From Clostridiales bacterium (GTDB lineage: Bacteria > Bacillota > Clostridia > Oscillospirales > Oscillospiraceae): a stretch of 62,836 nucleotides of DNA. A program made the position numbers and the translations under genes. Under the pieces are notes generated by a model. That model ran no database searches, had not been told where the DNA came from, and worked only from the letters and a program-made list of their open reading frames with translations. Within the stretch, counting starts at the first letter, position 1; each line of letters starts with the position of its first letter. The stretch covers positions 1 to 62,836 of the forward strand of contig JAAVHX010000031.1 of the NCBI GenBank assembly GCA_014799475.1, in the 5' to 3' direction. Positions 1 through 62,836 of this stretch are shown here, in pieces.

Positions 1-654
1 ATGAGCGGCGGCGTCCTGGCCAGAACCATTGTCTTTGACGAGCTGGTAAAGGATTTTATTGCTCAAAACCCCGATTGCACAGTTGTCAACATTGCCTGCG
101 GGCTGGACACCAGGGCATACCGTGTGGATAACGGAAAACTGCGCTGGTATAATCTCGACCTGCCAGAGGTGATCGAACTTAGAGATCAGTTATTTGGGGA
201 AAACGGGCGTATTTCTACGATTGGAATATCCGCTCTGGATAGTGCGTGGGCGGGCCAGATCGAAGCCCACGAAAAAACGCTTTTTATCATTGAGGGCCTG
301 ACGATGTACCTGACAGCGGAGGAGGTTGGTATGATCCTCGACATCATTCGGGACAATTTCAGCCGCGCCACGGTGATGATGGAGTGTATTTCTCCTGTCT
401 GGGTGGCAAGGCAGGGCGTGGAGAAATCTATCGCCAAGACCGGGGCGAAGTTCAGATGGGGAGCAAACAGCTTTGACGAACTGGGCAGTATCGGTAATGG
501 TTTTCATAAGATAAAGGACGATAATATCCTGCGCGGTATGGCAGCGATTCAGCCGATATACCACATTTTCGGCAAGCTGCCCCTTGCAAAAAAGATCACA
601 CAGAAAATATTGGTTTTTGAGCGGGACTCGGTTGATTTAGAAGAAAATGCCTGA
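1..654 (+). CDS. SAM-dependent methyltransferase, LCM/PPM1-like, probably 5'-partial
   Basis: The protein shows a class I methyltransferase glycine motif (NIACGLDTRAYR, about residues 30-41), then WYNLDLPEVIELR and a FIIEGLTMYL segment. These are typical of the leucine carboxyl methyltransferase family, which includes many bacterial small-molecule O-methyltransferases. The open frame begins at base 1. It has 217 residues against roughly 270 usual for the family, and the part normally preceding MSGGVLARTI is missing, so the real start probably lies upstream of the window. The substrate cannot be inferred. The next gene follows at 50 bp on the same strand and the two may be co-transcribed. Confidence 0.75.
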   Translation: MSGGVLARTIVFDELVKDFIAQNPDCTVVNIACGLDTRAYRVDNGKLRWYNLDLPEVIELRDQLFGENGRISTIGISALDSAWAGQIEAHEKTLFIIEGLTMYLTAEEVGMILDIIRDNFSRATVMMECISPVWVARQGVEKSIAKTGAKFRWGANSFDELGSIGNGFHKIKDDNILRGMAAIQPIYHIFGKLPLAKKITQKILVFERDSVDLEENA

Positions 655-703
655 AACGTCAAAATGAAAAAGTAATTTGAGGCAGAAGGAGTGTATTCAT
701 TCA

Positions 704-2137
704 ATGAGCAGATCCATTTTGATTTACGGCGCGGGTGTTATTGGCTGCGAGCTGGCCCACGTATTAAAAGAAGGCGGAAATGGCGTGACCCTACTGGCCA
801 GAGGCGAATGGAAAAACACACTCGAAAAGCAGGGCCTCGTGATCCGTCATTATTTGCAGAAAAAAACAACGACAGACGAAATACGGGTCATCGACCAGCT
901 CGATGTGGATGACAAGTATGACGTGATCTTTGTTGTGATGCAGGCAGATCAAATTTTTGAAGTGCTTCCTATCGTCGCCGCCAATGCAAGCCGCCATGTG
1001 GTGCTGGTGGGCAACAATCCTTGGGCAGAGAGGGCGGAGCAGCTCATTCATTCCGCTTCCCAAGCAGAAAAAGAGGTCGCGTTTGCCTTCGTGGGCGTGG
1101 GAGGTCGGCGCGAGAACGGTCAGGTCGTCAGCATTCATGCCGGCGTCCCTGTCACGGTGGGCGGACGAGAGAAAAGCCTCTCTCTTGACTTCCAGAGGCT
1201 CCTGCTGGATGTATTTTCAAAATCCGGCTGCAAGTTATCTTGGGAAAGCAAAATGGATGCCTGGCTGAAATGCCATATGGCGGAGATCCTTCCAATGGCG
1301 TATGTGGCCTATGCCGTGGACTGCGATTTGACGAACGCCTCGGCACCACAGAGAAAAGCGATGATCGACGCTGCCAAAGAAGGCTTTGCCCTACTGAAAG
1401 CACTGGGGTATCCCATAAGACCCGCTGGGGATGAGGACTTTTTCACATCCGGCCCAAAGAGAAATTTGTGGGGCGCGGCGATGTTTGCGGTATGCAAAAC
1501 CCCGGTAGGGCGTCTGGCGGTGACCGATCACTGCGCCCATGCGGTCAGCGAAATCGCCTTTTTAGACAGCGCGTGGGAGGAGCTGCGGCGGCGGAAGCCG
1601 GATCTGCCCATGCCGGTATGGGATTCCCTGCGGAAAAATATGCCGGTGGAAATTCATGCCCGTTCAGGGATCAACCCCATCTTCCGTGTGAAAACCGACG
1701 GCTTTCACGGGGAGCTGTTCCGCCCGGAGCAGGACAGGTATCCAGGAAACGTGCTGATCTGCTTCACCGGCAGCGACGGCAGGTTTGAGATGGCCCGGAT
1801 GCTGGCACAGGTCTTTCAGTCCCACGGCCTGACCACCCTGGCGCTGGCCTATGTGATGGAGGATGGCCTGCCGGACTGCTTTTATCATGTTCCCATCGAC
1901 ACGCTGGAGGCGGCGGCAAAGCGGATGCACGAGATGGGTTACGAAAAGGTTGGGTTATGGGGGATCTCCAAAGGAGCTGAGCTGGCGTTGATGGCGGCCA
2001 GTCTTTTGCCGGGACTGGTGAACGCGGTGGTAGCCGTGGCCCCCATGAACATTGCGTGCCAGGGTTTCTCCAAAAAGAAGGGCATGACCGTGATGCCGGG
2101 GAGCAGTTGGAGTTTCCACGGGGAAGAGGTTCCCTAG
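704..2137 (+). CDS. Ketopantoate reductase-like / BAAT acyl-hydrolase fusion, C-terminally truncated
   Basis: The start is the ATG at 704 behind AAGGAG (686-691). Residues 1 to about 320 resemble the ApbA/PanE ketopantoate reductase family, with the NAD(P)-binding motif YGAGVIG at 8-14. From about residue 322 the protein continues in frame into an acyl-CoA thioesterase/BAAT C-terminal domain, with the nucleophile elbow GISKGAE near 420. Normally these are separate proteins. The second domain stops right after SSWSFHGEEVP, before the region that should carry the catalytic Asp and His, so the hydrolase half is probably inactive. The stop coincides with a junction to unrelated minus-strand sequence, suggesting a deletion or insertion rather than a natural end. 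The reductase half may still function; the substrate is unknown. Confidence 0.7.
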   Translation: MSRSILIYGAGVIGCELAHVLKEGGNGVTLLARGEWKNTLEKQGLVIRHYLQKKTTTDEIRVIDQLDVDDKYDVIFVVMQADQIFEVLPIVAANASRHVVLVGNNPWAERAEQLIHSASQAEKEVAFAFVGVGGRRENGQVVSIHAGVPVTVGGREKSLSLDFQRLLLDVFSKSGCKLSWESKMDAWLKCHMAEILPMAYVAYAVDCDLTNASAPQRKAMIDAAKEGFALLKALGYPIRPAGDEDFFTSGPKRNLWGAAMFAVCKTPVGRLAVTDHCAHAVSEIAFLDSAWEELRRRKPDLPMPVWDSLRKNMPVEIHARSGINPIFRVKTDGFHGELFRPEQDRYPGNVLICFTGSDGRFEMARMLAQVFQSHGLTTLALAYVMEDGLPDCFYHVPIDTLEAAAKRMHEMGYEKVGLWGISKGAELALMAASLLPGLVNAVVAVAPMNIACQGFSKKKGMTVMPGSSWSFHGEEVP

Positions 2138-2191
2138 CTCCTCCGTTGTGCCTGATGATGTTTTACGTTCTACTTCAATGATGTGAACCAT
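2138..2191 (-). pseudogene. 5' fragment of an unidentified gene, truncated at the BAAT junction
   Basis: An ATG at 2191 sits behind a strong AAAGGAGG site with good spacing and encodes MVHIIEVERKTSSGTTEEL. After that, the frame runs antisense through the hydrolase gene. This is the start of a real gene whose body has been replaced by the chromosomal gene next door. Short leaders of this kind precede serine recombinases in Firmicutes elements, but too little remains to name the family. Confidence 0.5.
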
Positions 2192-2192
2192 T

Positions 2193-2420
2193 TTAGTTGT
2201 CCTCCTTTTTGTAATCGTCTGTTACAGTCTGGCTTTCACTTCTGGCAGGACTATTCATAAATCTCTGCAAAGTGTCTGCCAGTGTGCGCAGATCGTTATT
2301 GGTCAATAGAATCATCCCGTCCATGGCGTACATGAACATAAACTCACTCAGGAGAAAATCAAGTAGGCTTTCGACGGATGGGAAATCCGGGATTTCGACA
2401 ACTTGAGTTGTTGTTGACAC
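2193..2420 (-). CDS. Small hypothetical protein (75 aa)
   Basis: The GTG start at 2420 lies 7 bp behind a clear AGGAGG. The product is acidic with a hydrophobic centre (SLLDFLLSEFMFMYAMDGMILLTNNDLRTLADTLQRF) that could form one or two helices. I do not recognise a family. Its stop lies 1 bp from the start of the truncated gene at 2191, so the two formed an operon. That operon was probably part of a mobile element whose remainder is lost. Confidence 0.55.
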   Translation of the reverse strand: MSTTTQVVEIPDFPSVESLLDFLLSEFMFMYAMDGMILLTNNDLRTLADTLQRFMNSPARSESQTVTDDYKKEDN

Positions 2421-2490
2421 ATTATCGCCTCCTTTTTATGTCTCGGGCGGCCCCCGTTGTTCAGGCACCAACATGGATGGTCAGCGATGT

Positions 2491-2709
2491 TTATTCCATT
2501 GTTTGCAGGCTATCACCGCTTGCGGCGTTCTCGTTCTTCTCCTGATAAGAGTCGTCGGCAAGCAGAGGTACAGCCAATTCAAATGGCACAAACGCAGTCC
2601 ATACTTCTTCTGGCTGTTTCTTGATTATAATCCTGATTCGATCAGGGTGCTTTTCTTTCGCTTTTTTCATACGGTTAATCATCTCTGTAGTGTTTGTCGA
2701 AACTTTCAC
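2491..2709 (-). CDS. Possible small hypothetical protein (72 aa)
   Basis: This is an open frame with a GTG start at 2709 and no convincing ribosome-binding site; an internal ATG (MINRMKKAKEKHPDR) is an alternative. The composition is plausible for a real protein: a lysine-rich helix, then a beta-like stretch (RIRIIIKKQPEEVWTAFVPFELAVPLL) and an acidic tail. No family is recognised. It lies in AT-richer accessory DNA next to the remnant operon. Confidence 0.35.
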   Translation of the reverse strand: MKVSTNTTEMINRMKKAKEKHPDRIRIIIKKQPEEVWTAFVPFELAVPLLADDSYQEKNENAASGDSLQTME

Positions 2710-2878
2710 TGTGATATTATCTGATAGAACCGTTCTTTTGAGATTTTGCCAGTTAACATTGGTTCATCAACTGGCTTCTGTAACGATCATACTATAGCCC
2801 GGCCGATAATTCCAAACGACAGGCGACTTTTTGCGAGAATTCTTCTGGGTTGACCCATCCGTTAAAAAGGAGGAAAAT

Positions 2879-4084
2879 ATGCACAAAAATGAGGTGTGGT
2901 ATTATTGCTATTTGACTAATAGCCATCGCGAATGTATCTTTTCTGTCCCCCAAGATGCAGACGGAGGCCCAGATACTTTTGGCAATACATTTTATAATGT
3001 TGATAGACCCCTCGGTCAATCTTTGTTCTGCTTACTTGAACTCTTGGAGCAATTGCTATCTTCAAGCGAAATATTAGGTGCAGAATCAAAAGCGGGAGAA
3101 GCTGTGTTTACTTTTCCAGACGAAATACTATATCGATATTTTGAGCGCACGGAATATGGCTATAATTCACTGAAGTCATTTTTGAAGCTTCATCTAAAAG
3201 ACCCGTTCGTTGATGTAAGAGATGTTCGTCACGAGGCAAAAACTTATAGAACATTTATCGACACTTGTGAAAGGAGTAAAGCCCCCTGTACTAATAAGGA
3301 TTTGCTGGTCTTTTATCACGATGGCAGGAATAATCAAAACCGGCATGGTGTATATCGAAATTGGTTAAACTTGATTCCCGCAATAATGGTGCCCCTTGAT
3401 TTAAAAGCCTATCTCAATGATTCGATGCGAGCGGGTTCTCCAGAAAGCATGATAGAAATCATAGCTAATATGTACGATGATGTGAGCTTCCATGAACTTG
3501 AAGAACGGTTTAAGCCATATATGTGTGAAGATGATGATTTCGTTCAAGAACTAGGGCGTTGGTTTTCGATGTATACCCCTGACCCGGATATGCTATTGAA
3601 GTATCATGTTTATAGGCTGAACAGCCTTTTCGACCTTTTTTCTGCAACAGTACAAGAGATTGCTAATATTGAAGCATATATTAAACGTTGTGAACTGTGC
3701 AGCAAGCTTTATTGCGTACCTAACAGGGTCACTATCACAAAATACTGCAGCTTCACTTGTAACCTCAAAGCAAAGGAACGGCGTAGAGAATTGGAGAGGA
3801 AACAGGAGGAGGAGCAAAAGAGCAGACAGGCAGAATGGGCTGAAGTACGCAAGAGGCTTGCACCTATGTATAATCTCATTCGGGGAAAGCTCGAAATTGA
3901 TGATGAGGAGCGCGAGAAATTTTTTCAGAGACGGAGAAAGTTTAGAGATGACATACTGAACGGAATATGTACTTGTGAGGAATTTGAGGATTGGATGAAT
4001 CAGGGGAAGCAATTACTATGTAAAGACTGGAACCCGATGTGTTTGGAGCAATGGCTTGAAGGTAGAAAATCAGAACTACGCTAA
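2879..4084 (+). CDS. DUF6076-like protein with C-terminal Cys cluster and coiled coil
   Basis: The ATG at 2879 follows AAAAAGGAGG (2864-2873). The 401-residue product has a helical N-terminal half, then CELCSKLY...YCSFTCNLKAKERRRELERK at about residues 277-310, which is a CxxC-type metal-binding motif running into a charged coiled coil. Its tail (FRDDILNGICTCEEFEDWMNQ) resembles that of the fragment at 8538-8886, which I would place in the same family of element-associated proteins, remembered as DUF6076. The function is unknown; the cysteine cluster suggests zinc or nucleic-acid binding. The AT-rich codon use differs from the chromosome to the right, consistent with acquired DNA. Confidence 0.65.
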   Translation: MHKNEVWYYCYLTNSHRECIFSVPQDADGGPDTFGNTFYNVDRPLGQSLFCLLELLEQLLSSSEILGAESKAGEAVFTFPDEILYRYFERTEYGYNSLKSFLKLHLKDPFVDVRDVRHEAKTYRTFIDTCERSKAPCTNKDLLVFYHDGRNNQNRHGVYRNWLNLIPAIMVPLDLKAYLNDSMRAGSPESMIEIIANMYDDVSFHELEERFKPYMCEDDDFVQELGRWFSMYTPDPDMLLKYHVYRLNSLFDLFSATVQEIANIEAYIKRCELCSKLYCVPNRVTITKYCSFTCNLKAKERRRELERKQEEEQKSRQAEWAEVRKRLAPMYNLIRGKLEIDDEEREKFFQRRRKFRDDILNGICTCEEFEDWMNQGKQLLCKDWNPMCLEQWLEGRKSELR

Positions 4085-4194
4085 AATCATGCGGCACCAT
4101 GCCTTTAACCAAAGTCATGCAGTTGTAGCTATATCACTATAGCAAGTGGTCAACCCCCCAAAAATTAAGCCCAAGGAGGTCAAAAAGAGGTCAA

Positions 4195-4262
4195 AACCTC
4201 CTTTCACTCCATTGGGCACAAAAAGAAGGAACCCTGTAACCGTTGCAGTTACAGGGTTTCTT
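4195..4262. terminator. Hairpins beside the duplicated tRNA end
   Basis: AACCCTGTAAC / GTTACAGGGTT forms a strong hairpin just outside the duplicated tRNA 3' end. Read on the minus strand this is where the terminator of the tRNA-fMet transcript would lie before insertion. A weaker AAACCTCC/GGAGG pairing lies to its left. The 4085-4263 stretch holds no gene that I can support. Confidence 0.55.
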
Positions 4263-4263
4263 A

Positions 4264-4371
<108 letters not shown>

Positions 4372-4405
4372 TGAGGATTGGACTTCTCGTAAACTCTCAT
4401 ATTTT

Positions 4406-4446
4406 TTGGCGCACACGCACCCCCTTGTGCGCCAAATGTGCGCCAA
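4406..4446. promoter_or_regulatory. Candidate integrase arm sites, left end
   Basis: Three copies of the 10-mer TGTGCGCCAA lie here: 4406-4415 inverted, 4426-4435 and 4437-4446. The last two form a 23-bp block (4424-4446) found again exactly at 28719-28741, inside the right end. Repeats of this kind at both ends of an element are typical binding sites for the N-terminal arm-binding domain of a tyrosine integrase. Confidence 0.6.
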
Positions 4447-4518
4447 AAATCGGGGATGATTTCGAGACTTTGATGCCGCGGAAATGACATAAACTGGAAT
4501 TTCCGCAGGAGGGTGCGT

Positions 4519-5352
4519 TCAGATTTCCAGGCCAAACTCGCGGGCCAGGGAAGTCAGCTTTGCCTTATCCGAAGCGGCAATAATCAGGTCGTTAATCCGG
4601 CCTAAAGGAACCAGACACTTGAGCAATTCGGCATAGAGATTATCGCGGTTATTTGTCGCCTCTCGGGCAATTTCCTTCTTGGTCATCTCCCAAACTTCCT
4701 CTTGGCTGAAAAGCATCTCCATGATGTCAATGACCTCCTTCCGTCTTGCAGTCAGGAAGGGAACCAGGATGTCCTTCTCCTGACAAATGCGCATCGTTTC
4801 CTGAATGGCTGTTCTCGTCAGCCCATGAATTGTCCGCTGCTCATCAGCGACCTGGCAGAACTCGACATACTGTCCCAGAATGCTGTTGTCGCCGCCCCGC
4901 AGGACCTGCACGGTCACTTCGACGCTGCCGGACCCGCCGCACAGATCGGACAGATGCAGGACGTCAGGCACGTCATCCCTCGTGCCGGTGTAGACCACGT
5001 ACAGCTCCGCCCGGGGGACGGCCACGGCCTTGGTGGAGTACAGCGAGAGCTCGTGGTCCGTGGCGTATTCCTTGTAAGTCGCGGCGAGGTACATGAGCAT
5101 CCGCAGGGGGATGTTGACCGAGAAGGTGCTTTGCGCTTCAACCAGCAGGATCAGCTTGTCGCGGACCTGGATGCCCAGATCGTTGTACTGCCCGACCGAG
5201 AGGATGTTCTCCGTGGTAACGAGCTTGCACTCGGCCTCAGTCACGTCCTGATCTTCCGGGTGAAGATACAGGTATAGCTCCCTCATGTACTTCGGGTCGC
5301 TGAACAGGTACGTGAAAACACTGTCCTTGAATTTACGATTCATCTCAGCCAT
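4519..5352 (-). CDS. Rpn family PD-(D/E)XK nuclease / transposase-like protein
   Basis: The start is taken as the ATG at 5352, six bases behind GGAGTG; a GTG at 5361 is also possible. The 277-residue product has the Rpn (recombination-promoting nuclease) layout: FKDSVFTYLFSDP near the N-terminus, D58 in VGQYNDLGI, and E72-x-Q74 in LLVEAQSTF, which make up the PD-(D/E)XK core. The C-terminal half is helical and variable, with TRRKEVIDIMEMLFSQEE and a short KLTSLAREFG tail. Family members are DNA endonucleases, and some have been linked to phage defence. The gene sits alone between two copies of the element's left-end repeat, so it looks like a separate cargo cassette. Confidence 0.8.
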   Translation of the reverse strand: MAEMNRKFKDSVFTYLFSDPKYMRELYLYLHPEDQDVTEAECKLVTTENILSVGQYNDLGIQVRDKLILLVEAQSTFSVNIPLRMLMYLAATYKEYATDHELSLYSTKAVAVPRAELYVVYTGTRDDVPDVLHLSDLCGGSGSVEVTVQVLRGGDNSILGQYVEFCQVADEQRTIHGLTRTAIQETMRICQEKDILVPFLTARRKEVIDIMEMLFSQEEVWEMTKKEIAREATNNRDNLYAELLKCLVPLGRINDLIIAASDKAKLTSLAREFGLEI

Positions 5353-5443
5353 ATTGCTCACTCCTGCTTATAGTATACCATCTGCCGTCTATATAAACAA
5401 GCGGAAAATGAACTGCAACGGGATTTAGGCATCCGGTTGGGAT

Positions 5444-5507
5444 GGTGAGATTTTCACCCTTCATAACTTCTGACAACCTGTGAAAACTGTTGATTTTCAA
5501 GGGTTTT
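5444..5507. repeat. Left-end direct repeat, copy 2
   Basis: This is the second copy of 4308-4371. The sequence just before it (ATCCGGTTGGGATG) only loosely resembles the tRNA-derived core, so if an attachment core existed here it has decayed. No TGTGCGCCAA arm sites follow this copy. Confidence 0.75.
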
Positions 5508-5776
5508 CTATGTTCCAAAAACTATAAACAGGCTGTGCCATCTAAACATCAGAAAGAGGACGCAGGGCGGGTCATAAACGGAACGATTTGTTGTTGACTT
5601 CGACCGAGATATGGGTTATAGCTATATTTTTTTGAACATTTCTGTGTTAAACTCCGCCGCAAGTGTTGAACTTGGAATTTCTGGCGTGTATAAACGCCCC
5701 GCCTTTGGCGGGGTGCCCCCCAGCTTCGCTGGGGGAACGATTGGGCAGGGGCAGAGCCCTGGCCTATGGACAGCGG
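5508..5776 (-). terminator. Two GC-rich hairpins downstream of repL
   Basis: Two hairpins lie at about 5697-5715 (CCCCGCC/GGCGGGG) and 5718-5737 (CCCCCAGC/GCTGGGGG), the likely 3' end of the repL transcript. The rest of the stretch has no supported gene. Confidence 0.5.
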
Positions 5777-6268
5777 TCAATCGTCATCGCCATGACGATT
5801 GGCCTGTACAGCAGCATCGTTGTGCGCGCTGCCCATTTTGTACAACGCTTCATCATAGTATTGCACCAGCAGGTGCTTCTTACCGTCGCTACCCTTCATC
5901 ATGATATCGGGATTTACAAAGTACACACCGTTTTGCATCTTGGCTAAGAGTCCGACTGCCTTGAACTTTTTCACTGCTCGTTGCACCGTATCCATAGATA
6001 CCTCGCATTCCTTGGATATCTTTGCAAAGGTGCCAATAAACATGTTGTTACTTGGGTGTGTATTCTTCAAAATGTAGATCAGCACCTTAAGCTGTTTGTT
6101 CTCACACGAACCTAACGCGGACAAGAAATCCTTAAGATACAACTTCCAAAATTGACGCTGATCGTGAACTTGCTTGATAATCTGCACAGCCTCAACAACC
6201 TCGCCAGTCTCCTCGTCCCGCAACCGCCTCGTTGTCTGCATATAGCCGCCATTATTATTCTGACGCAT
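5777..6268 (-). CDS. repL: RepL-family plasmid replication initiator
   Basis: The ATG at 6268 lies nine bases behind GAGGAGG. The 163-residue product matches the RepL family of Firmicutes rolling-circle plasmids in length and layout. It has a helical N-terminal half (RQFWKLYLKDFLSALGSCENKQ), a winged-helix segment (FAKISKECEVSMDTVQRAVKKFKAVGLL, about 82-110), and the family signature PDIMMKGSDGKKHLLVQYY near 119-137. RepL proteins initiate plasmid replication. Its presence in an integrated element suggests the excised circle can replicate. The AT-rich tract and palindrome just upstream are a possible promoter, operator or origin. Confidence 0.85.
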   Translation of the reverse strand: MRQNNNGGYMQTTRRLRDEETGEVVEAVQIIKQVHDQRQFWKLYLKDFLSALGSCENKQLKVLIYILKNTHPSNNMFIGTFAKISKECEVSMDTVQRAVKKFKAVGLLAKMQNGVYFVNPDIMMKGSDGKKHLLVQYYDEALYKMGSAHNDAAVQANRHGDDD

Positions 6269-6339
6269 AACGGATAACCTCCTCGTATAGTACCATTATG
6301 CCACAGCCCATCAAATGCGTCAACACATTTTTGCTGATT

Positions 6340-6445
6340 TAATCAATAAAACAGTATTGAAATTCCAATAACTAAATACTGAAATTTCAGTAGAATCAGA
6401 CATATATATTATATTAATATATAATACTAATATATATATAAAATC
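6340..6445. promoter_or_regulatory. repL: repL upstream region: 16-bp palindrome and AT tract
   Basis: A perfect palindrome TACTGAAATTTCAGTA (6377-6392) sits beside an outer CAGTAT/ATACTG pair and a run of almost pure A/T (about 6401-6441). It lies 110-170 bp upstream of repL. This could be a promoter with operator or an easily melted origin. No direct iterons are visible. Confidence 0.4.
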
Positions 6446-6705
6446 CTCTCCTCTCAATCAAGGGGTAGCCGATCTAATCTGACGGTGTTTTATGATCTAT
6501 CAACCGAATCAGTCTACCGATGGTCAGAACCAGCTGATTTATTAACCAAATCGTTAAACTTGCTTGGACCCAATCTGCTTACGGACTTTTGAGCAGCTCC
6601 TAAAACACGCCCAGTCTTCGGTTGCCCACTTTAGTCGTTCATAAATCGGGATCGCCTATAAGGCTGTTATAAGCGTCTCTGACGCATTCTGTTCAATTTT
6701 ACATT

Positions 6706-6840
6706 TCAATCCACAAGCGTGCCTTCTCGGGCCTCCTGAGCCGCTTTACGGGCTTTCTGCTGTTTCTTAGCCTTTTTGCAGTGAAGCCCAATATCATTCG
6801 TACTCGATTTTGCCCCCTTCCACAACCCCTTTATGCACAT
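6706..6840 (-). CDS. Possible 44-aa basic peptide
   Basis: An ATG at 6840 opens a short frame ending GLHCKKAKKQQKARKAAQEAREGTLVD. It has no clear ribosome-binding site. The lysine-rich helical tail looks protein-like and could be a small gene or the decayed end of a larger one. The other parts of 6446-7134 carry no gene that I can support. Confidence 0.2.
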   Translation of the reverse strand: MCIKGLWKGAKSSTNDIGLHCKKAKKQQKARKAAQEAREGTLVD

Positions 6841-6888
6841 AATCATCTATCACAAACGATGAAAAGTCTGCGACACTCGGTATAGCAA

Positions 6889-6930
6889 AAGCCCAGCCTG
6901 ACCGCGTTCCGCGGCAAGGCTGGGCGCTTT
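6889..6930. terminator. Terminator downstream of the integrase
   Basis: GCCCAGCCTGACCGCG / CGCGGCAAGGCTGGGC forms a strong hairpin with T-rich sequence on either side. It lies about 205 bp beyond the stop of the minus-strand integrase and is the likely end of that transcript. Confidence 0.6.
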
Positions 6931-7134
6931 TATCTCACAAAACAGGCTTCTTCGGGAAGACTTGCGCGCAATGAGCGCGCCGGAGGGTGTTATGTGAATC
7001 AAGATGAAGACAGGCGGGTAATTGCATACGGATTGGGGTGACGGAACGCAGGGGGTGCAGGGTTGGACATAGAACGGGCCGACAGGCTTGACAACCTCGT
7101 CGGTGCTACCCCCAGTTGGGCACCCAGCCTTAAA

Positions 7135-8520
7135 TTATTTCTTGGGTCGCAGCATCACATCCGCGAGGCATTCGCTGGCCTGCTCGTCCGCCTCCTGGAT
7201 GATGTGGGAGTAGATGTCCGTGGTGGTGCTCACCTTCTTGTGTCCCAGACGCTTCGACACGGACACCACGTCAGCTCCGCTGTTGATCAGGACGGAGGCC
7301 ATGGTGTGGCGGAACGCATGGGGATTGATATGGGGCAGATCATGCCGCATGGAGAACTTCCTGAGCCATGCCGTGATGCCGTCCGGTATCATCGGCTCCC
7401 CGTTATCCTTCACGAACAGGAAATCGGTATCGTGCCAGCGGTCTCCGTTGGCCTCGCGCAGCTCGTTGTACCATACCCGGTATTCCCGAAGGAGCTCCAT
7501 GGTCTCGGCAGGGATCTTGACGAAGCGCACTGTGCGTGTCTTGGTGGTGTCTTCGTAAATGCCCCGCTTCGGGGAGTAAAGAAGGTTGGTGTCGATTTTG
7601 AGTTGGTTGTTCTCAAAATCCACCTTGCTCCAGCGCAGACCCATTACCTCCCCGCGACGGCACCCCGTAATCAGCAGCAGGTGCGTGGCGACTCGCCACT
7701 TCAGGGGCTCCTGCTCCAATGCCTCGCGGATGCGGACGACATCATCAAGCTGGAAGTAGTTCACTTCCTTCTGGTCGTTCTTGGGCGGGGTGGCCTTCGC
7801 GGCAGCATTGTAGGGCACCAACATCTCCTTCTCGGCCTGACCCAGTATGGTCCTTATCAGGCGGTGATGCTCCAGAATCGTCTTATTGGCGAGCTTACCC
7901 TCGGCCTTGTAAATATCAAACAGGGCCTTGGTTTTCATTCCCAGTGCCTTGGCAATGGCATCCGCCGTTTTCAACGCGATCTTCTTACCCTGGCAGGCAG
8001 TAGTGATGGTGGTCGCTGACACACCCGACTCCGATGCCAACTGGGCCCGCGTTATATGTCTATCCTTCAAGACTGCATAGAGGTCACCGCGTATTTGGGC
8101 CTTGTCCTCTTTAGTGCTGATACCGGCTTCACCCAGATTATCGTAAAAAGAGTTTAAGTGCTGGGGGCGGATGTCCGTCAGCTTCATATGGCCGATTGCC
8201 GGGTTGATGCGCTCAAGAAGCTCCCGATAACGGTCCAGGGTACGGAATTTAGCCCCGCCCCGCTCTTTCTGCTTCAGCACGTACTCGGCGTACTCAGCGA
8301 ACGTTTGGCGGTTATCGGCCGCATAGCCCAAGTCGAGCTCCTGCTCAAATTCAAAGGCCACACGCTGGACTTCTTTCTCGATTTGCCGCTTGGTCATCCC
8401 GCGCTCCGGAACCCAGGTCTTGTAGTGGCGGATCTGCTTGCCGTTCAGATCGCGGCCTTTTGTGACGGTAATCTTGTAGCTTACACCGCTTTTCCCTTCA
8501 ATGCACTTGATATTTGCCAT
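7135..8520 (-). CDS. int: Tyrosine integrase with an inserted helix-turn-helix
   Basis: The ATG at 8520 follows AAGGAGG. The 461-residue product carries the site-specific tyrosine recombinase residues: R288 (TGCRRGE), K327 (TTKTRT), H401-x-x-R404 (HAFRH), H427 (LGHKK) and Y437 (TTTDIYSHI). The N-terminal part (GVSYKITVTKGRDLNGKQIRHYKTW) is an arm-binding domain. Between the core-binding segment and the catalytic domain, residues about 145-205 form a Cro/C1-type helix-turn-helix (YAVLKDRHITRAQLASESGVSATTITTACQG), absent from standard integrases. That region could bind extra sites or the integrase's own promoter. It most likely catalyses integration at the tRNA-fMet end and excision. Confidence 0.92.
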   Translation of the reverse strand: MANIKCIEGKSGVSYKITVTKGRDLNGKQIRHYKTWVPERGMTKRQIEKEVQRVAFEFEQELDLGYAADNRQTFAEYAEYVLKQKERGGAKFRTLDRYRELLERINPAIGHMKLTDIRPQHLNSFYDNLGEAGISTKEDKAQIRGDLYAVLKDRHITRAQLASESGVSATTITTACQGKKIALKTADAIAKALGMKTKALFDIYKAEGKLANKTILEHHRLIRTILGQAEKEMLVPYNAAAKATPPKNDQKEVNYFQLDDVVRIREALEQEPLKWRVATHLLLITGCRRGEVMGLRWSKVDFENNQLKIDTNLLYSPKRGIYEDTTKTRTVRFVKIPAETMELLREYRVWYNELREANGDRWHDTDFLFVKDNGEPMIPDGITAWLRKFSMRHDLPHINPHAFRHTMASVLINSGADVVSVSKRLGHKKVSTTTDIYSHIIQEADEQASECLADVMLRPKK

Positions 8521-8537
8521 CAGGCGTCCTCCTTAGT

Positions 8538-8886
8538 TCACGATTCTTCTAACTCCGCCTTTGTTTTGCAGAGCTTCATTTTTCGCAGCCATTCAGCGAA
8601 TTCTTCGCGCGTCTTTGTGCCAGCCTTAATTTCATTCTCCCACTTTTTCTTTTCAGCCCTGAAAAACGCAAACATATTCTGCATATTCGCTTCTATCCGG
8701 ATTTCGCTTTGCAAGCATTTGCTTAGAACAGTATATATTTCGGGCCAGTCTCGCCACATCGTCACTTACAACATTTTCATACCACAGCACCTTAGAACCA
8801 TACGCTTTGCACGTTTTTGCGTTATCCTGCGGCGACAGCCTATCGGTATCCTCTAACATGGAGAATTCCTCAACACACTGTGGCAA
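8538..8886 (-). pseudogene. Frameshifted C-terminal remnant of a DUF6076-like protein
   Basis: One minus-strand frame encodes KTCKAYGSKVLWYENVVSDD and then VARLARNIYCSKQMLAKRNPD. The next frame continues IEANMQNMFAFFRAEKKK with the tail EFAEWLRKMK. Joined near 8695 they form one continuous family-like C-terminus; a change of one or two bases there breaks the gene, and the N-terminal part is missing. It sits directly upstream of the integrase. The intact gene at 2879-4084, outside the element, looks like a relative. Confidence 0.6.
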
Positions 8887-9027
8887 ATATTTACGGGCTG
8901 CTTTCTCAGCTTACAGCACGTGCCTATTTCCGTCAAGAAAAATTTAATGAAGATTTGGAGGTGAACAAGCTGGTTATTCTGCATATCTTCACAATCTTCG
9001 CGCATAGCTAAACCCGTGGCAAAACAG

Positions 9028-9060
9028 ATGGCCCTCGCACTGTCCAGTGCGGGGGCCATC
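9028..9060. terminator. Hairpin terminator
   Basis: GATGGCCCTCGCACTG / CAGTGCGGGGGCCATC forms a long stem with a two-base loop and is followed on the minus strand by TGTTTTG. It probably ends minus-strand transcription arriving from the SLH gene region. Confidence 0.55.
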
Positions 9061-9154
9061 TATTCATTGTGTAGGCCATCTTACACGACAGATAGCTTTC
9101 TGTCTATCCCCGTCGTCCCCCCTATCCCCCTTTTTGGACGCCAGCATATAAGGG

Positions 9155-9235
9155 TGTGTCGGCTGTGCCGACACAGTTGTTAAGGACCTACATTTTTGAA
9201 AAAATATAAATACTCACAAGATGTGCCGGCACAGC
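9155..9235. repeat. Paired-palindrome module, copy 1
   Basis: The module reads: TGTGTCGGC joined to TGTGCCGACACA (9164-9175), a 46-bp spacer with CATTTTTGAAAAAAT in the middle, then TGTGCCGGCACA (9222-9233) followed by GC. The first half also forms an exact GTGTCGGC-TGT-GCCGACAC dyad (9156-9174). The same arrangement recurs at 17907-17988, so this is a defined cis-acting module rather than chance palindromes. It lies in the 568-bp gene-free stretch between the SLH gene and the DUF6076 remnant; apart from the terminator at 9028 I see nothing else there. Confidence 0.75.
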
Positions 9236-9454
9236 CAGCACAAAACTTGGATAGAGCATTATGGCATAGCATCCCAGAACATTTTGCCTGGGTCGTGGTA
9301 GAATATACAGAGTGTGGAATAGTGTTTATTCTGATGGGGAAGGAGCTGGGCGATATGCGTAATTTGTGACGTCGCTACATAGTTGAAAATTGCCCGCCAC
9401 GGCCCCGAAGGGACGTGACGGGCAAGCGGTGCGGGTTAATTTTTCAGTTCCGGG

Positions 9455-10816
9455 TTAGTTGCCCCAGAACTCGGGATGGGTCGGCCACTCCTGCTGGCGG
9501 ATGTCGACGTATTCGCTGAGTTTGGCGTTGTAGACGTCGTAGATGGAGTCGCCATATGCGGCGAGACTGGGATTGTAGGCGCCACAATAGTGGATGACGG
9601 GGTAGGGACCTACGATGGGTGTGCCGACGGGGCGGCAGGCGTAGACTTTGTTGTCGCGGATGAACCGGACGTCCAGGGATATGCCGCCGTTGGCCTGGCT
9701 TTTGGGCTTCAGGCTGGTGACGCCCGCGTTGTAGAGCATCTGGCAGACCTCGGCGCGGGTCATGCTGGCGCCCACGTCGCACCGCCCGCTGGCGTCCTTG
9801 CCGCTCACGATGCCCGCCTGGTAGGCCAACAGGACGTCGGCGGAGAACCAGGTGTTGGCGTAGCCGCCGGAAATGGTAGTCTTACCGGGCTCGTCGATAT
9901 AGTTCCAGGCCCAGCTGTAGTCGTGGAACAGGTAGTTGTGCTTGGTGTTGTATAAGCTGTCGCCGGAGGACTTGACGGATGCGGAGCAGACGTCATGATA
10001 GACGTTGGTGATGTCCGCCCAGTCGGGGATGGACGCGCCGGTGGCGTAGACGTTCTTCTTATCACTGGCGTTGTAGACGCTCTGCAGGTTGCCGGTCTGG
10101 CGGAGGACGTTCACCAGCTCGGAAATCGCGAAGCCACGGGTGACGTTCTCCTTGCTCATGGCGACGACGGCGAGGCCGGACATGTCGCGGCTGTAGTACT
10201 TGTCATTGGCAGGAATGTTGTTTGCATCTGTGCCGTAGAGCTTGCCGGCGAGACGGCCGTAGCTGTTATGGTTGATGGTGTCGCCGATGCCCACGGGTTT
10301 ATAGGGCGCGTTGCCGTAGCCCTCGGTGGGGTCGATGCGACTGTCGCCGTAAATCATCAGGGATACCGGGCCGTCCCAGGTCGTCGGACGCAAAGTGAAC
10401 GCGGTGGTGTCATTGTTGGCGGCGGGAACGCCCCAGTTGCCGTACTTGGGGCCGACGTAGCTGGAGGTCAGGTAATTGTTGTTACCAAAAGCGTAGCCGT
10501 TGGTGAAGGTCTGGTACAGCTCGGTCGCTTTGCACCAGTCGCCGTACATCATGTTCCAAAGTACCGTGGCGAGTTCACCGGCGGTCATGGGACGGGTCGG
10601 CTCGAACTTGCCGTTGCCCACGCCGTTGACGATGCCCGCGTCCGCCATGGCGGTCACGGCCTCGTAATACCACGCGTCGGGGGACACGTCGGTGAAGCGC
10701 TGGCCGGTAGTCACGTTGGACGCGCTGGCGGTGAGGGACAGGGCGGGGACGAGCAGGGCGAGCGCCATGGCGACGGCCATGGCCAGCGCGACGACGCGCT
10801 TGTTTTTGATGGTCAT
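9455..10816 (-). CDS. Secreted SLH-domain protein carried by the element
   Basis: The ATG at 10816 follows AAAGGAA. Residues 1-33 are a typical signal peptide (KNKR, then ALAMAVAMALALLVPALSLTASA). An SLH repeat follows at about 38-90 (FTDVSPDAWYYEAVTAMADAGIVNGVGNGKFEPTRPMTAGELATVLW). A second, weaker one lies near the C-terminal third (TWFSADVLLAYQAGIVSGKD...MTRAEVCQMLYNAG). SLH domains attach proteins to cell-wall polymers. The middle is rich in Asn, Tyr and Gly with no domain I recognise. It is an unusual cargo for a plasmid-like element and would change the host surface. Confidence 0.85.
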   Translation of the reverse strand: MTIKNKRVVALAMAVAMALALLVPALSLTASASNVTTGQRFTDVSPDAWYYEAVTAMADAGIVNGVGNGKFEPTRPMTAGELATVLWNMMYGDWCKATELYQTFTNGYAFGNNNYLTSSYVGPKYGNWGVPAANNDTTAFTLRPTTWDGPVSLMIYGDSRIDPTEGYGNAPYKPVGIGDTINHNSYGRLAGKLYGTDANNIPANDKYYSRDMSGLAVVAMSKENVTRGFAISELVNVLRQTGNLQSVYNASDKKNVYATGASIPDWADITNVYHDVCSASVKSSGDSLYNTKHNYLFHDYSWAWNYIDEPGKTTISGGYANTWFSADVLLAYQAGIVSGKDASGRCDVGASMTRAEVCQMLYNAGVTSLKPKSQANGGISLDVRFIRDNKVYACRPVGTPIVGPYPVIHYCGAYNPSLAAYGDSIYDVYNAKLSEYVDIRQQEWPTHPEFWGN

Positions 10817-11670
10817 GAAATCACGTTCCTTTCTATGTGGTCATTCGTAAAGGGGACTTGGTAATTTTTCTTTCACGGCCGCCTTCGGGGCGGGACCCCC
10901 GCCCCACGCGAAAATATTTTCTGTGGTTCGGATAGAACATTACGTGCGGGGACGTATGGGTAACACACATGGCTGACATAGATATGAGCGCGGCTGGACG
11001 GCCTACGATATATAAGATCCATCACAACCGCAGCGTGAAGGACATCATCGCGACCATCGACTGGGTCGAAACGCACAACAACGATAATATTCGGCCCAGC
11101 GTCGTGCTGGTGCGCCTGTACATACATCCCTCCTACGACTGCCAGGGATCAACGGATATGCCAATCCCTCAAAGCATGAAGATCTCAACGGCGCAACCCT
11201 TGGGGAGAGGGACAAGCCCTCCCCCCGCCGAGCCGGGCCGCTGAGATGGCAAAAGCGGCGCAAGGCACTAACCCCGCACCGCATTGAAGCGCTCACACAA
11301 GCCACATTCTGACAATCCCCCCTTGAAAACTCAGGGGAAACGCAGTATCATATGACGTAGGCGCAGTATCTGCTGTGTGGGGAGGTGTAGCTCCCTATGC
11401 AAGGGCGCGGGGGCTGGCCCCCCCCGCGTCCTGCCTTTACTTCTGTCATCTCACGCGACCATTTTACAACAGCTCGACACGTTTTGCAAGGGTTTTGCTG
11501 GACACAGCCCAAATTTTGGGCTGTGTCCTTTGCCGTTTACCTCCCTTCATCGACCACAACTGGGCCGCATGGGCGGCCGAAGATCGATCTTGCCGGACGG
11601 AGCATGGCCGATGATGCGCTGGACGCGGTCCTGAGTTACGGATAGAGGAAAATCTTTGAGCGCAGATACA
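10817..11670. other. Gene-poor stretch with a 29-bp palindrome
   Basis: No gene here is convincing. A plus-strand frame at 10969-11244 (starting MADIDMSAAGRPTIYK) has only a weak ribosome-binding site. The notable feature is a perfect palindrome at 11500-11528, with arms GGACACAGCCCAAA and TTTGGGCTGTGTCC around one T. A hairpin of CCGCC/GGCGG type lies just upstream of the SLH gene. Confidence 0.5.
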
Positions 11671-11705
11671 AAAAAGCTGACCCGTGGGATATCGGGTCAG
11701 CTTTT
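11671..11705 (-). terminator. Terminator of the phosphoesterase gene
   Basis: AAAAGCTGACCCG / CGGGTCAGCTTTT is a Rho-independent hairpin overlapping the stop region of the minus-strand phosphoesterase. The A-run on the plus strand becomes the U-run of that transcript. Confidence 0.8.
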
Positions 11706-12179
11706 ATTCAGCGTTTTGAGCTCAGTATAAATCGTCCCGTTTTCTATCCGCACGATACCATAGCTCGGAGTAGCGATGTTGCTGATGGTTCCCGGATTTA
11801 AGATCTCCATACTCCAGCTTTTGTCTTCAAAGGGGACATGGGTGTGACCAAACAAAACCACACCGGCATCGGCTTCCAATGCGGCGCTGCGCAGTTCCCA
11901 GAAGCTCGCATCGTTTTTGACATCAAAGGTGTGGCCGTGTGCGGCAAAGAACTTCTTGTCCTCAATGGTGGTCCTCAGGATGATCGGCGCGGCCGAATGG
12001 GCGTCGCAGTTCCCCCGAACCGTGTAGACCGTGAGCTGCGGATGTTTTTTCGCCACTGTGGCAATATCAGCCGCGCCGTCACCAAGGAAAAAGACGCAGT
12101 CGGGGTTTTCCTTCTCAATGGCGCGCAGCATATTTTCAGAAGATCCATGGGAATCAGAAAAGACGCAAATAGTTGACAT
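11697..12179 (-). CDS. YfcE/MJ0936-family metallophosphoesterase
   Basis: The ATG at 12179 follows GGAGGTGG. The 160-residue protein has the calcineurin-like metal-binding blocks in order: FSDSHG (D8-x-H10), FLGDGAAD, VRGNCD, FAAHGHTF and FGHTHVPF. It lacks any extra domain, as in the small YfcE/MJ0936 phosphodiesterases that use two divalent metals. The physiological substrate is unknown. It stands alone with its own terminator, between the SLH gene and the structured non-coding region, and could be element cargo or a captured chromosomal gene. Confidence 0.85.
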   Translation of the reverse strand: MSTICVFSDSHGSSENMLRAIEKENPDCVFFLGDGAADIATVAKKHPQLTVYTVRGNCDAHSAAPIILRTTIEDKKFFAAHGHTFDVKNDASFWELRSAALEADAGVVLFGHTHVPFEDKSWSMEILNPGTISNIATPSYGIVRIENGTIYTELKTLNKS

Positions 12180-12427
12180 TTGGCATCCACCTCCAAATAG
12201 GTATAGGCCATTATATCACGTTTATGGGAATTGTGGAAAGAGAAAGCAGGAAAATGTATATGGATTGCTTGGAACATTTGGAACAATCCCGCAAACCATG
12301 TGTGATACCATAGGCCAATCACACGCATCACCGGGACGCAACGCGGCCCCAAATCCCGGCGCCGCCGGGGTCAGGGCACCCCGCAGGGGCAAGCCGTGGG
12401 CCACCTGGCCCCACGGCGCAGTAAGGG

Positions 12428-12860
12428 CCTTGTCCACCCCTCATCGGGGGTGGACAAGGTGGACGGTGCCGCGGAAGCGCACGCCGTCCAGGGCTGTCGG
12501 CTATGCCGACCACATTGCGCGCGTGAGCGAACAATGTGTCAGCCCCCCTTATGCCCTTTGATATATATCCGTGACTTTTGGGAAGTCAACAAATTGATTG
12601 GCGTTTTTCGTTGAGATATCAACAGAAAACGCGGTGTACAGCGCTGCCCAATTCCGGTGTATTTTTGTACACCGTGGTGTAAAGGGCGCCGCAAACCGTT
12701 GCGCCCCAACGGTTTCAAAGTTGAAAAAGTATACCGGATTTTTCAAAAATGACACGCGGTATACAACGTTGACCGGCGTGCAATATGTCCGATAAATGGG
12801 GCAGTTTTCGTCCGGCTCACGGCCCCCTTAAAGACTGCGTAAGCAGTCGGGGCTGTGAGC
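12428..12860. other. Dense cluster of inverted repeats (oriT or origin candidate)
   Basis: Within 433 bases I find seven dyads. They are: 12428-12459 (13-bp stem CCTTGTCCACCCC), 12496-12510 (GTCGGC-TAT-GCCGAC), 12511-12538 (CACATTG/CAATGTG), 12601-12632 (GCGTTTT-TC-GTTGA with its complement), 12655-12674 (CGGTGTA/TACACCG), 12693-12715 (AAACCGTTG/CAACGGTTT) and 12815-12860 (a two-tier hairpin with an inner GACTGC-GTAA-GCAGTC). No coding frame fits. Such clusters are found at transfer origins and single-strand origins, but no relaxase is present to test that. Confidence 0.45.
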
Positions 12861-12950
12861 GGTACAACTTCCGCTATGCGGCCCGCCTGGGCTTTCCCCT
12901 CAGAGAGATTCCATATGGTGTACCGCGTTGCCGCGTTATGGTGCGGCATC

Positions 12951-12991
12951 AAAAAAATACCCCCGCAAAGCGATTTAACGCTTCACGGGGG
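12951..12991 (-). terminator. Terminator of the traG-like operon
   Basis: CCCCCGCAAAGCG / CGCTTCACGGGGG forms a stable hairpin followed on the minus strand by ATTTTTTTG. It lies beyond the dyad array, so the array is probably transcribed as the 3' untranslated part of the traG-like operon. Confidence 0.8.
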
Positions 12992-13040
12992 TGATATGTG
13001 CAGATGATTTTCGTGTGATGGAGCCGGATAGCAAATAATT

Positions 13041-13288
13041 AACCCACTTCGGGGCCGAATTTTGGGCCAAAAGCCCGGTTGGGCTTGGAAAACGGCCCAC
13101 GTTTGGGTCAGTTTTGGTCCAAAATGAGTGATCCGGTTCGGGAATTGGCCCACGTATGGGCTGGTTTTGACCTAACAGCGTGATTTACCCGGAAATCGGC
13201 CCATATTTGGGCCAATCATGGGCCAATTTCCACATTTCGGGTGTGGGTCGGCAATAATTTGCCCACTAAGGGGCCTGGATTGGGCTGC
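13041..13288. repeat. Phased array of five two-box dyad units
   Basis: Box A is GGCCCA-N4-TGGGCC or a close variant, at 13041-13056, 13094-13109, 13147-13162, 13198-13213 and 13260-13275, i.e. steps of 53, 53, 51 and 62 bp. Box B follows about 18 bp after each box A starts and is a perfect odd palindrome in the first two units (TTTTGGGCCAAAA 13060-13072, TTTTGGTCCAAAA 13112-13124), decayed in the rest. The spacing is close to five or six DNA turns, so boxes face one side of the helix. The array lies directly behind the traG-like stop. Confidence 0.75.
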
Positions 13289-13308
13289 TTTCTGAACGAT
13301 TTGTGCCG

Positions 13309-14601
13309 TCACGCGGTCAGCTGCGCGTCCGGCAGGAGTTCCGTCTCCGGCAGATCCTTCCACTTGCCATCACAGCGGCTCTCGGGCAGTTCCCGGTAAC
13401 GCGGATGGCTCTCCAGCTTGAATTTCCTGACCTGCCGGGGAGGTATCCCCCGCGTGAACAGCCACGCGCTGTCCAGGGGCATATTGAGGATGTCGCTGAC
13501 GGGCCGGTTGGCCTTTTTGCTGACGAACGTCGCCGTTTCCACGTCCTGGCCGCCCAGGTACAGGAAGTGGTCGCAGTTGTTCAGGATAGTCAGCGCCTTC
13601 GCGTGGCCGTACAGGGCTTCCAGCTGGGACAGGCTCTGCAGAATGACGCTGACGCTGATCTCCCGGGAACGGACGACGGAGACGGTCTTGTCAAAATCCA
13701 GGATGCAGGTGTTGGCGGCGAAGTCGTCCAAAATGAAGCGCACCGGGACGGCCAGACGGTGGCCGGGGCTTTTGTCCGCGGCGGCGCACAGGCTTTGCAG
13801 CGCCTGGGTGTAGAACAGGTTGGCCAGCCCGTCCAGAGAGCGGTCCGTGTCGCTCACCGTCAGGAACACCGCCGTTTTCTCACGGCCCAGATCCGGGAAA
13901 CGGATTTTTTGCGGGTTCTGAAACAGCGCCCGCGCCCCGTCGAACGTGTAGGGACTGAGGTTCGCCGCCAGGATGCCCAAGATGCTCGAAAACATTTTGT
14001 CCGCGTTCTTCGCCAGCCGGAACATCCGGTACCGGCTGACCGGGAAACAGCCGGGGGCGATCTGCGCCAGCTCCTCGAACAGGTAGTCGAAGGATTTGCC
14101 GCCCATTTCCTGGAGCAGCCGGGATACGGTATGCAGGTCGTGCTCCTCGTCCGGCAGGCATTCCAGGGTATAGCCGATCAGCGCCTCCAGCAGCATCCGC
14201 GCGGACAGATCCCAAAACTGTTCGTGGGAGCTGAGGGGCACCAGACAGGCGGCGATGGTCATGATGTCCTGTTCGCGGTACGCGTCCCGCCGGTCGTCGT
14301 GGCGGACATAATCCAGTGGATTGTACCCCCAGGGGGACGCGAGGCAGTCCGCCAGGTCGATCTCCCGCACCCGATAGCCGCTCCGCTCCAGGACGGGGCC
14401 CACCTCCTGACGCAGGCTGCCTTTCGGGTCGGTGATCAGCATACTTTCGCTGCCCTGCAAAAGGTTGGGCTTGACGTAGCCACGAGTCTTTCCCGCGCCG
14501 CTGGGGCCGATGATCACGTCGTTGTTGTTCAGCCCGGTGGCCCAGGTGTCGCTGCTCACCGTCTGGCCCTCGGCCAGGATCCGATAACCTGTGTTTCTCA
14601 T
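13309..14601 (-). CDS. TraG/VirD4-like ATPase without a membrane domain
   Basis: The start is taken at the ATG 14601, seven bases behind GGAGGG; an ATG at 14616 overlapping the clpP stop is an alternative. The 430-residue product shows Walker A IGPSGAGKT (31-39), TDPKGSL (58-64), Walker B RFILDDFA (288-295) and the downstream VILQSLSQLEALYG (319-332) of type IV coupling proteins. Standard VirD4/TraG proteins have about 600 residues with N-terminal membrane helices; these are absent here and the Walker A motif lies near the N-terminus. It may pump DNA with another membrane partner, or serve as a soluble motor. It is the last gene of an operon and follows clpP directly. Confidence 0.85.
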   Translation of the reverse strand: MRNTGYRILAEGQTVSSDTWATGLNNNDVIIGPSGAGKTRGYVKPNLLQGSESMLITDPKGSLRQEVGPVLERSGYRVREIDLADCLASPWGYNPLDYVRHDDRRDAYREQDIMTIAACLVPLSSHEQFWDLSARMLLEALIGYTLECLPDEEHDLHTVSRLLQEMGGKSFDYLFEELAQIAPGCFPVSRYRMFRLAKNADKMFSSILGILAANLSPYTFDGARALFQNPQKIRFPDLGREKTAVFLTVSDTDRSLDGLANLFYTQALQSLCAAADKSPGHRLAVPVRFILDDFAANTCILDFDKTVSVVRSREISVSVILQSLSQLEALYGHAKALTILNNCDHFLYLGGQDVETATFVSKKANRPVSDILNMPLDSAWLFTRGIPPRQVRKFKLESHPRYRELPESRCDGKWKDLPETELLPDAQLTA

Positions 14602-14615
14602 GTTCCGGCCCTCCA

Positions 14616-15194
14616 TTAAATCTCGTGGATGATGCGGTCCGCCAGACCCCACTCCAGCGCTTCCTGAGCGTCAAAATAGGTGTCCGCGGCGGTCTTTTCG
14701 TAGACCTCCTCAACGGTGTGCCCGGTGCGGTCCGAAAGGATCTGGGCAATGGTCTCCCGGGCCTTCATCAGGTTTCTGGCGACGGCGTCCAGCTTCAGGG
14801 CGCTCCCGCCAACACCGCCCGCGATCAGCGGGTCGTGTATCATGACGCGGCCGTGGGGCAGGATGTCCCGCTTGTCGCCGGACGCGAACAGGAGCGCCCC
14901 CATGCTGGCCGCCAGACCCACGCAGACGGTACGGATGGGACAGCGCAGGGCGGCCATGACGTCGATCAGCGCCAGCCCGTCGTCGATGCTCCCGCCGGGG
15001 CTGTTGACGAAGATGGTGATCTCCTTGGCATCGTCCAGCGACTGGAGATACCGCAGCTGCAAAATGATGGCGTTGACGGACTCGCGGTTGATTTCCCCCA
15101 CGCAGTCGATCTCACGCCGCTGGAGCATCACGTCCTGGATCTCGCAGCGTTGGATGCCCTCGCTGGTCCTTTCAATGACGGCGGGTATGTTCAT
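14616..15194 (-). CDS. ClpP-like serine protease
   Basis: The ATG at 15194 follows AAAGGAG. The 192-residue protein has the ClpP catalytic triad in the expected places: S97 in GLAASMGALLFASG, H120 in RVMIHDP and D171 in TAADTYFDAQEALEWGLAD. The oxyanion motif NSPGGSIDDG is near 64-73. Such proteases normally form barrels fed by AAA+ unfoldases (ClpX, ClpA, ClpC); none is encoded in the element, so it may use a host unfoldase or the adjacent TraG-like ATPase. It is coupled to the genes on both sides: 4 bp overlap upstream, and the traG start lies just beyond its stop. Confidence 0.88.
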   Translation of the reverse strand: MNIPAVIERTSEGIQRCEIQDVMLQRREIDCVGEINRESVNAIILQLRYLQSLDDAKEITIFVNSPGGSIDDGLALIDVMAALRCPIRTVCVGLAASMGALLFASGDKRDILPHGRVMIHDPLIAGGVGGSALKLDAVARNLMKARETIAQILSDRTGHTVEEVYEKTAADTYFDAQEALEWGLADRIIHEI

Positions 15195-15514
15195 ATCGTT
15201 TTTCTCCTTTCCAACTCGGCAAATGGCTTGACCAATACCTGATAGAGCAACTCCCCCAGCTCCCACCGGGGAAGCTCCATACTCTCGGCGACAAAATCCG
15301 CCAGAAGCGGCGCTTCCTCGTATTGGGCAAGGTGGGACAGCAGATTTTTGTCCAGGGTCTCCGTGAGGTCACGGTTATCCCCGACCAGCTCGGCCAGCCC
15401 GTAAAAATATGTGTCCATGTAGAATCGGTAGATGTGCAGGAAATAGGGCGTGGGCTGTTTCGCGCCCGCCTGCCGCAGGCGGTTGGCCAGCGGGATCTTT
15501 TCGATCTGTTTCAT
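15191..15514 (-). CDS. Small operon protein, 107 aa, unknown
   Basis: An ATG at 15514 overlaps the preceding gene's end, and the stop overlaps the clpP start. The protein begins MKQIEKIPLANRLRQAG and is mostly helical with an acidic centre (LVGDNRDLTETLDKNLLSHLAQYEEAPLLADFVAESMELP). I recognise no family. Its tight overlap on both sides implies a role together with the ClpP-like protease. Confidence 0.7.
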   Translation of the reverse strand: MKQIEKIPLANRLRQAGAKQPTPYFLHIYRFYMDTYFYGLAELVGDNRDLTETLDKNLLSHLAQYEEAPLLADFVAESMELPRWELGELLYQVLVKPFAELERRKTI

Positions 15515-15843
15515 GCCCCGCCCTCCCCCTTGACGCAGTGATCGTAGTAATATTTCATCGGGTTTGCCAAAATGCAGGCGGCCTCGCCTGCCGCCCTGGA
15601 GTTCTTGCGGTGCAGGCGGTGGATCCGGCAGGCCGTCTCCTGATAGGTCAGGCCCGAGCAGTCCGGCAGCGAGAGGAGCACGCAGAGCCGTGCCCGCGCC
15701 TCCTCAAACCGGGCCAGATAGTCCGCGATGGGCATTTCCGCCAGGTTCCGAATGACGCTGAGGGTGTACTCCGGGTAGGCAGACCGGCCTTCGTTCACCC
15801 TCTGGACGCGTTCGTCCAGGGGACGGGGTTGGATTTGCTTCAT
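15511..15843 (-). CDS. Small operon protein, 110 aa, unknown
   Basis: The start at 15843 (MKQIQPRPLDERV) follows GGAGAA and overlaps the stop of the truncated pcfJ as ATGA. An upstream ATG at 15900 lies inside the hairpin and is unlikely. The product is helical (YTLSVIRNLAEMPIADYLARFEEARARLCVLLSLPDCSGL) and ends with a basic segment. Its N-terminus resembles that of the next gene (MKQI...P), so the two could be distant duplicates. The function is unknown. Confidence 0.65.
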   Translation of the reverse strand: MKQIQPRPLDERVQRVNEGRSAYPEYTLSVIRNLAEMPIADYLARFEEARARLCVLLSLPDCSGLTYQETACRIHRLHRKNSRAAGEAACILANPMKYYYDHCVKGEGGA

Positions 15844-16889
15844 GATCGGTGTTCTCCTTTCCAATTTCCCCTCTTTCCGGCGCAAAAAGAAAAAGGGCAT
15901 AAAATGGCCGCAGCCATTTCATGTCCTTTTTTCATATTATAGTATACGGGCCGTTCTCCGGGCACCCAGTGGGTCAGCGTGCCTCTGCCATAGGAGTAGT
16001 AGTACGGCTCGGCCGCCACCTCGCCGTCCAGGCCGCGCCGGACGAAGATGCGGGCGTTCTCGTAAATGCTCTCTTTGGGCGCCGGGTGATCACGGTCGTA
16101 GTTATAATAGACTTTCACGATCCGAACCACCACCTCGTCACCGCTGATCCTCTCGACGACCTGGACGGTATCACGGTCATAGTGCCGCCCCATCTTCCCC
16201 ACGGATTTGACAATCAGCTTCCGCTTGCAGTGGGGGCACACGGCCTCGCCGTTGTGCGCCGCGTGGGGAAGCGTGGATCTCTTGCCGCAGGACGTGCAGA
16301 TCCCGGTCACGGGTCGCTTGGCCGATGTGTGCTCACAGCGGAAGTAGGCCGGCATGATAGAGCGGCGTACCCACCCCGCCAACCCACGGGGAAGGACGTG
16401 GAGGGGGCGCATACGCTGGACGATCCGCCGTTCCCGCCCGAGCTGCCGTTCCTTGCACCGCTTGTCCAGGATGGCCGTCTGGGCACAAACCAGCGCGGAA
16501 ATGCCGCCGTGGCCGTGGTCACGGAAGAACCCGCACACGCGCTGCTCGTCCTGGGCGGAATAGAACGCACAGGAGTTGGCGAAGCGGTAATCCTGGCCCA
16601 AGCGCTCAAAAGACGCCGAGCGCCAATGGGTGGAGCCGTCCTCCCTCCGGGCCAGGGTAACGTATTCGCCGCCCGCCTGGAACACCGTCCAGACGGGCGC
16701 GGAATCGCCGCCAGCGGCCCGCCTGCGGTCGTAAACATACAGCACCAGCGTCCGGCGGTGGCCGATGAGCTTGACGGCGGTACGGATGATGTACTTTACC
16801 TGCGGGGCGTGGAGCAGGCCGTGCCCCGCGGGGATGGCGGGGGCGGGGTTGTCCCCGGTGAACTTCCGAAGGGCTTTCTTATCCAGCAT
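15840..16889 (-). CDS. pcfJ: PcfJ-like protein, C-terminal half missing
   Basis: The ATG at 16889 follows GGAGGGG. Residues 1 to about 317 match PcfJ, an accessory protein of pCF10-type conjugative elements. A zinc-ribbon-like segment (GICTSCGKRSTL...EAVCPHCKRKL) lies at about 195-230 and the family block EPYYYSYGRGTLTHWVPGERPVYYN near the end. Full PcfJ proteins continue well past this point. Here the frame instead enters a terminator-like hairpin, reading MKKGHEMAAAILCPFSFCAG, and stops at the next gene. So the gene appears truncated by a deletion that joined it to the leader of the next cistron. PcfJ's biochemical role is not established. Confidence 0.7.
   Translation of the reverse strand: MLDKKALRKFTGDNPAPAIPAGHGLLHAPQVKYIIRTAVKLIGHRRTLVLYVYDRRRAAGGDSAPVWTVFQAGGEYVTLARREDGSTHWRSASFERLGQDYRFANSCAFYSAQDEQRVCGFFRDHGHGGISALVCAQTAILDKRCKERQLGRERRIVQRMRPLHVLPRGLAGWVRRSIMPAYFRCEHTSAKRPVTGICTSCGKRSTLPHAAHNGEAVCPHCKRKLIVKSVGKMGRHYDRDTVQVVERISGDEVVVRIVKVYYNYDRDHPAPKESIYENARIFVRRGLDGEVAAEPYYYSYGRGTLTHWVPGERPVYYNMKKGHEMAAAILCPFSFCAGKRGNWKGEHRS
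15890..15932 (-). terminator. Intra-operon hairpin at the pcfJ 3' end
   Basis: AAAAAGGGCATAAAATGGC pairs with GCCATTTCATGTCCTTTTT around a CGCA loop, with only two weak positions, and a T-rich tract follows on the minus strand. It has the form of a Rho-independent terminator lying inside an operon, upstream of the small genes, clpP and traG, so it may act as an attenuator. TATACTATAAT just before it could supply a -10 element. Confidence 0.7.
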
Positions 16890-16901
16890 ATCCGCCCCTC
16901 C

Positions 16902-17765
16902 TTACATCAGGCTGATCTGTTCCATGCCGGCGCCCGCCGGCTTCTCAGCTTTGGGCTTTGCCGCGCCGGATGGCTTTTTCCCTGCCTTGCCCTGGGCTTT
17001 TTTACGGGGCGTAGGTACAAAAGGTTTTGGCGTGAAAGTTTCATCATCTTTATGATCCTCCTTGGCGTTGGGGTCGTTGAAATAGTCCTTGGCCCACTGG
17101 TAGCACAGGCCGTCCGGCACGTCCAGGCCATAGACGCCGGTACGCTCGATGCCGTTGTCCTTCATCTCCTGCTCGGCGTACTCCTGGGCCTTCCGATTGA
17201 TGTATCGGAAGCAGTTGACCATGGACTTATCAGGGTCCATGACCAGCATGGCAAACGCGGCATCCTCCCGGCACTTGGCGCTGATATGCTCGGCCACGGC
17301 TTCTTTCATGTTGCGGCGGGTCAGCCGCTCGGTGTCGGCGGCGATGCGGCCCATGGCCGCTTCCAGCAGCTCGGCGTCGTTCATGGCTTTGAGCCGGTCG
17401 AGCGCGTCCTGCCGCTTGGCCTTCTTCTCGGCCTGCTTGGCGTCGAACTCGGCCTTGCGCTTGGCCTCGGCCGCTTCGTGGGCCTGCCGGGCGGCGGTAT
17501 CGTCCGGGGCCTGGGCAGCGTCCCCCGACACGGACAGCTTCACCTCGGGCGGCGGCGGGGTATGGGCGGACGGCGCGGCTTCGGCCCTGGACGCTGGGGC
17601 GGGTTCCCGGTCAACGGGCGTCTCAACAGTGGACACAGTGCTGGTTTGGGAAGGCCCTTGGGAGACTCCCTCGGGGGCGGCGGAAACGACCGGGGCAGGG
17701 GGCTTCGGCGTGGTCTGGACCGGCTGGCCCGCCGTGCCCGCGCTCAGTTTCGTCAAATATCCCAT
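16902..17765 (-). CDS. pcfK: PcfK-like conjugative element protein
   Basis: The ATG at 17765 follows GGAGG. The first ~95 residues are a low-complexity Pro/Ala/Ser linker, followed by a charged coiled coil (RKAEFDAKQAEKKAKRQDALDRLKAMNDAELLEAAMGRIAAD, 115-157). The PcfK-like domain spans about 155-225, with CREDAAFAMLVMDPDKSMVNCFRYINRKAQEYAEQ and VYGLDVPDGLCYQWAKDYFND. A Lys/Pro-rich tail follows. PcfK and PcfJ genes are found side by side near relaxase genes in pCF10-like systems; here the relaxase is missing. The role is unknown. Confidence 0.75.
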   Translation of the reverse strand: MGYLTKLSAGTAGQPVQTTPKPPAPVVSAAPEGVSQGPSQTSTVSTVETPVDREPAPASRAEAAPSAHTPPPPEVKLSVSGDAAQAPDDTAARQAHEAAEAKRKAEFDAKQAEKKAKRQDALDRLKAMNDAELLEAAMGRIAADTERLTRRNMKEAVAEHISAKCREDAAFAMLVMDPDKSMVNCFRYINRKAQEYAEQEMKDNGIERTGVYGLDVPDGLCYQWAKDYFNDPNAKEDHKDDETFTPKPFVPTPRKKAQGKAGKKPSGAAKPKAEKPAGAGMEQISLM

Positions 17766-17906
17766 CGTGAAAAACCTCCATGTCTTTTATGAGGGGCAGG
17801 ACACAGCGGCCCGCGCCGCACCCTACCCACATGATTTCACCCGCGCTCCCGCTGGCGTTCCGCCAGCCCCGGTTTTCAGGGCCGGTTATTGGACGTCACC
17901 GCAAAT

Positions 17907-17988
17907 TGTGCCGTCTGTGCCGGCACAAATAGATTGGCTCCACATTTTTTCAAAAATGGAAACAACAATAGAGATGTGCCGGCACAGC
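17907..17988. repeat. Paired-palindrome module, copy 2
   Basis: TGTGCCGTC joins TGTGCCGGCACA (17916-17927); CACATTTTTTCAAAAATGG occupies the middle (17941-17959); TGTGCCGGCACAGC follows at 17975-17988. The palindrome starts are 59 bp apart, against 58 in copy 1, and the middle and right parts align base by base with 9155-9235. It lies about 140 bp upstream of pcfK in the 376-bp gap, where a promoter operator would be expected. No other feature is evident in the gap. Confidence 0.75.
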
Positions 17989-18141
17989 TGACACGGGTGT
18001 CCTAATACGTCCGTAATCCCCGGCGCACCTGTCGGGCCGGGCGTTTTCCGCCCGGCCCGACTTTTCTAAAAAAGCAGTTGCAATCCACTTCCAATTATGT
18101 TAAAATATTATCAATCTATGGGCTGTCCGTAGCTTGGGATT

Positions 18142-19245
18142 TTAGGGCCGATGATTTCCTTCTTCCATCGCTCGCCGAAGCCGGGCCACCACCCTGGCGA
18201 CTACCGGGTCATTGGAGAAGCTGTCCCCCTTCGTCCAGTCCTCCGATAACCATTCCCGGCCATCGTGCCGGATCAGCAGATCCACGGCGGCAATATCGTC
18301 CTTGGTGACGCCCAGCCGCTTGTCGGCCTGCTCGCTGGCAACGTAGCGCCGGATGGCGTCATCCAGGGACAGCCCGCTGGTGAACTGTTCCTCCGGTGTG
18401 TTGATGTCCTCTATCACGTACCAGTCGTAGCAGTGAGGGACATTCGGATCGGCGGCATCCCGAAGCTTTCGACGGCCGCTTTCTGTCAGGCCCAGCCCCC
18501 GCTTTTGGTTGACGAAGCAGGACAGGTAGGCTTGGTAATCGCCCGGCGTGGGATTGCATCGCAGGCGGAAAACGTAGCGGTTTGTTTCAAGCACATAACC
18601 GTAGTTTTGGCAGCAGGTACCGCCCGTGATCTCGCCGTCGTGGCTGCGGCAGTATCTGCGCATGGAGGAGATATCCTTTAGGACGCTCTGCCGCAGGTCG
18701 TTGACCACCTTGTCCAGTTCCGCTTGGAATTCCGGCGTGTTCAGTTCCTGGGGACCCCTGGGCCACCACGTATGGTGGAACTCCGCTCCGTCGCCCCCGA
18801 AGTCAATACGGACGTGACCGATGGTGCCCAATTCCTCGTCCCTTTCCGGGGGCAGGGCAAAGAAAAGCTCCGCCTCATCGGGAGAAGCGGGGCGCAGCTT
18901 ATGGCGGAGCGGCGTTTCAGGGCAGCGGATGCGTTCGGCGTCGCAGAACCTCGCCAACGTGACCGATTCCCCGGTCAGCTGGAACATCCCCTTGATCAAC
19001 CTGCTCCGGGAGCGTCCGTTCTTCAAGGGCAGGTAGGAGAGGACGGAGGCCAAACGGTTTTCGTCCTCCTGGGCGCCGTCCACCAGCGCATAGGGGATCT
19101 CCGGCTCCTTCACGGTGCCGCGCAGGTCATAGCAGTACCAGCCCTGGGGGACGTCTTCACGGGGAATGGGCCGGGTACTGTACAGGACGGAAGCTCCGAA
19201 CAGGCGCGCGGCCCGCAGCTCATCTTTGTAAATGTTGGCATACAA
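18142..19245 (-). CDS. Element protein of unknown function, LPD-like (367 aa)
   Basis: The start is a TTG at 19245 about 11 bases behind AAGGAG. The N-terminal part (GWYCYDLRGTVKEPEIPYALVDG) resembles small polyvalent-protein-associated (LPD) domains of mobile elements. The centre holds four cysteines and histidines in RRYCRSHDGEITGGTCCQNYGYV, a possible metal site, followed by RYVFRLRCNPTPGDYQAYLSCFVNQ. The C-terminal part (RLGVTKDDIAAVDLLIRHDGREWLSED) is another compact unit. It sits between the methylase/helicase and pcfK. No enzymatic motif is visible and the function is unknown. Confidence 0.7.
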   Translation of the reverse strand: MYANIYKDELRAARLFGASVLYSTRPIPREDVPQGWYCYDLRGTVKEPEIPYALVDGAQEDENRLASVLSYLPLKNGRSRSRLIKGMFQLTGESVTLARFCDAERIRCPETPLRHKLRPASPDEAELFFALPPERDEELGTIGHVRIDFGGDGAEFHHTWWPRGPQELNTPEFQAELDKVVNDLRQSVLKDISSMRRYCRSHDGEITGGTCCQNYGYVLETNRYVFRLRCNPTPGDYQAYLSCFVNQKRGLGLTESGRRKLRDAADPNVPHCYDWYVIEDINTPEEQFTSGLSLDDAIRRYVASEQADKRLGVTKDDIAAVDLLIRHDGREWLSEDWTKGDSFSNDPVVARVVARLRRAMEEGNHRP

Positions 19246-19362
19246 TGCGTCAGCATCTCCTTATTCATTTATCTCGTAATCCCACTTGAGGGTGGCGCAG
19301 CCGCCCTTTCACCCCAACCTACGAGGGCGGCCAGACCGAAGCCCGACCGCCCTCATGACTTG

Positions 19363-22300
19363 TTACGCGGCCGCGTCCTCTCCGCCCCTGTGGCCGATGT
19401 GGAGCTGGGCGTCCAGCTCCACCAGGCGGGCGGACTTGCGTTGAAACTCGTCCTCACGGGGGAACGGCTTGCCGACCTCGGCCCTGGCGGCTTCCATTTG
19501 CTGCCGCAGATTGGCAAGCTGGGCCTGCCGGCGGTTCAGTAGCTCCGGGAGCTCGGCGAGAGCATTGTCGATCCTGGTGATGTTGCCGCGCGGGTCTGGG
19601 CCAAGTTCGACGCGATACGTCCCAGCATTCTTCAGTGCCAGGACATGATCGAGGCCAGCAAAGGCGGCGAACAGGACAAAGCCCCGGTAGCTGCCAATCT
19701 CGATGTAGATGTTCTCCGTGATGTCCGCGCAGGCGTCCAGCAAGGCGGTGCCTGCTTCCACCCTGGCGCCATAGGCGGCGCCGTGGACCACCATGCCCAC
19801 GAAGCCGTCCGCTGGGTGGGGATGCTCCGCAAGCACCTCAATGTCCGCCTGCATAGCGGCAATGGCCTTCTCGGCGTCGGCAATCTCCTTGGGGTAGTAT
19901 TTCAGCAGGCTGTCCTCCATGCGGAACTGCTGGTTTTGGTGGTCGGCCCGCATGATCTTGAGCCGGGCCACGTCCGTGTCCAGCTCCATGCGCTCCTTGA
20001 TACGGGGATCACCGGCGCACAGGGCCTTGATCTCCGCGTAGGACAGCGCCTGCTCGTCCACGTCGTCGCAGGACCGCACCGGGGATTTGCTGGTCATGAT
20101 CTGGCTGATGAACTTCTGTTTGTTCTCAATGGTCTGCCACAAATACGCATCGAAGGTGCTCTCGGTCACGTAGCGGTAAATATGCACCTTCTTGTTCATA
20201 TTGTTGCGGCGGACGATCCGCCCAGCCCGCTGGGTCAGGTCACGGGGCCGCCAGGGACAATCCAGGTCATGAAGGGCTATGAGCCTGTCCTGAATATTCG
20301 TACCCGCACCCATCTTCTGCGTGGAACCGATCAGGACGCGCACCTGTCCGCTGCGGACTTTGGCAAAGAGGACTTTCTTCTGCTCGTCTGTATTGGCGTC
20401 ATGGATGAACGCGACCTGCTCCGGGGCCATGCCCCCGGCGATGAGCTTCTGCCGGATGTCGTCGTAGATGGTGAAGCCGCCCTTGGCCGACGTGGGTGTG
20501 GAAATATCGCAGAAGATCAACTGGGTCAGCCGGTCCGCCTCGCCATCCCGCCAATGCCGCAGGACGTTGGCGACGCACTTGTTGACCTTGGTGCCGGGTT
20601 CGTCCGGCAAGGCCGGGTTGATGATACGCTGATCCAGACCCAGCTTCCGCCCGTCGCTGGTGATCCGCAGCATATTGTCGATATGTGCGTCAACGGCGCC
20701 GGAGTGGACCTTCGCGGCGCGCTTGGAAAGCTCCTTCACCATGGCCTGCTGGTGGGCGGTGGGCTTGGACACCACGGTATGGTACTCCACCTCGGGTACG
20801 GGCAGGTTGAGCTGGTCGGCGGTCTTGATGTCCGCCACTTCCCGGAACATGGCTATCAGCTCCGGCAGGTTGAAGAATCTGGAGAACCGGGTACGCGCCC
20901 GGTAGCCGGTGCCCTCCGGGGCAAGCTCCAGGGCCGTGACCGTCTCGCCGAACCGGGAGGCCCAGCAGTCAAAGTGGCCCATGCCCATCTCCTGGAGGCG
21001 GTCGTACTGGAGATAGCGCTGGATGGAATACAGCTCCGTCATGCTGTTGCTGACGGGCGTGCCGGTGGCGAAAACCACGCCGCGATTGCCGGTGATTTCG
21101 TCCAGATAGCGGCATTTCGCGAACATATCCGACGATTTCTGGGCGTGGGCCGTAGACAGCCCGGCCACGTTGCGCATTTTCGTGTACAGGAACAGGTTCT
21201 TGTACAGGTCGCTCTCGTCCACGAACATCATGTCCACGCCCAGCTGCTCGAAGGTGACCACGCTGTCCTTGCGATGGCTGCCCTGGAGCTTTTCCAACTG
21301 CCCCTCCAGCTCCTTCTTGGTACGCTCCAGCTGCTTGACGGTAAAGTGCTCACCGCCGCTGTCCTTGACTTCCCGGATGCCCTCGGTGATCTCCCAGATC
21401 TGATCCCGGATAAGGCGTTCCTGCCGCTCCTGGCTGACCGGGATCTTCTCGAACTGGGAATGCCCGATGATGACGGCATCGTAGCCGCCGGTGGCGATGC
21501 GAGCGCAGAACTTCTTACGCTTGCGAGTTTCAAAATCCCGCTTGGTGGTCACGAGGATGTCAGCGGCGGGGTACAGCCGTAGGAACTCGGCGGCGGTCTG
21601 CTGGGTCAGATGGTTGGGCACTACGAAGATGGACTTGCTGCACAGGCCCAGCCGCTTGGCCTCCATGGCGGACGCGATCATTTCAAACGTTTTCCCGGCC
21701 CCAACCTCATGGGCCAGGAGGGTGTTCCCGCCGTACAGCACGCGGGCGATGGCGTTGACCTGGTGGGGCTGGAGCCTGATCCCCGGATTGATGCCGGAGA
21801 ACACGATGTGCGAGCCATCGTACTCCCGGGGCCGGATGCAGTTCATGGTGTCGTTGTACAAATGCACCAGCGCCTGCCGTCGCTCCGGGTCCTTCCAGAT
21901 CCAGGTCTGGAACGCGTCGCGGATGGCCTGCTGCTTCTGGACGGCCAGGGTGGTCTCCTTCCCGTTGATGACGCGGCGGTCCTTGCCGTCCGGGTCGGTC
22001 ACGGTGTCGTAGATACGCACGTCCCGCAGGTTCAGGCTGTCCTCCAGTATCTCATAGGCGCTGATCCGCCTGGTGCCGTAGGTGGTGTACGCCGCCACGT
22101 CGTTGTAGGGGACGCCGTTCTTGCCGGAGATGAACCACTCTGCCGTGTGGGGCGAATACTGCACCTGGACACTGCGGTGGAGGGACGCCGGGGTGTTGAA
22201 CATCTCGTACATGAACTGCTGGTAGTAGCTCTTGTCGATCCATGTGGCACCGATGCGCACCTCAATGTCGGACGCTTCCAGGTCCTTGGGCTGTACGGCC

Positions 22301-25089
22301 TCCAGGGCGGTGACGTTGGCCTGGAACGTGGGGTCCTTCTCCGCGGCCTGCCGGGCGATGCGGAGCTTGCGGCGGACGTTGCCGGACAGGTACTCGTCGG
22401 CGGTCTGCCAGCCGGAGAACGGGCCGTCCGCAGCCTGGGGGGCTTTGAATATGACGCCTTGCAAATCAGCGATCAGTTCCGTCTCCGACTTGCCCGTGAG
22501 CCGGGACATGAAGGGCAGATCCACCCGGGCACGCTCGCCGATGGAGACCACCAGGGCCTCGGAGGCCGTGTCCACGTGGGTGACGGAGCGGTGCTGCTTG
22601 ATGGTGCGCTTGGTGAAGATGTCAGCCTTGCGCTCCATGTTGCCGTCGTCGTCCAGCACCTCCAGGGAGCAGAGCAGGTAATAGCTGGAATCCTTGTCGA
22701 AGGCCAGGCGGTTGCCCCGGCCGTTGATGAGGCCGTATTTCCGGGTAAAGGCGTCATAGAGCCGGTTCAGCTCGGCCTGCTTGGGCTGGAGGGCATCGTC
22801 CGGGACGTTCTCGTCTAACTGGAGGTCGATAAGCTGGCGTACGCAGTCCCGCAGGGCCACCATGCCCTTGACGCGGGCGGTGGCCGTGGCGTTCAGCCTG
22901 GACTTGAACATGACGCTGTTCTCGCGGTAGTACACCGCGCCGTCCACGATGGTATAGGAGAAGTTCTTCACGGTGGGGTCGGCGGGGATGGTCTCGTCAG
23001 TAGCTTCCTCCGCGTCCAGCTCCGCGACCTCGGCGGCCCGGTATTGACCATGGATATGGGTGATCGCTTCACGGAGCTGCCGGGCCAGGTCCGCGTCCGG
23101 TGCGGGGTATACAGTGTAGTCGTGGCCGTAGCGGGTGCTTTCCTCACCGGGACAGCCCAGCACCATTTCAGGGTTGTCCAGGAAGTAGCTGTTGACGGGA
23201 TAGCCGTCCGGGTTCTCTATAGTACTCACCCAGTCGGGAAATCCTACTGCGGGTTCCTCCCGTTTTTGCAGGAAGATGACGTCCGCCACCACGTCGGTGC
23301 CGGCGTTGGCCTTGAAGGCATTGTTGGGCAGACGGATGGCCCCCAGCAGGTCGGCCCGCTGGGCCAGGTACTTTCGCACGGTGGCATCCTTACTGTCCAT
23401 GGTGAAGCGGCTGGTGACGAAGGCCAGGATGCCGCCGGGGCGGAGCTGGTCCAGGGCCTTGGCGAAGAAATAGTTGTGGATCGTGAATCCCAGCTTGTCA
23501 TACGCGGGGTCGTTGACTTTGTAATCACCGAAGGGGACGTTGCCCACGGCCAGGTCGAAGAAGTCCTGGGGGAAGTCGGTTTTCTCATAGCCGCGCACGG
23601 CGATATTGGCCTTGGGATAGAGCCGCTGGGCGATGCGGCCCGTGATGCCGTCCAACTCCACGCCGTACAGCCTGGACGCGGACATAGATTCCGGCAGGCA
23701 GCCGAAGAAGTTCCCGACGCCGCAAGCAGGCTCCAGAACGTTGCCGGAGACGAACCCCATGTTGCCCAGGGCCTCGTAGATGGTGCGGATGACCACGGGT
23801 GTGGTGAAATGGGCGTTCAGGGTGCTGGCCCGTGCCGACGCGTATTCCTCATCGGTCAGCAGGGCCTTTAGCTCCCGGTACTCGTTCGCCCACTCGGCCT
23901 TGTCCGGGTCGAAGGCGTCCGGCACGCAGCCCCAGCCCACGTACCGGGACAAGATCTCCTGTTCCTCGGGAGTGGCCCAGCGGCCCTCGGACTCGATGGC
24001 CTGCAATGTGCGGATGGCGGCGACGTTGGCGGTGTACTTGGCCTTGGGGCCGCCGACGCCAAGATCGTCGTCCGTGATGCGGAAATTGTCAGGGGTGAAC
24101 ACGGGTTGGGGCTTGGGCCGGGACTTGGACCGGGGACCGACCGGCGCCGGGTCCGGGAGCGTTATTTCCTGCTGTCCGGGGGCAGAAACGGAAGAAGGGC
24201 CGGACGATGCTTCGTCCGGCCCTTCCTGGGTGGCTGTGTCCTGTTGTTTCGGTTTCGGTGCCGCATGATCGCCAGAGTCATCGGCAGCTCCTGGAGATAG
24301 ATCTTTAGTTTGCGGCAGCTGTCCGGCCCGCTTCCCGCGTTCATACCGCTTGATGGTGTGTTCCAGCACCCGTAGGAGCATGGTGCTGAGTTCGCTGACC
24401 GCCGCGCCCAGGGCAAGGACGCTGTCGTAGCCGCTGAACTCATAGACGTGGGAGAAGTCGTCGGCATCGAAGAACTGTTCGGGGGACAGGCCGCAACGGC
24501 AGAGCAAGGCATAGGACACGCTGGCGGCAACGGCGTCCTGAAACGCCATGCCGGTGTCAGCTTCGTCATATTTTTGCAGCAGAGTGTCCTTGACCGCCCG
24601 GAGGATCTTTTCCCGGTAGGTTTCCCAGTACTTTTGGGCAAATTGGGCAGCGACGGCGGCGAGCTGGAAGGACACGCCCTTGTCCGCGGGGACTTGAAAG
24701 CACTCCTCCAGCATTTTCGCCACCGTGTCTTGGTGCTCCTCCCGGTACTGCCACAGCCAGGGGGTGCGGGCATTGGCCCTGGGGCGGGTGTCGGAGATGT
24801 CGAACACGTAGCGCAGGGCCGGGACGCCGTCAACTTCGCTGATGATGGCGATGCCCTTCGCGCCGTAGCGTACATGGCGGTTCATCTTCTCACTCCAGAG
24901 ACGGTACTCGGCGCAGGCGGTGGCGTCAGGACGCTGGACGTGGATCATGAGCTGCTCCAGGAAGGAGTATTTGTAAATACGGGCGGCCGTCCGCAGGAAC
25001 GCGGTCCAGGTGTCGAAGCTGCCGGTGATGGCGGCCGTGTGCTGGACGGCCATGGTTTTGTAGGACTGGAGTTTGGGATATTCAGCCAT
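19363..25089 (-). CDS. Giant N6-adenine methylase / SNF2-type helicase fusion
   Basis: The ATG at 25089 follows AAAGGGGG. In 1908 residues it has an N-terminal LtrC/antirestriction-like region (SFLEQLMIHVQRPDATACAEYRLWSEKMNR), a disordered Pro/Gln linker (about 245-340) and an adenine methyltransferase core with SAM motif LEPACGVGNFFG near 455 and catalytic-type AVGNVPFGDY near 515. A superfamily 2 helicase follows: LAHEVGAGKTFEM near 1127, FVDESDLYKN near 1290, ATGTPVSNSM near 1343 and QRAGRIVRRNNMNK near 1620. The C-terminus is coiled coil. Proteins of this kind are hallmarks of large Firmicutes conjugative elements and are thought to protect or remodel element DNA. The methylase motif reads NVPF rather than NPPY, so activity is uncertain. 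Confidence 0.88.
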   Translation of the reverse strand: MAEYPKLQSYKTMAVQHTAAITGSFDTWTAFLRTAARIYKYSFLEQLMIHVQRPDATACAEYRLWSEKMNRHVRYGAKGIAIISEVDGVPALRYVFDISDTRPRANARTPWLWQYREEHQDTVAKMLEECFQVPADKGVSFQLAAVAAQFAQKYWETYREKILRAVKDTLLQKYDEADTGMAFQDAVAASVSYALLCRCGLSPEQFFDADDFSHVYEFSGYDSVLALGAAVSELSTMLLRVLEHTIKRYERGKRAGQLPQTKDLSPGAADDSGDHAAPKPKQQDTATQEGPDEASSGPSSVSAPGQQEITLPDPAPVGPRSKSRPKPQPVFTPDNFRITDDDLGVGGPKAKYTANVAAIRTLQAIESEGRWATPEEQEILSRYVGWGCVPDAFDPDKAEWANEYRELKALLTDEEYASARASTLNAHFTTPVVIRTIYEALGNMGFVSGNVLEPACGVGNFFGCLPESMSASRLYGVELDGITGRIAQRLYPKANIAVRGYEKTDFPQDFFDLAVGNVPFGDYKVNDPAYDKLGFTIHNYFFAKALDQLRPGGILAFVTSRFTMDSKDATVRKYLAQRADLLGAIRLPNNAFKANAGTDVVADVIFLQKREEPAVGFPDWVSTIENPDGYPVNSYFLDNPEMVLGCPGEESTRYGHDYTVYPAPDADLARQLREAITHIHGQYRAAEVAELDAEEATDETIPADPTVKNFSYTIVDGAVYYRENSVMFKSRLNATATARVKGMVALRDCVRQLIDLQLDENVPDDALQPKQAELNRLYDAFTRKYGLINGRGNRLAFDKDSSYYLLCSLEVLDDDGNMERKADIFTKRTIKQHRSVTHVDTASEALVVSIGERARVDLPFMSRLTGKSETELIADLQGVIFKAPQAADGPFSGWQTADEYLSGNVRRKLRIARQAAEKDPTFQANVTALEAVQPKDLEASDIEVRIGATWIDKSYYQQFMYEMFNTPASLHRSVQVQYSPHTAEWFISGKNGVPYNDVAAYTTYGTRRISAYEILEDSLNLRDVRIYDTVTDPDGKDRRVINGKETTLAVQKQQAIRDAFQTWIWKDPERRQALVHLYNDTMNCIRPREYDGSHIVFSGINPGIRLQPHQVNAIARVLYGGNTLLAHEVGAGKTFEMIASAMEAKRLGLCSKSIFVVPNHLTQQTAAEFLRLYPAADILVTTKRDFETRKRKKFCARIATGGYDAVIIGHSQFEKIPVSQERQERLIRDQIWEITEGIREVKDSGGEHFTVKQLERTKKELEGQLEKLQGSHRKDSVVTFEQLGVDMMFVDESDLYKNLFLYTKMRNVAGLSTAHAQKSSDMFAKCRYLDEITGNRGVVFATGTPVSNSMTELYSIQRYLQYDRLQEMGMGHFDCWASRFGETVTALELAPEGTGYRARTRFSRFFNLPELIAMFREVADIKTADQLNLPVPEVEYHTVVSKPTAHQQAMVKELSKRAAKVHSGAVDAHIDNMLRITSDGRKLGLDQRIINPALPDEPGTKVNKCVANVLRHWRDGEADRLTQLIFCDISTPTSAKGGFTIYDDIRQKLIAGGMAPEQVAFIHDANTDEQKKVLFAKVRSGQVRVLIGSTQKMGAGTNIQDRLIALHDLDCPWRPRDLTQRAGRIVRRNNMNKKVHIYRYVTESTFDAYLWQTIENKQKFISQIMTSKSPVRSCDDVDEQALSYAEIKALCAGDPRIKERMELDTDVARLKIMRADHQNQQFRMEDSLLKYYPKEIADAEKAIAAMQADIEVLAEHPHPADGFVGMVVHGAAYGARVEAGTALLDACADITENIYIEIGSYRGFVLFAAFAGLDHVLALKNAGTYRVELGPDPRGNITRIDNALAELPELLNRRQAQLANLRQQMEAARAEVGKPFPREDEFQRKSARLVELDAQLHIGHRGGEDAAA

Positions 25090-25165
25090 GGTAGTGGCCC
25101 CCTTTCCGTAAAAAGTCGTGGAACGCGGCAGCGACAGTGTGACCGTTCACACGTGGGGTGTGTCC

Positions 25166-25606
25166 TTATTCATTTTTGCTTTCCCTTTTGCAGATTTCCG
25201 TGACGGCCTTCTCGATACCCCACTTGAGCCGGGGATCCCCGAGAATCTCCTCCGCCGTGTACCCGAGCGCGTCCAGTGTCTCCTCCGTGTCCCTGGTGTA
25301 GCCGTACTCATGGTTATCCAGCTCGGACAGGAACATCTCATAGATGAAGCCGTCGCCGGTCTCGTCGCCAGCGATGGCCGCCTGCAGTTCCTGGTCGAAC
25401 CTGTCCATCATCGCCTTGATGCGTGGGCCGTCCTCGCGGCGGTAGAACCCGCCGCCCGGGGCCTTATAGATCTTGTCCGTGTCCGTGGGCTTCAGGCCCA
25501 ACGCGGCCATACCTTCCTCAAATTGCCGTTGCGAGAAGGCGAACTGCATGGGAAAGGCGCCGAACTCCTCCCGCTGGCGCCGCTTTAACTCTGTATATCG
25601 GTTCAT
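25166..25606 (-). CDS. Conserved element protein, 146 aa (DUF7659-like)
   Basis: The ATG at 25606 follows GAGGAAA. The layout MNRYTELKRRQREEFGAFPMQFAFSQRQFEEGMAALGL, then GGGFYRREDGPRIKAMMDRFDQE and GFIYEMFLSELDNHEYGYT, is that of a small acidic protein common in Clostridial plasmids and conjugative elements. I recall it as DUF7659, but the name should be checked. No catalytic motif is visible. It lies just upstream of the methylase/helicase in the same transcript. Confidence 0.7.
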   Translation of the reverse strand: MNRYTELKRRQREEFGAFPMQFAFSQRQFEEGMAALGLKPTDTDKIYKAPGGGFYRREDGPRIKAMMDRFDQELQAAIAGDETGDGFIYEMFLSELDNHEYGYTRDTEETLDALGYTAEEILGDPRLKWGIEKAVTEICKRESKNE

Positions 25607-25622
25607 TCAGATTTCCTCCCCC

Positions 25623-25922
25623 TCATTCCGCTATCGGCTTCAGGTTTTCCCGGGTATCGTCCAGGATTTCCATCATGAAGCGCGCGCCGGTCTTAAAACC
25701 GTCGATGTAGTTTGCCTCGGCCATGATGATGTCCACTTCGCCCTGCGCTTTCGTCAGGCGATCCAGTAGCGGACGGAGCTCCGAAGGGAGCGCCTGGGCC
25801 AACAGGCCCTCGGCATCCGACAACTCCGCCACAGCACGTGCGGCCTCCGATCCCCGTACCATCTGCTTGTCCGCCGGCATCAGGTTCCCACGGAAAAAGT
25901 CCTTGAGTGTTTGGTTATTCAT
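25623..25922 (-). CDS. Small helical element protein, 99 aa (DUF6809-like)
   Basis: The ATG at 25922 follows TAGGAGG. The protein is helical and acidic, with a closing segment EANYIDGFKTGARFMMEILDDT that is typical of a small family in Firmicutes elements (DUF6809 from memory). It has a predicted coiled coil in the middle (PLLDRLTKAQGEVDIIM). The function is unknown. It is 16 bp from the next gene and clearly in the same operon. Confidence 0.65.
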   Translation of the reverse strand: MNNQTLKDFFRGNLMPADKQMVRGSEAARAVAELSDAEGLLAQALPSELRPLLDRLTKAQGEVDIIMAEANYIDGFKTGARFMMEILDDTRENLKPIAE

Positions 25923-25933
25923 GGGCCCGCCTC

Positions 25934-26194
25934 CTACCCTCGGGCATTGAAGTCCCGGACAGCGGCATCCCGGTCCTCCATGTGGTAGTGCCCCCAGTAA
26001 ACTGAGATGGATCCATCATCAAGCAGGTGGAACTGCCATGTGACATAGTGGCCGTGGGCATTTCTGCCCAGGATGAACCCATAATGGTCGCTGTCGGTGA
26101 ACGGTCCGTCTTTGATGCGCGCCGCTTCGACGTGGTATCCTTTGATCGTGCTCCCGGTGATGCTCTTGATGTCGCGGTCTGTCAGCCTGCGCAT
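25934..26194 (-). CDS. Small element protein, 86 aa, unknown
   Basis: The ATG at 26194 follows GGAGGAGG. It starts with MRRLTDRDIKSITGSTIKGYHVEAARIKDG and ends in an aromatic, His-rich stretch (YVTWQFHLLDDGSISVYWGHYHMED) that looks like a small beta fold. I recognise no family. It overlaps none of its neighbours and belongs to the run of accessory genes ahead of the methylase/helicase. Confidence 0.65.
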   Translation of the reverse strand: MRRLTDRDIKSITGSTIKGYHVEAARIKDGPFTDSDHYGFILGRNAHGHYVTWQFHLLDDGSISVYWGHYHMEDRDAAVRDFNARG

Positions 26195-26215
26195 GAAACC
26201 CCTCCTCCAGATTGG

Positions 26216-26851
26216 TCAGGTATGAATCCCATAATACGCCTTGTCCATGTCCTCTTGGCCGTGCAGGATCAGCCCGCCGCACATACCGGCCTGACCGTTC
26301 CGGTATTCCCGGAAAAAGAACGAATACGGCATGAAGTCGTTGGTGAGGTGGATTTCGTCCGCGTCTGGCCAGTTGAAGTTGGCCATGAGGGCCTTGCCCA
26401 GCTTGTGCCGGACCCGCGGATCGCCAATGGCAGCGCGGAGATTGGCCCTGTTGCCGTCGAACACGAGCCGGGGGCGGCCCCTGCGCGCGTCCAGGGAAAT
26501 GGCACGGAAAACCTTGTTTTTTTCCGGGCAGTCGGGCTGGTGTGCCGCGTCCAGAAAGTCCCGGAACTTGCCCCAGCGGAGGTGGACAGTCTGCTCCACG
26601 CCTTCCACGCGGTCGAAGCCGCACCCGGACAGCCAGGTGAACTCGAACGTGAGCCGGTCGCGATGTTCGTCCAGCCGGAGCCGTGCGAAGGAGTGGATGT
26701 CGTTCGTGATGATGCTGCCCTCGCTCTGGAGACGGTCAAGTTCGCTGTAAGTGATGTAGAACCGTTGGAGAGACTTCATGCGCGGGGTGTAGGTCTGGAT
26801 GCTGACGGTGTTCTCGCTGGCATAGGCTCGGAGCATGATTCGGTCAGTCAT
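26216..26851 (-). CDS. Element protein, 211 aa, unknown
   Basis: The ATG at 26851 is preferred because AAAGGAG lies at good spacing; the longer frame to 26890 has no ribosome-binding site. The protein has an N-terminal beta-rich half (RIMLRAYASENTVSIQTYTPRMKSLQRFYITYSELDRL) and a C-terminal part with HKLGKALMANFNWPDADEIHLTNDFMPYSFFFREYRNG. The latter resembles a block seen in proteins of conjugative elements. No catalytic residues can be assigned. Confidence 0.65.
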   Translation of the reverse strand: MTDRIMLRAYASENTVSIQTYTPRMKSLQRFYITYSELDRLQSEGSIITNDIHSFARLRLDEHRDRLTFEFTWLSGCGFDRVEGVEQTVHLRWGKFRDFLDAAHQPDCPEKNKVFRAISLDARRGRPRLVFDGNRANLRAAIGDPRVRHKLGKALMANFNWPDADEIHLTNDFMPYSFFFREYRNGQAGMCGGLILHGQEDMDKAYYGIHT

Positions 26852-27005
26852 GTTCGACGTTCTCCTTTCGACAAGATACATAAAGAACATAGCAACGCCA
26901 CCACCGGCATCCGTTCAGGATGCAAAAAAGCCCGGCTTTGACAGCCGGGAAAGGTTGACATAAAATTGGCGGCCATGGTCGATGCACCATGGCCGCCCTA
27001 TGTCC

Positions 27006-27623
27006 TTATTGAGGAATCTGTTCGCTGTACTGGCTTTTCGCTTCGCTACTGCCCGTGTCCGTGGCTACTTGATTTTTGTTGCCGGAATGGGGCTTTGCCT
27101 CCTGCAGCTTTTTCTCAAAGAATTTCAAAAGGTCAGTTTCACCTCCGTGAACAAACTGATCTGCCCATGTGACGGCCTTGGTGGAGATTATGTCGGGCGC
27201 CCAAGTCGATATGGCTGGATGCCCATGCGTCCTCTTGGACTCCAGACGTCTTGCAAGCTGCTCCGCAGCCTTGCATATCTTCTTTGCCTGACTGTATCCG
27301 CTGTTGCTGGCCTCCTGGTACGTTTCCAGCTCGTAGCGGCTGATGATTGGGGGCATATTGTCCATTGAGATTAACGTGCGGTTGGGCCATAGCACAGATA
27401 TCCCATAAGGAGCCAGCATCTCGGGCGTGACCTGTTCCATGAGTTCAGGAAAAAACAGGTCGCCATAGAGCTTGCCATCTTTCTGGTTCTTCAGGCACCA
27501 CTCAAGTCCCAGCTTGTGGAGTGCCCGTTCAAGATTTGTCTTGTCTGGACAAAATATTATGACCATTTCCCGCTTCGGTTCCCCGTTGATCATCCGGGTA
27601 AATTCAAATCCTTGATACATCAT
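27006..27623 (-). CDS. Element protein, 205 aa, unknown
   Basis: The ATG at 27623 follows AAGGTTGAGAAG. The N-terminal 95 residues look like a small globular domain (GFEFTRMINGEPKREMVIIFCPDKTNLERALHKLGLEWC). Helical SGYSQAKKICKAAEQLARRLESKRT follows, and the C-terminus is a polar, probably disordered tail. No family is recognised. Codon use is less GC-rich than in the methylase/helicase, so it may have a different origin. Confidence 0.6.
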   Translation of the reverse strand: MMYQGFEFTRMINGEPKREMVIIFCPDKTNLERALHKLGLEWCLKNQKDGKLYGDLFFPELMEQVTPEMLAPYGISVLWPNRTLISMDNMPPIISRYELETYQEASNSGYSQAKKICKAAEQLARRLESKRTHGHPAISTWAPDIISTKAVTWADQFVHGGETDLLKFFEKKLQEAKPHSGNKNQVATDTGSSEAKSQYSEQIPQ

Positions 27624-27767
27624 CTTCTCAACCTTCCTACCGTTTATGATTGCGCCATAATTTGGTTTACATAATAATTATAGATCATAGTCGGAAGGAA
27701 GTCAATAGGAAAATGTCATTTTTTTAACAAAGCAGAAAATGGATGGGAAGCAGCAGCAAACACGGAT

Positions 27768-27977
27768 TTATTTTTTCCTCGCCTGGATAGGAATAGAGTA
27801 ACCGCCCATGCGGGTCCAAAACGCCTTGTTGTCGCTGCTGACGCTGTATGTCCGGCTCAACAGTGGGTACAAGCGGGCGAAGCTGTCCTCCGTGAAGACG
27901 ATGTACGCCGTCAGGTCTTCCCTGGGGGAATTCCGTTTCAATTCCTGGAAAACCTGCTTCAAATCGGTATAATCCAT
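27768..27977 (-). CDS. Small element protein, 69 aa, unknown
   Basis: The start at 27977 (MDYTDLKQVFQELK) lies behind GGAAGG; the longer frame to 28061 has no such site. The product is a single compact helix-strand unit ending WTRMGGYSIPIQARKK. It follows ssb by 80 bp on the same strand and is probably co-transcribed. The function is unknown. Confidence 0.6.
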   Translation of the reverse strand: MDYTDLKQVFQELKRNSPREDLTAYIVFTEDSFARLYPLLSRTYSVSSDNKAFWTRMGGYSIPIQARKK

Positions 27978-28057
27978 ATTGCCGTCCTTCCTTTCCGGCC
28001 CGCTGGGCCATAGGTCATCTCGAACATGAAAAAGGGAGGCCGAAGCCTCCCGTTTCC

Positions 28058-28444
28058 TCACGCCGCCATGTCGGGCAGCGCGTCCTCGTTCATGGGTCTC
28101 TGGTCATGCTGGGTGTCGGCGCCGGCCGTCTTGCTGCCGCAGAAATAGGCGTTGTCCGCGACGATCTCCACGGCCTCCCGGTTGTTCCCCTCCCGGTCGG
28201 TCCATGGCCGCACCTGAAGCCGTCCGCTGACCGCCATCATCTGGCCCTTCTCGAAGTAGTTCGCGATGAACTCGGCCGTGCCCCTCCAGGCAACCACGGT
28301 GAGGAAGTCGGTGCCCCGTTCCCCGTTGGTCAGGTAGTTGCGGTCCACCGCCAGCCGGAGATTGGTCACCGGGAGCCCGCTCTGCGTGTACTTCAGCTCC
28401 GGCTTGGCGCAAATGCGCCCCATGATGTTTACTTGGTTCAGCAT
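28058..28444 (-). CDS. ssb: Single-stranded DNA-binding protein
   Basis: The ATG at 28444 follows CGGAGG. The 128-residue protein has the SSB OB-fold landmarks in order: MLNQVNIMGRICAKPELKYTQSGLPVTNLRLAVDR, DFLTVVAWRGTAEFIANYFEKGQMMAVSGRLQVRPW and REAVEIVADNAYFCG. A short acidic tail (EDALPDMAA) replaces the usual DDDIPF tip, so contacts with host replication partners may differ. It is the first gene of the long minus-strand series and lies nearest the right end. Plasmid-borne SSBs of this type protect single-stranded DNA during transfer or replication. Confidence 0.92.
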   Translation of the reverse strand: MLNQVNIMGRICAKPELKYTQSGLPVTNLRLAVDRNYLTNGERGTDFLTVVAWRGTAEFIANYFEKGQMMAVSGRLQVRPWTDREGNNREAVEIVADNAYFCGSKTAGADTQHDQRPMNEDALPDMAA

Positions 28445-28818
28445 ATTTTTCCTCCGTTTTTTAGTATAGCTTTACTTCAGCATCACATCCGGCATCCAAA
28501 ATCGGATGCCAAAATCCCGGCAGGAAAGCCGGGACAAAAGGGGATCGAACAATCCTCCTACGGCGTGGTCACCTTCATGGTCATTGCGCCGTCCGGCGAT
28601 ATCCTGTTCAGCACTGTTCTTATATGGACAGTGGTCGGTATGCTATAAGCAGGAATGAGGAATGTGGCTGATGCATATTCAGCCTGCTCTGTGCGCCATG
28701 ATTTTCGGTTTTCAGGGGCTTGTGCGCCAAATGTGCGCCAAGGCTATTTTGAGTCAAAACTTTTGCGCCAGAAAAATTATAAAAACAGCGGCTTTCTTAT
28801 CGAAAACCGCTGTTTTTC
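28445..28818. other. Right-end non-coding region with arm sites and hairpins
   Basis: From left to right: a probable minus-strand promoter for ssb (TATACT at about 28464-28469), hairpins GGCATCC/GGATGCC and CCCGGC/GCCGGG near 28491-28533, candidate integrase arm sites, and a terminator-like AACAGCGG/CCGCTGTT hairpin just before the tRNA 3' end. No gene is supported. Confidence 0.5.
28690..28741. promoter_or_regulatory. Candidate integrase arm sites, right end
   Basis: TGTGCGCCAT (28690-28699) and two TGTGCGCCAA copies (28721-28730, 28732-28741) lie about 80-130 bp inside the right boundary. The last two, with flanking CT, are identical over 23 bp to the left-end block. Matching sites at both ends support a single element recognised by one integrase. 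Confidence 0.6.
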
Positions 28819-28895
<77 letters not shown>

Positions 28896-28906
28896 ATATA
28901 AAATTT

Positions 28907-28993
28907 TGGTGCCGGAGACCGGGGTCGAACCGGCACGGGATCACTCCCACGGGATTTTAAGTCCCGGGCGTCTGCCAATTCCGCCACTCCGGC
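28907..28993 (-). tRNA. tRNA-Leu (TAA)
   Basis: An 87-nt class II tRNA with a GCCGGAG/CTCCGGC acceptor stem, encoded CCA, anticodon TAA within GGGACTTAAAATCCC, and a long variable arm (GTGGGAGTGATCCCGT). It lies 11 bp upstream of tRNA-fMet on the same strand, so both are probably processed from one transcript. Confidence 0.95.
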
Positions 28994-29144
28994 TTATCAA
29001 GGCTAGATTATGATAGCACGATTTCCTGTCCCTGTCAACCCCTATTTCCCGGTCTGGCAGTTCTTTTTTTGTCGAATCCCACCCCTTGACGGCGGGCCAA
29101 AACTGTGCCAAACTATTGGCATACGGCATAAGGAGGCATTTGCC

Positions 29145-29648
29145 ATGCACAACGAACTGACGAAAAAGGACATCGAACTCATGCGCCAGGAGCTGGAATA
29201 CCGCCGCACCGTCCTGCGCCCCAAGCTCATCGAGGACGTGCAGACCGCCCGCGCTTTCGGCGATTTGAGCGAAAATTTTGAATACAAGGCCGCCAAGCGG
29301 GACAAAAACCGCAACGACAGCCGCTGCCGCTATCTGGAGAACATGATCAAGACGGCGGTGATCATCTCCGACCAGTCCACAGAGGGCGCGGTGGGGCTGT
29401 ACGACAAGGTTACTTTCTATGTGGAGGAGGACGATGAGACTGTCACCTGCCAGATCGTCACCACCGTACGGCAGGACGCGCTGAAAAATCTCATCAGCAA
29501 GGAATCCCCGGTGGGCAGGGCGGTGCTGGGCCGCCGGGTCGGCGACCGGGTGACCGTACACGTCAATGACAGCTACAGCTATGATGTGGTCATCCGGGCC
29601 ATCGAGCCGGGTGAGGATACCGGCGCGGCCCCGCTTATGGGCTTCTGA
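29145..29648 (+). CDS. GreA/GreB-family transcription factor
   Basis: The ATG at 29145 follows AAGGAGG (29131-29137). The 167-residue product starts with an antiparallel coiled coil (MHNELTKKDIELMRQELEYRR...DVQTARAFGDLSENFEYKAAKRDKNRNDSRCRYLENMI). Its tip, GDLSENFEYKAAK, carries the acidic residues that enter the RNA polymerase secondary channel in Gre factors. The C-terminal FKBP-like domain follows (VGLYDKVTFYVEEDDETVTCQIV...SPVGRAVLGRRVGDRVTV). It stimulates transcript cleavage in backtracked polymerase. It may be a paralogue of a main GreA located elsewhere; it stands alone with its own terminator. Confidence 0.88.
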   Translation: MHNELTKKDIELMRQELEYRRTVLRPKLIEDVQTARAFGDLSENFEYKAAKRDKNRNDSRCRYLENMIKTAVIISDQSTEGAVGLYDKVTFYVEEDDETVTCQIVTTVRQDALKNLISKESPVGRAVLGRRVGDRVTVHVNDSYSYDVVIRAIEPGEDTGAAPLMGF

Positions 29649-29688
29649 GCGGTCTTCGCGGAGGCGCGCCTCTCCATAAAATAAGCAC

Positions 29689-29723
29689 AAACCCGGGGCC
29701 CTGTTGGAAAGGGCCCCGGGTTT
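29689..29723. terminator. Bidirectional terminator between greA-like and amylase genes
   Basis: AAACCCGGGGCCCT / AGGGCCCCGGGTTT with a TTGGAA loop sits between two convergent genes, with T-rich sequence on both sides. Confidence 0.85.
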
Positions 29724-29740
29724 GCTTTGATTACTCCACT

Positions 29741-31387
29741 TTACTGGGGATCTTCTGTCAGCACCACTACGCTGTACGAGGGCAGCGTCACCGTGCCGTC
29801 CGTCAGAGTCACCTCGCCGCCGTCCACCGAGAGGTACCCCGCCACTTCCAGGGGGCCATACTGCTCCGCGGACATTTCCACCTGCTTCTCGTCCGTTTCC
29901 GAGATATTATAGAGCATATAGATCGTCTTGCCGTCATAGGTCTTGGAAATCGCGGCGATGTCCAGATCCTCGACCTCCTCCAGCCGGGCTACGGTGCCCC
30001 GCGCGATCTCCGGGTTCTGATTGCGCAGCAGGATGGTGTCCTTGTAGAAGCTGTAGATCGAGTCCTCGGCCTTCATCTGCTCCTCGGCGCTGGCGAACCG
30101 GTTTTCCTGGGGCTCCATGTCCCGGGGGCCCTTTGTCATGCCCGCCGCGTCGGCGTCGGCGGACCAGAACATGGGCGCGCGCTTATTCTCGTCCCGTCCG
30201 CTGCCGGCCATGCCGATCTCTTCCCCGTAATACACAAAGGCGCTGCCGCTCATCAAAATATTCAAAGCCGCCGCCATTTTGACCTTACGGGCGTCATGGG
30301 ACATATAGCCGGCCGCCCTTGCCAGGTCGTGGTTGACAAAGAAGGGGGCATCAATGGCGTCCTCCCGGTATTCCCGGATGGCATTCTGCACCCGGACCAG
30401 CGCCTTGGCATAGGCTTGGGCGCTGTTCTCCGCGCCGCTGTAGTTGATCGTCTTGGTAATGATCCCCGTGGAATCAGCGAAGGCAAAATCAAAGAAGCTG
30501 TCCACGCCGCTGGCGTAATACTGGGCGTAGGTAGGCAGCGCGTCCCAGCACTCGCCCACGATATAGGCGTCCGGCTCTACAGACTTCACATGGTCGTTGA
30601 CCCAGCTGAGCACCTCCACATTTTTGCTGGTCGCGCCGGAGTAAAATTCCTTGACCGCGTCCAGCCGGAAGCCGCCCACGCCCTTTTCCAGCCAGAAGTC
30701 CATGACAGCCTCAAAGTCTTTGCGGAGCGCCTGGCTGGCAAAATTCACGTCCGGCATCTCGCTCCAGAATACGCCTTCATAATAATAGTCGGAGGAACCC
30801 ACCCGATACCAGGTGTTGGAACCGGGATTGCCCTTTGCAAAGTGAAAATATTCATAGTACGGGCATTCCGCGGCAGACGGCTCATCCCCTGCCCCCAGCG
30901 ACTTCAGATAATCGCAGGCCTCCACGAACCACGGATGCCCGGAGGATGTATGATTCAGGACCAGGTCGATGATCAGCTTGATCCCCCGCTTGTCGCATTC
31001 CGCCACCAGCTCGTCAAAATCCTCCATGGTGCCATATACCGGGTCGATGGCCATGTAATCCTTCACATCATATTTATGATAAGAGTCAGAGGGCATGATG
31101 GGCATCAGCCAGATCCCATTGAAGCCCATATCCGCGATGTAATCCAGCTTTGAGATGACCCCTTGGAGATCCCCGATCCCGTCTCCATCGCTGTCGCAGA
31201 AGGAGTACACAAAGATCTCATACCAGGTGCGGTAATTGTCATCGATTACCGTCACTTCCTTGGCGCGCCAGCCCTCCGGCTCATTGCCTTTCCCGACCAT
31301 GCCGCACCCGTTCAAAGCGCCTACCATGAGCGCGAGGGCCAGCACCAGTGCGAAACTTCTCCGAAACTTTTGACATACCTGTTTCAT
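29741..31387 (-). CDS. GH13 alpha-amylase-family lipoprotein
   Basis: The ATG at 31387 follows AGGAGG. Residues 1-28 are a lipoprotein signal with lipobox ALNGC (Cys28). The GH13 barrel follows, with its conserved regions LIIDLVLNHTS, GGFRLDAVKEFY (nucleophile Asp near 241), IVGECWD (acid/base Glu near 277) and FVNHDLAR (near 350). A C-terminal beta domain with a Ser-rich edge ends at VVLTEDPQ. The protein should be anchored outside the membrane and hydrolyse alpha-1,4-glucans such as starch or maltodextrins, as in gut Firmicutes. The QNPEIARGT segment is that of oligosaccharide-active enzymes. No transporter gene is adjacent. Confidence 0.9.
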   Translation of the reverse strand: MKQVCQKFRRSFALVLALALMVGALNGCGMVGKGNEPEGWRAKEVTVIDDNYRTWYEIFVYSFCDSDGDGIGDLQGVISKLDYIADMGFNGIWLMPIMPSDSYHKYDVKDYMAIDPVYGTMEDFDELVAECDKRGIKLIIDLVLNHTSSGHPWFVEACDYLKSLGAGDEPSAAECPYYEYFHFAKGNPGSNTWYRVGSSDYYYEGVFWSEMPDVNFASQALRKDFEAVMDFWLEKGVGGFRLDAVKEFYSGATSKNVEVLSWVNDHVKSVEPDAYIVGECWDALPTYAQYYASGVDSFFDFAFADSTGIITKTINYSGAENSAQAYAKALVRVQNAIREYREDAIDAPFFVNHDLARAAGYMSHDARKVKMAAALNILMSGSAFVYYGEEIGMAGSGRDENKRAPMFWSADADAAGMTKGPRDMEPQENRFASAEEQMKAEDSIYSFYKDTILLRNQNPEIARGTVARLEEVEDLDIAAISKTYDGKTIYMLYNISETDEKQVEMSAEQYGPLEVAGYLSVDGGEVTLTDGTVTLPSYSVVVLTEDPQ

Positions 31388-31506
31388 TTTCCCGACAACC
31401 TCCTGTTAAAATGAATTTTCGTAAAGTTTCGATATGCTGTGTTCAGCATAGCATTTTTTTCGGATTTCGTCAAGCGAAACACGAACCGCGCGGGCGGGCG
31501 GCAAAA

Positions 31507-31541
31507 AGTCCCCCAGCGCTCCAACAGAGCGTTGGGGGACT
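31507..31541 (-). terminator. Terminator of cysK-metY
   Basis: AGTCCCCCAGCGCTC / GAGCGTTGGGGGACT is a long stem with a CAACA loop. On the minus strand it is followed by TTTTTGC, directly downstream of the metY stop. Confidence 0.85.
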
Positions 31542-31561
31542 CTTCAGCGCCTCTTTGCCGT

Positions 31562-32845
31562 TTATTTCACCGCGGCGAAGCCCTTTTCCAGGTCGGCGAT
31601 GATGTCGTCGATGTGCTCGGTGCCGATGGACAGGCGAATGGTGTTGGGCTTGATGCCCTGGTCGGCCAGCTCCGCTTCGGTGAGCTGGGAGTGGGTGGTG
31701 GTGGCCGGGTGGATGACCAAGGATTTCACGTCCGCCACGTTGGCCAGCAGGGAGAAGATCTCCAGGCTGTCGATGAATTTGTGGGCCTCCTCCTGGCCGC
31801 CCTTGATTTCAAAGGTGAAGATGGATGCGCCGCCGTTGGGGAAGTACTTCTCATACAGGGCGTGGTCGGGGTGGTCGGGCAGAGAGGGATGGTTGACCTT
31901 CTCCACCAGGGGGTGGTTTGCCAGGAACTCCACCACCTTCTTGGTGTTCTCGGCGTGGCGCTCCAGCCGGAGGGACAGGGTCTCCACTCCCTGGAGCAGC
32001 AGAAAGGCGTTGAAGGGGGAGATGGTGGCTCCGGTGTCCCGCAGCAGGATGGCCCGGATGTAGGTGACAAAGGCGGCGGGGCCGACGGCGTCCACGAAGC
32101 TGACACCGTGATAGCTGGGATTGGCCTCGGCGATGGGGGCATATTTGCCGCTGGCCTTCCAGTCAAATTTGCCGGAGTCCACGATCACGCCGCCCAAGGT
32201 GGTGCCGTGTCCGCCGATGAACTTGGTGGCGGAGTGGACCACGATATCCGCGCCGTGCTCGATGGGGCGAATGAGGTAGGGGGTGCCGAAGGTGTTGTCG
32301 ATGACCAGGGGCAGACCGTGGCTGTGGGCGATCTCTGCGATGGCGTCGATGTTGGGGATGTCGGAGTTGGGGTTGCCCAGGGTCTCCAGATAGACCGCCT
32401 TGGTGTTGGGCCGGATGGCGGCGGTGACCGCGTCCAGATCGTGGGCGTCCACAAAGGTGGTGGAGACGCCGAACTGGCTCAGGGTGTGGGCCAGCAGGTT
32501 GTAGCTGCCGCCGTAGATGGTCTTTTGGGCCACGATGTGATCCCCGGCCTGGGCCAGGGCCTGGATGGTGTAGGTGATGGCCGCCGCGCCGGAGGCGGTG
32601 GCCAGGGCCGCCACGCCGCCCTCCAGGGCCGCGATGCGCTTTTCCAGCACGTCCTGGGTGGAATTGGTCAATCGCCCGTAGATGTTGCCCGCGTCCGCCA
32701 GGCCGAACCGGGCGGCGGCATGGGCGGAGTTGCGGAACACATAGCTGGTGGTCTGGTAGATGGGGACGGCGCGGGCGTCGGTGGCGGGATCGGGCTGCTC
32801 CTGGCCCACGTGGAGCTGGAGAGTTTCAAATTTATAATTGCTCAT
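31562..32845 (-). CDS. metY: O-acetylhomoserine sulfhydrylase
   Basis: The start is the ATG at 32845 behind AAGGAGT; the longer frame runs into cysK. The 427-residue product is a PLP enzyme of the Cys/Met family: TLQLHVGQEQPDPATDARAVPIYQTTSYVF at the start, the PLP lysine in HSATKFIGGHG (about residue 208), and NTIRLSIGTEHIDDIIADLEKGF at the end. Length and these motifs fit O-acetylhomoserine (thiol)-lyase, which makes homocysteine from sulfide. It lies 28 bp after cysK in the same operon, so sulfide is fed to both cysteine and homocysteine from this transcript. Confidence 0.92.
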   Translation of the reverse strand: MSNYKFETLQLHVGQEQPDPATDARAVPIYQTTSYVFRNSAHAAARFGLADAGNIYGRLTNSTQDVLEKRIAALEGGVAALATASGAAAITYTIQALAQAGDHIVAQKTIYGGSYNLLAHTLSQFGVSTTFVDAHDLDAVTAAIRPNTKAVYLETLGNPNSDIPNIDAIAEIAHSHGLPLVIDNTFGTPYLIRPIEHGADIVVHSATKFIGGHGTTLGGVIVDSGKFDWKASGKYAPIAEANPSYHGVSFVDAVGPAAFVTYIRAILLRDTGATISPFNAFLLLQGVETLSLRLERHAENTKKVVEFLANHPLVEKVNHPSLPDHPDHALYEKYFPNGGASIFTFEIKGGQEEAHKFIDSLEIFSLLANVADVKSLVIHPATTTHSQLTEAELADQGIKPNTIRLSIGTEHIDDIIADLEKGFAAVK

Positions 32846-32873
32846 CGGTAAATACTCCTTATGTATATATTGA

Positions 32874-33806
32874 TCAGTCCCCGAACAGCGGGGTGGACAG
32901 GTAGCGGTCGCCGGTGTCGGGCAGCAGGGCCACGATGGTCTTGCCCTTGTTCTCGGGACGCTTGGCAAGCTGGACGGCGGCCCACACCGCCGCGCCGGAG
33001 GAGATGCCCACCAGCACGCCCTCGGCCCGGCCCACCTGCCTGCCGGCGGCGAATGCGTCCTCGTTCTCCACGGTGATGATCTCGTCGTAGACGCCGGTGT
33101 TCAGCACGTCGGGCACGAACCCCGCGCCGATGCCCTGGATCTTATGCGCCCCGGCGGTGCCTTTGCTCAGCACCGGGGAGGCGGTCGGCTCCACCGCCAC
33201 CACCTTCACGTCCGGGTTCTGGCTTTTCAGGTACTCGCCCACGCCGGTGACGGTGCCGCCAGTGCCCACGCCGGCCACGAAAATGTCCACTTTCCCGTCG
33301 GTGTCCGCCCAGATCTCCGGGCCGGTGGTGGCGCGGTGGACGGCGGGATTGGCGGGGTTGACAAACTGGCCGGGGATAAAGCTGTTGGGGATCTCCTGGG
33401 CCAGCTCGTCGGCCTTGGCGATGGCCCCCTTCATCCCCTTGACCCCCTCGGTGAGCACCAGCTCGGCCCCGTAGGCGCGCATCAGCTGGCGGCGTTCCAC
33501 GCTCATGGTCTCGGGCATGACGATGATGATGCGGTAGCCCCGGGCGGCGGCCACGCTGGCCAGGCCGATGCCGGTGTTGCCGGAGGTGGGCTCGATGATG
33601 ACCGAGCCGGGCTTCAGCAGGCCCTTTTCCTCCGCGTCGTCGATCATGGCCTTGGCGATGCGGTCCTTCACGCTGCCCGCGGGGTTGAAGTACTCCAGCT
33701 TGGCCAGGACCCGGGCCTCCAGGCCCTCGGCCTTCTCAATGTGGGTCAGCTCCAACAGCGGGGTGCGGCCAATCAGCTGGTCGGCGGATGTATAAATGCT
33801 GCTCAT
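32874..33806 (-). CDS. cysK: Cysteine synthase A
   Basis: The ATG at 33806 follows AGGAGG. The 310-residue product has PLP lysine K47 in [10 protein letters not shown], the substrate loop TSGNTG (74-79), [14 protein letters not shown] and GISSGAA. These are the landmarks of O-acetylserine sulfhydrylase, which condenses O-acetylserine (made by CysE at 45982-46674) with sulfide. It is the first gene of the cysK-metY operon, with a near-consensus promoter facing away from the Rrf2 regulator gene. Confidence 0.95.
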
Positions 33807-33923
33807 GATGATTTCCTCCTGATTTTATGATTCGGATCGGACGGACGCGAACGGGCGCACCCGCGGCATCGGTCGTATGCGCTGCCGCCCATATAAACCA
33901 ACTTATCTTATGGGTTAATGCGG

Positions 33924-33952
33924 ATTATACTCCGGTATTTTCCGATTGTCAA
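33924..33952 (-). promoter_or_regulatory. cysK: cysK promoter
   Basis: Read on the minus strand, TTGACA (33947-33952) and TATAAT (33924-33929) are both exact consensus with 17-bp spacing. Just downstream lies ATTAACCCATAAGATAAGTTGG (33901-33922 region), which shares TTAACC with the regulator's own promoter dyad and is a candidate operator. Confidence 0.85.
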
Positions 33953-33976
33953 GGGGGCGGAGCAAAAAAGTTTCGG

Positions 33977-34008
33977 TTGATTCCCTATTAACCATGGTAT
34001 ATAATAGG
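33977..34008 (+). promoter_or_regulatory. Rrf2-gene promoter with overlapping dyad
   Basis: TTGATT (33977-33982) and TATAAT (34000-34005) are spaced 17 bp. An inverted repeat CCTATTA...TAATAGG (33984-34008) spans the spacer and the -10 box, the right place for autorepression by the regulator encoded 25 bp downstream. Confidence 0.8.
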
Positions 34009-34032
34009 TTTATCTGACAGGAGGTGTGGACA

Positions 34033-34464
34033 ATGCTGATTTCCACCAAGGGCCGCTATGCGCTGCGGGTGCTCATCGACTTGGCGGAGCACCAGTCCGA
34101 CGGCTACATCCCGTTGAAGGCCATCGCCCAGCGGCAGGAGATCTCGGAGAAATACCTGGAGAGCATCATCAAGCTGCTGGTGAAGGCCAAGCTGCTCACC
34201 GGCGTCCGGGGCAAGGGCGGCGGCTATCGGATGACCAGGCCGCCGGAGCAGTACACCGTGGGCCAGGTGCTGCGGCTGACGGAGGAATCCCTGGCCCCTG
34301 TCTCCTGCCTGGAGGACGGGGCGGACGCCTGCGAACGGGCGGCGGAGTGCCGCACGCTGGCGCTGTGGCAGGGGCTGGACAGGGCCATTAACGATTACCT
34401 GGGCAGCGTCACGGTGGCCGACCTGACGCGGCGGGACGGGGACGGGTTCGATTACGTGATCTGA
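34033..34464 (+). CDS. Rrf2-family regulator with three cysteines (CymR/IscR-like)
   Basis: The ATG at 34033 follows AGGAGG. The 143-residue product starts MLISTKGRYALRVLIDLAEH, has the winged helix-turn-helix with EISEKYLESIIKLLVKAKLLTGVRGKGGGY, and carries C92, C100 and C106 in SCLEDGADACERAAEC. That is close to the cluster-binding cysteines of IscR, unlike CymR, which lacks this triplet. Its gene is divergent from cysK-metY, so it is the likely regulator of cysteine synthesis, sensing either an iron-sulfur cluster or thiol state. A terminator lies at 34515-34546. Confidence 0.85.
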   Translation: MLISTKGRYALRVLIDLAEHQSDGYIPLKAIAQRQEISEKYLESIIKLLVKAKLLTGVRGKGGGYRMTRPPEQYTVGQVLRLTEESLAPVSCLEDGADACERAAECRTLALWQGLDRAINDYLGSVTVADLTRRDGDGFDYVI

Positions 34465-34514
34465 GGCCGCCGAAGCGCCCTCATTCCCTGTTTCCTCTCT
34501 GAACCTCTATATAG

Positions 34515-34546
34515 AAAAAGCGGGACGGACTTACCGCCCCGCTTTT
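34515..34546 (+). terminator. Terminator of the Rrf2 gene
   Basis: AAAAGCGGG / CCCCGCTTTT hairpin about 50 bp after the stop, followed by a short T-rich tail. Confidence 0.75.
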
Positions 34547-34583
34547 ATGTTCCCCATGTCTCTAAGCTCAAGATGATTGGAAT

Positions 34584-35040
34584 TTAATGAAATATTTTTT
34601 TCTTGTTATTGATTTCTATGAAAGCGTAGGAGCACAAAATCAAAATGATGGCTGTGGTTATACTTCCCGCGCCTATGCCATAAAAACCACCCTTGACTTC
34701 ATAAATCCCCAATAAAGAGTTCACCAGGCTGTGGAACAATACGCAAAGCCATACGCTGCCCGTATTTTTTCTTATACTTGCCAGGGCGAAGGCCAGTCCC
34801 AATACGCAGATCCCGAATCCGAAAAAGTTTTGCCCGTACTGGTTGACTCCCTGTATGAAAAACAAAGGCAGATGCCACAGCCACCAGATCACGCTGACGA
34901 TAAGGGTGGATACAGCAGTTTGTTATCATTCATCGAAATTCCATTTAGACTGCATAACAGGCATATGCCCCAGAAGATCAGCATGATCAGAAAGGTAAGG
35001 CTCAAAAATTTTTGTTCAGCTTACTCATATTTCTCATATC
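34584..35040 (-). pseudogene. Decayed CPBP-family intramembrane protease gene
   Basis: One frame preserves the C-terminal part, IWWLWHLPLFFIQG...LCVLFHSLVNSLLGIYEVKGGFYG, with the WHLP and FHSLVN signatures of CPBP (CAAX) proteases and membrane helices. The beginning (MRNMSKLNKNF, then LSLTFLIMLIFWGICLLCSLNG one base out of frame) is upstream, broken at an A/T run, and the middle that should carry the EE motif is missing. This is a decayed gene, AT-rich like the TetR gene beside it. Confidence 0.65.
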
Positions 35041-35104
35041 TCCTCAAATTTTGATTTGTATAGGACTATCGTGCAATTCCAACCGTATTTGTGTTGTTTT
35101 TTCA

Positions 35105-35677
35105 TCATAGGCCCCCTTCTTTCAGCAGATACATTGCCCCAAAATAGGCACTGGACAATGTCTTGATACAATATGCCTCATCATAAACCATTGCATTGTT
35201 GGCAAGCAGACTGGCTATTCCATGTGTTACTAAAAAAATCTGAGAAAATATGCTATGTGCCTGTCGATCGTCTGCCTTTGCTTGAATCTTCAAAATAGAA
35301 AGGACAGAACCAAAATTTTCCTCTGCAAGCCAATCAGAAATGGAAATGCCTGTATAATAGTTTGAATGAAACAAAAAGCGAAACAGATTTTTTTCTTCTA
35401 CGGCAAAACGAATATGTCTCATACCCACTTCCAACATAGGGCGTTCGTAATTGCCGCTCAAATTTGTCACATAGTTGATATGAAATTCGAGTGCTTTTTT
35501 ATGGGCCGCAATTCGGACGTCCTCTATCCGTTCAAAGTGGTACATAACAGGCTGTGTGGAGCATCCAAGCTTTTGGGAAACCGTGCGGGCGTTTATATTT
35601 TCTGCCCCCTCTTCCCTCGCGACTTCGACCGCCGCGTCTATGATCATTTCCTTCGTGACTTTAGCCCGTGCCGGCAT
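35105..35677 (-). CDS. TetR-family regulator
   Basis: The start at 35677 (MPARAKVTKEMIIDAAVEVAREEG) lies behind GGGGGG; another ATG at 35692 is possible. The N-terminal helix-turn-helix (INARTVSQKLGCSTQPVMYHFERIEDVR) is standard. The C-terminal ligand domain is unassigned and lacks recognisable drug-binding motifs. The gene is AT-rich, and a 14-bp palindrome just upstream (35696-35709) is a likely autoregulatory site. The decayed CPBP gene lies directly downstream and may be its former target. Confidence 0.85.
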   Translation of the reverse strand: MPARAKVTKEMIIDAAVEVAREEGAENINARTVSQKLGCSTQPVMYHFERIEDVRIAAHKKALEFHINYVTNLSGNYERPMLEVGMRHIRFAVEEKNLFRFLFHSNYYTGISISDWLAEENFGSVLSILKIQAKADDRQAHSIFSQIFLVTHGIASLLANNAMVYDEAYCIKTLSSAYFGAMYLLKEGGL

Positions 35678-35695
35678 ATCTGTGCCCCCCATTTT

Positions 35696-35709
35696 ATAAT
35701 TCGAATTAT
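35696..35709. promoter_or_regulatory. TetR-family operator palindrome
   Basis: ATAATTCGAATTAT is a perfect 14-bp palindrome 4 bp upstream of the first possible start of the TetR gene, with ATATATAACTG and a partial repeat AATTATA beyond it. Its position fits autorepression. Confidence 0.65.
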
Positions 35710-35814
35710 ATATAACTGCAATTATACATCAAAACAAAAAAATGTCAACCCATATCACTTTTCTTTTATCCTCCGGCGTGTATAATGGAGGTATCAACGA
35801 ATGGAGGTGGCCTC

Positions 35815-36645
35815 ATGGCTTTTATACAGATGAATCTGATGTCAGAATCCCTGATGCGGACGGTCAATGTCAACGTGATCCTGCCCGCTGACAAACTGCC
35901 CCTTCCCGGGGCGCCGCGAAAGGACGCCAGGCCGTACAAGACCCTGTATCTGCTCCACGGCATATTGGGAAGCCAGATCGACTGGGTCAGCGGGACGAAT
36001 ATTCAGCGCTGGGCGGAGGAAAAGGATCTGGCTGTGGTGATGCCCGCCGGGGAAAATGCCTTTTATCTGGATCGGGAGCCCGCCCATGCCCTGTACGGCG
36101 AGTTTATCGGGAAAGAGCTGGTGGAGCTGACCCGAGCCATGTTCCCTCTCTCCCGCAGGCGGGAGGACACCGTTCTCGCCGGGCTCTCCATGGGCGGATA
36201 CGGGGCCCTTCGGAACGGCTTGAAGTACCATGAGAATTTTGGGTACATCGCGGGCCTCTCCTCCGCCAACATCGTGGAGGGGATCGAGGACCGCACCGAC
36301 GACACACAGGCCTTTTTCGCGTCCCGCCGCTTTGCGGAGAGCTTCCTCGGCGATCTGAGCAAGGTAAAAAACAGCGACAAGGACATCAAATGGCTGGCGG
36401 AACAGCTGTCCGCCGCCGGGGCGGAGCGTCCCAAGGTCTACCTGGCCTGCGGAACGCAGGACGATCTGCTGGAGTACAACCGCGACTTTCGGGACACCCT
36501 GCGGGGACTGGGTTTCAACGTGACCTATCAGGAGGCCCCTGGCGGCCATGACTGGGATTTCTGGAACAGCCAGATCAAGCAGGTGCTGGAGTGGCTCCCG
36601 TTGTCAGGAGATGCCGGCATCAGCAGCGGCAACATCGGCGCCTAA
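35815..36645 (+). CDS. Esterase D-like alpha/beta hydrolase
   Basis: The ATG at 35815 follows GGAGGTGG. The 276-residue product has an esterase/tributyrin-esterase-type layout: TLYLLHGILGSQIDW with the oxyanion loop, nucleophile elbow AGLSMGGYGAL, an Asp in LACGTQDDLLEYN and the catalytic His in GGHDWDFW. Family members hydrolyse short acyl esters, including acetylated sugars or S-formylglutathione. No signal peptide is visible, so it is cytoplasmic. The stop overlaps the tsaB stop on the opposite strand. Confidence 0.85.
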   Translation: MAFIQMNLMSESLMRTVNVNVILPADKLPLPGAPRKDARPYKTLYLLHGILGSQIDWVSGTNIQRWAEEKDLAVVMPAGENAFYLDREPAHALYGEFIGKELVELTRAMFPLSRRREDTVLAGLSMGGYGALRNGLKYHENFGYIAGLSSANIVEGIEDRTDDTQAFFASRRFAESFLGDLSKVKNSDKDIKWLAEQLSAAGAERPKVYLACGTQDDLLEYNRDFRDTLRGLGFNVTYQEAPGGHDWDFWNSQIKQVLEWLPLSGDAGISSGNIGA

Positions 36646-37343
36646 GTGGACTGCTTTTCCAGCCTCTCCCGCTCCGCCTGGCTGAGCCGGTGGTAGCTGG
36701 GTGCCATGGCGGCGGCGGACACCAGCCCGCCCTCTCGGGCCAGCCGCAGGGCACACCGGGCCACTCCCCAGGCGGTCTGGTAGATCAGGTGGGGCGGCAT
36801 GGGGGCGCAGGGCAGGCCTGCCTCCTCCAGCGCCTTTTGTACCAGGTGCGCGCCGTCCCCTACCAGGGTCTGGAGCTTCCCCGAGACCCGTACCTCTTCC
36901 GCCAGCTCGTCCAGCCCTATGGCCCGATCCTGGGTGAGCCGGGTCAGTTCCCCGTTCTCCGCCCAAAACCGGGCGCAGTACACCTGATTCCGCCGCGCGT
37001 CCATGGCGGCGCAGATCTCCCCGCCCACGTGGGCGCACTGCCACGCCATGGACTCCAGGGTGGAGCAGGGGGCGCAGGGCTTGTCCCCCGGCCAGGCCAG
37101 CCCCTTGGCGGCGGCCACGCCGATGCGCACGCCGGTAAAGGAACCCGGCCCCGCCGCCACAGCCACCACGTCCATCTCGTCCAGCGTCAGCCCGGTGTTT
37201 TTCAGCAGGTCGGCCACCATGGGCATGAGGGTGGCGGAGTGGGTCAGCCCACTGTTCTGGAAGGACTGGGCCAGCAGTCTGCCGTCCTCGGTGACCGCCA
37301 CGGACGCGGTGATCGCGGAACTCTCCAGCGCGATGATCTTCAC
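36642..37343 (-). CDS. tsaB: tRNA threonylcarbamoyladenosine protein TsaB
   Basis: The ATG at 37343 overlaps the tsaE stop by 4 bp. The 233-residue product starts [24 protein letters not shown] and has the ASKHA-type motif AAGPGSFTGVRIGVAAAKGLAW. TsaB is the non-catalytic partner that forms the TsaB-TsaD-TsaE complex for N6-threonylcarbamoyladenosine at position 37 of ANN-decoding tRNAs. Here only tsaE and tsaB are adjacent; tsaD and rimI, often next in the operon, are elsewhere. Confidence 0.92.
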   Translation of the reverse strand: MKIIALESSAITASVAVTEDGRLLAQSFQNSGLTHSATLMPMVADLLKNTGLTLDEMDVVAVAAGPGSFTGVRIGVAAAKGLAWPGDKPCAPCSTLESMAWQCAHVGGEICAAMDARRNQVYCARFWAENGELTRLTQDRAIGLDELAEEVRVSGKLQTLVGDGAHLVQKALEEAGLPCAPMPPHLIYQTAWGVARCALRLAREGGLVSAAAMAPSYHRLSQAERERLEKQST

Positions 37344-37765
37344 AGCTCCACCCCCTCGATGGTGATGATCCGGTCGTCGTCCCCGTCCCCCCGGGCGATG
37401 GACACCCGGACGGCGTCCGCCTCAATGGCCTCGTCCACGTTCTCGCTCCACTCCACGGCGCACACGCCCCCCCGGGCCAGGTAGTCCTCCCAGCCGATGT
37501 GGAACAGCTCGTCGGCACTGTCCAGGCGGTACATATCAAAGTGGAACAGGGGCAGACGGCCCCCCTCGTACTCGTTGACGATGGTGAAGGTGGGGCTGGT
37601 CACCCGATCCTCCACCCCCAGCCCCCGGGCTATGCCGGACACAAAGGCGGTCTTGCCCGCCCCCAGGTCCCCGGTGAAGGCCACCACCCGGCCCCCGGTC
37701 AGGGCGTCCGCCAGCCGCGCCCCCAGGGCCTCCGTCTCCTCCCGGCTGTGTGTGACAAATTCCAT
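37340..37765 (-). CDS. tsaE: tRNA threonylcarbamoyladenosine ATPase TsaE
   Basis: The ATG at 37765 is followed by a 141-residue P-loop protein with Walker [13 protein letters not shown], the switch-like [15 protein letters not shown] and [15 protein letters not shown]. These are diagnostic of TsaE, the ATPase that drives turnover of the tRNA t6A37 complex. It overlaps tsaB by 4 bp, so translation is coupled. Confidence 0.93.
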
Positions 37766-37841
37766 ATGCCGCCACTCCTCACTTTGGCCCCCGCCCGACC
37801 GGCGGGGTTTTTCACCGTGATGTTAAGATTTCAAAAACTCT

Positions 37842-37890
37842 TGCGAAACAGTATAGCATATCTTTTTGAAATGTGCTATACTGTTTTGCA
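37842..37890. promoter_or_regulatory. Large dyad between tsaE and rodA
   Basis: TGCGAAACAGTATAGCA (37842-37858) is complementary to TGCTATACTGTTTTGCA (37874-37890) at 16 of 17 positions, with a 15-bp AT-rich middle. TATACT within it could be a -10 element. It is 27 bp upstream of the rodA start and no T-run follows, so it is more likely an operator than a terminator. Confidence 0.55.
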
Positions 37891-37916
37891 GTTTTCGCCA
37901 GAAGGGGGGCCATGTC

Positions 37917-39110
37917 TTGCAGCCTACGCGCACACTCAAGGAATTTTTCAAAAAGGGGGACGTGGTCCTGCTCCTGCTGTGCATCCTGGCCAGCCTCATG
38001 GGCCTGGTGCTCATCTACAGCGCCACCCAGTACTATAAGGTCCTCCGCAGCTGCGCGCTCAAGCAGGCCGCGTTCCTCTGCCTGGGCGTCATCGCGTATG
38101 TGTGGGTCACCTTCATCGACATCGAGTTTTTGATGGAAAAGTGGTGGTGGGTATTCCTCCTGCTGGGCCTGGGGGTCATCCTGACCATCATCCCCTGGGG
38201 CGAGGGCGGGGACAGCGGCAACAAGAGCTGGGTCTATCTTCCCGTCATCGGCAATTATTTCGGCTTCCAGCCCGGGGAGATCGCCAAGCTGGCCTGCATC
38301 GTGGTGCTGGCCTGGCTCATCAACAAGGAGCGGCCCCGGGGCCTGGGGCGGTTCTCCGCCATTGTAAAATACGTGATCCTCACCGGCGTGTTCGCCGGGA
38401 TGCTGGCGGTACTGTCCGGCGACTGGGGCATGGTACTGATCTACCTGTTCATCTTTGTGGCTATGGCCTGGGTGGCCGGGGTGAGCAAATGGTGGTTTAT
38501 CGGCCTGGGCGTCCCGGCGGTGGGGGGGGTGGTATTCCTCTGGCACTTCATCCTACCCCGCACGAAGTACTGGACGGACTATCGGATCATGCGCTTCCGG
38601 GTGGTGGTGGAGCACCTCAAGGGGAATGAGATCGACCCCCTGAATAACGGCTGGCAGCAGAGCCGCTCCCTGCTGGCCATCGGCTCGGGCCGGCTCACCG
38701 GCATGGGCTTCATGAACGGCAAGCAGACCCACTCGCCCGGCCGGGAAAGCCTGCCCGCCCGGCACACCGACAACATCTTCGCCGTATGCGGGGAGGAGTT
38801 CGGCATGATCGGCTGCTGCGTGCTGCTGCTGGTGCTGCTGGCCATTATCCTGCGGTGCATCTGGGTGTCCCGGAGGGCCCGCAGCTATATGTCCGCCTAT
38901 ATCGCCATGGGCATCGCCGCCATGCTGATGGCCCAGACCGTCATCAACGTGGCCATGTGCCTGTACGTGGGCCCCGTCATCGGCGTGACGCTGCCCTTTT
39001 TCAGCTACGGCGGCTCGTCCACCCTAACGCTGTTCATCGCCATGGGGCTGGTATCCGGCATCAAAATGCGGCCCCTGCCCAGCTGGCTGAAGGACCGAAG
39101 TCAATTATAA
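37917..39110 (+). CDS. rodA: RodA/FtsW/SpoVE-family SEDS glycan polymerase
   Basis: The start is taken as the TTG at 37917, eight bases after GGGGGG; the frame is open further upstream but lacks a ribosome-binding site. The protein (397 aa) has about ten membrane helices (VVLLLLCILASLMGLVLIYSA and so on), the PGEIAKLACIVVLAW and GNEIDPLNNGWQQSRSLLAIGSGRL segments, and LPFFSYGGSSTLTLFIAMGL near the C-terminus. The protein family polymerises lipid II. RodA, FtsW and SpoVE are hard to tell apart; the isolated setting without mreBCD or ftsZ gives no help. RodA is a modest preference. Confidence 0.8.
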   Translation: MQPTRTLKEFFKKGDVVLLLLCILASLMGLVLIYSATQYYKVLRSCALKQAAFLCLGVIAYVWVTFIDIEFLMEKWWWVFLLLGLGVILTIIPWGEGGDSGNKSWVYLPVIGNYFGFQPGEIAKLACIVVLAWLINKERPRGLGRFSAIVKYVILTGVFAGMLAVLSGDWGMVLIYLFIFVAMAWVAGVSKWWFIGLGVPAVGGVVFLWHFILPRTKYWTDYRIMRFRVVVEHLKGNEIDPLNNGWQQSRSLLAIGSGRLTGMGFMNGKQTHSPGRESLPARHTDNIFAVCGEEFGMIGCCVLLLVLLAIILRCIWVSRRARSYMSAYIAMGIAAMLMAQTVINVAMCLYVGPVIGVTLPFFSYGGSSTLTLFIAMGLVSGIKMRPLPSWLKDRSQL

Positions 39111-39116
39111 AAATAC

Positions 39117-39153
39117 GCGGACGCTGACCACCGAAAGCGTCCGCATATTTTTT
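39117..39153 (+). terminator. Terminator of the rodA gene
   Basis: GCGGACGCT / AGCGTCCGC followed by ATATTTTTT, just after the rodA stop. Confidence 0.85.
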
Positions 39154-39203
39154 GCTCCTTTGGTATATGCTAGTCCCATATTCATACAAAGGAGGCTTTC
39201 CCT

Positions 39204-40163
39204 TTGAAAACCCGAATCACAATACTCTCCCTCTGCTTGGCGGGGGCGCTGTTTGTGCCGGCCCTGGCGCTGACCACCTCCACCGCCGATGTGGAGAACG
39301 CCGCCCCCATCGCGGAGGATCTCACCCTCACCACCTACAAGGGCGTGGCCATTTTCAGCCGCTTTGCCGCCGTGGACCCGGAGGGCGACCTGGTCACCTT
39401 CCAGGTGGTGGACAGCCCCGCCCGGGGCCAGGTGACCATGGATGAGAACGACCCCGCCGCCTTCACCTACACCCCCTATGAGGGCAAAAAGGGCAAGGAC
39501 AGCTTCACCTATGTGGCCATCGACGCCAACGGCAACACCTCCAAGCCCGCAAAGGTGAAGATCACCATTCAGAAGCAGTCCACCAGCGTCAGCTACTCCG
39601 ACATGGCGGACGACCCCTCCCATTACGCCGCCCTCCGCCTGGCCGAGGCCGGGGTGTATACCGGGCGGAAGGTGGGCACGCTGTACTGCTTCGACCCGGA
39701 GGCCACCTTCACCCGGGAGGAGTTCCTGGCTATGGCCATGACCGCCGCGGGGAACGCTCCGCTGGAAAACGTGACCCTCACCGGCTTCTATGACGACAAC
39801 GACATCTCCGCCTGGGCCAAGGGCTATGTGTCCGCCGCCCTGATGGGGGGCACCGTCCGGGGCAGCCATAACAGCGAGGGCCAGACGGTGTTCGCCCCCG
39901 CCAACGCCATCACCTGCGGCGAGGCCGCCGTCATCATCGACCGCCTGCTGGCCATGGGCGACGTGGCGGGCACGGCCTCCGCCTTCTCCGTGGAGACCGC
40001 CCCCGCCTGGGCCTACCAGTCGGCGGTGAATATGGAGGCGGTGTCGGTGCTGAGCAGCAGCAGCGACCTGTCCAAGACCCTTACCCACGCCGAGGCAGCG
40101 GTGATGCTGTCCGCTATGCTGGACGTGCTGGATTCCAGGACTTCCAGCAGGTGGTTTTGGTAA
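39204..40163 (+). CDS. Secreted protein with Ig-like and SLH repeats
   Basis: The ATG at 39204 follows AAAGGAGG. A signal peptide (ITILSLCLAGALFVPALA) is followed by a tandem-95/cadherin-like beta domain at about 30-115 (PIAEDLTLTTYKGVAIFSRFAAVDPEGDLVTFQVVDSPARGQVTM...FTYVAIDANGNTSKPAKVKI). SLH-like repeats follow (YSDMADDPSHYAALRLAEAGVYTGR...TREEFLAMAMTAAG; FYDDNDISAWAKGYVSAALMGGTV). It should be attached to the cell wall through SLH and display the beta domain. The extra Arg/Trp-rich end (SRTSSRWFW) is unusual. Confidence 0.82.
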   Translation: MKTRITILSLCLAGALFVPALALTTSTADVENAAPIAEDLTLTTYKGVAIFSRFAAVDPEGDLVTFQVVDSPARGQVTMDENDPAAFTYTPYEGKKGKDSFTYVAIDANGNTSKPAKVKITIQKQSTSVSYSDMADDPSHYAALRLAEAGVYTGRKVGTLYCFDPEATFTREEFLAMAMTAAGNAPLENVTLTGFYDDNDISAWAKGYVSAALMGGTVRGSHNSEGQTVFAPANAITCGEAAVIIDRLLAMGDVAGTASAFSVETAPAWAYQSAVNMEAVSVLSSSSDLSKTLTHAEAAVMLSAMLDVLDSRTSSRWFW

Positions 40164-40181
40164 GCAATAAAAAACGTCCTT

Positions 40182-40214
40182 GGGGGCCACTTCATAGGGA
40201 AGCGGCCCCCAAAA
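40182..40214 (+). terminator. Hairpin after the SLH gene
   Basis: TTGGGGGCC / GGCCCCCAA arms with a 14-base loop, 20 bp after the stop. No long T-run follows, so its role as a terminator is plausible but not certain. Confidence 0.5.
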
Positions 40215-40316
40215 TACTTGTTAAGGCAGAAAACGGGAACGCCGCAGGCGTGGACATTTAGAGGTTTAAAAGCCTTGCGGGACGTGGTTCATCATAATCC
40301 TATAGCAGCAGTTCAA

Positions 40317-40868
40317 TCACGCTGTTGTGTCAATCAAGGTATAATGACCAAGGTTTTGCAGAGAAAAGCGAGTCTTTAAGCCGTTGGCGGCAAACCAATC
40401 CGGCAAAACGCGGTCAAAAAGAAACTGTTTCATCTCGATATTTTCTGGGTTTGATGTTTTATAGGTCAGAGACTTTTGGTCCACATTATAAATATACTCA
40501 TACCATTCTTGGCCGCCTTCCGTTTCTACCGTATAGTCAATATACAAAATATGAGACGTCATGTTAAAGCAAAATGCAATTCTATGCCCATCCTCCAAGA
40601 ATTTACTGTCATAATGCTCATATACTTTGTTCCCCATTTCAATTGTGCCATTGACAGTATCCTTAGATGGATTTTTAATTTGTAGTACATCTTCAAATAA
40701 ATATCTGCTATTGGTAAACCCACCGAACCATGAATTAAATTGGGTCCGGCTGAAGTACATTTGATCAAAAACATTTTGAACACGGACATAGCTACAGTAG
40801 ACATATGCTGATATTGCTATCAAACATAGCAATGCCAACGCTATCAATCGGGGCGTTCGCTTCTTCAT
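40317..40868 (-). CDS. Membrane-anchored hypothetical protein (183 aa)
   Basis: The start at 40868 (MKKRTPRLIALALLCLIAISAYVYC) lies behind GGGGGGA; the longer frame to 40919 overlaps the upstream gene's end. One N-terminal membrane helix is followed by a soluble outer domain with no recognised family (FDQMYFSRTQFNSWFGGFTNSRYLFEDVLQIKNPSKDTVNGTIEMGN). Codon use is less GC-rich than in neighbouring core genes. It is the second gene after the lipoprotein at 40920-41702 and probably acts with it at the cell surface. Confidence 0.65.
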   Translation of the reverse strand: MKKRTPRLIALALLCLIAISAYVYCSYVRVQNVFDQMYFSRTQFNSWFGGFTNSRYLFEDVLQIKNPSKDTVNGTIEMGNKVYEHYDSKFLEDGHRIAFCFNMTSHILYIDYTVETEGGQEWYEYIYNVDQKSLTYKTSNPENIEMKQFLFDRVLPDWFAANGLKTRFSLQNLGHYTLIDTTA

Positions 40869-40919
40869 GGATATCCCCCCATTTGATACAGACTGATTTG
40901 GATGTTTTCTCGTCCACAA

Positions 40920-41702
40920 CTAATTTTCCTCCGTTGGCTCACCGTGGTAGTCCAAATTGTCCCACTTATACAGCACATCCAGCACATCGCCTTCGTCTTT
41001 CTCTTCCCATTCTTCGCGGTGCACCTCAGCCATCTGCCCATCCATCAAATCTTTCACAACAATCATTTTGGTAAAGTCAAGATATATTTCCCGCACAAGA
41101 ACCAGTTCTTCATCCATCCAACGATAAAAGGAATGGGTTCCACTTACCGCACTGCTGCGGGCCCAGCCTTTTACGATTTGATATTCTGCGTCAAATACAG
41201 GCTGCGAAACCTCGATTAAAGGTGCGTAATAGATAAATTGAGCCTGCTCTTCATCCCAAAGCCAGTAGTGCCAGTGATTGGGCTGGTTTCCCGCATGAAA
41301 GAGATAGCCGAAATCCTGAAAGCCGTCAAAATTAGCATCGACCACATCGTGGAACTCCGGTGCGACACCCATCATAAATTCTTCTGTGAATGTCTGAATG
41401 GGCTGTTCCATCTCCGCCGGGTTCCAGACGGTAAATGTAATATCACGGGTTCCAAATTCATCCTTGCTTTCCATAGCCAGTTCCGCCGTCACCAGCAGCG
41501 TTCCCAGCTGACCTCCAGTGTCTACCAGGAAAGCGTCATGGGTATCGTCAACGGTCTGCTCTTCCAAAACCTGCTGGGGCGACAGTTCCGGTTGGACAGA
41601 CGGTTCTGGAATGACATCCCCGGCGCTGTATGTATGACAAGAACTGAGCGTTAGGCAAAGGGACAACAAAAGAAATGTTACTTTGAGCTTTGCTGCCATC
41701 AC
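40920..41702 (-). CDS. Hypothetical lipoprotein (260 aa)
   Basis: A GTG or ATG start near 41702 gives a lipoprotein signal with lipobox LSSC (Cys22). The mature part has an FG-GAP/EF-like DANFDGFQDFGYLF motif and a tryptophan-rich NHWHYWLWDEEQAQFIYY, resembling surface proteins of the XAC2610 type, and ends in an acidic stretch. No enzymatic residues can be assigned. The membrane protein at 40317-40868 lies 51 bp downstream. Confidence 0.7.
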   Translation of the reverse strand: MMAAKLKVTFLLLSLCLTLSSCHTYSAGDVIPEPSVQPELSPQQVLEEQTVDDTHDAFLVDTGGQLGTLLVTAELAMESKDEFGTRDITFTVWNPAEMEQPIQTFTEEFMMGVAPEFHDVVDANFDGFQDFGYLFHAGNQPNHWHYWLWDEEQAQFIYYAPLIEVSQPVFDAEYQIVKGWARSSAVSGTHSFYRWMDEELVLVREIYLDFTKMIVVKDLMDGQMAEVHREEWEEKDEGDVLDVLYKWDNLDYHGEPTEEN

Positions 41703-41782
41703 AACAGTTCTCCTCCGCTGTTATTTGCGTTTAGTCTACCACAACTGCCTCTGTATTTCCACCGCTGCCCGCCTAAAATTTC

Positions 41783-41835
41783 AAAACAGCATAAGGCCGA
41801 CACTTCGTTACGGAGTGTCGGCCTTATGCTGTTTT
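41783..41835. terminator. Long bidirectional terminator
   Basis: AAAACAGCATAAGGCCGACACT and its exact complement form a 22-bp stem around TCGTTACGG. A-run and T-run on the two sides make it work in either direction; it ends the ftsK transcript and insulates the lipoprotein gene. Confidence 0.9.
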
Positions 41836-41836
41836 G

Positions 41837-44617
41837 CTATTCATCCATATCGAAGGGCGGGGCGTCCTGGGGGAACGCGTCCCCCTCAAAGGGCAGCTCG
41901 TCGGGCACGGCGGCCACCATGTTCTGGCGGTACTGCATCTCCGCCCACTGCTCCTTGGTGATGAGCAGCTGCCGGGGCTTGGAGCCCTCAAAGGGCCCCA
42001 CGACCCCCTTCTCCTCCATCTGGTCCACCAAGCGGGCGGCGCGGCCATAGCCCAGCTTCAGCCGCCGCTGGAGCATGGACACCGATGCCTGTCCCACCTC
42101 CAGCACCACGTCGATGGCGGCGGGGAGCAGCTCGTCGTAGTCGCTCCCGCCACCGCCGCCGGGGTCGGATCCGCCCACGCCCTTGGCGGCCTTTTCCTTG
42201 TCCTCGGCATTCTTCTCGATCTCGTGCATGACGGACTCGTCGTACTGAGCGGAGGCGCCGTCCTTGATGAAGTCCACCACGTTGGCCACTTCCTCCTCGG
42301 TGATGAAGCAGCCCTGGACGCGCAGCTTGTCCTGGCCCAGGGGGGCGTACAGCATATCGCCCTTGCCCACCAGCTTTTCCGCGCCCACGGTGTCTAGGAT
42401 GATGCGGGACTCCAGGCTGGACGCCACGGCGAAGGCGATGCGGCTGGGGATGTTGGCCTTCATCAGGCCGGTGATCACGTCGGCGCGGGGGCTCTGGGTG
42501 GCGATGACCAGGTGCATACCCGAGGCGCGGCCCATCTGGGCCACCCGGCAGATGGATTCCTCCACCTCTTTGGCCGCCACCAGCATCAGGTCAGCCAGCT
42601 CGTCGATGACCACCACGATCTGGGGCATAGGCTCCAGGTCGTCCCGCTTGCGGGCGTGGTTGTTGTAGGAGGCCAGATCTTTTGCTCCCACCTCGGAGAA
42701 CTTCTGGTAGCGCTTCATCATCTCGCTCACCGCCCATTGGAGGGCGCCGGCGGCCTTTTTCGGGTCGGTGACCACCGGAATCAGCAGGTGGGGGATGCCG
42801 TTGTAGACGCTCAGCTCCACCATTTTGGGATCCACCATGATGAGGCGGACCTCCTCTGGCGAGGCCTTGTACAGCAGGGAGATGATGAGGGAGTTGGTAC
42901 ACACCGACTTGCCGGAACCGGTGGTGCCCGCGATGAGCATATGGGGCAGTTTGGCGATGTTGCCCACGATGGGGCTGCCACTGATGTCCTTGCCCACGGC
43001 GAAGGACACCTTGGACGGGCTGTCGGTGAACGCCTTGGAGCCCAGCACATCCCGGATACACACCGGGCTGACCTGCCGGTTGGGCACCTCGATGCCCACG
43101 GTGGAGATCTTGTCGGGGATGGGGGCCACCCGGACGGCGGACGCGCCCAGGGCCAGGGCGATGTCGCCGGACAGATTGGTAATCTTGTTCAGCTTGACCC
43201 CCTGGTCCAGCTCCAGCTCATACCGGGTGACGGCGGGGCCTCGGATCACATTGACGATATGGGCGCTGACGCCAAAGGACTGGAGCGCGTCCTGAAGCCG
43301 CTGCTGGTTGGCATGGAGCTCGCTGTCCGCCGCGGAGGCGTTCCTTCCTCCGCCCTGGTTGAGCAGGGTGATGGGCGGATAGCGGTAGGCCGGAGCGTCC
43401 TGCTCCAGCCCCGCCTCCAGCTCCCGGGCCATCTCCTCCGCCGCGTCCTTCTCCGCCGACCCGCTTTCGGAACGGGGGCTGGGCTTGGGGACCTCCGGCT
43501 CCCGGATCACCGGGGGCGGCACCGGATCCTCCCGGACAACGGGCGCCGGCGCCGGCTCCTCCCGGATGGGTGTGGGGGCGGGGGGCGGCAGCAGGTCATC
43601 CACCGCCGCCGGGGGCGGGGCCACGGGGCCCGGTTTGGGCGTGCGGGGAGGCTCCTTCATGGGGCGCAGCTCGGGCACGTCCTCGTACTCCGGCGGCTCC
43701 TCCTCCACGGGGGGCCTGTCCCCCTTCTGTCCGGGGAGGGCCGCGCCCGCCACCTTGTCAAAGAAGGACTTTTTCCGCACGGTGGTCACCGGGGTCGTGG
43801 GCTTTTTGGCCAGCAGCGGGCCGTCGTCCACCGGGATGTCGATGGCGGCGTTTTTCCGGCGGGAGGGCATGGGCTCAGGCTCCCGTCGGGTGGTCCTTTT
43901 CGGGCGTTCCTCCGGCTCCGGGTAGTCCTCGGGGTCGTACTCTGGGCGGCGCTCCCGCTGCTCCCGGAAGTAGTCCAAAACGTCAGCCGGGGTGAGCCGC
44001 AGGGCGCACAGCGCCGCCGCCGCCGTGAGCAGCAGCAGGATGACCGCTGCCCCCACCGTAGTAAAGGCAAAGCGGAAGGCCATGGCGATCAGTCCGCTGA
44101 CCGCGCCGCCGCAGGCGATGGCTTTGCCGTCTGTCCACAGCTGCCCGAACAGGGGCATCCCCCACTCATAGGGTGTGGCGCACAGCAGCAGGTGCATCAC
44201 CGCGCCGGCCAGCACCGGCAGGGCCAGCGTCCCCGCCAAGCGCAGGCGGACGGGGCGGCCCCGGTGGAAGATGAGGATACCCGCCGCGGCCAGCAGCATG
44301 GGCGGCGCAAGGTAAAAGCCATAGCCGCACAGACCCTTCAGCAGGTCACAGAACAGGGCGATGACCGCCCCCTCGTCCGTCTTGAAGTAGCCAATGGCCC
44401 CGAACAGGGCCAGCAGCAGGCACACCGCGCCCCCCACCTCCCGGCGGTAGGGCTTTTTTGCCGGCGCGGACTTACGGGACGAGCGGCCCTTGGATGTGGA
44501 CGACCGGGAAGAACCGGACGAGGTGCGTTTCCCGCCGCTGTTGGAGCTGGTAGATGAGGACGAGCGGCTCCTGGAGCCGCCGCCGGAAGATGAAGTTCTC
44601 TTTTGTGTGGAAGCCAT
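41837..44617 (-). CDS. ftsK: FtsK/SpoIIIE DNA translocase
   Basis: The ATG at 44617 follows AGGATCC. The 926-residue product has a Ser/Arg-rich start, four membrane helices (about 60-210), a long Pro-rich linker, the alpha domain, the RecA-like motor with Walker A IAGTTGSGKSVCTNSL near 567 and Walker B VVVIDELADLM, and the C-terminal gamma winged helix (ASVSMLQRRLKLGYGRAARLVDQMEEKGVVGP) that reads the KOPS/SRS sequences. It moves chromosomal DNA through division or sporulation septa. FtsK and SpoIIIE cannot be told apart here. Confidence 0.95.
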   Translation of the reverse strand: MASTQKRTSSSGGGSRSRSSSSTSSNSGGKRTSSGSSRSSTSKGRSSRKSAPAKKPYRREVGGAVCLLLALFGAIGYFKTDEGAVIALFCDLLKGLCGYGFYLAPPMLLAAAGILIFHRGRPVRLRLAGTLALPVLAGAVMHLLLCATPYEWGMPLFGQLWTDGKAIACGGAVSGLIAMAFRFAFTTVGAAVILLLLTAAAALCALRLTPADVLDYFREQRERRPEYDPEDYPEPEERPKRTTRREPEPMPSRRKNAAIDIPVDDGPLLAKKPTTPVTTVRKKSFFDKVAGAALPGQKGDRPPVEEEPPEYEDVPELRPMKEPPRTPKPGPVAPPPAAVDDLLPPPAPTPIREEPAPAPVVREDPVPPPVIREPEVPKPSPRSESGSAEKDAAEEMARELEAGLEQDAPAYRYPPITLLNQGGGRNASAADSELHANQQRLQDALQSFGVSAHIVNVIRGPAVTRYELELDQGVKLNKITNLSGDIALALGASAVRVAPIPDKISTVGIEVPNRQVSPVCIRDVLGSKAFTDSPSKVSFAVGKDISGSPIVGNIAKLPHMLIAGTTGSGKSVCTNSLIISLLYKASPEEVRLIMVDPKMVELSVYNGIPHLLIPVVTDPKKAAGALQWAVSEMMKRYQKFSEVGAKDLASYNNHARKRDDLEPMPQIVVVIDELADLMLVAAKEVEESICRVAQMGRASGMHLVIATQSPRADVITGLMKANIPSRIAFAVASSLESRIILDTVGAEKLVGKGDMLYAPLGQDKLRVQGCFITEEEVANVVDFIKDGASAQYDESVMHEIEKNAEDKEKAAKGVGGSDPGGGGGSDYDELLPAAIDVVLEVGQASVSMLQRRLKLGYGRAARLVDQMEEKGVVGPFEGSKPRQLLITKEQWAEMQYRQNMVAAVPDELPFEGDAFPQDAPPFDMDE

Positions 44618-44636
44618 TCAGGATCCTCCTGTTTCT

Positions 44637-45488
44637 TTATGCGGGGGTGGGAGCGGTGAAGAAGAAGCTGGCAATCAGGGCGATGGCGCCCACAGCCCAG
44701 CAGTAGTAGGCGAACTTGCCGAACTTGCCCTTGTCCGCCAGCAGCTTCACCAGCGAGATGGCGAAGTAGCCCACCACCCCGGCGATGACCATGCCGGTGA
44801 GATACATGGGCAGCAGCTTCACGTCCACGCCGCCCGCTTTCGCCGCCTTGACCACCTTCAGCAGCGTGGCCCCCAGCACTGCGGGCAGGGACAGCAGGAA
44901 GGAAAAGCGCACGGCGAAGTTGCGCTCAAAGCCCAGCGCCATGCCGGCGGAGATGGTGGTGCCGGAGCGGGACAGGCCGGGAATGGTGGCCATGCCCTGG
45001 GCCAGCCCCACCAGCAGCACGTCCTGCACGGTGGCGGTGCGGACGGTCTTTTTGCCGCCGCCGTAGGAGTCGGACAGGAACAGGATACACCCGGTGAGCA
45101 GCAGCATCAGGGACACGAACATGGGGTTGGTCCCCATGCCCTCCACCAGGTCGTCAAAGGGAAGCACCAGAAACAGGGGCAGCGTGCCCAGGATCAGCAG
45201 CAGGATCATTCGCCGCGCCTCGGGCGGCCTGCCCGGGGCCTTTTCGCCCTTCTGGGCCAGCGACGCGATCCAGCGGAAAAACTCCGTCACCATATCCGCG
45301 ATGTCCTGCCGGTATACCACGCACACCGCGATCAGCGTGGCGAAGTGGAGCAGGATGTTATACAGCTGATCCGGCTCCGGCATACCGAAGAAATGCTGTA
45401 ACAGGGACAGATGCCCTGAGCTGGAGATGGGCAGGAACTCCGCCACGCCCTGTACCAGGCCCAATACGACTGCCATCCAAAATTTCAA
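44637..45488 (-). CDS. uppP: Undecaprenyl-diphosphatase UppP/BacA
   Basis: The start is the TTG at 45488 directly behind AGGTGAT; GTG 45497 and ATG 45476 are possible. The 283-residue membrane protein shows the family motifs GLVQGVAEFLPISSSGHLSLL and ATIPGLSRSGTTISAGMALG, the phosphatase active-site segments, plus about eight helices. It dephosphorylates undecaprenyl diphosphate, recycling the cell-wall lipid carrier, and often confers some bacitracin resistance. It lies 19 bp upstream of ftsK and is co-transcribed with it. Confidence 0.93.
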   Translation of the reverse strand: MKFWMAVVLGLVQGVAEFLPISSSGHLSLLQHFFGMPEPDQLYNILLHFATLIAVCVVYRQDIADMVTEFFRWIASLAQKGEKAPGRPPEARRMILLLILGTLPLFLVLPFDDLVEGMGTNPMFVSLMLLLTGCILFLSDSYGGGKKTVRTATVQDVLLVGLAQGMATIPGLSRSGTTISAGMALGFERNFAVRFSFLLSLPAVLGATLLKVVKAAKAGGVDVKLLPMYLTGMVIAGVVGYFAISLVKLLADKGKFGKFAYYCWAVGAIALIASFFFTAPTPA

Positions 45489-45632
45489 CGCGATCACCTC
45501 ATTCAAGCCGCCGCCCCCGCAAACAGGCGGCGCTATAAAGTCAATATAATATATTAGCACACATCGTCGGAAAATTCCAGTAGGAAATCGAAAATATGTT
45601 CTTTCGCCGCCACGCAAAAACATCCGCCCCAC

Positions 45633-45661
45633 TTGACACCTTCCGGGCTGTGTGATAATAT
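45633..45661 (+). promoter_or_regulatory. Promoter of the cysE-cysS T-box transcript
   Basis: TTGACA (45633-45638) and TAATAT (45656-45661) are spaced 17 bp, with TGTG upstream of the -10. It starts the leader RNA that holds the T-box. Confidence 0.8.
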
Positions 45662-45955
45662 ACTGGAACGGTATGAAAACCAAATATCGCGATGAACGCG
45701 GGAAGTAGACCGTTTTGAACCTGTCAGAGAGGGGCCTCCCGGCTGAAAAGGCCCTCAGGGGAAAACGGGACGAAATGCGAGCGGGAGCGAGGGGGATGCA
45801 GACGCCCCCCGTCAGGAAGGACAGATCCAATCGGCAAAATGTGCGCATTGGATCAGTGCTTCCTCAAGGCCACGTTACGGCCATGAGTAACAAACGAGAG
45901 TGGAACCGCGGATCAATTTCGCCTCTCATGCCCCTTGGGGGTATGAGGGGTTTTC
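45662..45955 (+). promoter_or_regulatory. T-box leader for cysE-cysS (tRNA-Cys)
   Basis: Stem I carries GATGAACGCGGGAAGTAG (45691-45708) and a candidate specifier TGC at 45776-45778 (Cys). The T-box GAGAGTGGAACCGCGG (45896-45911) exposes TGGA, which fits the UCCA end of tRNA-Cys. A terminator CCTCTCATGCCCC / GGGGTATGAGGGG with TTTT (45922-45954) overlaps the antiterminator. Uncharged tRNA-Cys would bind and allow read-through into cysE and cysS. Confidence 0.92.
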
Positions 45956-45981
45956 TATTTGGACAAGGAGGAACCTTTTCT

Positions 45982-46674
45982 ATGACCCGATTGGGTGAAA
46001 CCCTGCGGGCCTATCAGGCCCGAGATCCGGCGGCCCGGAGCAGGCTGGAGATCTTCCTGCTGTACCCCGGGGTGCACGCCACCCTTTACCACAGACTGGC
46101 CCACTTCCTGTACCGCCATCACCTGAAATTCCTGGCCCGGCTGGTGTCCCAGTGGAGCCGCTTCTGGACCGGCATCGAGATCCACCCAGGTGCAAAAATT
46201 GGCCGGAGGCTGGTCATCGACCACGGCATGGGCATCGTCATCGGCGAGACCGCCGAGGTAGGGGACGACTGCCTGATCTACCACGGCGTCACCCTGGGCG
46301 GCACCGGCAAGGATCAGGGCAAGCGCCACCCCACCATTGGAAACAACGTGCTCATCTCCACCGGGGCCAAGGTGCTGGGCCCCTTCAAGGTGGGGGACAA
46401 TGCCCGCATCGCCGCCAACGCGGTGGTGCTGAGCGAGGTGCCCCCCGACGCCACCGCCGTGGGCATCCCGGCCCAGATCGTGAAGATCGCCGGGCGCTCC
46501 ACCCACTACGCCGACGAGGTGGACCAGACCAGCGTGAAGAACCCCACCCTGGAGCGGGTCGCCGCCCTGTCCGACCGGGTGGAGGCGCTGGAAAAGCTGC
46601 TGGACACAAAATTTACGGAGAAGAAAACCGCGGGGGCTGTCCCCGCCCAATCATCTGAACAAGAGAAAAGCTGA
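45982..46674 (+). CDS. cysE: Serine O-acetyltransferase
   Basis: The ATG at 45982 follows AAGGAGG. The 230-residue product has an N-terminal helical part (ILFLLYPGVHATLYHRLAHFLYRHH-type segment) and a left-handed beta helix with hexapeptide repeats (GIEIHPGAKIGRRLVIDHGMGIVIGETAEVGDDCLIYHGVTLGGTG). The His/Asp motif in IDHG is catalytic. CysE makes O-acetylserine, the substrate of the CysK encoded at 32.9-33.8 kb. The extra C-terminal tail may affect feedback inhibition. It precedes cysS by 16 bp under the same T-box. Confidence 0.95.
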   Translation: MTRLGETLRAYQARDPAARSRLEIFLLYPGVHATLYHRLAHFLYRHHLKFLARLVSQWSRFWTGIEIHPGAKIGRRLVIDHGMGIVIGETAEVGDDCLIYHGVTLGGTGKDQGKRHPTIGNNVLISTGAKVLGPFKVGDNARIAANAVVLSEVPPDATAVGIPAQIVKIAGRSTHYADEVDQTSVKNPTLERVAALSDRVEALEKLLDTKFTEKKTAGAVPAQSSEQEKS

Positions 46675-46690
46675 AACGGAGGAAGCTGTC

Positions 46691-48139
46691 ATGTATCTTT
46701 ACAATTCCGCCACCCATAAAAAAGAGGAGTTCGTCACCCACACCCCCAACCACGTGGAGATGTACACCTGCGGCCCCACCGTCTACCACTTCGCCCACAT
46801 TGGCAACCTGCGCTCCTACATTATGGAGGACGTGCTGGAAAAGGCCCTGCGGTGGCGGGGCTATGACGTGAACCGGGTGATGAACATCACCGACGTGGGC
46901 CACCTGGCCTCCGACGCGGACACCGGCGAGGACAAGATGCTCAAGGGCGCCAAGCGGGAAAACAAGTCCGTCATGGACATCGCCAAGTTCTACACCGACG
47001 CCTTCTTCGACGACTGCAAAAAGCTGAACATCAAGACCCCCGACGTGGTACAGCCCGCCACCGGACTCATCGACGAGTTCATCAAGGTGGTGTCCGCCCT
47101 CATCGACAAGGAGTACGCCTATGTGGCTGGCGGCAACGTGTACTTCGACACCTCCAAGCTGGACCGCTACTACGTGTTCAACGACCACGACGAGGAGGAT
47201 CTGGCCGTGGGCGTCCGCGAGGGCGTGGAGGAGGACGCCAACAAGCGCAACAAAAACGACTTCGTCCTCTGGTTCACCAAGTCCAAGTTCGAGGATCAGG
47301 CGCTGAAGTGGGACTCCCCCTGGGGGGTGGGCTACCCCGGCTGGCACATCGAGTGCTCCTGCATCTCCATGAAGTTCAACGGCGAGTACCTGGACCTCCA
47401 CTGCGGCGGGGTGGACAACGCCTTCCCCCACCACACCAATGAGATCGCCCAGTCGGAGGCGTACCTGGGCCACCCCTGGTGCAAGCAGTGGTTCCATGTC
47501 CACCATCTCAACACCAATTCCGGCAAGATGTCCAAGTCCAAGGGGGAGTTCCTCACCGTCTCCCTGCTGGAGGAGAAGGGGTACGACCCGCTGGCCTACC
47601 GGTTCTTCTGCCTGCAAAGCCACTATCGCAAGGGACTGGTGTTCACCTGGGAGAACCTGGACAACGCCGTGGGGGCTTACAACAAGCTCATCAAGCGGGT
47701 CGCCGCCCTGGGCGGGGACGACGGCGCGGTGGACCAGGGTGTGCTGGGCGCCTGCGCGGACAAATTCGGCGAGGCGCTGGACAACGACCTGAACACCTCC
47801 ATGGCGGTGACCTGCGTCTACGACGCGCTGAAGGCGGATACCAACGCCGCCACCAAGCGGGCCATCATCGGCTCTTACGACCTGGTGCTGGGACTGGACC
47901 TCATCAAAAAGGCGGACGCCCTGCGGGAGAAGGAGGCGGCCCAGGCCAAGACCGCCGGCGCGGATGGCTTCACCATCCAGGGCGAGGGCGACCCGGCCAT
48001 CGACGCGCTGGTGCTCCAGCGGGCGGAGGCCAAGAAGGCCAAGAATTTCGCCGAGGCCGACCGCATCCGGGACGAGCTGAAGGCCCAGGGCATCGAGGTC
48101 ACCGATGTGCCCGGTGGGGCGGTGTGGAAAAGGGTGTAA
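46691..48139 (+). CDS. cysS: Cysteinyl-tRNA synthetase
   Basis: The ATG at 46691 follows GGAGG. The 482-residue protein carries HFAHIGN (33-39, the HIGH motif), the zinc ligands CGPTVYH and WHIECSCISMKF, and GKMSKSKG (about 278-285, the KMSKS loop). The C-terminal anticodon-binding domain ends PGGAVWKRV. It charges tRNA-Cys. Its cotranscription with cysE behind a T-box links cysteine synthesis to tRNA-Cys charging. Confidence 0.96.
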   Translation: MYLYNSATHKKEEFVTHTPNHVEMYTCGPTVYHFAHIGNLRSYIMEDVLEKALRWRGYDVNRVMNITDVGHLASDADTGEDKMLKGAKRENKSVMDIAKFYTDAFFDDCKKLNIKTPDVVQPATGLIDEFIKVVSALIDKEYAYVAGGNVYFDTSKLDRYYVFNDHDEEDLAVGVREGVEEDANKRNKNDFVLWFTKSKFEDQALKWDSPWGVGYPGWHIECSCISMKFNGEYLDLHCGGVDNAFPHHTNEIAQSEAYLGHPWCKQWFHVHHLNTNSGKMSKSKGEFLTVSLLEEKGYDPLAYRFFCLQSHYRKGLVFTWENLDNAVGAYNKLIKRVAALGGDDGAVDQGVLGACADKFGEALDNDLNTSMAVTCVYDALKADTNAATKRAIIGSYDLVLGLDLIKKADALREKEAAQAKTAGADGFTIQGEGDPAIDALVLQRAEAKKAKNFAEADRIRDELKAQGIEVTDVPGGAVWKRV

Positions 48140-48148
48140 AAACAAAAA

Positions 48149-48175
48149 GCAGGGCCTCCCGGCGGGAGGCCCTGC
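48149..48175 (+). terminator. Terminator of cysE-cysS
   Basis: GCAGGGCCTCCC / GGGAGGCCCTGC hairpin 10 bp past the cysS stop, with TTATC and TTTC following. Confidence 0.8.
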
Positions 48176-48186
48176 TGTTATCTGTT

Positions 48187-48492
48187 TCAGTCTTTGCGTT
48201 CGGCCTTCTGCCCCTCCTGCTGCTCCAGCGCCTGGAGATACTTGGCTTCCGCGCTCTTTTTTGCCCGCTTGTGAATCAGCGCCATCAGGCCAAACCCCGC
48301 GATGCCCACCAAAATGCAGCCCACAATCGGCCCGACGCCATAGTGCTTTACCGCGGACTCAATTGCAAATCCAGCCCCCAACAGCCCTGCCGCGCCGCAG
48401 AGATCCCCCAGGAAAGCCAGGGCTGTGGGGCCCACCATGGTTTTCCCCGTCGGGTACTTATACACAGTGACGGAGACTCTATATCTTGCCAT
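48187..48492 (-). CDS. Small two-helix membrane protein, unknown (101 aa)
   Basis: The ATG at 48492 (MARYRVSVTVYKYPTGK) follows GAGAGGTG; the longer frame to 48549 is without a ribosome-binding site. It has two hydrophobic segments (TALAFLGDLCGAAGLLGAGFAI and GVGPIVGCILVGIAGFGLMALI) and a charged C-terminal tail. No family is recognised. It is convergent with cysS and lies alone before citrate synthase. Confidence 0.6.
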   Translation of the reverse strand: MARYRVSVTVYKYPTGKTMVGPTALAFLGDLCGAAGLLGAGFAIESAVKHYGVGPIVGCILVGIAGFGLMALIHKRAKKSAEAKYLQALEQQEGQKAERKD

Positions 48493-48616
48493 ATCCAACA
48501 CCTCTCTTCCAAACTGTTGCTCGAAATACCTCCACCGCAGCCGCCCCACAGGCTGCCGCAGTTTTGTTTTTCGCGTCGATTATAGCAGAACGTGCCCGGT
48601 AATGCAAGCGCCAAAG

Positions 48617-48658
48617 AAAAAACCAGCCCCGCCCGGCTCCCCGGGCGGGACTGGTTTT
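48617..48658 (-). terminator. Terminator of citrate synthase
   Basis: AAAACCAGTCCCGCCCGG / CCGGGCGGGGCTGGTTTT as read on the minus strand, followed by TTCTTT. A-rich sequence on the other side makes it partly bidirectional. Confidence 0.88.
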
Positions 48659-48676
48659 ATTTTGCGTATTTTCTCC

Positions 48677-50089
48677 TCAGCCCCGCTCCTCCAGCGGCAC
48701 GAAGGGGCGCTTGGGCATGACCGCCTTGTAGGCCGGGCGGATGATGCGGCCATAGGGGTTGTAGACCTCCTCCACCCGGTGGGCGCACCAGCCCACGATG
48801 CGGGCAATGGCGAACAGCGGGGTGTACAGCTCGGGGGGGATGTCCATCATCTTGTACACCAGTCCGGAGTACATATCCACGTTGGCGCACATGGCCTTCT
48901 CGATGCCGGTGATGGAGTGGAACAGGTCGGGGGTGAGCCGCTCCACCGCCTCGAACAGCTCGAATTCCTCCAGCATCCCCTTTTTCTCCGCCAGCCCCTT
49001 GGCGAACCGCTTCAAAATCACCGCGCGGGGGTCGGACATGGTGTAGACCGCGTGGCCCATGCCGTAAATCAGGCCGGAGCCGTCCCCGGCCTCCTTCTTG
49101 AGGATCTTCGTGAGGTAGGCGGACACCTCCTCGTCGTCCTTCCAGTCCTTCACATTGGCCTCGATGTCCTGGAACATACGCATGACCCGCATATTGGCGC
49201 CGCCGTGCTTGGGGCCTTTCAGGGAGCCCACCGCCGCGGCGATGGCGGAGTAGATGTCCGTGCCGGAGGAGGACAGCACCCGGCAGGCAAAGGCGGAGTT
49301 GTTGCCGCCGCCATGCTCCATGTGGAGCACCAGGCACAGATCCAGCAGACGGGCCTCCTCCTCGGTGAACTGGTTGTCGGGGCGGACGGAGTACAGGAAA
49401 TTCTCCGCCACGGACAGCTCGGGCTGGGGCCGGTGTAAGTAGAGGGATTCCCGGTCGAAATAGTGCTTTTTGGCGGCGTAGGCATGGGCCACGATCACCG
49501 GGAACCGGGCGACGAGCCGGATCGCCTGGACCATCTCGATGGGCAGGGTGTTGTTGTCCGGATCGGGGTCGTAAGAGTACAGCGCCAGTACCGAACTGGC
49601 CAGCGCGTTCATGATGTCGTGGCTGGGGGCGGTGAGGATCATGTTCTCGGTGAAGTTGGGGGGCAGATCCCGGAAGAAGGACAGGGTCTCCCGGAACTGG
49701 GCCAGCTCCTCCGTGGTGGGCAGGCCGCCGAACATCAGCAGATAGGCCGTCTCCTCATAGCCGAACCGGCCCGCGTCGGTGAAGCCCTGGATCAGATCCT
49801 CCACGTTGATGCCCCGGTAGAGCAGGCGGCCGGGGGTGGGCGTCTTCTCGCCGTCCTCCATGACGTAGCCCTTCACGTTGCCGATGAGGGTAACGCCGGC
49901 CATCACGCCGGTGCCGTCCTGGTTGCGCAGGCCCCGCTTCACGTCGTATTTCTCATAATATCGCGGGCTGATCTGGGTATATCTCTCAAATTCCCCGCAT
50001 ATCCCTTGAATGAAGTCCACTGAGGTGTTGTACTGCTCCACAGCCTTCTTTCGCGCTTCGATCAAGTTGTCTAAGATGTTCATGTTCAA
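48677..50089 (-). CDS. gltA: Citrate synthase
   Basis: The start is a TTG at 50089, eight bases behind GGAGG; ATG codons at 50083 are alternatives. The 470-residue product contains LVARFPVIVAHAYAAKKH, HMEHGGGNNSAFACRVLSSSGTDIYSAIAAAVGSLKGPKHGGAN (active-site His), GMGHAVYTMSDPRAVIL and a C-terminal IVGWCAHRVEEVYN. It condenses acetyl-CoA and oxaloacetate. At 470 residues it is longer than classic type II enzymes (about 430) but matches the Firmicutes type. No neighbouring TCA gene is present. Confidence 0.93.
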   Translation of the reverse strand: MNMNILDNLIEARKKAVEQYNTSVDFIQGICGEFERYTQISPRYYEKYDVKRGLRNQDGTGVMAGVTLIGNVKGYVMEDGEKTPTPGRLLYRGINVEDLIQGFTDAGRFGYEETAYLLMFGGLPTTEELAQFRETLSFFRDLPPNFTENMILTAPSHDIMNALASSVLALYSYDPDPDNNTLPIEMVQAIRLVARFPVIVAHAYAAKKHYFDRESLYLHRPQPELSVAENFLYSVRPDNQFTEEEARLLDLCLVLHMEHGGGNNSAFACRVLSSSGTDIYSAIAAAVGSLKGPKHGGANMRVMRMFQDIEANVKDWKDDEEVSAYLTKILKKEAGDGSGLIYGMGHAVYTMSDPRAVILKRFAKGLAEKKGMLEEFELFEAVERLTPDLFHSITGIEKAMCANVDMYSGLVYKMMDIPPELYTPLFAIARIVGWCAHRVEEVYNPYGRIIRPAYKAVMPKRPFVPLEERG

Positions 50090-50259
50090 GTTGACCCGCC
50101 TCCTTCTGGGTGTCCGTGCGTCTCATGTTCAATGGTGATAAAAAATATTATAGCGCAATTTCCAGGGGGCGTCAATGCAAATTTGCGCCGAGAGCTCCTT
50201 GTGAAATCAGAGATTTTCCCGTCCATTCTCCCGAATTTTGAATAATTGAGGTGTTTGAC

Positions 50260-51309
50260 TTGCGAAATCTGGACGCTTGGCGGGCGCTGCGCGCGCCCTT
50301 CCTCACGGGGCTGGCCCTGAGCGCCGCCCTGATGCTCCTCCCTCTGACCGCCCTGGGGGGATCCGGGGCGTCGGCTCGGACCGGCCCCGAGGTGCTCACC
50401 CTTCCCGCCGCCCCCACCCCGGCGGCCCAACCCACCCAGTCCCTGCCCACGGCGGAGACGGACAGCGCGCGGAGCCTGCGGGTACTGCAAAAGGACGGCA
50501 CGGTAGAGGAGATGACCATGGCAGATTACCTGTGGGCGGTGGTGGCGGCGGAGATGCCCGCCACCTTCGAGCCGGAGGCCCTCCGGGCCCAGGCGGTGTG
50601 CGCCCGCACCTACAGCCTGTGGAAAATGCAGGCCGGCAGCCACGGGTCGGACGGGGCGGACATCTGCGCCGACTCCTCCTGCTGTCAGGCATATATCTCC
50701 CCCGAGGACGCCGCCCAGCGCTGGGGGGAGAGCGCGGCGGAGACCTACACCGTCAAGATCGCCGGGGCTGTGGCAGACACCGACGGACAGGTCCTCACCT
50801 ATGACGGCGCACCCATCCAGGCGGTGTTCTTCTCTTCCGCCTCGGGGGCCACGGAGGACGCGGAGGCGGTGTGGGGGAAGGCGCTGCCCTACCTGGTGTC
50901 AGTGGACAGCCCCGAGGGGGACGAGGTGCCCAACTACCGCTCCACCGTCACCCTCACCGCCGACCAGGTGCGGAAGGTGGTGAGCGAGGCAGGGCTGGGC
51001 GCGGAGTTATCCGGGGAACCGTCCACATGGTTCCAAAACCTGACCCGCACCGCCTCCGGCCGGGTGGCCGGCATAGAGGTGGGCGGCGTGTCCCTGTCCG
51101 GCGGCGCGGCCCGGAACCTGTTCGCCCTGCGCTCCGCCTGCTTTGATGTGAGCGAGCAGGACGGGGTGTTCACCTTCTCCGTCACCGGCTACGGCCATGG
51201 CGTTGGCATGAGCCAATACGGAGCCAACGCCATGGCGAAAGCGGGCAGCGGCTGGCAGGACATTCTGGCCCACTACTACACCGGCGCCCAGCTCCAGACA
51301 GGGCTCTGA
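50260..51309 (+). CDS. spoIID: SpoIID/LytB-domain cell-wall hydrolase
   Basis: The preferred start is the TTG at 50260 behind GAGGTG; a GTG at 50251 is also open. A signal/anchor helix lies near residues 9-31, then a Pro/Ala-rich linker. The SpoIID domain follows: MADYLWAVVAAEMPATFEPEALRAQAVCARTYSLW with the catalytic Glu, and GYGHGVGMSQYGANAMAKAGSGWQDILAHYYTG at the end. The CADSSCCQAY segment includes metal-type cysteines. SpoIID is a lytic transglycosylase needed for engulfment in spore formers; it is the clearest sporulation link in this window. Confidence 0.9.
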   Translation: MRNLDAWRALRAPFLTGLALSAALMLLPLTALGGSGASARTGPEVLTLPAAPTPAAQPTQSLPTAETDSARSLRVLQKDGTVEEMTMADYLWAVVAAEMPATFEPEALRAQAVCARTYSLWKMQAGSHGSDGADICADSSCCQAYISPEDAAQRWGESAAETYTVKIAGAVADTDGQVLTYDGAPIQAVFFSSASGATEDAEAVWGKALPYLVSVDSPEGDEVPNYRSTVTLTADQVRKVVSEAGLGAELSGEPSTWFQNLTRTASGRVAGIEVGGVSLSGGAARNLFALRSACFDVSEQDGVFTFSVTGYGHGVGMSQYGANAMAKAGSGWQDILAHYYTGAQLQTGL

Positions 51310-51357
51310 GCGCCCGCGCGGCTCAAAAGCGGAACGCAATCCCCAAGTTTTCATGAA

Positions 51358-51385
51358 AATACGGCGGAGTAAAAACCCCGCCGTA
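51358..51385 (+). terminator. Terminator of spoIID
   Basis: ATACGGCGG / CCGCCGTAT hairpin 50 bp after the spoIID stop; a TGTCTC tail follows. Confidence 0.65.
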
Positions 51386-51391
51386 TCTGTC

Positions 51392-52417
51392 TCAATTATT
51401 CATCGGACCTCTGATCCTGCTTATGGTACTGTTAACAAAAAACGCGAATACTCCAGAACAGCTGCATACGAAAATAGGCGCCCCCCACAAAAAAATCGAC
51501 GTGGATCCCAGTCCACACTTAATTGCAATCAGCCATACTATGCGGACAAAAAATATATGGGACAGATAAATCAACATGGAAAGTCTATGGCCGATATAGG
51601 ATATACACTTCATCCATCTTGCTTCCGCAAAAGGATATGTCATCGCCAGCAAGAAAAAGCCAGTGGAAGTAAATACTGTGCTGAGATGAAAATCCATGTA
51701 TTGCCTCGAAATAAAATATTCCGCCGTCATGAGTATCCCGCCCAAAATAACGATCAGAATGGACTTTAGCCAGTTGATCCGTTCCTTTATATACGCCTCC
51801 AGCTTGGCAAGCAACGAACCATACAGTGTGAGAGGCAGACCAAACAGGAGCGCACTGCGAAACAGATAGACATCAGCGTTAATATCAAAATGATTTTGCC
51901 AGTAAAATCTTCCCCCAATTTGCAGACCCAACAGAACAGGGATCAGAAAATATAACATCTTTTTTACATTGTTTCTGTTCCAAAACACATACAGGATGCA
52001 ATATGTCCAAAAGGCCGCATACAGATACCACAATACTCCTTCGAAGAGGGTACCGTAAAACAATATCCTGACCGGGTGCTCGAAAACAGGCAATTCCTTC
52101 AAGTAATCTATAACGCTGATCTCACCGAGCAGCAAGGTATGCAGGCAGTTCCACAAACCATAGAAAAGTTCTGCCAAAAGCAGCAGTTTTAATATGCTGA
52201 AAGCCTTCTTTTTAATCCAGACACGGTCTTTAGTATAGCAATAGTAGCCGCTTATCATGAAAAAAAGAGGGACTGGAAACCTGCATGAATATCCAATAAT
52301 ATCGCCCACTATTCCTAGAAAATGGCGGCAATGAAGAAATACGACAATAATGCAGCTAATTCCTTTTAAAAAATCGAATTTCCAGTTTCTTTGAATATTT
52401 GTCTGCATGGCCGGCAT
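51392..52417 (-). CDS. Acyltransferase-3-family membrane protein
   Basis: The ATG at 52417 follows GGAGGG; the upstream frame has no better site. The 341-residue protein has an N-terminal catalytic-type segment (KFDFLKGISCIIVVFLHCRH with the family His) and about ten membrane helices, ending IYLSHIFFVRIVWL. Family members transfer acyl groups to cell-surface sugars or antibiotics. Codon use is clearly AT-richer than in the flanking spoIID and tmRNA region, so it was probably acquired. It lies just beyond the 3' end of the tmRNA gene, a common integration target. Confidence 0.85.
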   Translation of the reverse strand: MPAMQTNIQRNWKFDFLKGISCIIVVFLHCRHFLGIVGDIIGYSCRFPVPLFFMISGYYCYTKDRVWIKKKAFSILKLLLLAELFYGLWNCLHTLLLGEISVIDYLKELPVFEHPVRILFYGTLFEGVLWYLYAAFWTYCILYVFWNRNNVKKMLYFLIPVLLGLQIGGRFYWQNHFDINADVYLFRSALLFGLPLTLYGSLLAKLEAYIKERINWLKSILIVILGGILMTAEYFISRQYMDFHLSTVFTSTGFFLLAMTYPFAEARWMKCISYIGHRLSMLIYLSHIFFVRIVWLIAIKCGLGSTSIFLWGAPIFVCSCSGVFAFFVNSTISRIRGPMNN

Positions 52418-52520
52418 ATGGTACCCTCCTGCTATACGCAAAAGTAAGTGAATAATATGTTGGGGACACTTTGCGCCATGTGAGTTCATGCTCTCCGCTA
52501 GCCTTATGGCTTAAAACGCG

Positions 52521-52566
52521 CTGTTCGGTATCGTAGTCACTCAACGCGGCTACGATACTGAACAGG
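52521..52566. terminator. Stem-loop after the tmRNA gene
   Basis: CTGTTCGGTATCGTAG / CTACGATACTGAACAG with one mismatch, about 55 bp beyond the tmRNA 3' end. On the minus strand GCGCGTTTTA follows, so it may end the ssrA transcript. Confidence 0.55.
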
Positions 52567-52619
52567 CCGCCTGGCATCACTGCCAGGACTTTCGGAATGG
52601 TACTTGTATACCTTCCATC

Positions 52620-52965
52620 TGGTGGAGGCGAGGGGAGTCGAACCCCTGTCCGAAAGCGCTTCCACAGGAACCTCTCCGAGCGCAGACGATCGTTTACATT
52701 CCCTTACTCAGGCGTGGGTCGTCACACTACTGGGCTTGGTAGAGTCATGATGCGTGGCACGGTCAACTCTTTCCGTACTCACGGGCACCACTCAGATGAC
52801 GCCCCGGCCCGGCTCGTGGTCCTTCCGGGCGGGACGGCCGCGTTAAGCCGCGGCGAGAACTACGTTATCGTCGTTCTTTAATTTATAATTGCCCGTTTTT
52901 AGGATGTCAGGCGCATCCGCTCGCTATTCCTGCTTCTGTACCCCCGTCGAAACCAGTACGCCCCC
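52620..52965 (-). ncRNA. ssrA: tmRNA (ssrA)
   Basis: The 3' end reads GACAGGGGTTCGACTCCCCT followed by CGCCTCCACCA, and the 5' end GGGGGCGTACTGGTTTCGAC; the two pair into a tRNA-like acceptor stem with one G:U. The tag reading frame (52843-52878) starts after ATTA and encodes KNDDNVVLAAA before TAA. Pseudoknot-type pairings follow. With smpB, 0.75 kb upstream on the same strand, it rescues stalled ribosomes. Confidence 0.93.
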
Positions 52966-53170
52966 AGGCAGCCGGTAGGCTGCCGGACCGGTCGTTCGCC
53001 CGAAGGGCGAATGACGGTCCCGGCAAATGACGTCCCACGACACCTACCGATATGTCACACTTCCTCCTCTCCCCACAAAGCCTGAGGGACGGCTTTGCGA
53101 GGGCTCAGCGGCCTTCGGCCGCCTTTTATTTTCATCCGTCAGGTTTTCGTCTGTCGGAGTGAAAACCATC

Positions 53171-53689
53171 TTAAACCTTCTCCGGCGCGGGATAGTCCAC
53201 GCCCTGGGTGTCCACGGTCACCTTCTTCATCTTCTGCTCCTTCTTGGGCCGGTCGTTCCAATCCCGCTTGGCGGACACGATGGCGTCCGCCGTCTCCATG
53301 CCCTCGACCACCTTGCCAAAGGCGGCATAAGCGCCGTCCAGGTGGGGCGCGTCATCCACCATGACAAAGAACTGGCTGCCTGCGGAGTTGGGGTCCATGG
53401 TGCGGGCCATGGACAGCACGCCCCGGGTGTGGACCAGCTCGTTTTGGAATCCATTCTGGGCAAACTCACCCTTGATGGAGTACCCCGGGCCCCCCATGCC
53501 GGTGCCGTTGGGGTCGCCGCCCTGGATCATGAAGCCGGGGATCACCCGATGGAAGATCAGCCCGTCATAGAACCCGGACTGGACCAAGGAGATGAAGTTG
53601 TTCACCGTGTTGGGCGCGATTTCGGGGTACAGCTCCGCCTTCATCACGCCGCCGTTTTCCATTTCAATGGTGACGATGGGATTGCTCAT
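53171..53689 (-). CDS. Cyclophilin-type peptidyl-prolyl isomerase
   Basis: The ATG at 53689 begins MSNPIVTIEMENGGVMKAELYPE; the longer frame overlaps smpB and has no ribosome-binding site. The 172-residue product has FHRVIPGFMIQGGDPNGTGMGGPGY, SMARTMDPNSAGSQFFVMV and AFGKVVEGMETADAI, the core of the single-domain bacterial cyclophilins. It speeds proline isomerisation in protein folding. It is without a signal peptide, so cytoplasmic. It lies 22 bp from smpB and is probably co-transcribed. Confidence 0.93.
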   Translation of the reverse strand: MSNPIVTIEMENGGVMKAELYPEIAPNTVNNFISLVQSGFYDGLIFHRVIPGFMIQGGDPNGTGMGGPGYSIKGEFAQNGFQNELVHTRGVLSMARTMDPNSAGSQFFVMVDDAPHLDGAYAAFGKVVEGMETADAIVSAKRDWNDRPKKEQKMKKVTVDTQGVDYPAPEKV

Positions 53690-53711
53690 TTCAATCACAT
53701 CCCTTTCCTTT

Positions 53712-54173
53712 TCAATAGCGGCCCCGTGAGGCCCGGTCCATCTCGCGCTTGGCGTCCCGCCGGGCGGCGTCCTCCCGCTTGTCATACAGCTTCTTGCCTT
53801 TCGCCAGCGCCAGCTCCACCTTCACCCTCGGCCCGGAGAAATACAGCGACAGCGGGATCAGCGAATAGCCGTCCTGCTGCACCTTGGCCTGGAGCTTGCG
53901 GATCTCCCGGCGGTGGAGCAGCAGCTTCCGGGTGCGCCGGGGGTCCTTGTTGAAGATGTTGCCCTTTTCGTAAGGGGAGATGTGCATCCCGTACAGGAAC
54001 ATCTCCCCCTCCTTTACCGCGCAGAAGGAGTCACGCAGGTTGACGGCGCCCAGCCGGATGGATTTGACCTCGGTGCCCGCCAGCTCGATGCCGGCCTCGT
54101 ACTTGTCCTCGATGAAGTAGTCGTGGAACGCTTTCCGGTTGGAGGCGACCTGCTTGGTGGATTGCTTGCCCAT
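53712..54173 (-). CDS. smpB: SsrA-binding protein SmpB
   Basis: The ATG at 54173 follows GGGAGGG. The 153-residue product matches SmpB in length, with [57 protein letters not shown] and the basic C-terminal tail [23 protein letters not shown], which reaches into the mRNA channel. It binds the tRNA-like part of tmRNA and delivers it to stalled ribosomes. Its closeness to ssrA, separated by one gene, is typical. Confidence 0.95.
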
Positions 54174-54359
54174 GTCCGGCGTCCCTCCCTTGTATCATCG
54201 TAGTATCACAGCATACCACATCGCCCGCTCGAATGCAAGGGAAAATCGCTTGAAGCAAGATTACAATTATGTTACGCCCCATTCAAAATCCGCTCTTGTT
54301 TTTGGGAGAGGAATAGCATATAATATCATAGTTTCTAGTCAGGGAAAGGGAGGACGCGT

Positions 54360-55175
54360 ATGGACACACGGCCCATCGGCGTGTTCGATTCCGGCCTGGG
54401 GGGGCTCACCGCGCTGCGGGAACTTGCCCGGATCATGCCGGATGAGGATCTGATCTACTTCGGCGACACGGGCCGGGTGCCCTACGGCGGCCGCTCTAAG
54501 GAAATTTTGGTGAAATACGCCCGGCAGGACGTGGCCTTCCTGCGCTCTTTTGACCCCAAGGCCATCGTCATCGCCTGCGGCACCGTGTCCACCACCGCCC
54601 TGGACGTGCTCCGGGAGGAAAACGACATCCCCGTGTTCGGCGTGGTGGAGCCCGCCGCCCAGGCCGCCGTCCAGCTGACGAAGAACGGCCGGGTGGGGCT
54701 GATCGGCACCAAGGCGTCCATCCGCTCCGGATCCTATGAGCGCGCCCTGGACACCCTGCGCCCCGATATGTCCATCACCGCCCGGGCCTGCCCCCTGCTG
54801 GTCCCCCTGGTGGAGAACGGCCGCTCCCGGCCCGGCGACGTGGTGGCGGAAACCGTGGTCTCCGAGTACTTAGCCCCCGTGAAAGCCGCGGGGGTGGACA
54901 CCCTGATCATGGGGTGTACCCACTATCCCCTGCTGCGGGAGGTCATCGGCGCGTACATGGGCCCGGACGTAGCCCTGGTGGACGCGGGGGAGCAGTGCGC
55001 CCGATGGGTGAAGAAGCAGCTGGAGTGGGACGGCCTGCGCAACGAGCGCCCCGGCGCGGGGCGGCACCGCTATTACGTCACCGACAGCACCGAGGACTTC
55101 GCCCCCCTGGCCTCCATCTTTCTGGGCGAGGACGTGGCCGGCGAGGTGGAGCAGATCGACATCACGGCCTATTAA
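54360..55175 (+). CDS. murI: Glutamate racemase
   Basis: The ATG at 54360 follows GGGAGG. The 271-residue product has IGVFDSGLGGLTALREL, YFGDTGRVPYGGRS, C73 in IIACGTVSTTALD and the second cysteine in IMGCTHYPLL. Two cysteines act as the acid/base pair that makes D-glutamate for peptidoglycan. In the first motif the residue after Cys is Gly instead of the common Asn (ACNT), a variant I believe is found in related Clostridia. It is followed by the DUF1934 gene and argS. Confidence 0.92.
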   Translation: MDTRPIGVFDSGLGGLTALRELARIMPDEDLIYFGDTGRVPYGGRSKEILVKYARQDVAFLRSFDPKAIVIACGTVSTTALDVLREENDIPVFGVVEPAAQAAVQLTKNGRVGLIGTKASIRSGSYERALDTLRPDMSITARACPLLVPLVENGRSRPGDVVAETVVSEYLAPVKAAGVDTLIMGCTHYPLLREVIGAYMGPDVALVDAGEQCARWVKKQLEWDGLRNERPGAGRHRYYVTDSTEDFAPLASIFLGEDVAGEVEQIDITAY

Positions 55176-55209
55176 CGCGGCGCGAGAACAGCCAATGGAG
55201 AGGATAACC

Positions 55210-55650
55210 ATGACTGACAACGTGATCATATCCATCAAAGGGAAGCAGCTGTATGCCGAGAGCAGCCCTGACGAGATCGAGCTGGTCACCTCCGGCACCC
55301 TGAAGCGGGACGGCCGGGGCGGCTTCACCGTCTCCTATCAGGAGAGCGAACTCACCGGCCTGGAGGGCACCACCACCAAGCTGCACATACGCGGCGGCAA
55401 GGTGACCCTTCTGCGGGAGGGCAACATCAACTCCCAGATGGTGTTCGAGGAGGGCAGGCGGCACCTGTCCATGTACGAGACCCCTTACGGGGAGCTGTCC
55501 ATCGGGGTGAACACCCGCCGGATGCGCTCCACCCTGGGCGAGGCGGGGGGCGATCTGGAGATCGACTACGCCATTGAGATCGACAACCTGCTGGCGGGGC
55601 AGAACCTGTTCCGCATGAACGTGAAGAAAAATCCGCCCCTGCGCCAATGA
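55210..55650 (+). CDS. DUF1934 beta-barrel protein (YwiB-like)
   Basis: The ATG at 55210 follows GGAGAGG. The 146-residue protein is all beta: NVIISIKGKQLYAESSPDEIELVTSGTLKR, FTVSYQESELTGLEGTTTKLHIRGGKVTLLREG and LEIDYAIEIDNLLAGQNLFRMNVK. These are the strands of the small DUF1934/YwiB beta-barrel that in Bacillus lies next to argS. The function is unknown, but the link with argS is conserved across Firmicutes, as here (27 bp apart). Confidence 0.85.
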   Translation: MTDNVIISIKGKQLYAESSPDEIELVTSGTLKRDGRGGFTVSYQESELTGLEGTTTKLHIRGGKVTLLREGNINSQMVFEEGRRHLSMYETPYGELSIGVNTRRMRSTLGEAGGDLEIDYAIEIDNLLAGQNLFRMNVKKNPPLRQ

Positions 55651-55677
55651 GGGCGGGCAAGAAAGGGAGTTTTTACC

Positions 55678-57426
55678 ATGGCGAATCTGATCCAGGCCGC
55701 CCGGGAACAGGTGGCCCAGCTCACACAAGCCGCTTACGAAACCGCCGCCGCCCAGGGGCTGCTCCCGGCGGGGCAGGAGATCCATGGAACCGTCGAGGTG
55801 CCCAAGGACAGCAAAAACGGGGACTTCGCCTCCTCCTTCGCCATGGCGGGGGCCAAGGCCCTGCACATGGCCCCGAGGGCCATTGCCCAGATCATCCTGG
55901 ACCACCTGGAGCTGGAGGACACTCTCTTCCAGCGGGCCGAGATCGCCGGCCCGGGGTTCCTCAACTTCTTCTACGCCCCCCGCTGGTACGGCGAGGTGCT
56001 GGGCGCCGTGGAGGCCGAGCCTGAGACATACGGCGCCTGCGATGAGGGCAAGGGCCAGCGGATCATGGTGGAATTCGTGTCCGCCAACCCCACCGGCCCC
56101 ATGCACATGGGCAACGCCCGGGGCGGCGTGCTGGGCGATACCCTGGCCAATGTGCTCTCACGGGCGGGCTGGAACGCCTGGAAGGAGTTCTATGTCAACG
56201 ACGCGGGCAACCAGGTCCACAAGTTCGCCATGTCCATCCACGCCCGGTACATGCAGCTCATCCTGGGTGAGGACAATTATCCCTTCCCCGAGGACGGCTA
56301 CCAGGGCGACGACATCCGGGAGCTGGCGAGGGCGTTCTATGAAGCCCACGGGGATGCCTACAAAGACGCCCCCGAGGACAAGTGGCTGGACGACATGAGC
56401 GCCTTCGGCCTGGAGCGCAACATCCCCAAGATGAAGGACGACCTGCGCAAGTACGGCATCGAGTACGACCAGTGGTTCTTCGAGTCGGAGCTGCACGACA
56501 CCGGCTACGTGGCCGAGACGGTGGCCCTGCTCACCGAAAAGGGCTGGACATATGAAAAGGAAGGAGCCCTGTGGCTGAACACCACAGAGCTTTTGAAGGA
56601 GAAATTCATCCGGGAGGGCAAGACCCGGGAGCAGGCGGACAAGCTGGACCTGAAGGACGACGTGCTGCGCCGGGCCAACGGGTTCTATACCTACTTCGCC
56701 GCCGACATCGCCTACCACCGCAACAAGTTCGAGAAGCGGGGCTTCGACAAGGTCATCAATGTGTGGGGCGCTGACCACCACGGCCACGTGGCCCGGCTCC
56801 AGGCGGCGCTGGACGGGCTGGGGCTGGACGGCTCCAACCGGCTGGTCATCGTGCTGATGCAGCTGGTCAACCTCTTGCAGGACGGCAAGCCGGTGCGGAT
56901 GTCTAAGCGGACGGGCAAGACCATCGCCCTCCACGACCTGCTGGACGAGATCAGCGTGGACGCCGCCCGGTACTACTTCAACAACCGCGCCGCCACCAGC
57001 CCCCTGGATTTCGACCTGGATCTGGCGGTGCGGCAGGACAGCGACAACCCGGTGTATTACGTGCAGTACGCCCACGCCCGCATCTGCTCCCTCATCGCCA
57101 ACCTGGCCGAGGACGGGGCGGCTGTGCCCCCCTGCGCCCAGGTCGACCCCACCCTGCTGTCCACCGACGAGGAACGCGCCCTGGTCAAGACCCTGGCCCA
57201 GTACCCGGAGGAGATCCGGCTGGCCGCCCGGGACTGCGACCCCAGCCGCGTCAACCGCTACCTCACCACCCTGGCCGGGGACTTCCACCGCTTCTACAAC
57301 GCCTGCCGCATGAAGGGCGAGGAGGCCGCCCTCCAGTCCGCCCGCCTCAAGCTGGCCGACTGCGCCAGGCTGGTGCTGGCCAACGGGCTGGGCCTGCTGG
57401 GGGTCGCCGCGCCCAATAAGATGTAA
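55678..57426 (+). CDS. argS: Arginyl-tRNA synthetase
   Basis: The ATG at 55678 follows AAAGGGAG. The 582-residue class I enzyme has the N-terminal add-1 tRNA-binding domain, the HIGH-type motif PTGPMHMGNARGGVLGD near 143-158, and a KMSKS-type region as VRMSKRTGKTIALHDLLDE. The C-terminal DALR anticodon-binding domain ends LVLANGLGLLGV. It attaches arginine to tRNA-Arg. It is the last gene of the murI-DUF1934-argS group. Confidence 0.95.
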   Translation: MANLIQAAREQVAQLTQAAYETAAAQGLLPAGQEIHGTVEVPKDSKNGDFASSFAMAGAKALHMAPRAIAQIILDHLELEDTLFQRAEIAGPGFLNFFYAPRWYGEVLGAVEAEPETYGACDEGKGQRIMVEFVSANPTGPMHMGNARGGVLGDTLANVLSRAGWNAWKEFYVNDAGNQVHKFAMSIHARYMQLILGEDNYPFPEDGYQGDDIRELARAFYEAHGDAYKDAPEDKWLDDMSAFGLERNIPKMKDDLRKYGIEYDQWFFESELHDTGYVAETVALLTEKGWTYEKEGALWLNTTELLKEKFIREGKTREQADKLDLKDDVLRRANGFYTYFAADIAYHRNKFEKRGFDKVINVWGADHHGHVARLQAALDGLGLDGSNRLVIVLMQLVNLLQDGKPVRMSKRTGKTIALHDLLDEISVDAARYYFNNRAATSPLDFDLDLAVRQDSDNPVYYVQYAHARICSLIANLAEDGAAVPPCAQVDPTLLSTDEERALVKTLAQYPEEIRLAARDCDPSRVNRYLTTLAGDFHRFYNACRMKGEEAALQSARLKLADCARLVLANGLGLLGVAAPNKM

Positions 57427-57445
57427 CACCCTCTGCGGGGACGGG

Positions 57446-57566
57446 GCGTTACTTTCTGCTCGTGCAGAAAGTAACCAAAGACACGCTTAGGGGGTGACCG
57501 CCGGTTCGACTTCGGGCGCTAAGGGCGCGCCCTCGCTCACAGGCGGCTTTCCCCCTAAGAACCCCC
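57446..57566 (+). repeat. 121-bp structured repeat, copy A
   Basis: It begins GCGTTACTTTCTGC-TCGT-GCAGAAAGTAAC, a hairpin, continues with CGCTTAGGGGGTGACCGCC ... GGCGGCTTTCCCCCTAAG, a second long stem, and ends AACCCCC. An inverted copy of the same length lies at 58422-58542. Stem bases differ between copies but stay paired. It sits just after the argS stop. Confidence 0.8.
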
Positions 57567-57718
57567 GGGAACGAAGGGCCCGCCGATTGCACCAGCGCGG
57601 TGACCCTTCCGGCGCGTGGGGCTTTCGCACGGATTTTCCCCTATTTGTGCTGCCGCTGATGTCCAGTTACCGAATATGATGCGGCCCACGGTTTGCGCCT
57701 AAAGGGTGCGGCTTTTCT

Positions 57719-57883
57719 TCACTCTGCTTCAATATACTGCTCCTCAGTACTCTGCTGGGCCCGCCGCAATAATTCGGCGGCCCCGGCAGAGTCGCTTTTT
57801 TCCATTAAGCGCAATGCGTCCGTGATAGCATTGAATAGCATTGCATACATTTTATGATAGGGAACGCCGGAAACTGTTTTCAA
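57719..57883 (-). CDS. Small acidic protein, 54 aa, unknown
   Basis: A TTG start at 57883 lies nine bases behind AAGGAG; an ATG at 57892 is directly on that site and less likely. The product reads MKTVSGVPYHKMYAMLFNAI, then a helix with EKSDSAGAAELLRRAQQSTE and an acidic end. No family is recognised. It is divergent from the XRE regulator gene and shares its palindromic operator region, so the two are probably co-regulated. Confidence 0.55.
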   Translation of the reverse strand: MKTVSGVPYHKMYAMLFNAITDALRLMEKSDSAGAAELLRRAQQSTEEQYIEAE

Positions 57884-57921
57884 TTGAATCATCTCCTTCT
57901 TCGCACGTTCAAATCCTTCAT

Positions 57922-57941
57922 TTGCACTTATATAAGTGCAA
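57922..57941. promoter_or_regulatory. 20-bp palindromic operator
   Basis: TTGCACTTATATAAGTGCAA is a perfect palindrome lying 38 bp from the small minus-strand gene and 70 bp from the XRE gene. It is positioned as a shared operator for the XRE protein. Confidence 0.7.
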
Positions 57942-58011
57942 TTCTAACACAAAATTAAGGTAACATCAAGTGGCAGTTTGTGCGGATATGAGTGCGAATG
58001 GAGGTGGCGGC

Positions 58012-58236
58012 GTGGATTACTCCTATGATTTTGTGGTGGGACAGCGGATTCGCACCGCCCGGGAAGCGTGCGGACTGACCCAGGAACAGCTTGCGGCCCG
58101 GCTGCAAACCTGCGGCTGCGATGTTACCCGCAGCGCCTTGGCAAAAATGGAGGTCGGCCAACGTCATATCTACGCCATTGAGCTTCGCGCTCTGCGCCAG
58201 ATTTTGAATGTACCATATGAAACGCTTCTGCCGTAG
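58012..58236 (+). CDS. XRE-family helix-turn-helix regulator (74 aa)
   Basis: The GTG at 58012 follows GGAGGTGG. The product is essentially one Cro/C1-type DNA-binding domain: FVVGQRIRTAREACGLTQEQLAARLQTCGCDVTRSALAKMEVGQRHIYAIELRALRQILNVPYETLL. A longer frame from 57970 has no ribosome-binding site. It probably binds the palindrome at 57922-57941 and represses itself and the divergent 54-aa gene. No phage genes are nearby. The locus is bracketed by the 121-bp inverted repeats. Confidence 0.8.
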   Translation: MDYSYDFVVGQRIRTAREACGLTQEQLAARLQTCGCDVTRSALAKMEVGQRHIYAIELRALRQILNVPYETLLP

Positions 58237-58421
58237 GGCAAGGGCGATCAACCCCGCCTTCTCGTAACAACGCACCATGCAGGCGTTCTCAGAAGATCCA
58301 CCCAGGAACCAGTACCCAAACCAAACAGGCCCCTGTGGGCCGGAAAATGAAATGAGTTCCATGCGTCACCCGCGCAAGCCGGAAACTGACCCCGCGCTTC
58401 TTAAGATAGCCCCCGTAAAAA

Positions 58422-58542
58422 GGGGGTTCTTAGGGGGTACGGGGCCTGTGAGCGAGGGAGCGCCCTTGGCTCCCGAAGCCGAACCGGCCCGCACCCCCTA
58501 AGCGTCCTTTTGGTTACTTTTCCCACATGGGAAAAGTAACGC
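58422..58542 (-). repeat. 121-bp structured repeat, copy B
   Basis: This is the inverted copy of 57446-57566. Read on the minus strand it begins GCGTTACTTTTCCCA-TG-TGGGAAAAGTAAC and carries CGCTTAGGGGGTGCGGGCC ... GGCCCCGTACCCCCTAAG. Relative to copy A the stem changes are on both sides, keeping base pairs. Between the XRE gene and this copy (58237-58421) I see nothing else. Confidence 0.8.
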
Positions 58543-58632
58543 CCCCGGCAGGGCCCCGCCGGAGACCCCTCTCGCTGGAAGCGGGCCGCCGGAGGCGCCC
58601 ACCCTGGCAAGGGAAAAATTTCTCATTAGGGC

Positions 58633-58661
58633 TTGCAATTGATGGCAAACCGTGGTAAACT
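58633..58661 (+). promoter_or_regulatory. Promoter of the rimP-nusA-infB operon
   Basis: TTGCAA (58633-58638) and TAAACT (58656-58661), spaced 17 bp, lie 75 bp upstream of rimP, with the leader hairpin between. Confidence 0.65.
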
Positions 58662-58684
58662 ATCATTGTATGTAAGGTAGAAGG

Positions 58685-58711
58685 GAGTGAGGCGCGCGCC
58701 TCACTCTTTCT
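58685..58711 (+). terminator. Leader terminator upstream of rimP
   Basis: GAGTGAGGCGC / GCGCCTCACTC is a perfect 22-bp palindrome followed by TTTCTTTT, in the 5' leader. NusA-dependent termination ahead of the same operon is known in Bacillus subtilis, so this could be a feedback attenuator. Confidence 0.75.
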
Positions 58712-58735
58712 TTTGAACAAAGGAGCTGACGCCAA

Positions 58736-59179
58736 ATGGCAAAGGTGACCGACGCGGTGGCCGAGCTGGCTCTGCCCATCGTGGAGCGGGCGGGCTGCAC
58801 ACTGTGGGACGTGGAATACGTCAAGGAGGCCGGGGAGTGGTTCCTCCGGGTCTACATCGACCGGGAGGGCGGCGTGGACATCGACTGCTGCGAGGCGGTC
58901 TCCCGCCCGCTGTCCGACGCCTTGGACGAGGCCGACCCCATCCAGGGCGGCTACACCTTCGAGGTGTCCTCCGCCGGGCTGGACCGGGCGCTGAAAAAGC
59001 CCGAGCATTTTCAGCAGTGCATGGGTCAAAAGGTGGATGTGAAGCTCTACCGCCCGGTGGATGGCGGCAAGGAGCGCACGGGGATCCTCACCGGGTACGA
59101 GGACGGAGCCGTCAGCGTGGACGGCGTCCGCTTTGAGAAGAAAGACGTGGCCCAGGTTCGGCTGCACGTCGAGTTTTGA
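58736..59179 (+). CDS. rimP: Ribosome maturation factor RimP
   Basis: The ATG at 58736 follows AAAGGAG. The 147-residue product has the two RimP domains: AELALPIVERAGCTLWDVEYVKEAGEWFLRVYIDREGGVDIDCCEAVSRPLSDALDE, VSSAGLDRALKKPEHF, and a C-terminal SH3-like barrel (DVKLYRPVDGGKERTGILTGYEDGAVSV). It is needed for 30S subunit maturation. It is the first gene of the nusA operon, with nusA 14 bp after its stop. Confidence 0.95.
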   Translation: MAKVTDAVAELALPIVERAGCTLWDVEYVKEAGEWFLRVYIDREGGVDIDCCEAVSRPLSDALDEADPIQGGYTFEVSSAGLDRALKKPEHFQQCMGQKVDVKLYRPVDGGKERTGILTGYEDGAVSVDGVRFEKKDVAQVRLHVEF

Positions 59180-59193
59180 AGGAGCTGAACGAC

Positions 59194-60336
59194 ATGGCTA
59201 AGAAAAAGATCGCCGCAAAGAACATGGAACTGGACGCCAAGGAATTTTTCGCCGCCATCTCCGATATTGAGAAGGAAAAGGGCATCCCCAAGAGCTATAT
59301 GCTGGAGAAGATCACCCTGGCCCTGGTGGCCGCCTACAAGCGGGATCACGAGGGCATCACCGACAACGTGGTGGTGGACGCCAACGAGGAGCTGGAATCC
59401 GTCCGGATGTTCGTCAAAAAGGACGTGGTGGAGGCGGTGGACAATCCCCACACCGAGATCAGCCTGGAGGACGCCCAGCGCGCCCTGCCCCGGGCCCAGC
59501 TTGGCGACGTGCTGCGCATTGAGATCAAGCCCAAAAACTTCGGCCGCATCGCCGCCCAGACCGCCCGCCAGGTCATCATCCAGGGGATGCGCGAGGCGGA
59601 GCGGGACATGGTATTCGGCGAGTTCTCCTCCAAGGAGCACGAGATCCTCACCGGCACCGTCACCCGGGTGGACGAGCGCAGCGGTTCGGTGGCCATCCGG
59701 CTCACCTCCGGCTCCGAGTTCACCGACGCGTTCCTGTCCGCCGGGGAGCAGGTCAAGGGCGAGGTCGTCCACGAGGGCGACCGGGTCCGGGTGTACGTGG
59801 TGGAAGTCCGCCAGGCCACCCGCGGGCCCCAGGTGCTCATCTCCCGCACCCATCCGGGGCTGGTCAAGCGGCTGTTTGAGCTGGAGGTGCCCGAGATCTA
59901 CGACGGCACCGTGATCGTCAAGTCCATCGCCCGGGAGGCGGGCAGCCGCACCAAGCTGGCCGTGTGGAGCGAGGACGAGAACGTGGATCCCATCGGCGCC
60001 TGCGTGGGCCCCCGGGGCCAGCGGGTCAACGCCGTGGTCTCCGAGCTGCGGGGCGAAAAGGTGGACATCATTAAGTACTCCGACGACCCCGGCCAATATG
60101 TGGCCGCCGCCCTGGCCCCCGCCGATGTCATCAGCGTGGTGGAGCTGGAGCCGGGAAGCTGCCGGGTGGTGGTCCCTGACGACCAGCTGTCCCTGGCCAT
60201 CGGCAAGGAGGGCCAGAACGCCCGGCTTGCCGCCCGTTTGACGGGCTTTAAGATCGACATCCGTCCCGCCAGCGCCCCCGAGCCCCCCGAGGAGGAGCCG
60301 GGCAGCGACGAGGAGGATATTGAGGTAATGGAGTAA
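59194..60336 (+). CDS. nusA: Transcription termination/antitermination factor NusA
   Basis: The ATG at 59194 follows GAAGGAG. The 380-residue product has the N-terminal polymerase-binding domain (AAKNMELDAKEFFAAISDIEKEKGIPKSYMLEKITLALVAAYKRD), an S1 domain (about 135-200, EILTGTVTRVDERSGSVAIRL), and two KH domains (VDPIGACVGPRGQRVNAVVSELRGEKVDIIKY; LSLAIGKEGQNARLAARLTGFKIDI). It ends with a short acidic tail and lacks the C-terminal acidic repeats of proteobacterial NusA, as in other Firmicutes. Confidence 0.96.
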   Translation: MAKKKIAAKNMELDAKEFFAAISDIEKEKGIPKSYMLEKITLALVAAYKRDHEGITDNVVVDANEELESVRMFVKKDVVEAVDNPHTEISLEDAQRALPRAQLGDVLRIEIKPKNFGRIAAQTARQVIIQGMREAERDMVFGEFSSKEHEILTGTVTRVDERSGSVAIRLTSGSEFTDAFLSAGEQVKGEVVHEGDRVRVYVVEVRQATRGPQVLISRTHPGLVKRLFELEVPEIYDGTVIVKSIAREAGSRTKLAVWSEDENVDPIGACVGPRGQRVNAVVSELRGEKVDIIKYSDDPGQYVAAALAPADVISVVELEPGSCRVVVPDDQLSLAIGKEGQNARLAARLTGFKIDIRPASAPEPPEEEPGSDEEDIEVME

Positions 60337-60358
60337 TCCTTCGCAGGGAGGGAGCGTA

Positions 60359-60634
60359 ATGCCCAAGAAAATACCCATGCGCCAATGCCTTGGCTGCCGG
60401 GAGATGAAGCCCAAGCCTGAGCTGATCCGGGTGGTGCGCTCCCCCGAGGGGGAATTGTCGTTGGACTTCCGGGGCAAGAAGCCGGGACGGGGGGCCTACC
60501 TCTGCCCTGACCCGGCCTGTCTGGCAAGGGCGAAAAAGAGCCGCGCCATTGAGCGGACCCTGTCCGCTCAGGTGAGCCCCGAGGTCTGGGAGGCGCTGGA
60601 AGCGCAGATGAAGGCGGGTGACGGCGGTGACTGA
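60359..60634 (+). CDS. ylxR: YlxR-family RNA-binding protein
   Basis: The start at 60359 follows AGGGAGGGAG. The 91-residue product begins PKKIPMRQCLGCREMKPKPELIRVVRSPEG and carries GKKPGRGAYLCPDPACLARAKKS, the conserved core of YlxR/DUF448, a small RNA-binding or nucleoid-associated regulator. It lies between nusA and ylxQ, as in other Firmicutes. Confidence 0.93.
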   Translation: MPKKIPMRQCLGCREMKPKPELIRVVRSPEGELSLDFRGKKPGRGAYLCPDPACLARAKKSRAIERTLSAQVSPEVWEALEAQMKAGDGGD

Positions 60635-61022
60635 CAGCGCCCTATCCCTGCTGGGTCTGGCCCTGCGGGGGAGCAATCTCGCCGTGGGCGAGGAGCCGGT
60701 GCAGGACGCCTGCAAAACCCGCCGGGCGCGGCTGGTGATGTCCGCCGCGGACGCCGCCCAGAACAGCGTTGACCGCGCCGGGCGCATGGCGGAGACAGGC
60801 GGTGCGCCCTGGGTCCGTCTGCCCTGGGACAAGGAAACCCTGGGAGGCGCGCTGGGCCGGAAGCTGTGCGCCGTGGCCGCCCTCACCGACCAGGGGCTGG
60901 CGGCCGCGTTCGCGGGAAAGCTGCTCCAAACCGACGAGAGCCTGCGCCCCGCCCTGGAACCCCTGCTGACCGAGAAAAAGAAACCGCGGGCCGAAAGGAA
61001 GCCCGCTCCACGCGAATCATAG
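60627..61022 (+). CDS. ylxQ: YlxQ, L7Ae-like ribosomal-type protein
   Basis: A GTG at 60627 overlaps the ylxR stop; a GTG at 60618 is also in frame. The product (131 aa) begins TDSALSLLGLALRGSNLAVGEEPVQDACKTRRARLVMSAADAAQNSVDR and has DKETLGGALGRKLCAVAALTDQGLAAAFAGKL, the L7Ae/L30e fold of RNA-binding K-turn proteins found in this position of the operon. A basic tail (KKKPRAERKPAPRES) is extra. Confidence 0.9.
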   Translation: MTDSALSLLGLALRGSNLAVGEEPVQDACKTRRARLVMSAADAAQNSVDRAGRMAETGGAPWVRLPWDKETLGGALGRKLCAVAALTDQGLAAAFAGKLLQTDESLRPALEPLLTEKKKPRAERKPAPRES

Positions 61023-61034
61023 GAGGTGGCCTGT

Positions 61035-62836
61035 TTGAGCCTTGCGAAACTGAACGCCCGGGACGTGGCCAAGGACTTTGGGATGCAAGCCAAAGCCATT
61101 ACCGCGATCCTGACCGAACATACCAAAGAGACGGTGTCTCCCACCAAGATCTTGACGGACCGGGAGCTGTCCATTATTTTTGAACACCTGACCCAGAAGA
61201 ACCAGGTGGACTCCATCGAGTCCATCTATGCCGACGTGTACCACGAGCCCAAGCAGGAGGCGGCTTCCGCCCCCAAGGCGGAGCAGGCTAAACCCGCCCA
61301 GAAAGACGGCAAGGACAGCAAGAGTACCGCACCTGCCCCGGCTCAGAAGGACGGAAAGGCCGCACCTGCACCCGTCCAGAAGGAGCAGTCCAAACAGGCG
61401 GCCCCCTCCAAGCCCGTCAGCCGCACCCCCGAGAAAAAGGTGGTGGACACCCGCAAGGGCGGCGGCGTCAACCTGGAGAAGTACGACCAGCGCCTGGAAG
61501 ATCTGGCCCCCGACAAGGCTAACCGGATGCAGACCGGCAAGCAGAAGTTCCAGAACCGGGGGGGCAAGAACCGGAACCAGAACTTCGGCAGCAAGCGCAA
61601 GCAGGAGGAAGCGGAGAAGATGCGCCGCCTCCAGCTGGAGATCGCCAAAAAGGCCCCGCTGACAGTGAAGATCCCCGACGAGATCGGCGTGGGCGAGCTG
61701 GCCTCCCGGATGAAAAAGACCGGGGCCGAGGTGGTCAAGTGCCTGATCCGCAACGGCGTGATGGCTTCCCTGTCCGACATCATCGACTACGACACCGCCG
61801 CCCTCGTCGCCATGGAGCTGGGCTGCAAAGTGGAGAAGGAAGTCATCGTCACCATCGAGGAGCGGCTCATCGACACCGCCGAGGACAAGGAAGAGGATCT
61901 GGAATCCCGCGCCCCTGTCGTCGTCGTCATGGGCCACGTGGACCACGGCAAGACCTCCCTGCTGGACTATATCCGCCATGCCAACGTGGTGTCCGGCGAG
62001 GCGGGCGGCATCACCCAGCACATCGGCGCCTATCAGGTGGAGGTGAATGGCAAACCCATCACATTCCTGGACACGCCGGGCCATGAGGCCTTCACCGCCA
62101 TGCGCGCCCGTGGCGCCATGGTCACCGACATCGCCATCCTGGTGGTGGCGGCGGACGACGGCATCATGCCCCAGACCGTGGAGTCCATCAACCACGCCAA
62201 GGCCGCCAACATCCCCATCATCGTGGCCATCAACAAGATGGATAAGCCCGAGGCCAACCCCGAGCGCATCAAGCAGCAGCTCACCGAGTACGAGCTGGTG
62301 CCCGAGGAGTGGGGCGGCGAGACCATCATCTGCCCCATCTCCGCCAAGACCGGCATGGGCATCGACAGCCTGCTGGAAATGGTCACCCTCACCGCCGAGG
62401 TGCAGGAGCTGAAGGCCAACCCCAACCGCACCGCCCACGGCGCGGTCATCGAGGCGCGGCTGGACAAAGGCCGCGGCCCCGTGGCCACCCTGCTGGTGCA
62501 GAACGGCACCTTGAAGCAGGGCGACGTCATCATCGCCGGCATCGCGGTGGGCCGCGTCCGCGCCATGACCGACTATCGGGGCAATAAAGTGACCGAGGCG
62601 GGTCCCTCCGTCCCGGTGGAGATCATCGGCATGGGCGAGGTGCCCGGCGCGGGCGACGACTTCCACGCCGTGGCCGACGAGCGCATGGCCCGGGAACTGG
62701 TGGAGCAGCGCAAGGCGGAGATGAAGAACGCCACCACCGGCGCGGCCAAGCAGAAGGTGTCCCTGGAGGAGCTGTTCAGCCAGATCCAGGCGGGCGAGAT
62801 GAAGGACCTGAACGTCATCGTCAAGGCCGACGTGCA
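61035..62836 (+). CDS. infB: Translation initiation factor IF-2 (3'-partial)
   Basis: The start is a TTG at 61035, seven bases after AGGAGGTGG (61021-61029). The frame opens [27 protein letters not shown], the IF2N domain, followed by a Lys/Ala/Pro-rich linker (about 80-190), a second IF2N-type domain ([27 protein letters not shown]) and the GTPase domain with [20 protein letters not shown] and NKMD. Domain II begins before the window ends at 62836, so roughly the C-terminal third is missing from view. IF-2 places fMet-tRNA on the small ribosomal subunit. Confidence 0.97.

Follow-up and report, generated by a model that had tools for sequence, protein, structure and literature searches.

Five related repeat units were found side by side in non-coding DNA of an integrative mobile element in the window, the 62,836-nt stretch of DNA analysed here. 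The array is real, though its units have diverged. As read from the sequence, it may be a set of binding boxes on duplex DNA for one protein, laid out in iteron fashion within an origin-type control region; we hold this leading reading tentatively, as somewhat short of probable. The boxes and a structured element about 0.5 kb away would form the non-coding control region of the mobile element, of a kind common to integrative elements and of which no description was found in the searches made. If this is a true origin, it would explain replication or transfer of the element after excision. The box arrays beside the folded element offer a tangible starting point for identifying the initiator or accessory protein.

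Anatomy of the repeat array

The unit cores were located as follows.

13041..13072, plus strand: unit 1; box A AACCCACTTCGGGGCC at 13041-13056, box B TTTTGGGCCAAAA at 13060-13072, the latter exact
13094..13124, plus strand: unit 2; box A GGCCCACGTTTGGGTC, box B TTTTGGTCCAAAA at 13112-13124, the latter exact
13147..13177, plus strand: unit 3; box A GGCCCACGTATGGGCT, box B degenerate
13198..13228, plus strand: unit 4; box A GGCCCATATTTGGGCC, the sole exact one, box B degenerate, with TGGGCCA
13260..13290, plus strand: unit 5; box A TGCCCACTAAGGGGCC, box B degenerate

A sequence-only reading had reported five copies of GGCCCA-N4-TGGGCC at 13041, 13094, 13147, 13198 and 13260. These positions and the steps of 53, 53, 51 and 62 bp between them were confirmed, but units 1 to 5 carried 3, 1, 1, 0 and 2 mismatches, respectively, the only exact copy being that at 13198. 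The second palindrome reported, TTTTGG-N-CCAAAA (box B), was exact in its first two copies (13060 and 13112) and kept its distance from box A, the first T of its core being 13.5 bp away from the centre of box A in unit 1 and 12.5 bp in units 2 to 5; in units 3 to 5, however, only a degenerate core was present.

Matches to box A with up to 3 mismatches numbered 94 in the whole window against a shuffle mean of 76.7. This count is only mildly high, and the evidence for the array is therefore the clustering of its boxes. Autocorrelation gave a top lag of 52 (z about 3), no better than that of control loci, and a motif-free repeat search was used instead. With 32-bp search windows, the five units were recovered in one register with a score of 83, compared with a mean of 63.6 and a maximum of 71 in 200 dinucleotide shuffles. 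Search windows of 25 bp recovered four units in register, with unit 4 off by 11 bp (score 70, shuffle maximum 61), and those of 40 bp also recovered four, with unit 5 off by 11 bp (score 97, shuffle maximum 81). Among 209 fixed 311-bp stretches of the window, which begin every 300 bp and thus divide the array itself between two of them, the best score in this test was 81. Tandem Repeats Finder did not report a 53-bp array, the units being too diverged. A pattern of boxes A and B derived from the array gave seven matches in its own genome, five of which were the array itself and two of which lay outside.

When the units were aligned on the centre of box A, positions -12 to +24 (approximately 37 bp) formed a shared core with a mean pairwise identity of 0.58, which rose to 0.62 when unit 1 was shifted by 1 bp. 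Identity outside the core was 0.27-0.28, which is the chance level (0.25 from base composition); since the core was picked for conservation, its contrast with the rest is partly built in, and it is the linkers, at chance level, that are informative. The letters AA, CCCA, GGG, TG and C were invariant across units. The unit is best read as three putative half-sites of the form TGGGCC, spaced by 10-12 bp, of which one is inverted and two are direct. With at most 1 mismatch, TGGGCC occurred 26 times in the 260-bp array, that is, 10 per 100 bp versus 1.8 elsewhere in the window, an upper figure as overlapping registers were counted.

The steps had also been taken to place all boxes on one face of the DNA. 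For the box steps, R at 10.5 bp was 0.87, with P = 0.015 under random steps of 45-65, but P was 0.13 once the two equal 53-bp steps were granted, and the best period in the range of 5-20 bp was 8.75 bp rather than the 10.5-bp helical turn. In the relatives described below, the box-A steps were 50, 94 and 50 (locus L197), or 41 four times in a 41-bp repeat of five copies (locus L133). Phasing as a family property was thus not shown.

Host element and gene surroundings

The array lies within an element that carries an integrase and is bounded by direct repeats. The following features were delimited.

4258..28863: host element as delimited here, with 51-bp direct repeats at 4258-4308 and 28813-28863, of which the right-hand copy extends into tRNA-Met
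5777..6268: RepL-like gene, 6 kb from the structured element
7135..8520: integrase
12419..12559, plus strand: structured element (RNA or single-strand DNA) with an outer stem, side hairpins and a three-way junction; core GTCGGCTATGCCGACC ... TTATGCCCTTT
12633..12923: GGTGTA/GTATAC boxes between the structured element and the array, a candidate second set with positions read from the sequence
12959..12992, minus strand: terminator-like site, 14 pairs followed by ATTTTTTT, from a consensus scan only
13309..14652, minus strand: traG-like ATPase of the VirD4/CD1115 family, neighbour of the array
14616..15266, minus strand: clpP-like gene, which pairs with traG in relatives
28058..28444: SSB gene

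Besides traG and clpP, the host element encodes an SLH protein, a phosphoesterase, a PcfK-like protein and a large SNF2/methylase protein. Of the ORFs in 12185-13305 with 25 aa or more, only one (12031-12561) was scanned against Pfam, and no family was found in it.

Several minor observations were made on the host element. The gene at 15840-16889, which we take to be PcfJ-like, matched only phrog_8470 (unknown function) in the protein libraries. It is cut near 15940, having 349 residues compared with 651 in G018:C112, the C-terminal half of which is absent from the window; approximately 100 bp beside the break match DNA of L133 and L135. The tyrosine integrase has a Cro/C1-type helix-turn-helix match at residues 150-198, between its SAM-like and catalytic domains. 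Direct repeats near the element ends, at 4308-4370/5444-5506 (63 bp, 94%) and 4424-4446/28719-28741 (23 bp, exact), are possible arm sites of this integrase. TTTTTCAAAAATG occurs at three sites (9191-9243, 12739-12751 and 17906-17994), two of which have TGTGCCGGCACA palindromes, in three copies.

Structured element and relatives of the array

The structured element was first noticed as a blastn match at 12486-12559 common to the window, L130, L133 and L136, its full extent being 12419-12559. Nine copies are known, including that of the window, five more in three genomes of the genus, and three on IMG/VR contigs. An alignment (A4) and a model (R1) were built on six copies (window, L130, L133, L135, L136 and L137); they stem from four genomes of a single genus, which limits their independence. 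Searching 42 genomes of the genus with model R1 returned only the same six places, in 4 genomes. Among 26 sources, the model also found L197, on which it had not been trained (61 bits, E 3.8e-11); L210 and L209 gave 55 and 43 bits, respectively, and are less independent, both having been picked by an element-derived pattern. In the nine-copy alignment, which was fitted to the model and leans towards it, 96.2% of cells were paired and 26 of 41 pairs had changed on both sides, compared with 4-8 double-changed pairs in a control with slid partners; double-changed cells numbered 50 versus 12.9 in shuffles, and none of 500 shuffles was as high. No Rfam 15 family reached the gathering cut-off in the window region, and relaxed searches yielded three weak matches there and four in five relatives, all far below the cut-off. 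RNA and single-strand DNA are not distinguishable from these sequences.

A TGGGCC-like array was present on the 3′ side of five of the nine copies, about 70-1010 bp away (window, L130, L133, L136 and L197), and absent beside the other four (L135, L137, L209 and L210). The densest stretch of exact GGCCCA/TGGGCC in the locus lay just 3′ of the structured element in four of seven loci (window, L130, L136 and L197) and elsewhere in L133, L135 and L137. The array thus travels with the structured element, though not in every copy. Box-rich loci carried the structured element in 3 of 4 cases versus 6 of 157 for the others (P 0.0005), a comparison that is only indicative because the loci were fetched for other reasons and the ORF mask drops L136. 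Other repeats lay on the same (3′) side in two copies: seven AGTGTAA in 900 bp in L209 (3′ side of 8783; reached by 3 of 200 shuffles) and seven GCGAAAA in 900 bp in L210 (3′ side of 3620; 0 of 200). L135 and L137 had no notable repeated 7-mers there, and the top 7-mer count alone was unexceptional in the window, L133 and L197 (55, 59 and 11 of 200 shuffles, respectively, gave one as high). The 5′ sides were weaker, the strongest being L130 with five copies of one 7-mer (18 of 200 shuffles). As for neighbouring genes, D5/DUF5906 helicase genes were near three of the nine copies (L197, L210 and L130), with no D5 homologue in the examined stretches of L133, L135, L136, L137 and L209; serine recombinase genes were near the copies in L136 and L137, and an SSB gene was within 1-2 kb of those in L133 and L135.

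Stretches from these loci were compared with the window array by local alignment, scored in the orientation of the structured element against 300 shuffles. L197, the one of six IMG/VR stretches found with a box-B plus box-A pattern that carries an array, scored 46 against a shuffle maximum of 38 (other strand 31, reached by 2 of 300). Its match to unit 1 reads TTCGGGGCC-(G)AATTTTGGGCCAAAAG-(TA)-CCCG, with 29 identical letters and indels of 1 bp and 2 bp; its boxes have 4-nt loops, and one of its four box-A copies has box B at the distance seen in the window. L133 carries a TGGGTT array, spotted on reading the region, which is reversed relative to the structured element; the match scored 31 against a maximum of 28 (other strand 21, reached by 90 of 300) and shares part of unit 1 (20 of 23 letters). 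The GGCCCA clusters of L136 and L130 were found by counting exact TGGGCC/GGCCCA over the loci then collected, and scored 28 (shuffle maximum 26) and 27 (reached by 4 of 300), respectively, with 21 on the other strand in both; these two loci share only short boxes with the window. Control stretches from L135 and L137 scored 14-19, within their shuffles. The whole unit or much of it is found in just three loci. Four others that ranked high in the exact-box count (L096, L075, L095 and L091) were open-frame repeats.

Wider searches added little. A three-unit pattern picked out 61 stretches in IMG/VR, none of them alike on reading; a two-unit pattern had no match there and 15 in genome contigs, all of which read as other tandem or coding repeats, and L211 and L212 were taken to be chance matches. 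A family search of 400 genomes returned the own genome and two single matches. By blastn, 12200-13310 had no match in plasmids and 12900-13310 none in phages, and nothing was found for the L197 array in either. Scans of IMG/VR with traG and pcfJ gave no relatives; such scans detect close relatives only, since L197, with a traG of 57%, emerged only via the box pattern.

The array had been linked to the traG-like gene behind which it lies, and this link was dropped. The A+B pattern was found behind traG in none of 21 other clpP-traG loci, which were chosen at 41-59% traG identity and examined over 447-1482 bp behind traG; one of them (L008) has a single box A. Nor did the pattern occur anywhere in 73 fetched traG loci, which overlap and are partly the same places as the 21; these had at most 4 exact boxes per 255 bp. 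A further locus, G012:C117, was inspected by eye alone. L197 has both the array and a clpP-traG pair on one contig, about 7 kb apart. Because the pair stands in L033-L039 with no other element genes nearby (within up to 20 kb), the traG-like gene may here have nothing to do with transfer. The pairing of clpP with a short VirD4-like gene (13309-15900; L033-L039 and L197), found apart from other element genes in the surroundings compared, is an observation in its own right; the sole PADLOC result was a weak match of mad8 to the traG-like protein.

Candidate function and alternatives

Conservation confined to the boxes, recurrence in either orientation and the lack of compensatory changes in the box-A arms (0 pairs in the units compared) suggest binding of a protein to duplex DNA. 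To this extent the earlier proposal of a multi-protein binding site finds support as an interpretation of the sequence, the unit or part of it recurring in two other elements and being reversed in one, while the phasing and the tie to traG that came with it are not. The position in a mobile element, the folded neighbour, the replication genes in part of the copies and the boxes differing between elements would together point to an origin-type site. What we infer, namely protein binding, origin function and the identity of the protein, may be put as follows. In each unit, two inverted TGGGCC half-sites would make up box A, and box B would add a third 11-12 bp beyond them. The region is most likely an origin-type site, at which an initiator or accessory protein encoded by the element would load onto the boxes and set off replication of the excised element, or its transfer as a single strand. 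Weighing against this reading are the four copies of the structured element that lack a TGGGCC array, the merely short boxes in common with L130 and L136, the unexceptional 7-mer counts of the window, L133 and L197, the small number of loci with the unit, and the lack of a D5 homologue in the window, where RepL is 6 kb from the structured element. The absence of Rfam matches above the cut-off agrees with the earlier remark that no described family is known, as does the literature searched, in which nothing describing the array was found.

Several other explanations were considered. The array might act as RNA, transcribed together with the structured element or with the traG 3′ UTR, its hairpins working as a large structured RNA, a sponge or a stabiliser of the mRNA end. 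In keeping with this, it lies between the traG stop and the minus-strand terminator-like site, which would serve transcripts running from traG through the array; the boxes of L197 have 4-nt loops, the adjoining structured element covaries strongly, and both strands of the array folded better than all 200 shuffles. However, the folding scores show no strand preference (z -3.95 and -3.78), which together with the lack of compensatory pairs in box A argues against a function as RNA only; the opposite orientation of the L133 array relative to the structured element and the Rfam result also speak against it, and we consider an RNA function rather unlikely. Decay of a tandem duplication without function would account for the similar steps of 53, 53 and 51 and for the lack of an array both next to the L135 and L137 copies of the structured element and behind traG in the 21 clpP-traG loci. 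Uniform decay would not leave boxes 0.62 identical with the rest at chance, and the unit recurs in L197 and partly in L133, so that this explanation is unlikely.

An operator array, on which a regulator of the element controls a nearby promoter, would suit palindromic half-sites 10-11 bp apart, as for a dimeric regulator, and promoter-like matches are in excess in 12100-13400 (5 versus 0.9 in shuffles), two of them at 12721-12755 and one inside the array (13229-13258, plus strand, 9/12). Nevertheless, the one inside the array points into the 3′ end of traG, and no gene start was seen beside the array: what borders it is the end of traG, and the phosphoesterase gene begins at 12179 and has its own promoter-like site at 12210-12239. 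We regard operator function as distinctly improbable. Least credible is a centromere or partition site; several boxes are clustered in a mobile element, as such a site would have them, but a Pfam scan of 26 ORFs of the element region found no parA or parB family, and the spacing is not preserved in L197 and L133.

The preferred reading, iteron-like boxes at an origin-type site, was compared with known systems. Iteron-type replication origins occur in plasmids and in phage satellites, SaPIs among them. One report presents the PLE RepA_N iterons as an iteron-type replication origin of a phage satellite (PMC7145576). Like such origins, the array has several semi-palindromic boxes in a non-coding region of a mobile element, with box sequences differing between elements; the window thus has the repeated non-coding copies of a single box that are expected of an iteron origin. 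As for an initiator gene, a D5/DUF5906 helicase gene lies near 3 of 9 relatives of the region. Iteron origins differ in using short adjacent iterons, whereas the units here follow one another at 41-62 bp (94 in one case, in L197) and contain as many as three half-sites. Unlike them, the region also has a conserved folded element about 70-800 bp from the array and no D5 gene in the window, and its initiator is only inferred. In the oriT regions of conjugative elements, sites for accessory proteins occur in arrays. The array resembles these in having several putative dimer sites within non-coding DNA of a transferable element, but no relaxase family was found by Pfam in the 26 ORFs (several ORFs without any family could hide one), and the array is not tied to traG in relatives. 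REP/BIME sequences are clusters of palindromes and, like the array, lie just past a stop codon ahead of a terminator-like site; the array, however, is not dispersed, blastn finding no second copy in its own genome and the A+B pattern only two matches there outside it. GOLLD and ROOL are large structured RNAs of mobile elements. They share with this region a structured non-coding element in mobile DNA, but no Rfam 15 family reached the cut-off in the window region and box A lacks covariation.

The AGTGTAA and GCGAAAA repeats of L209 and L210 lie as element-specific iterons would. A broader and more speculative possibility, to which we give only a small chance, is a new class of mobile-element origins. 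In these, the covarying folded element (RNA or single-strand DNA) would serve all members as a platform for loading, whereas the 3′ box arrays (TGGGCC, AGTGTAA or GCGAAAA) would be swapped between elements and provide element specificity.

Tandem arrays combining CCCA-N4-GGG boxes with other units were also observed in Treponema (L146, L150 and L156) and Tannerellaceae (L152, L153 and L158), with several arrays per genome bin.
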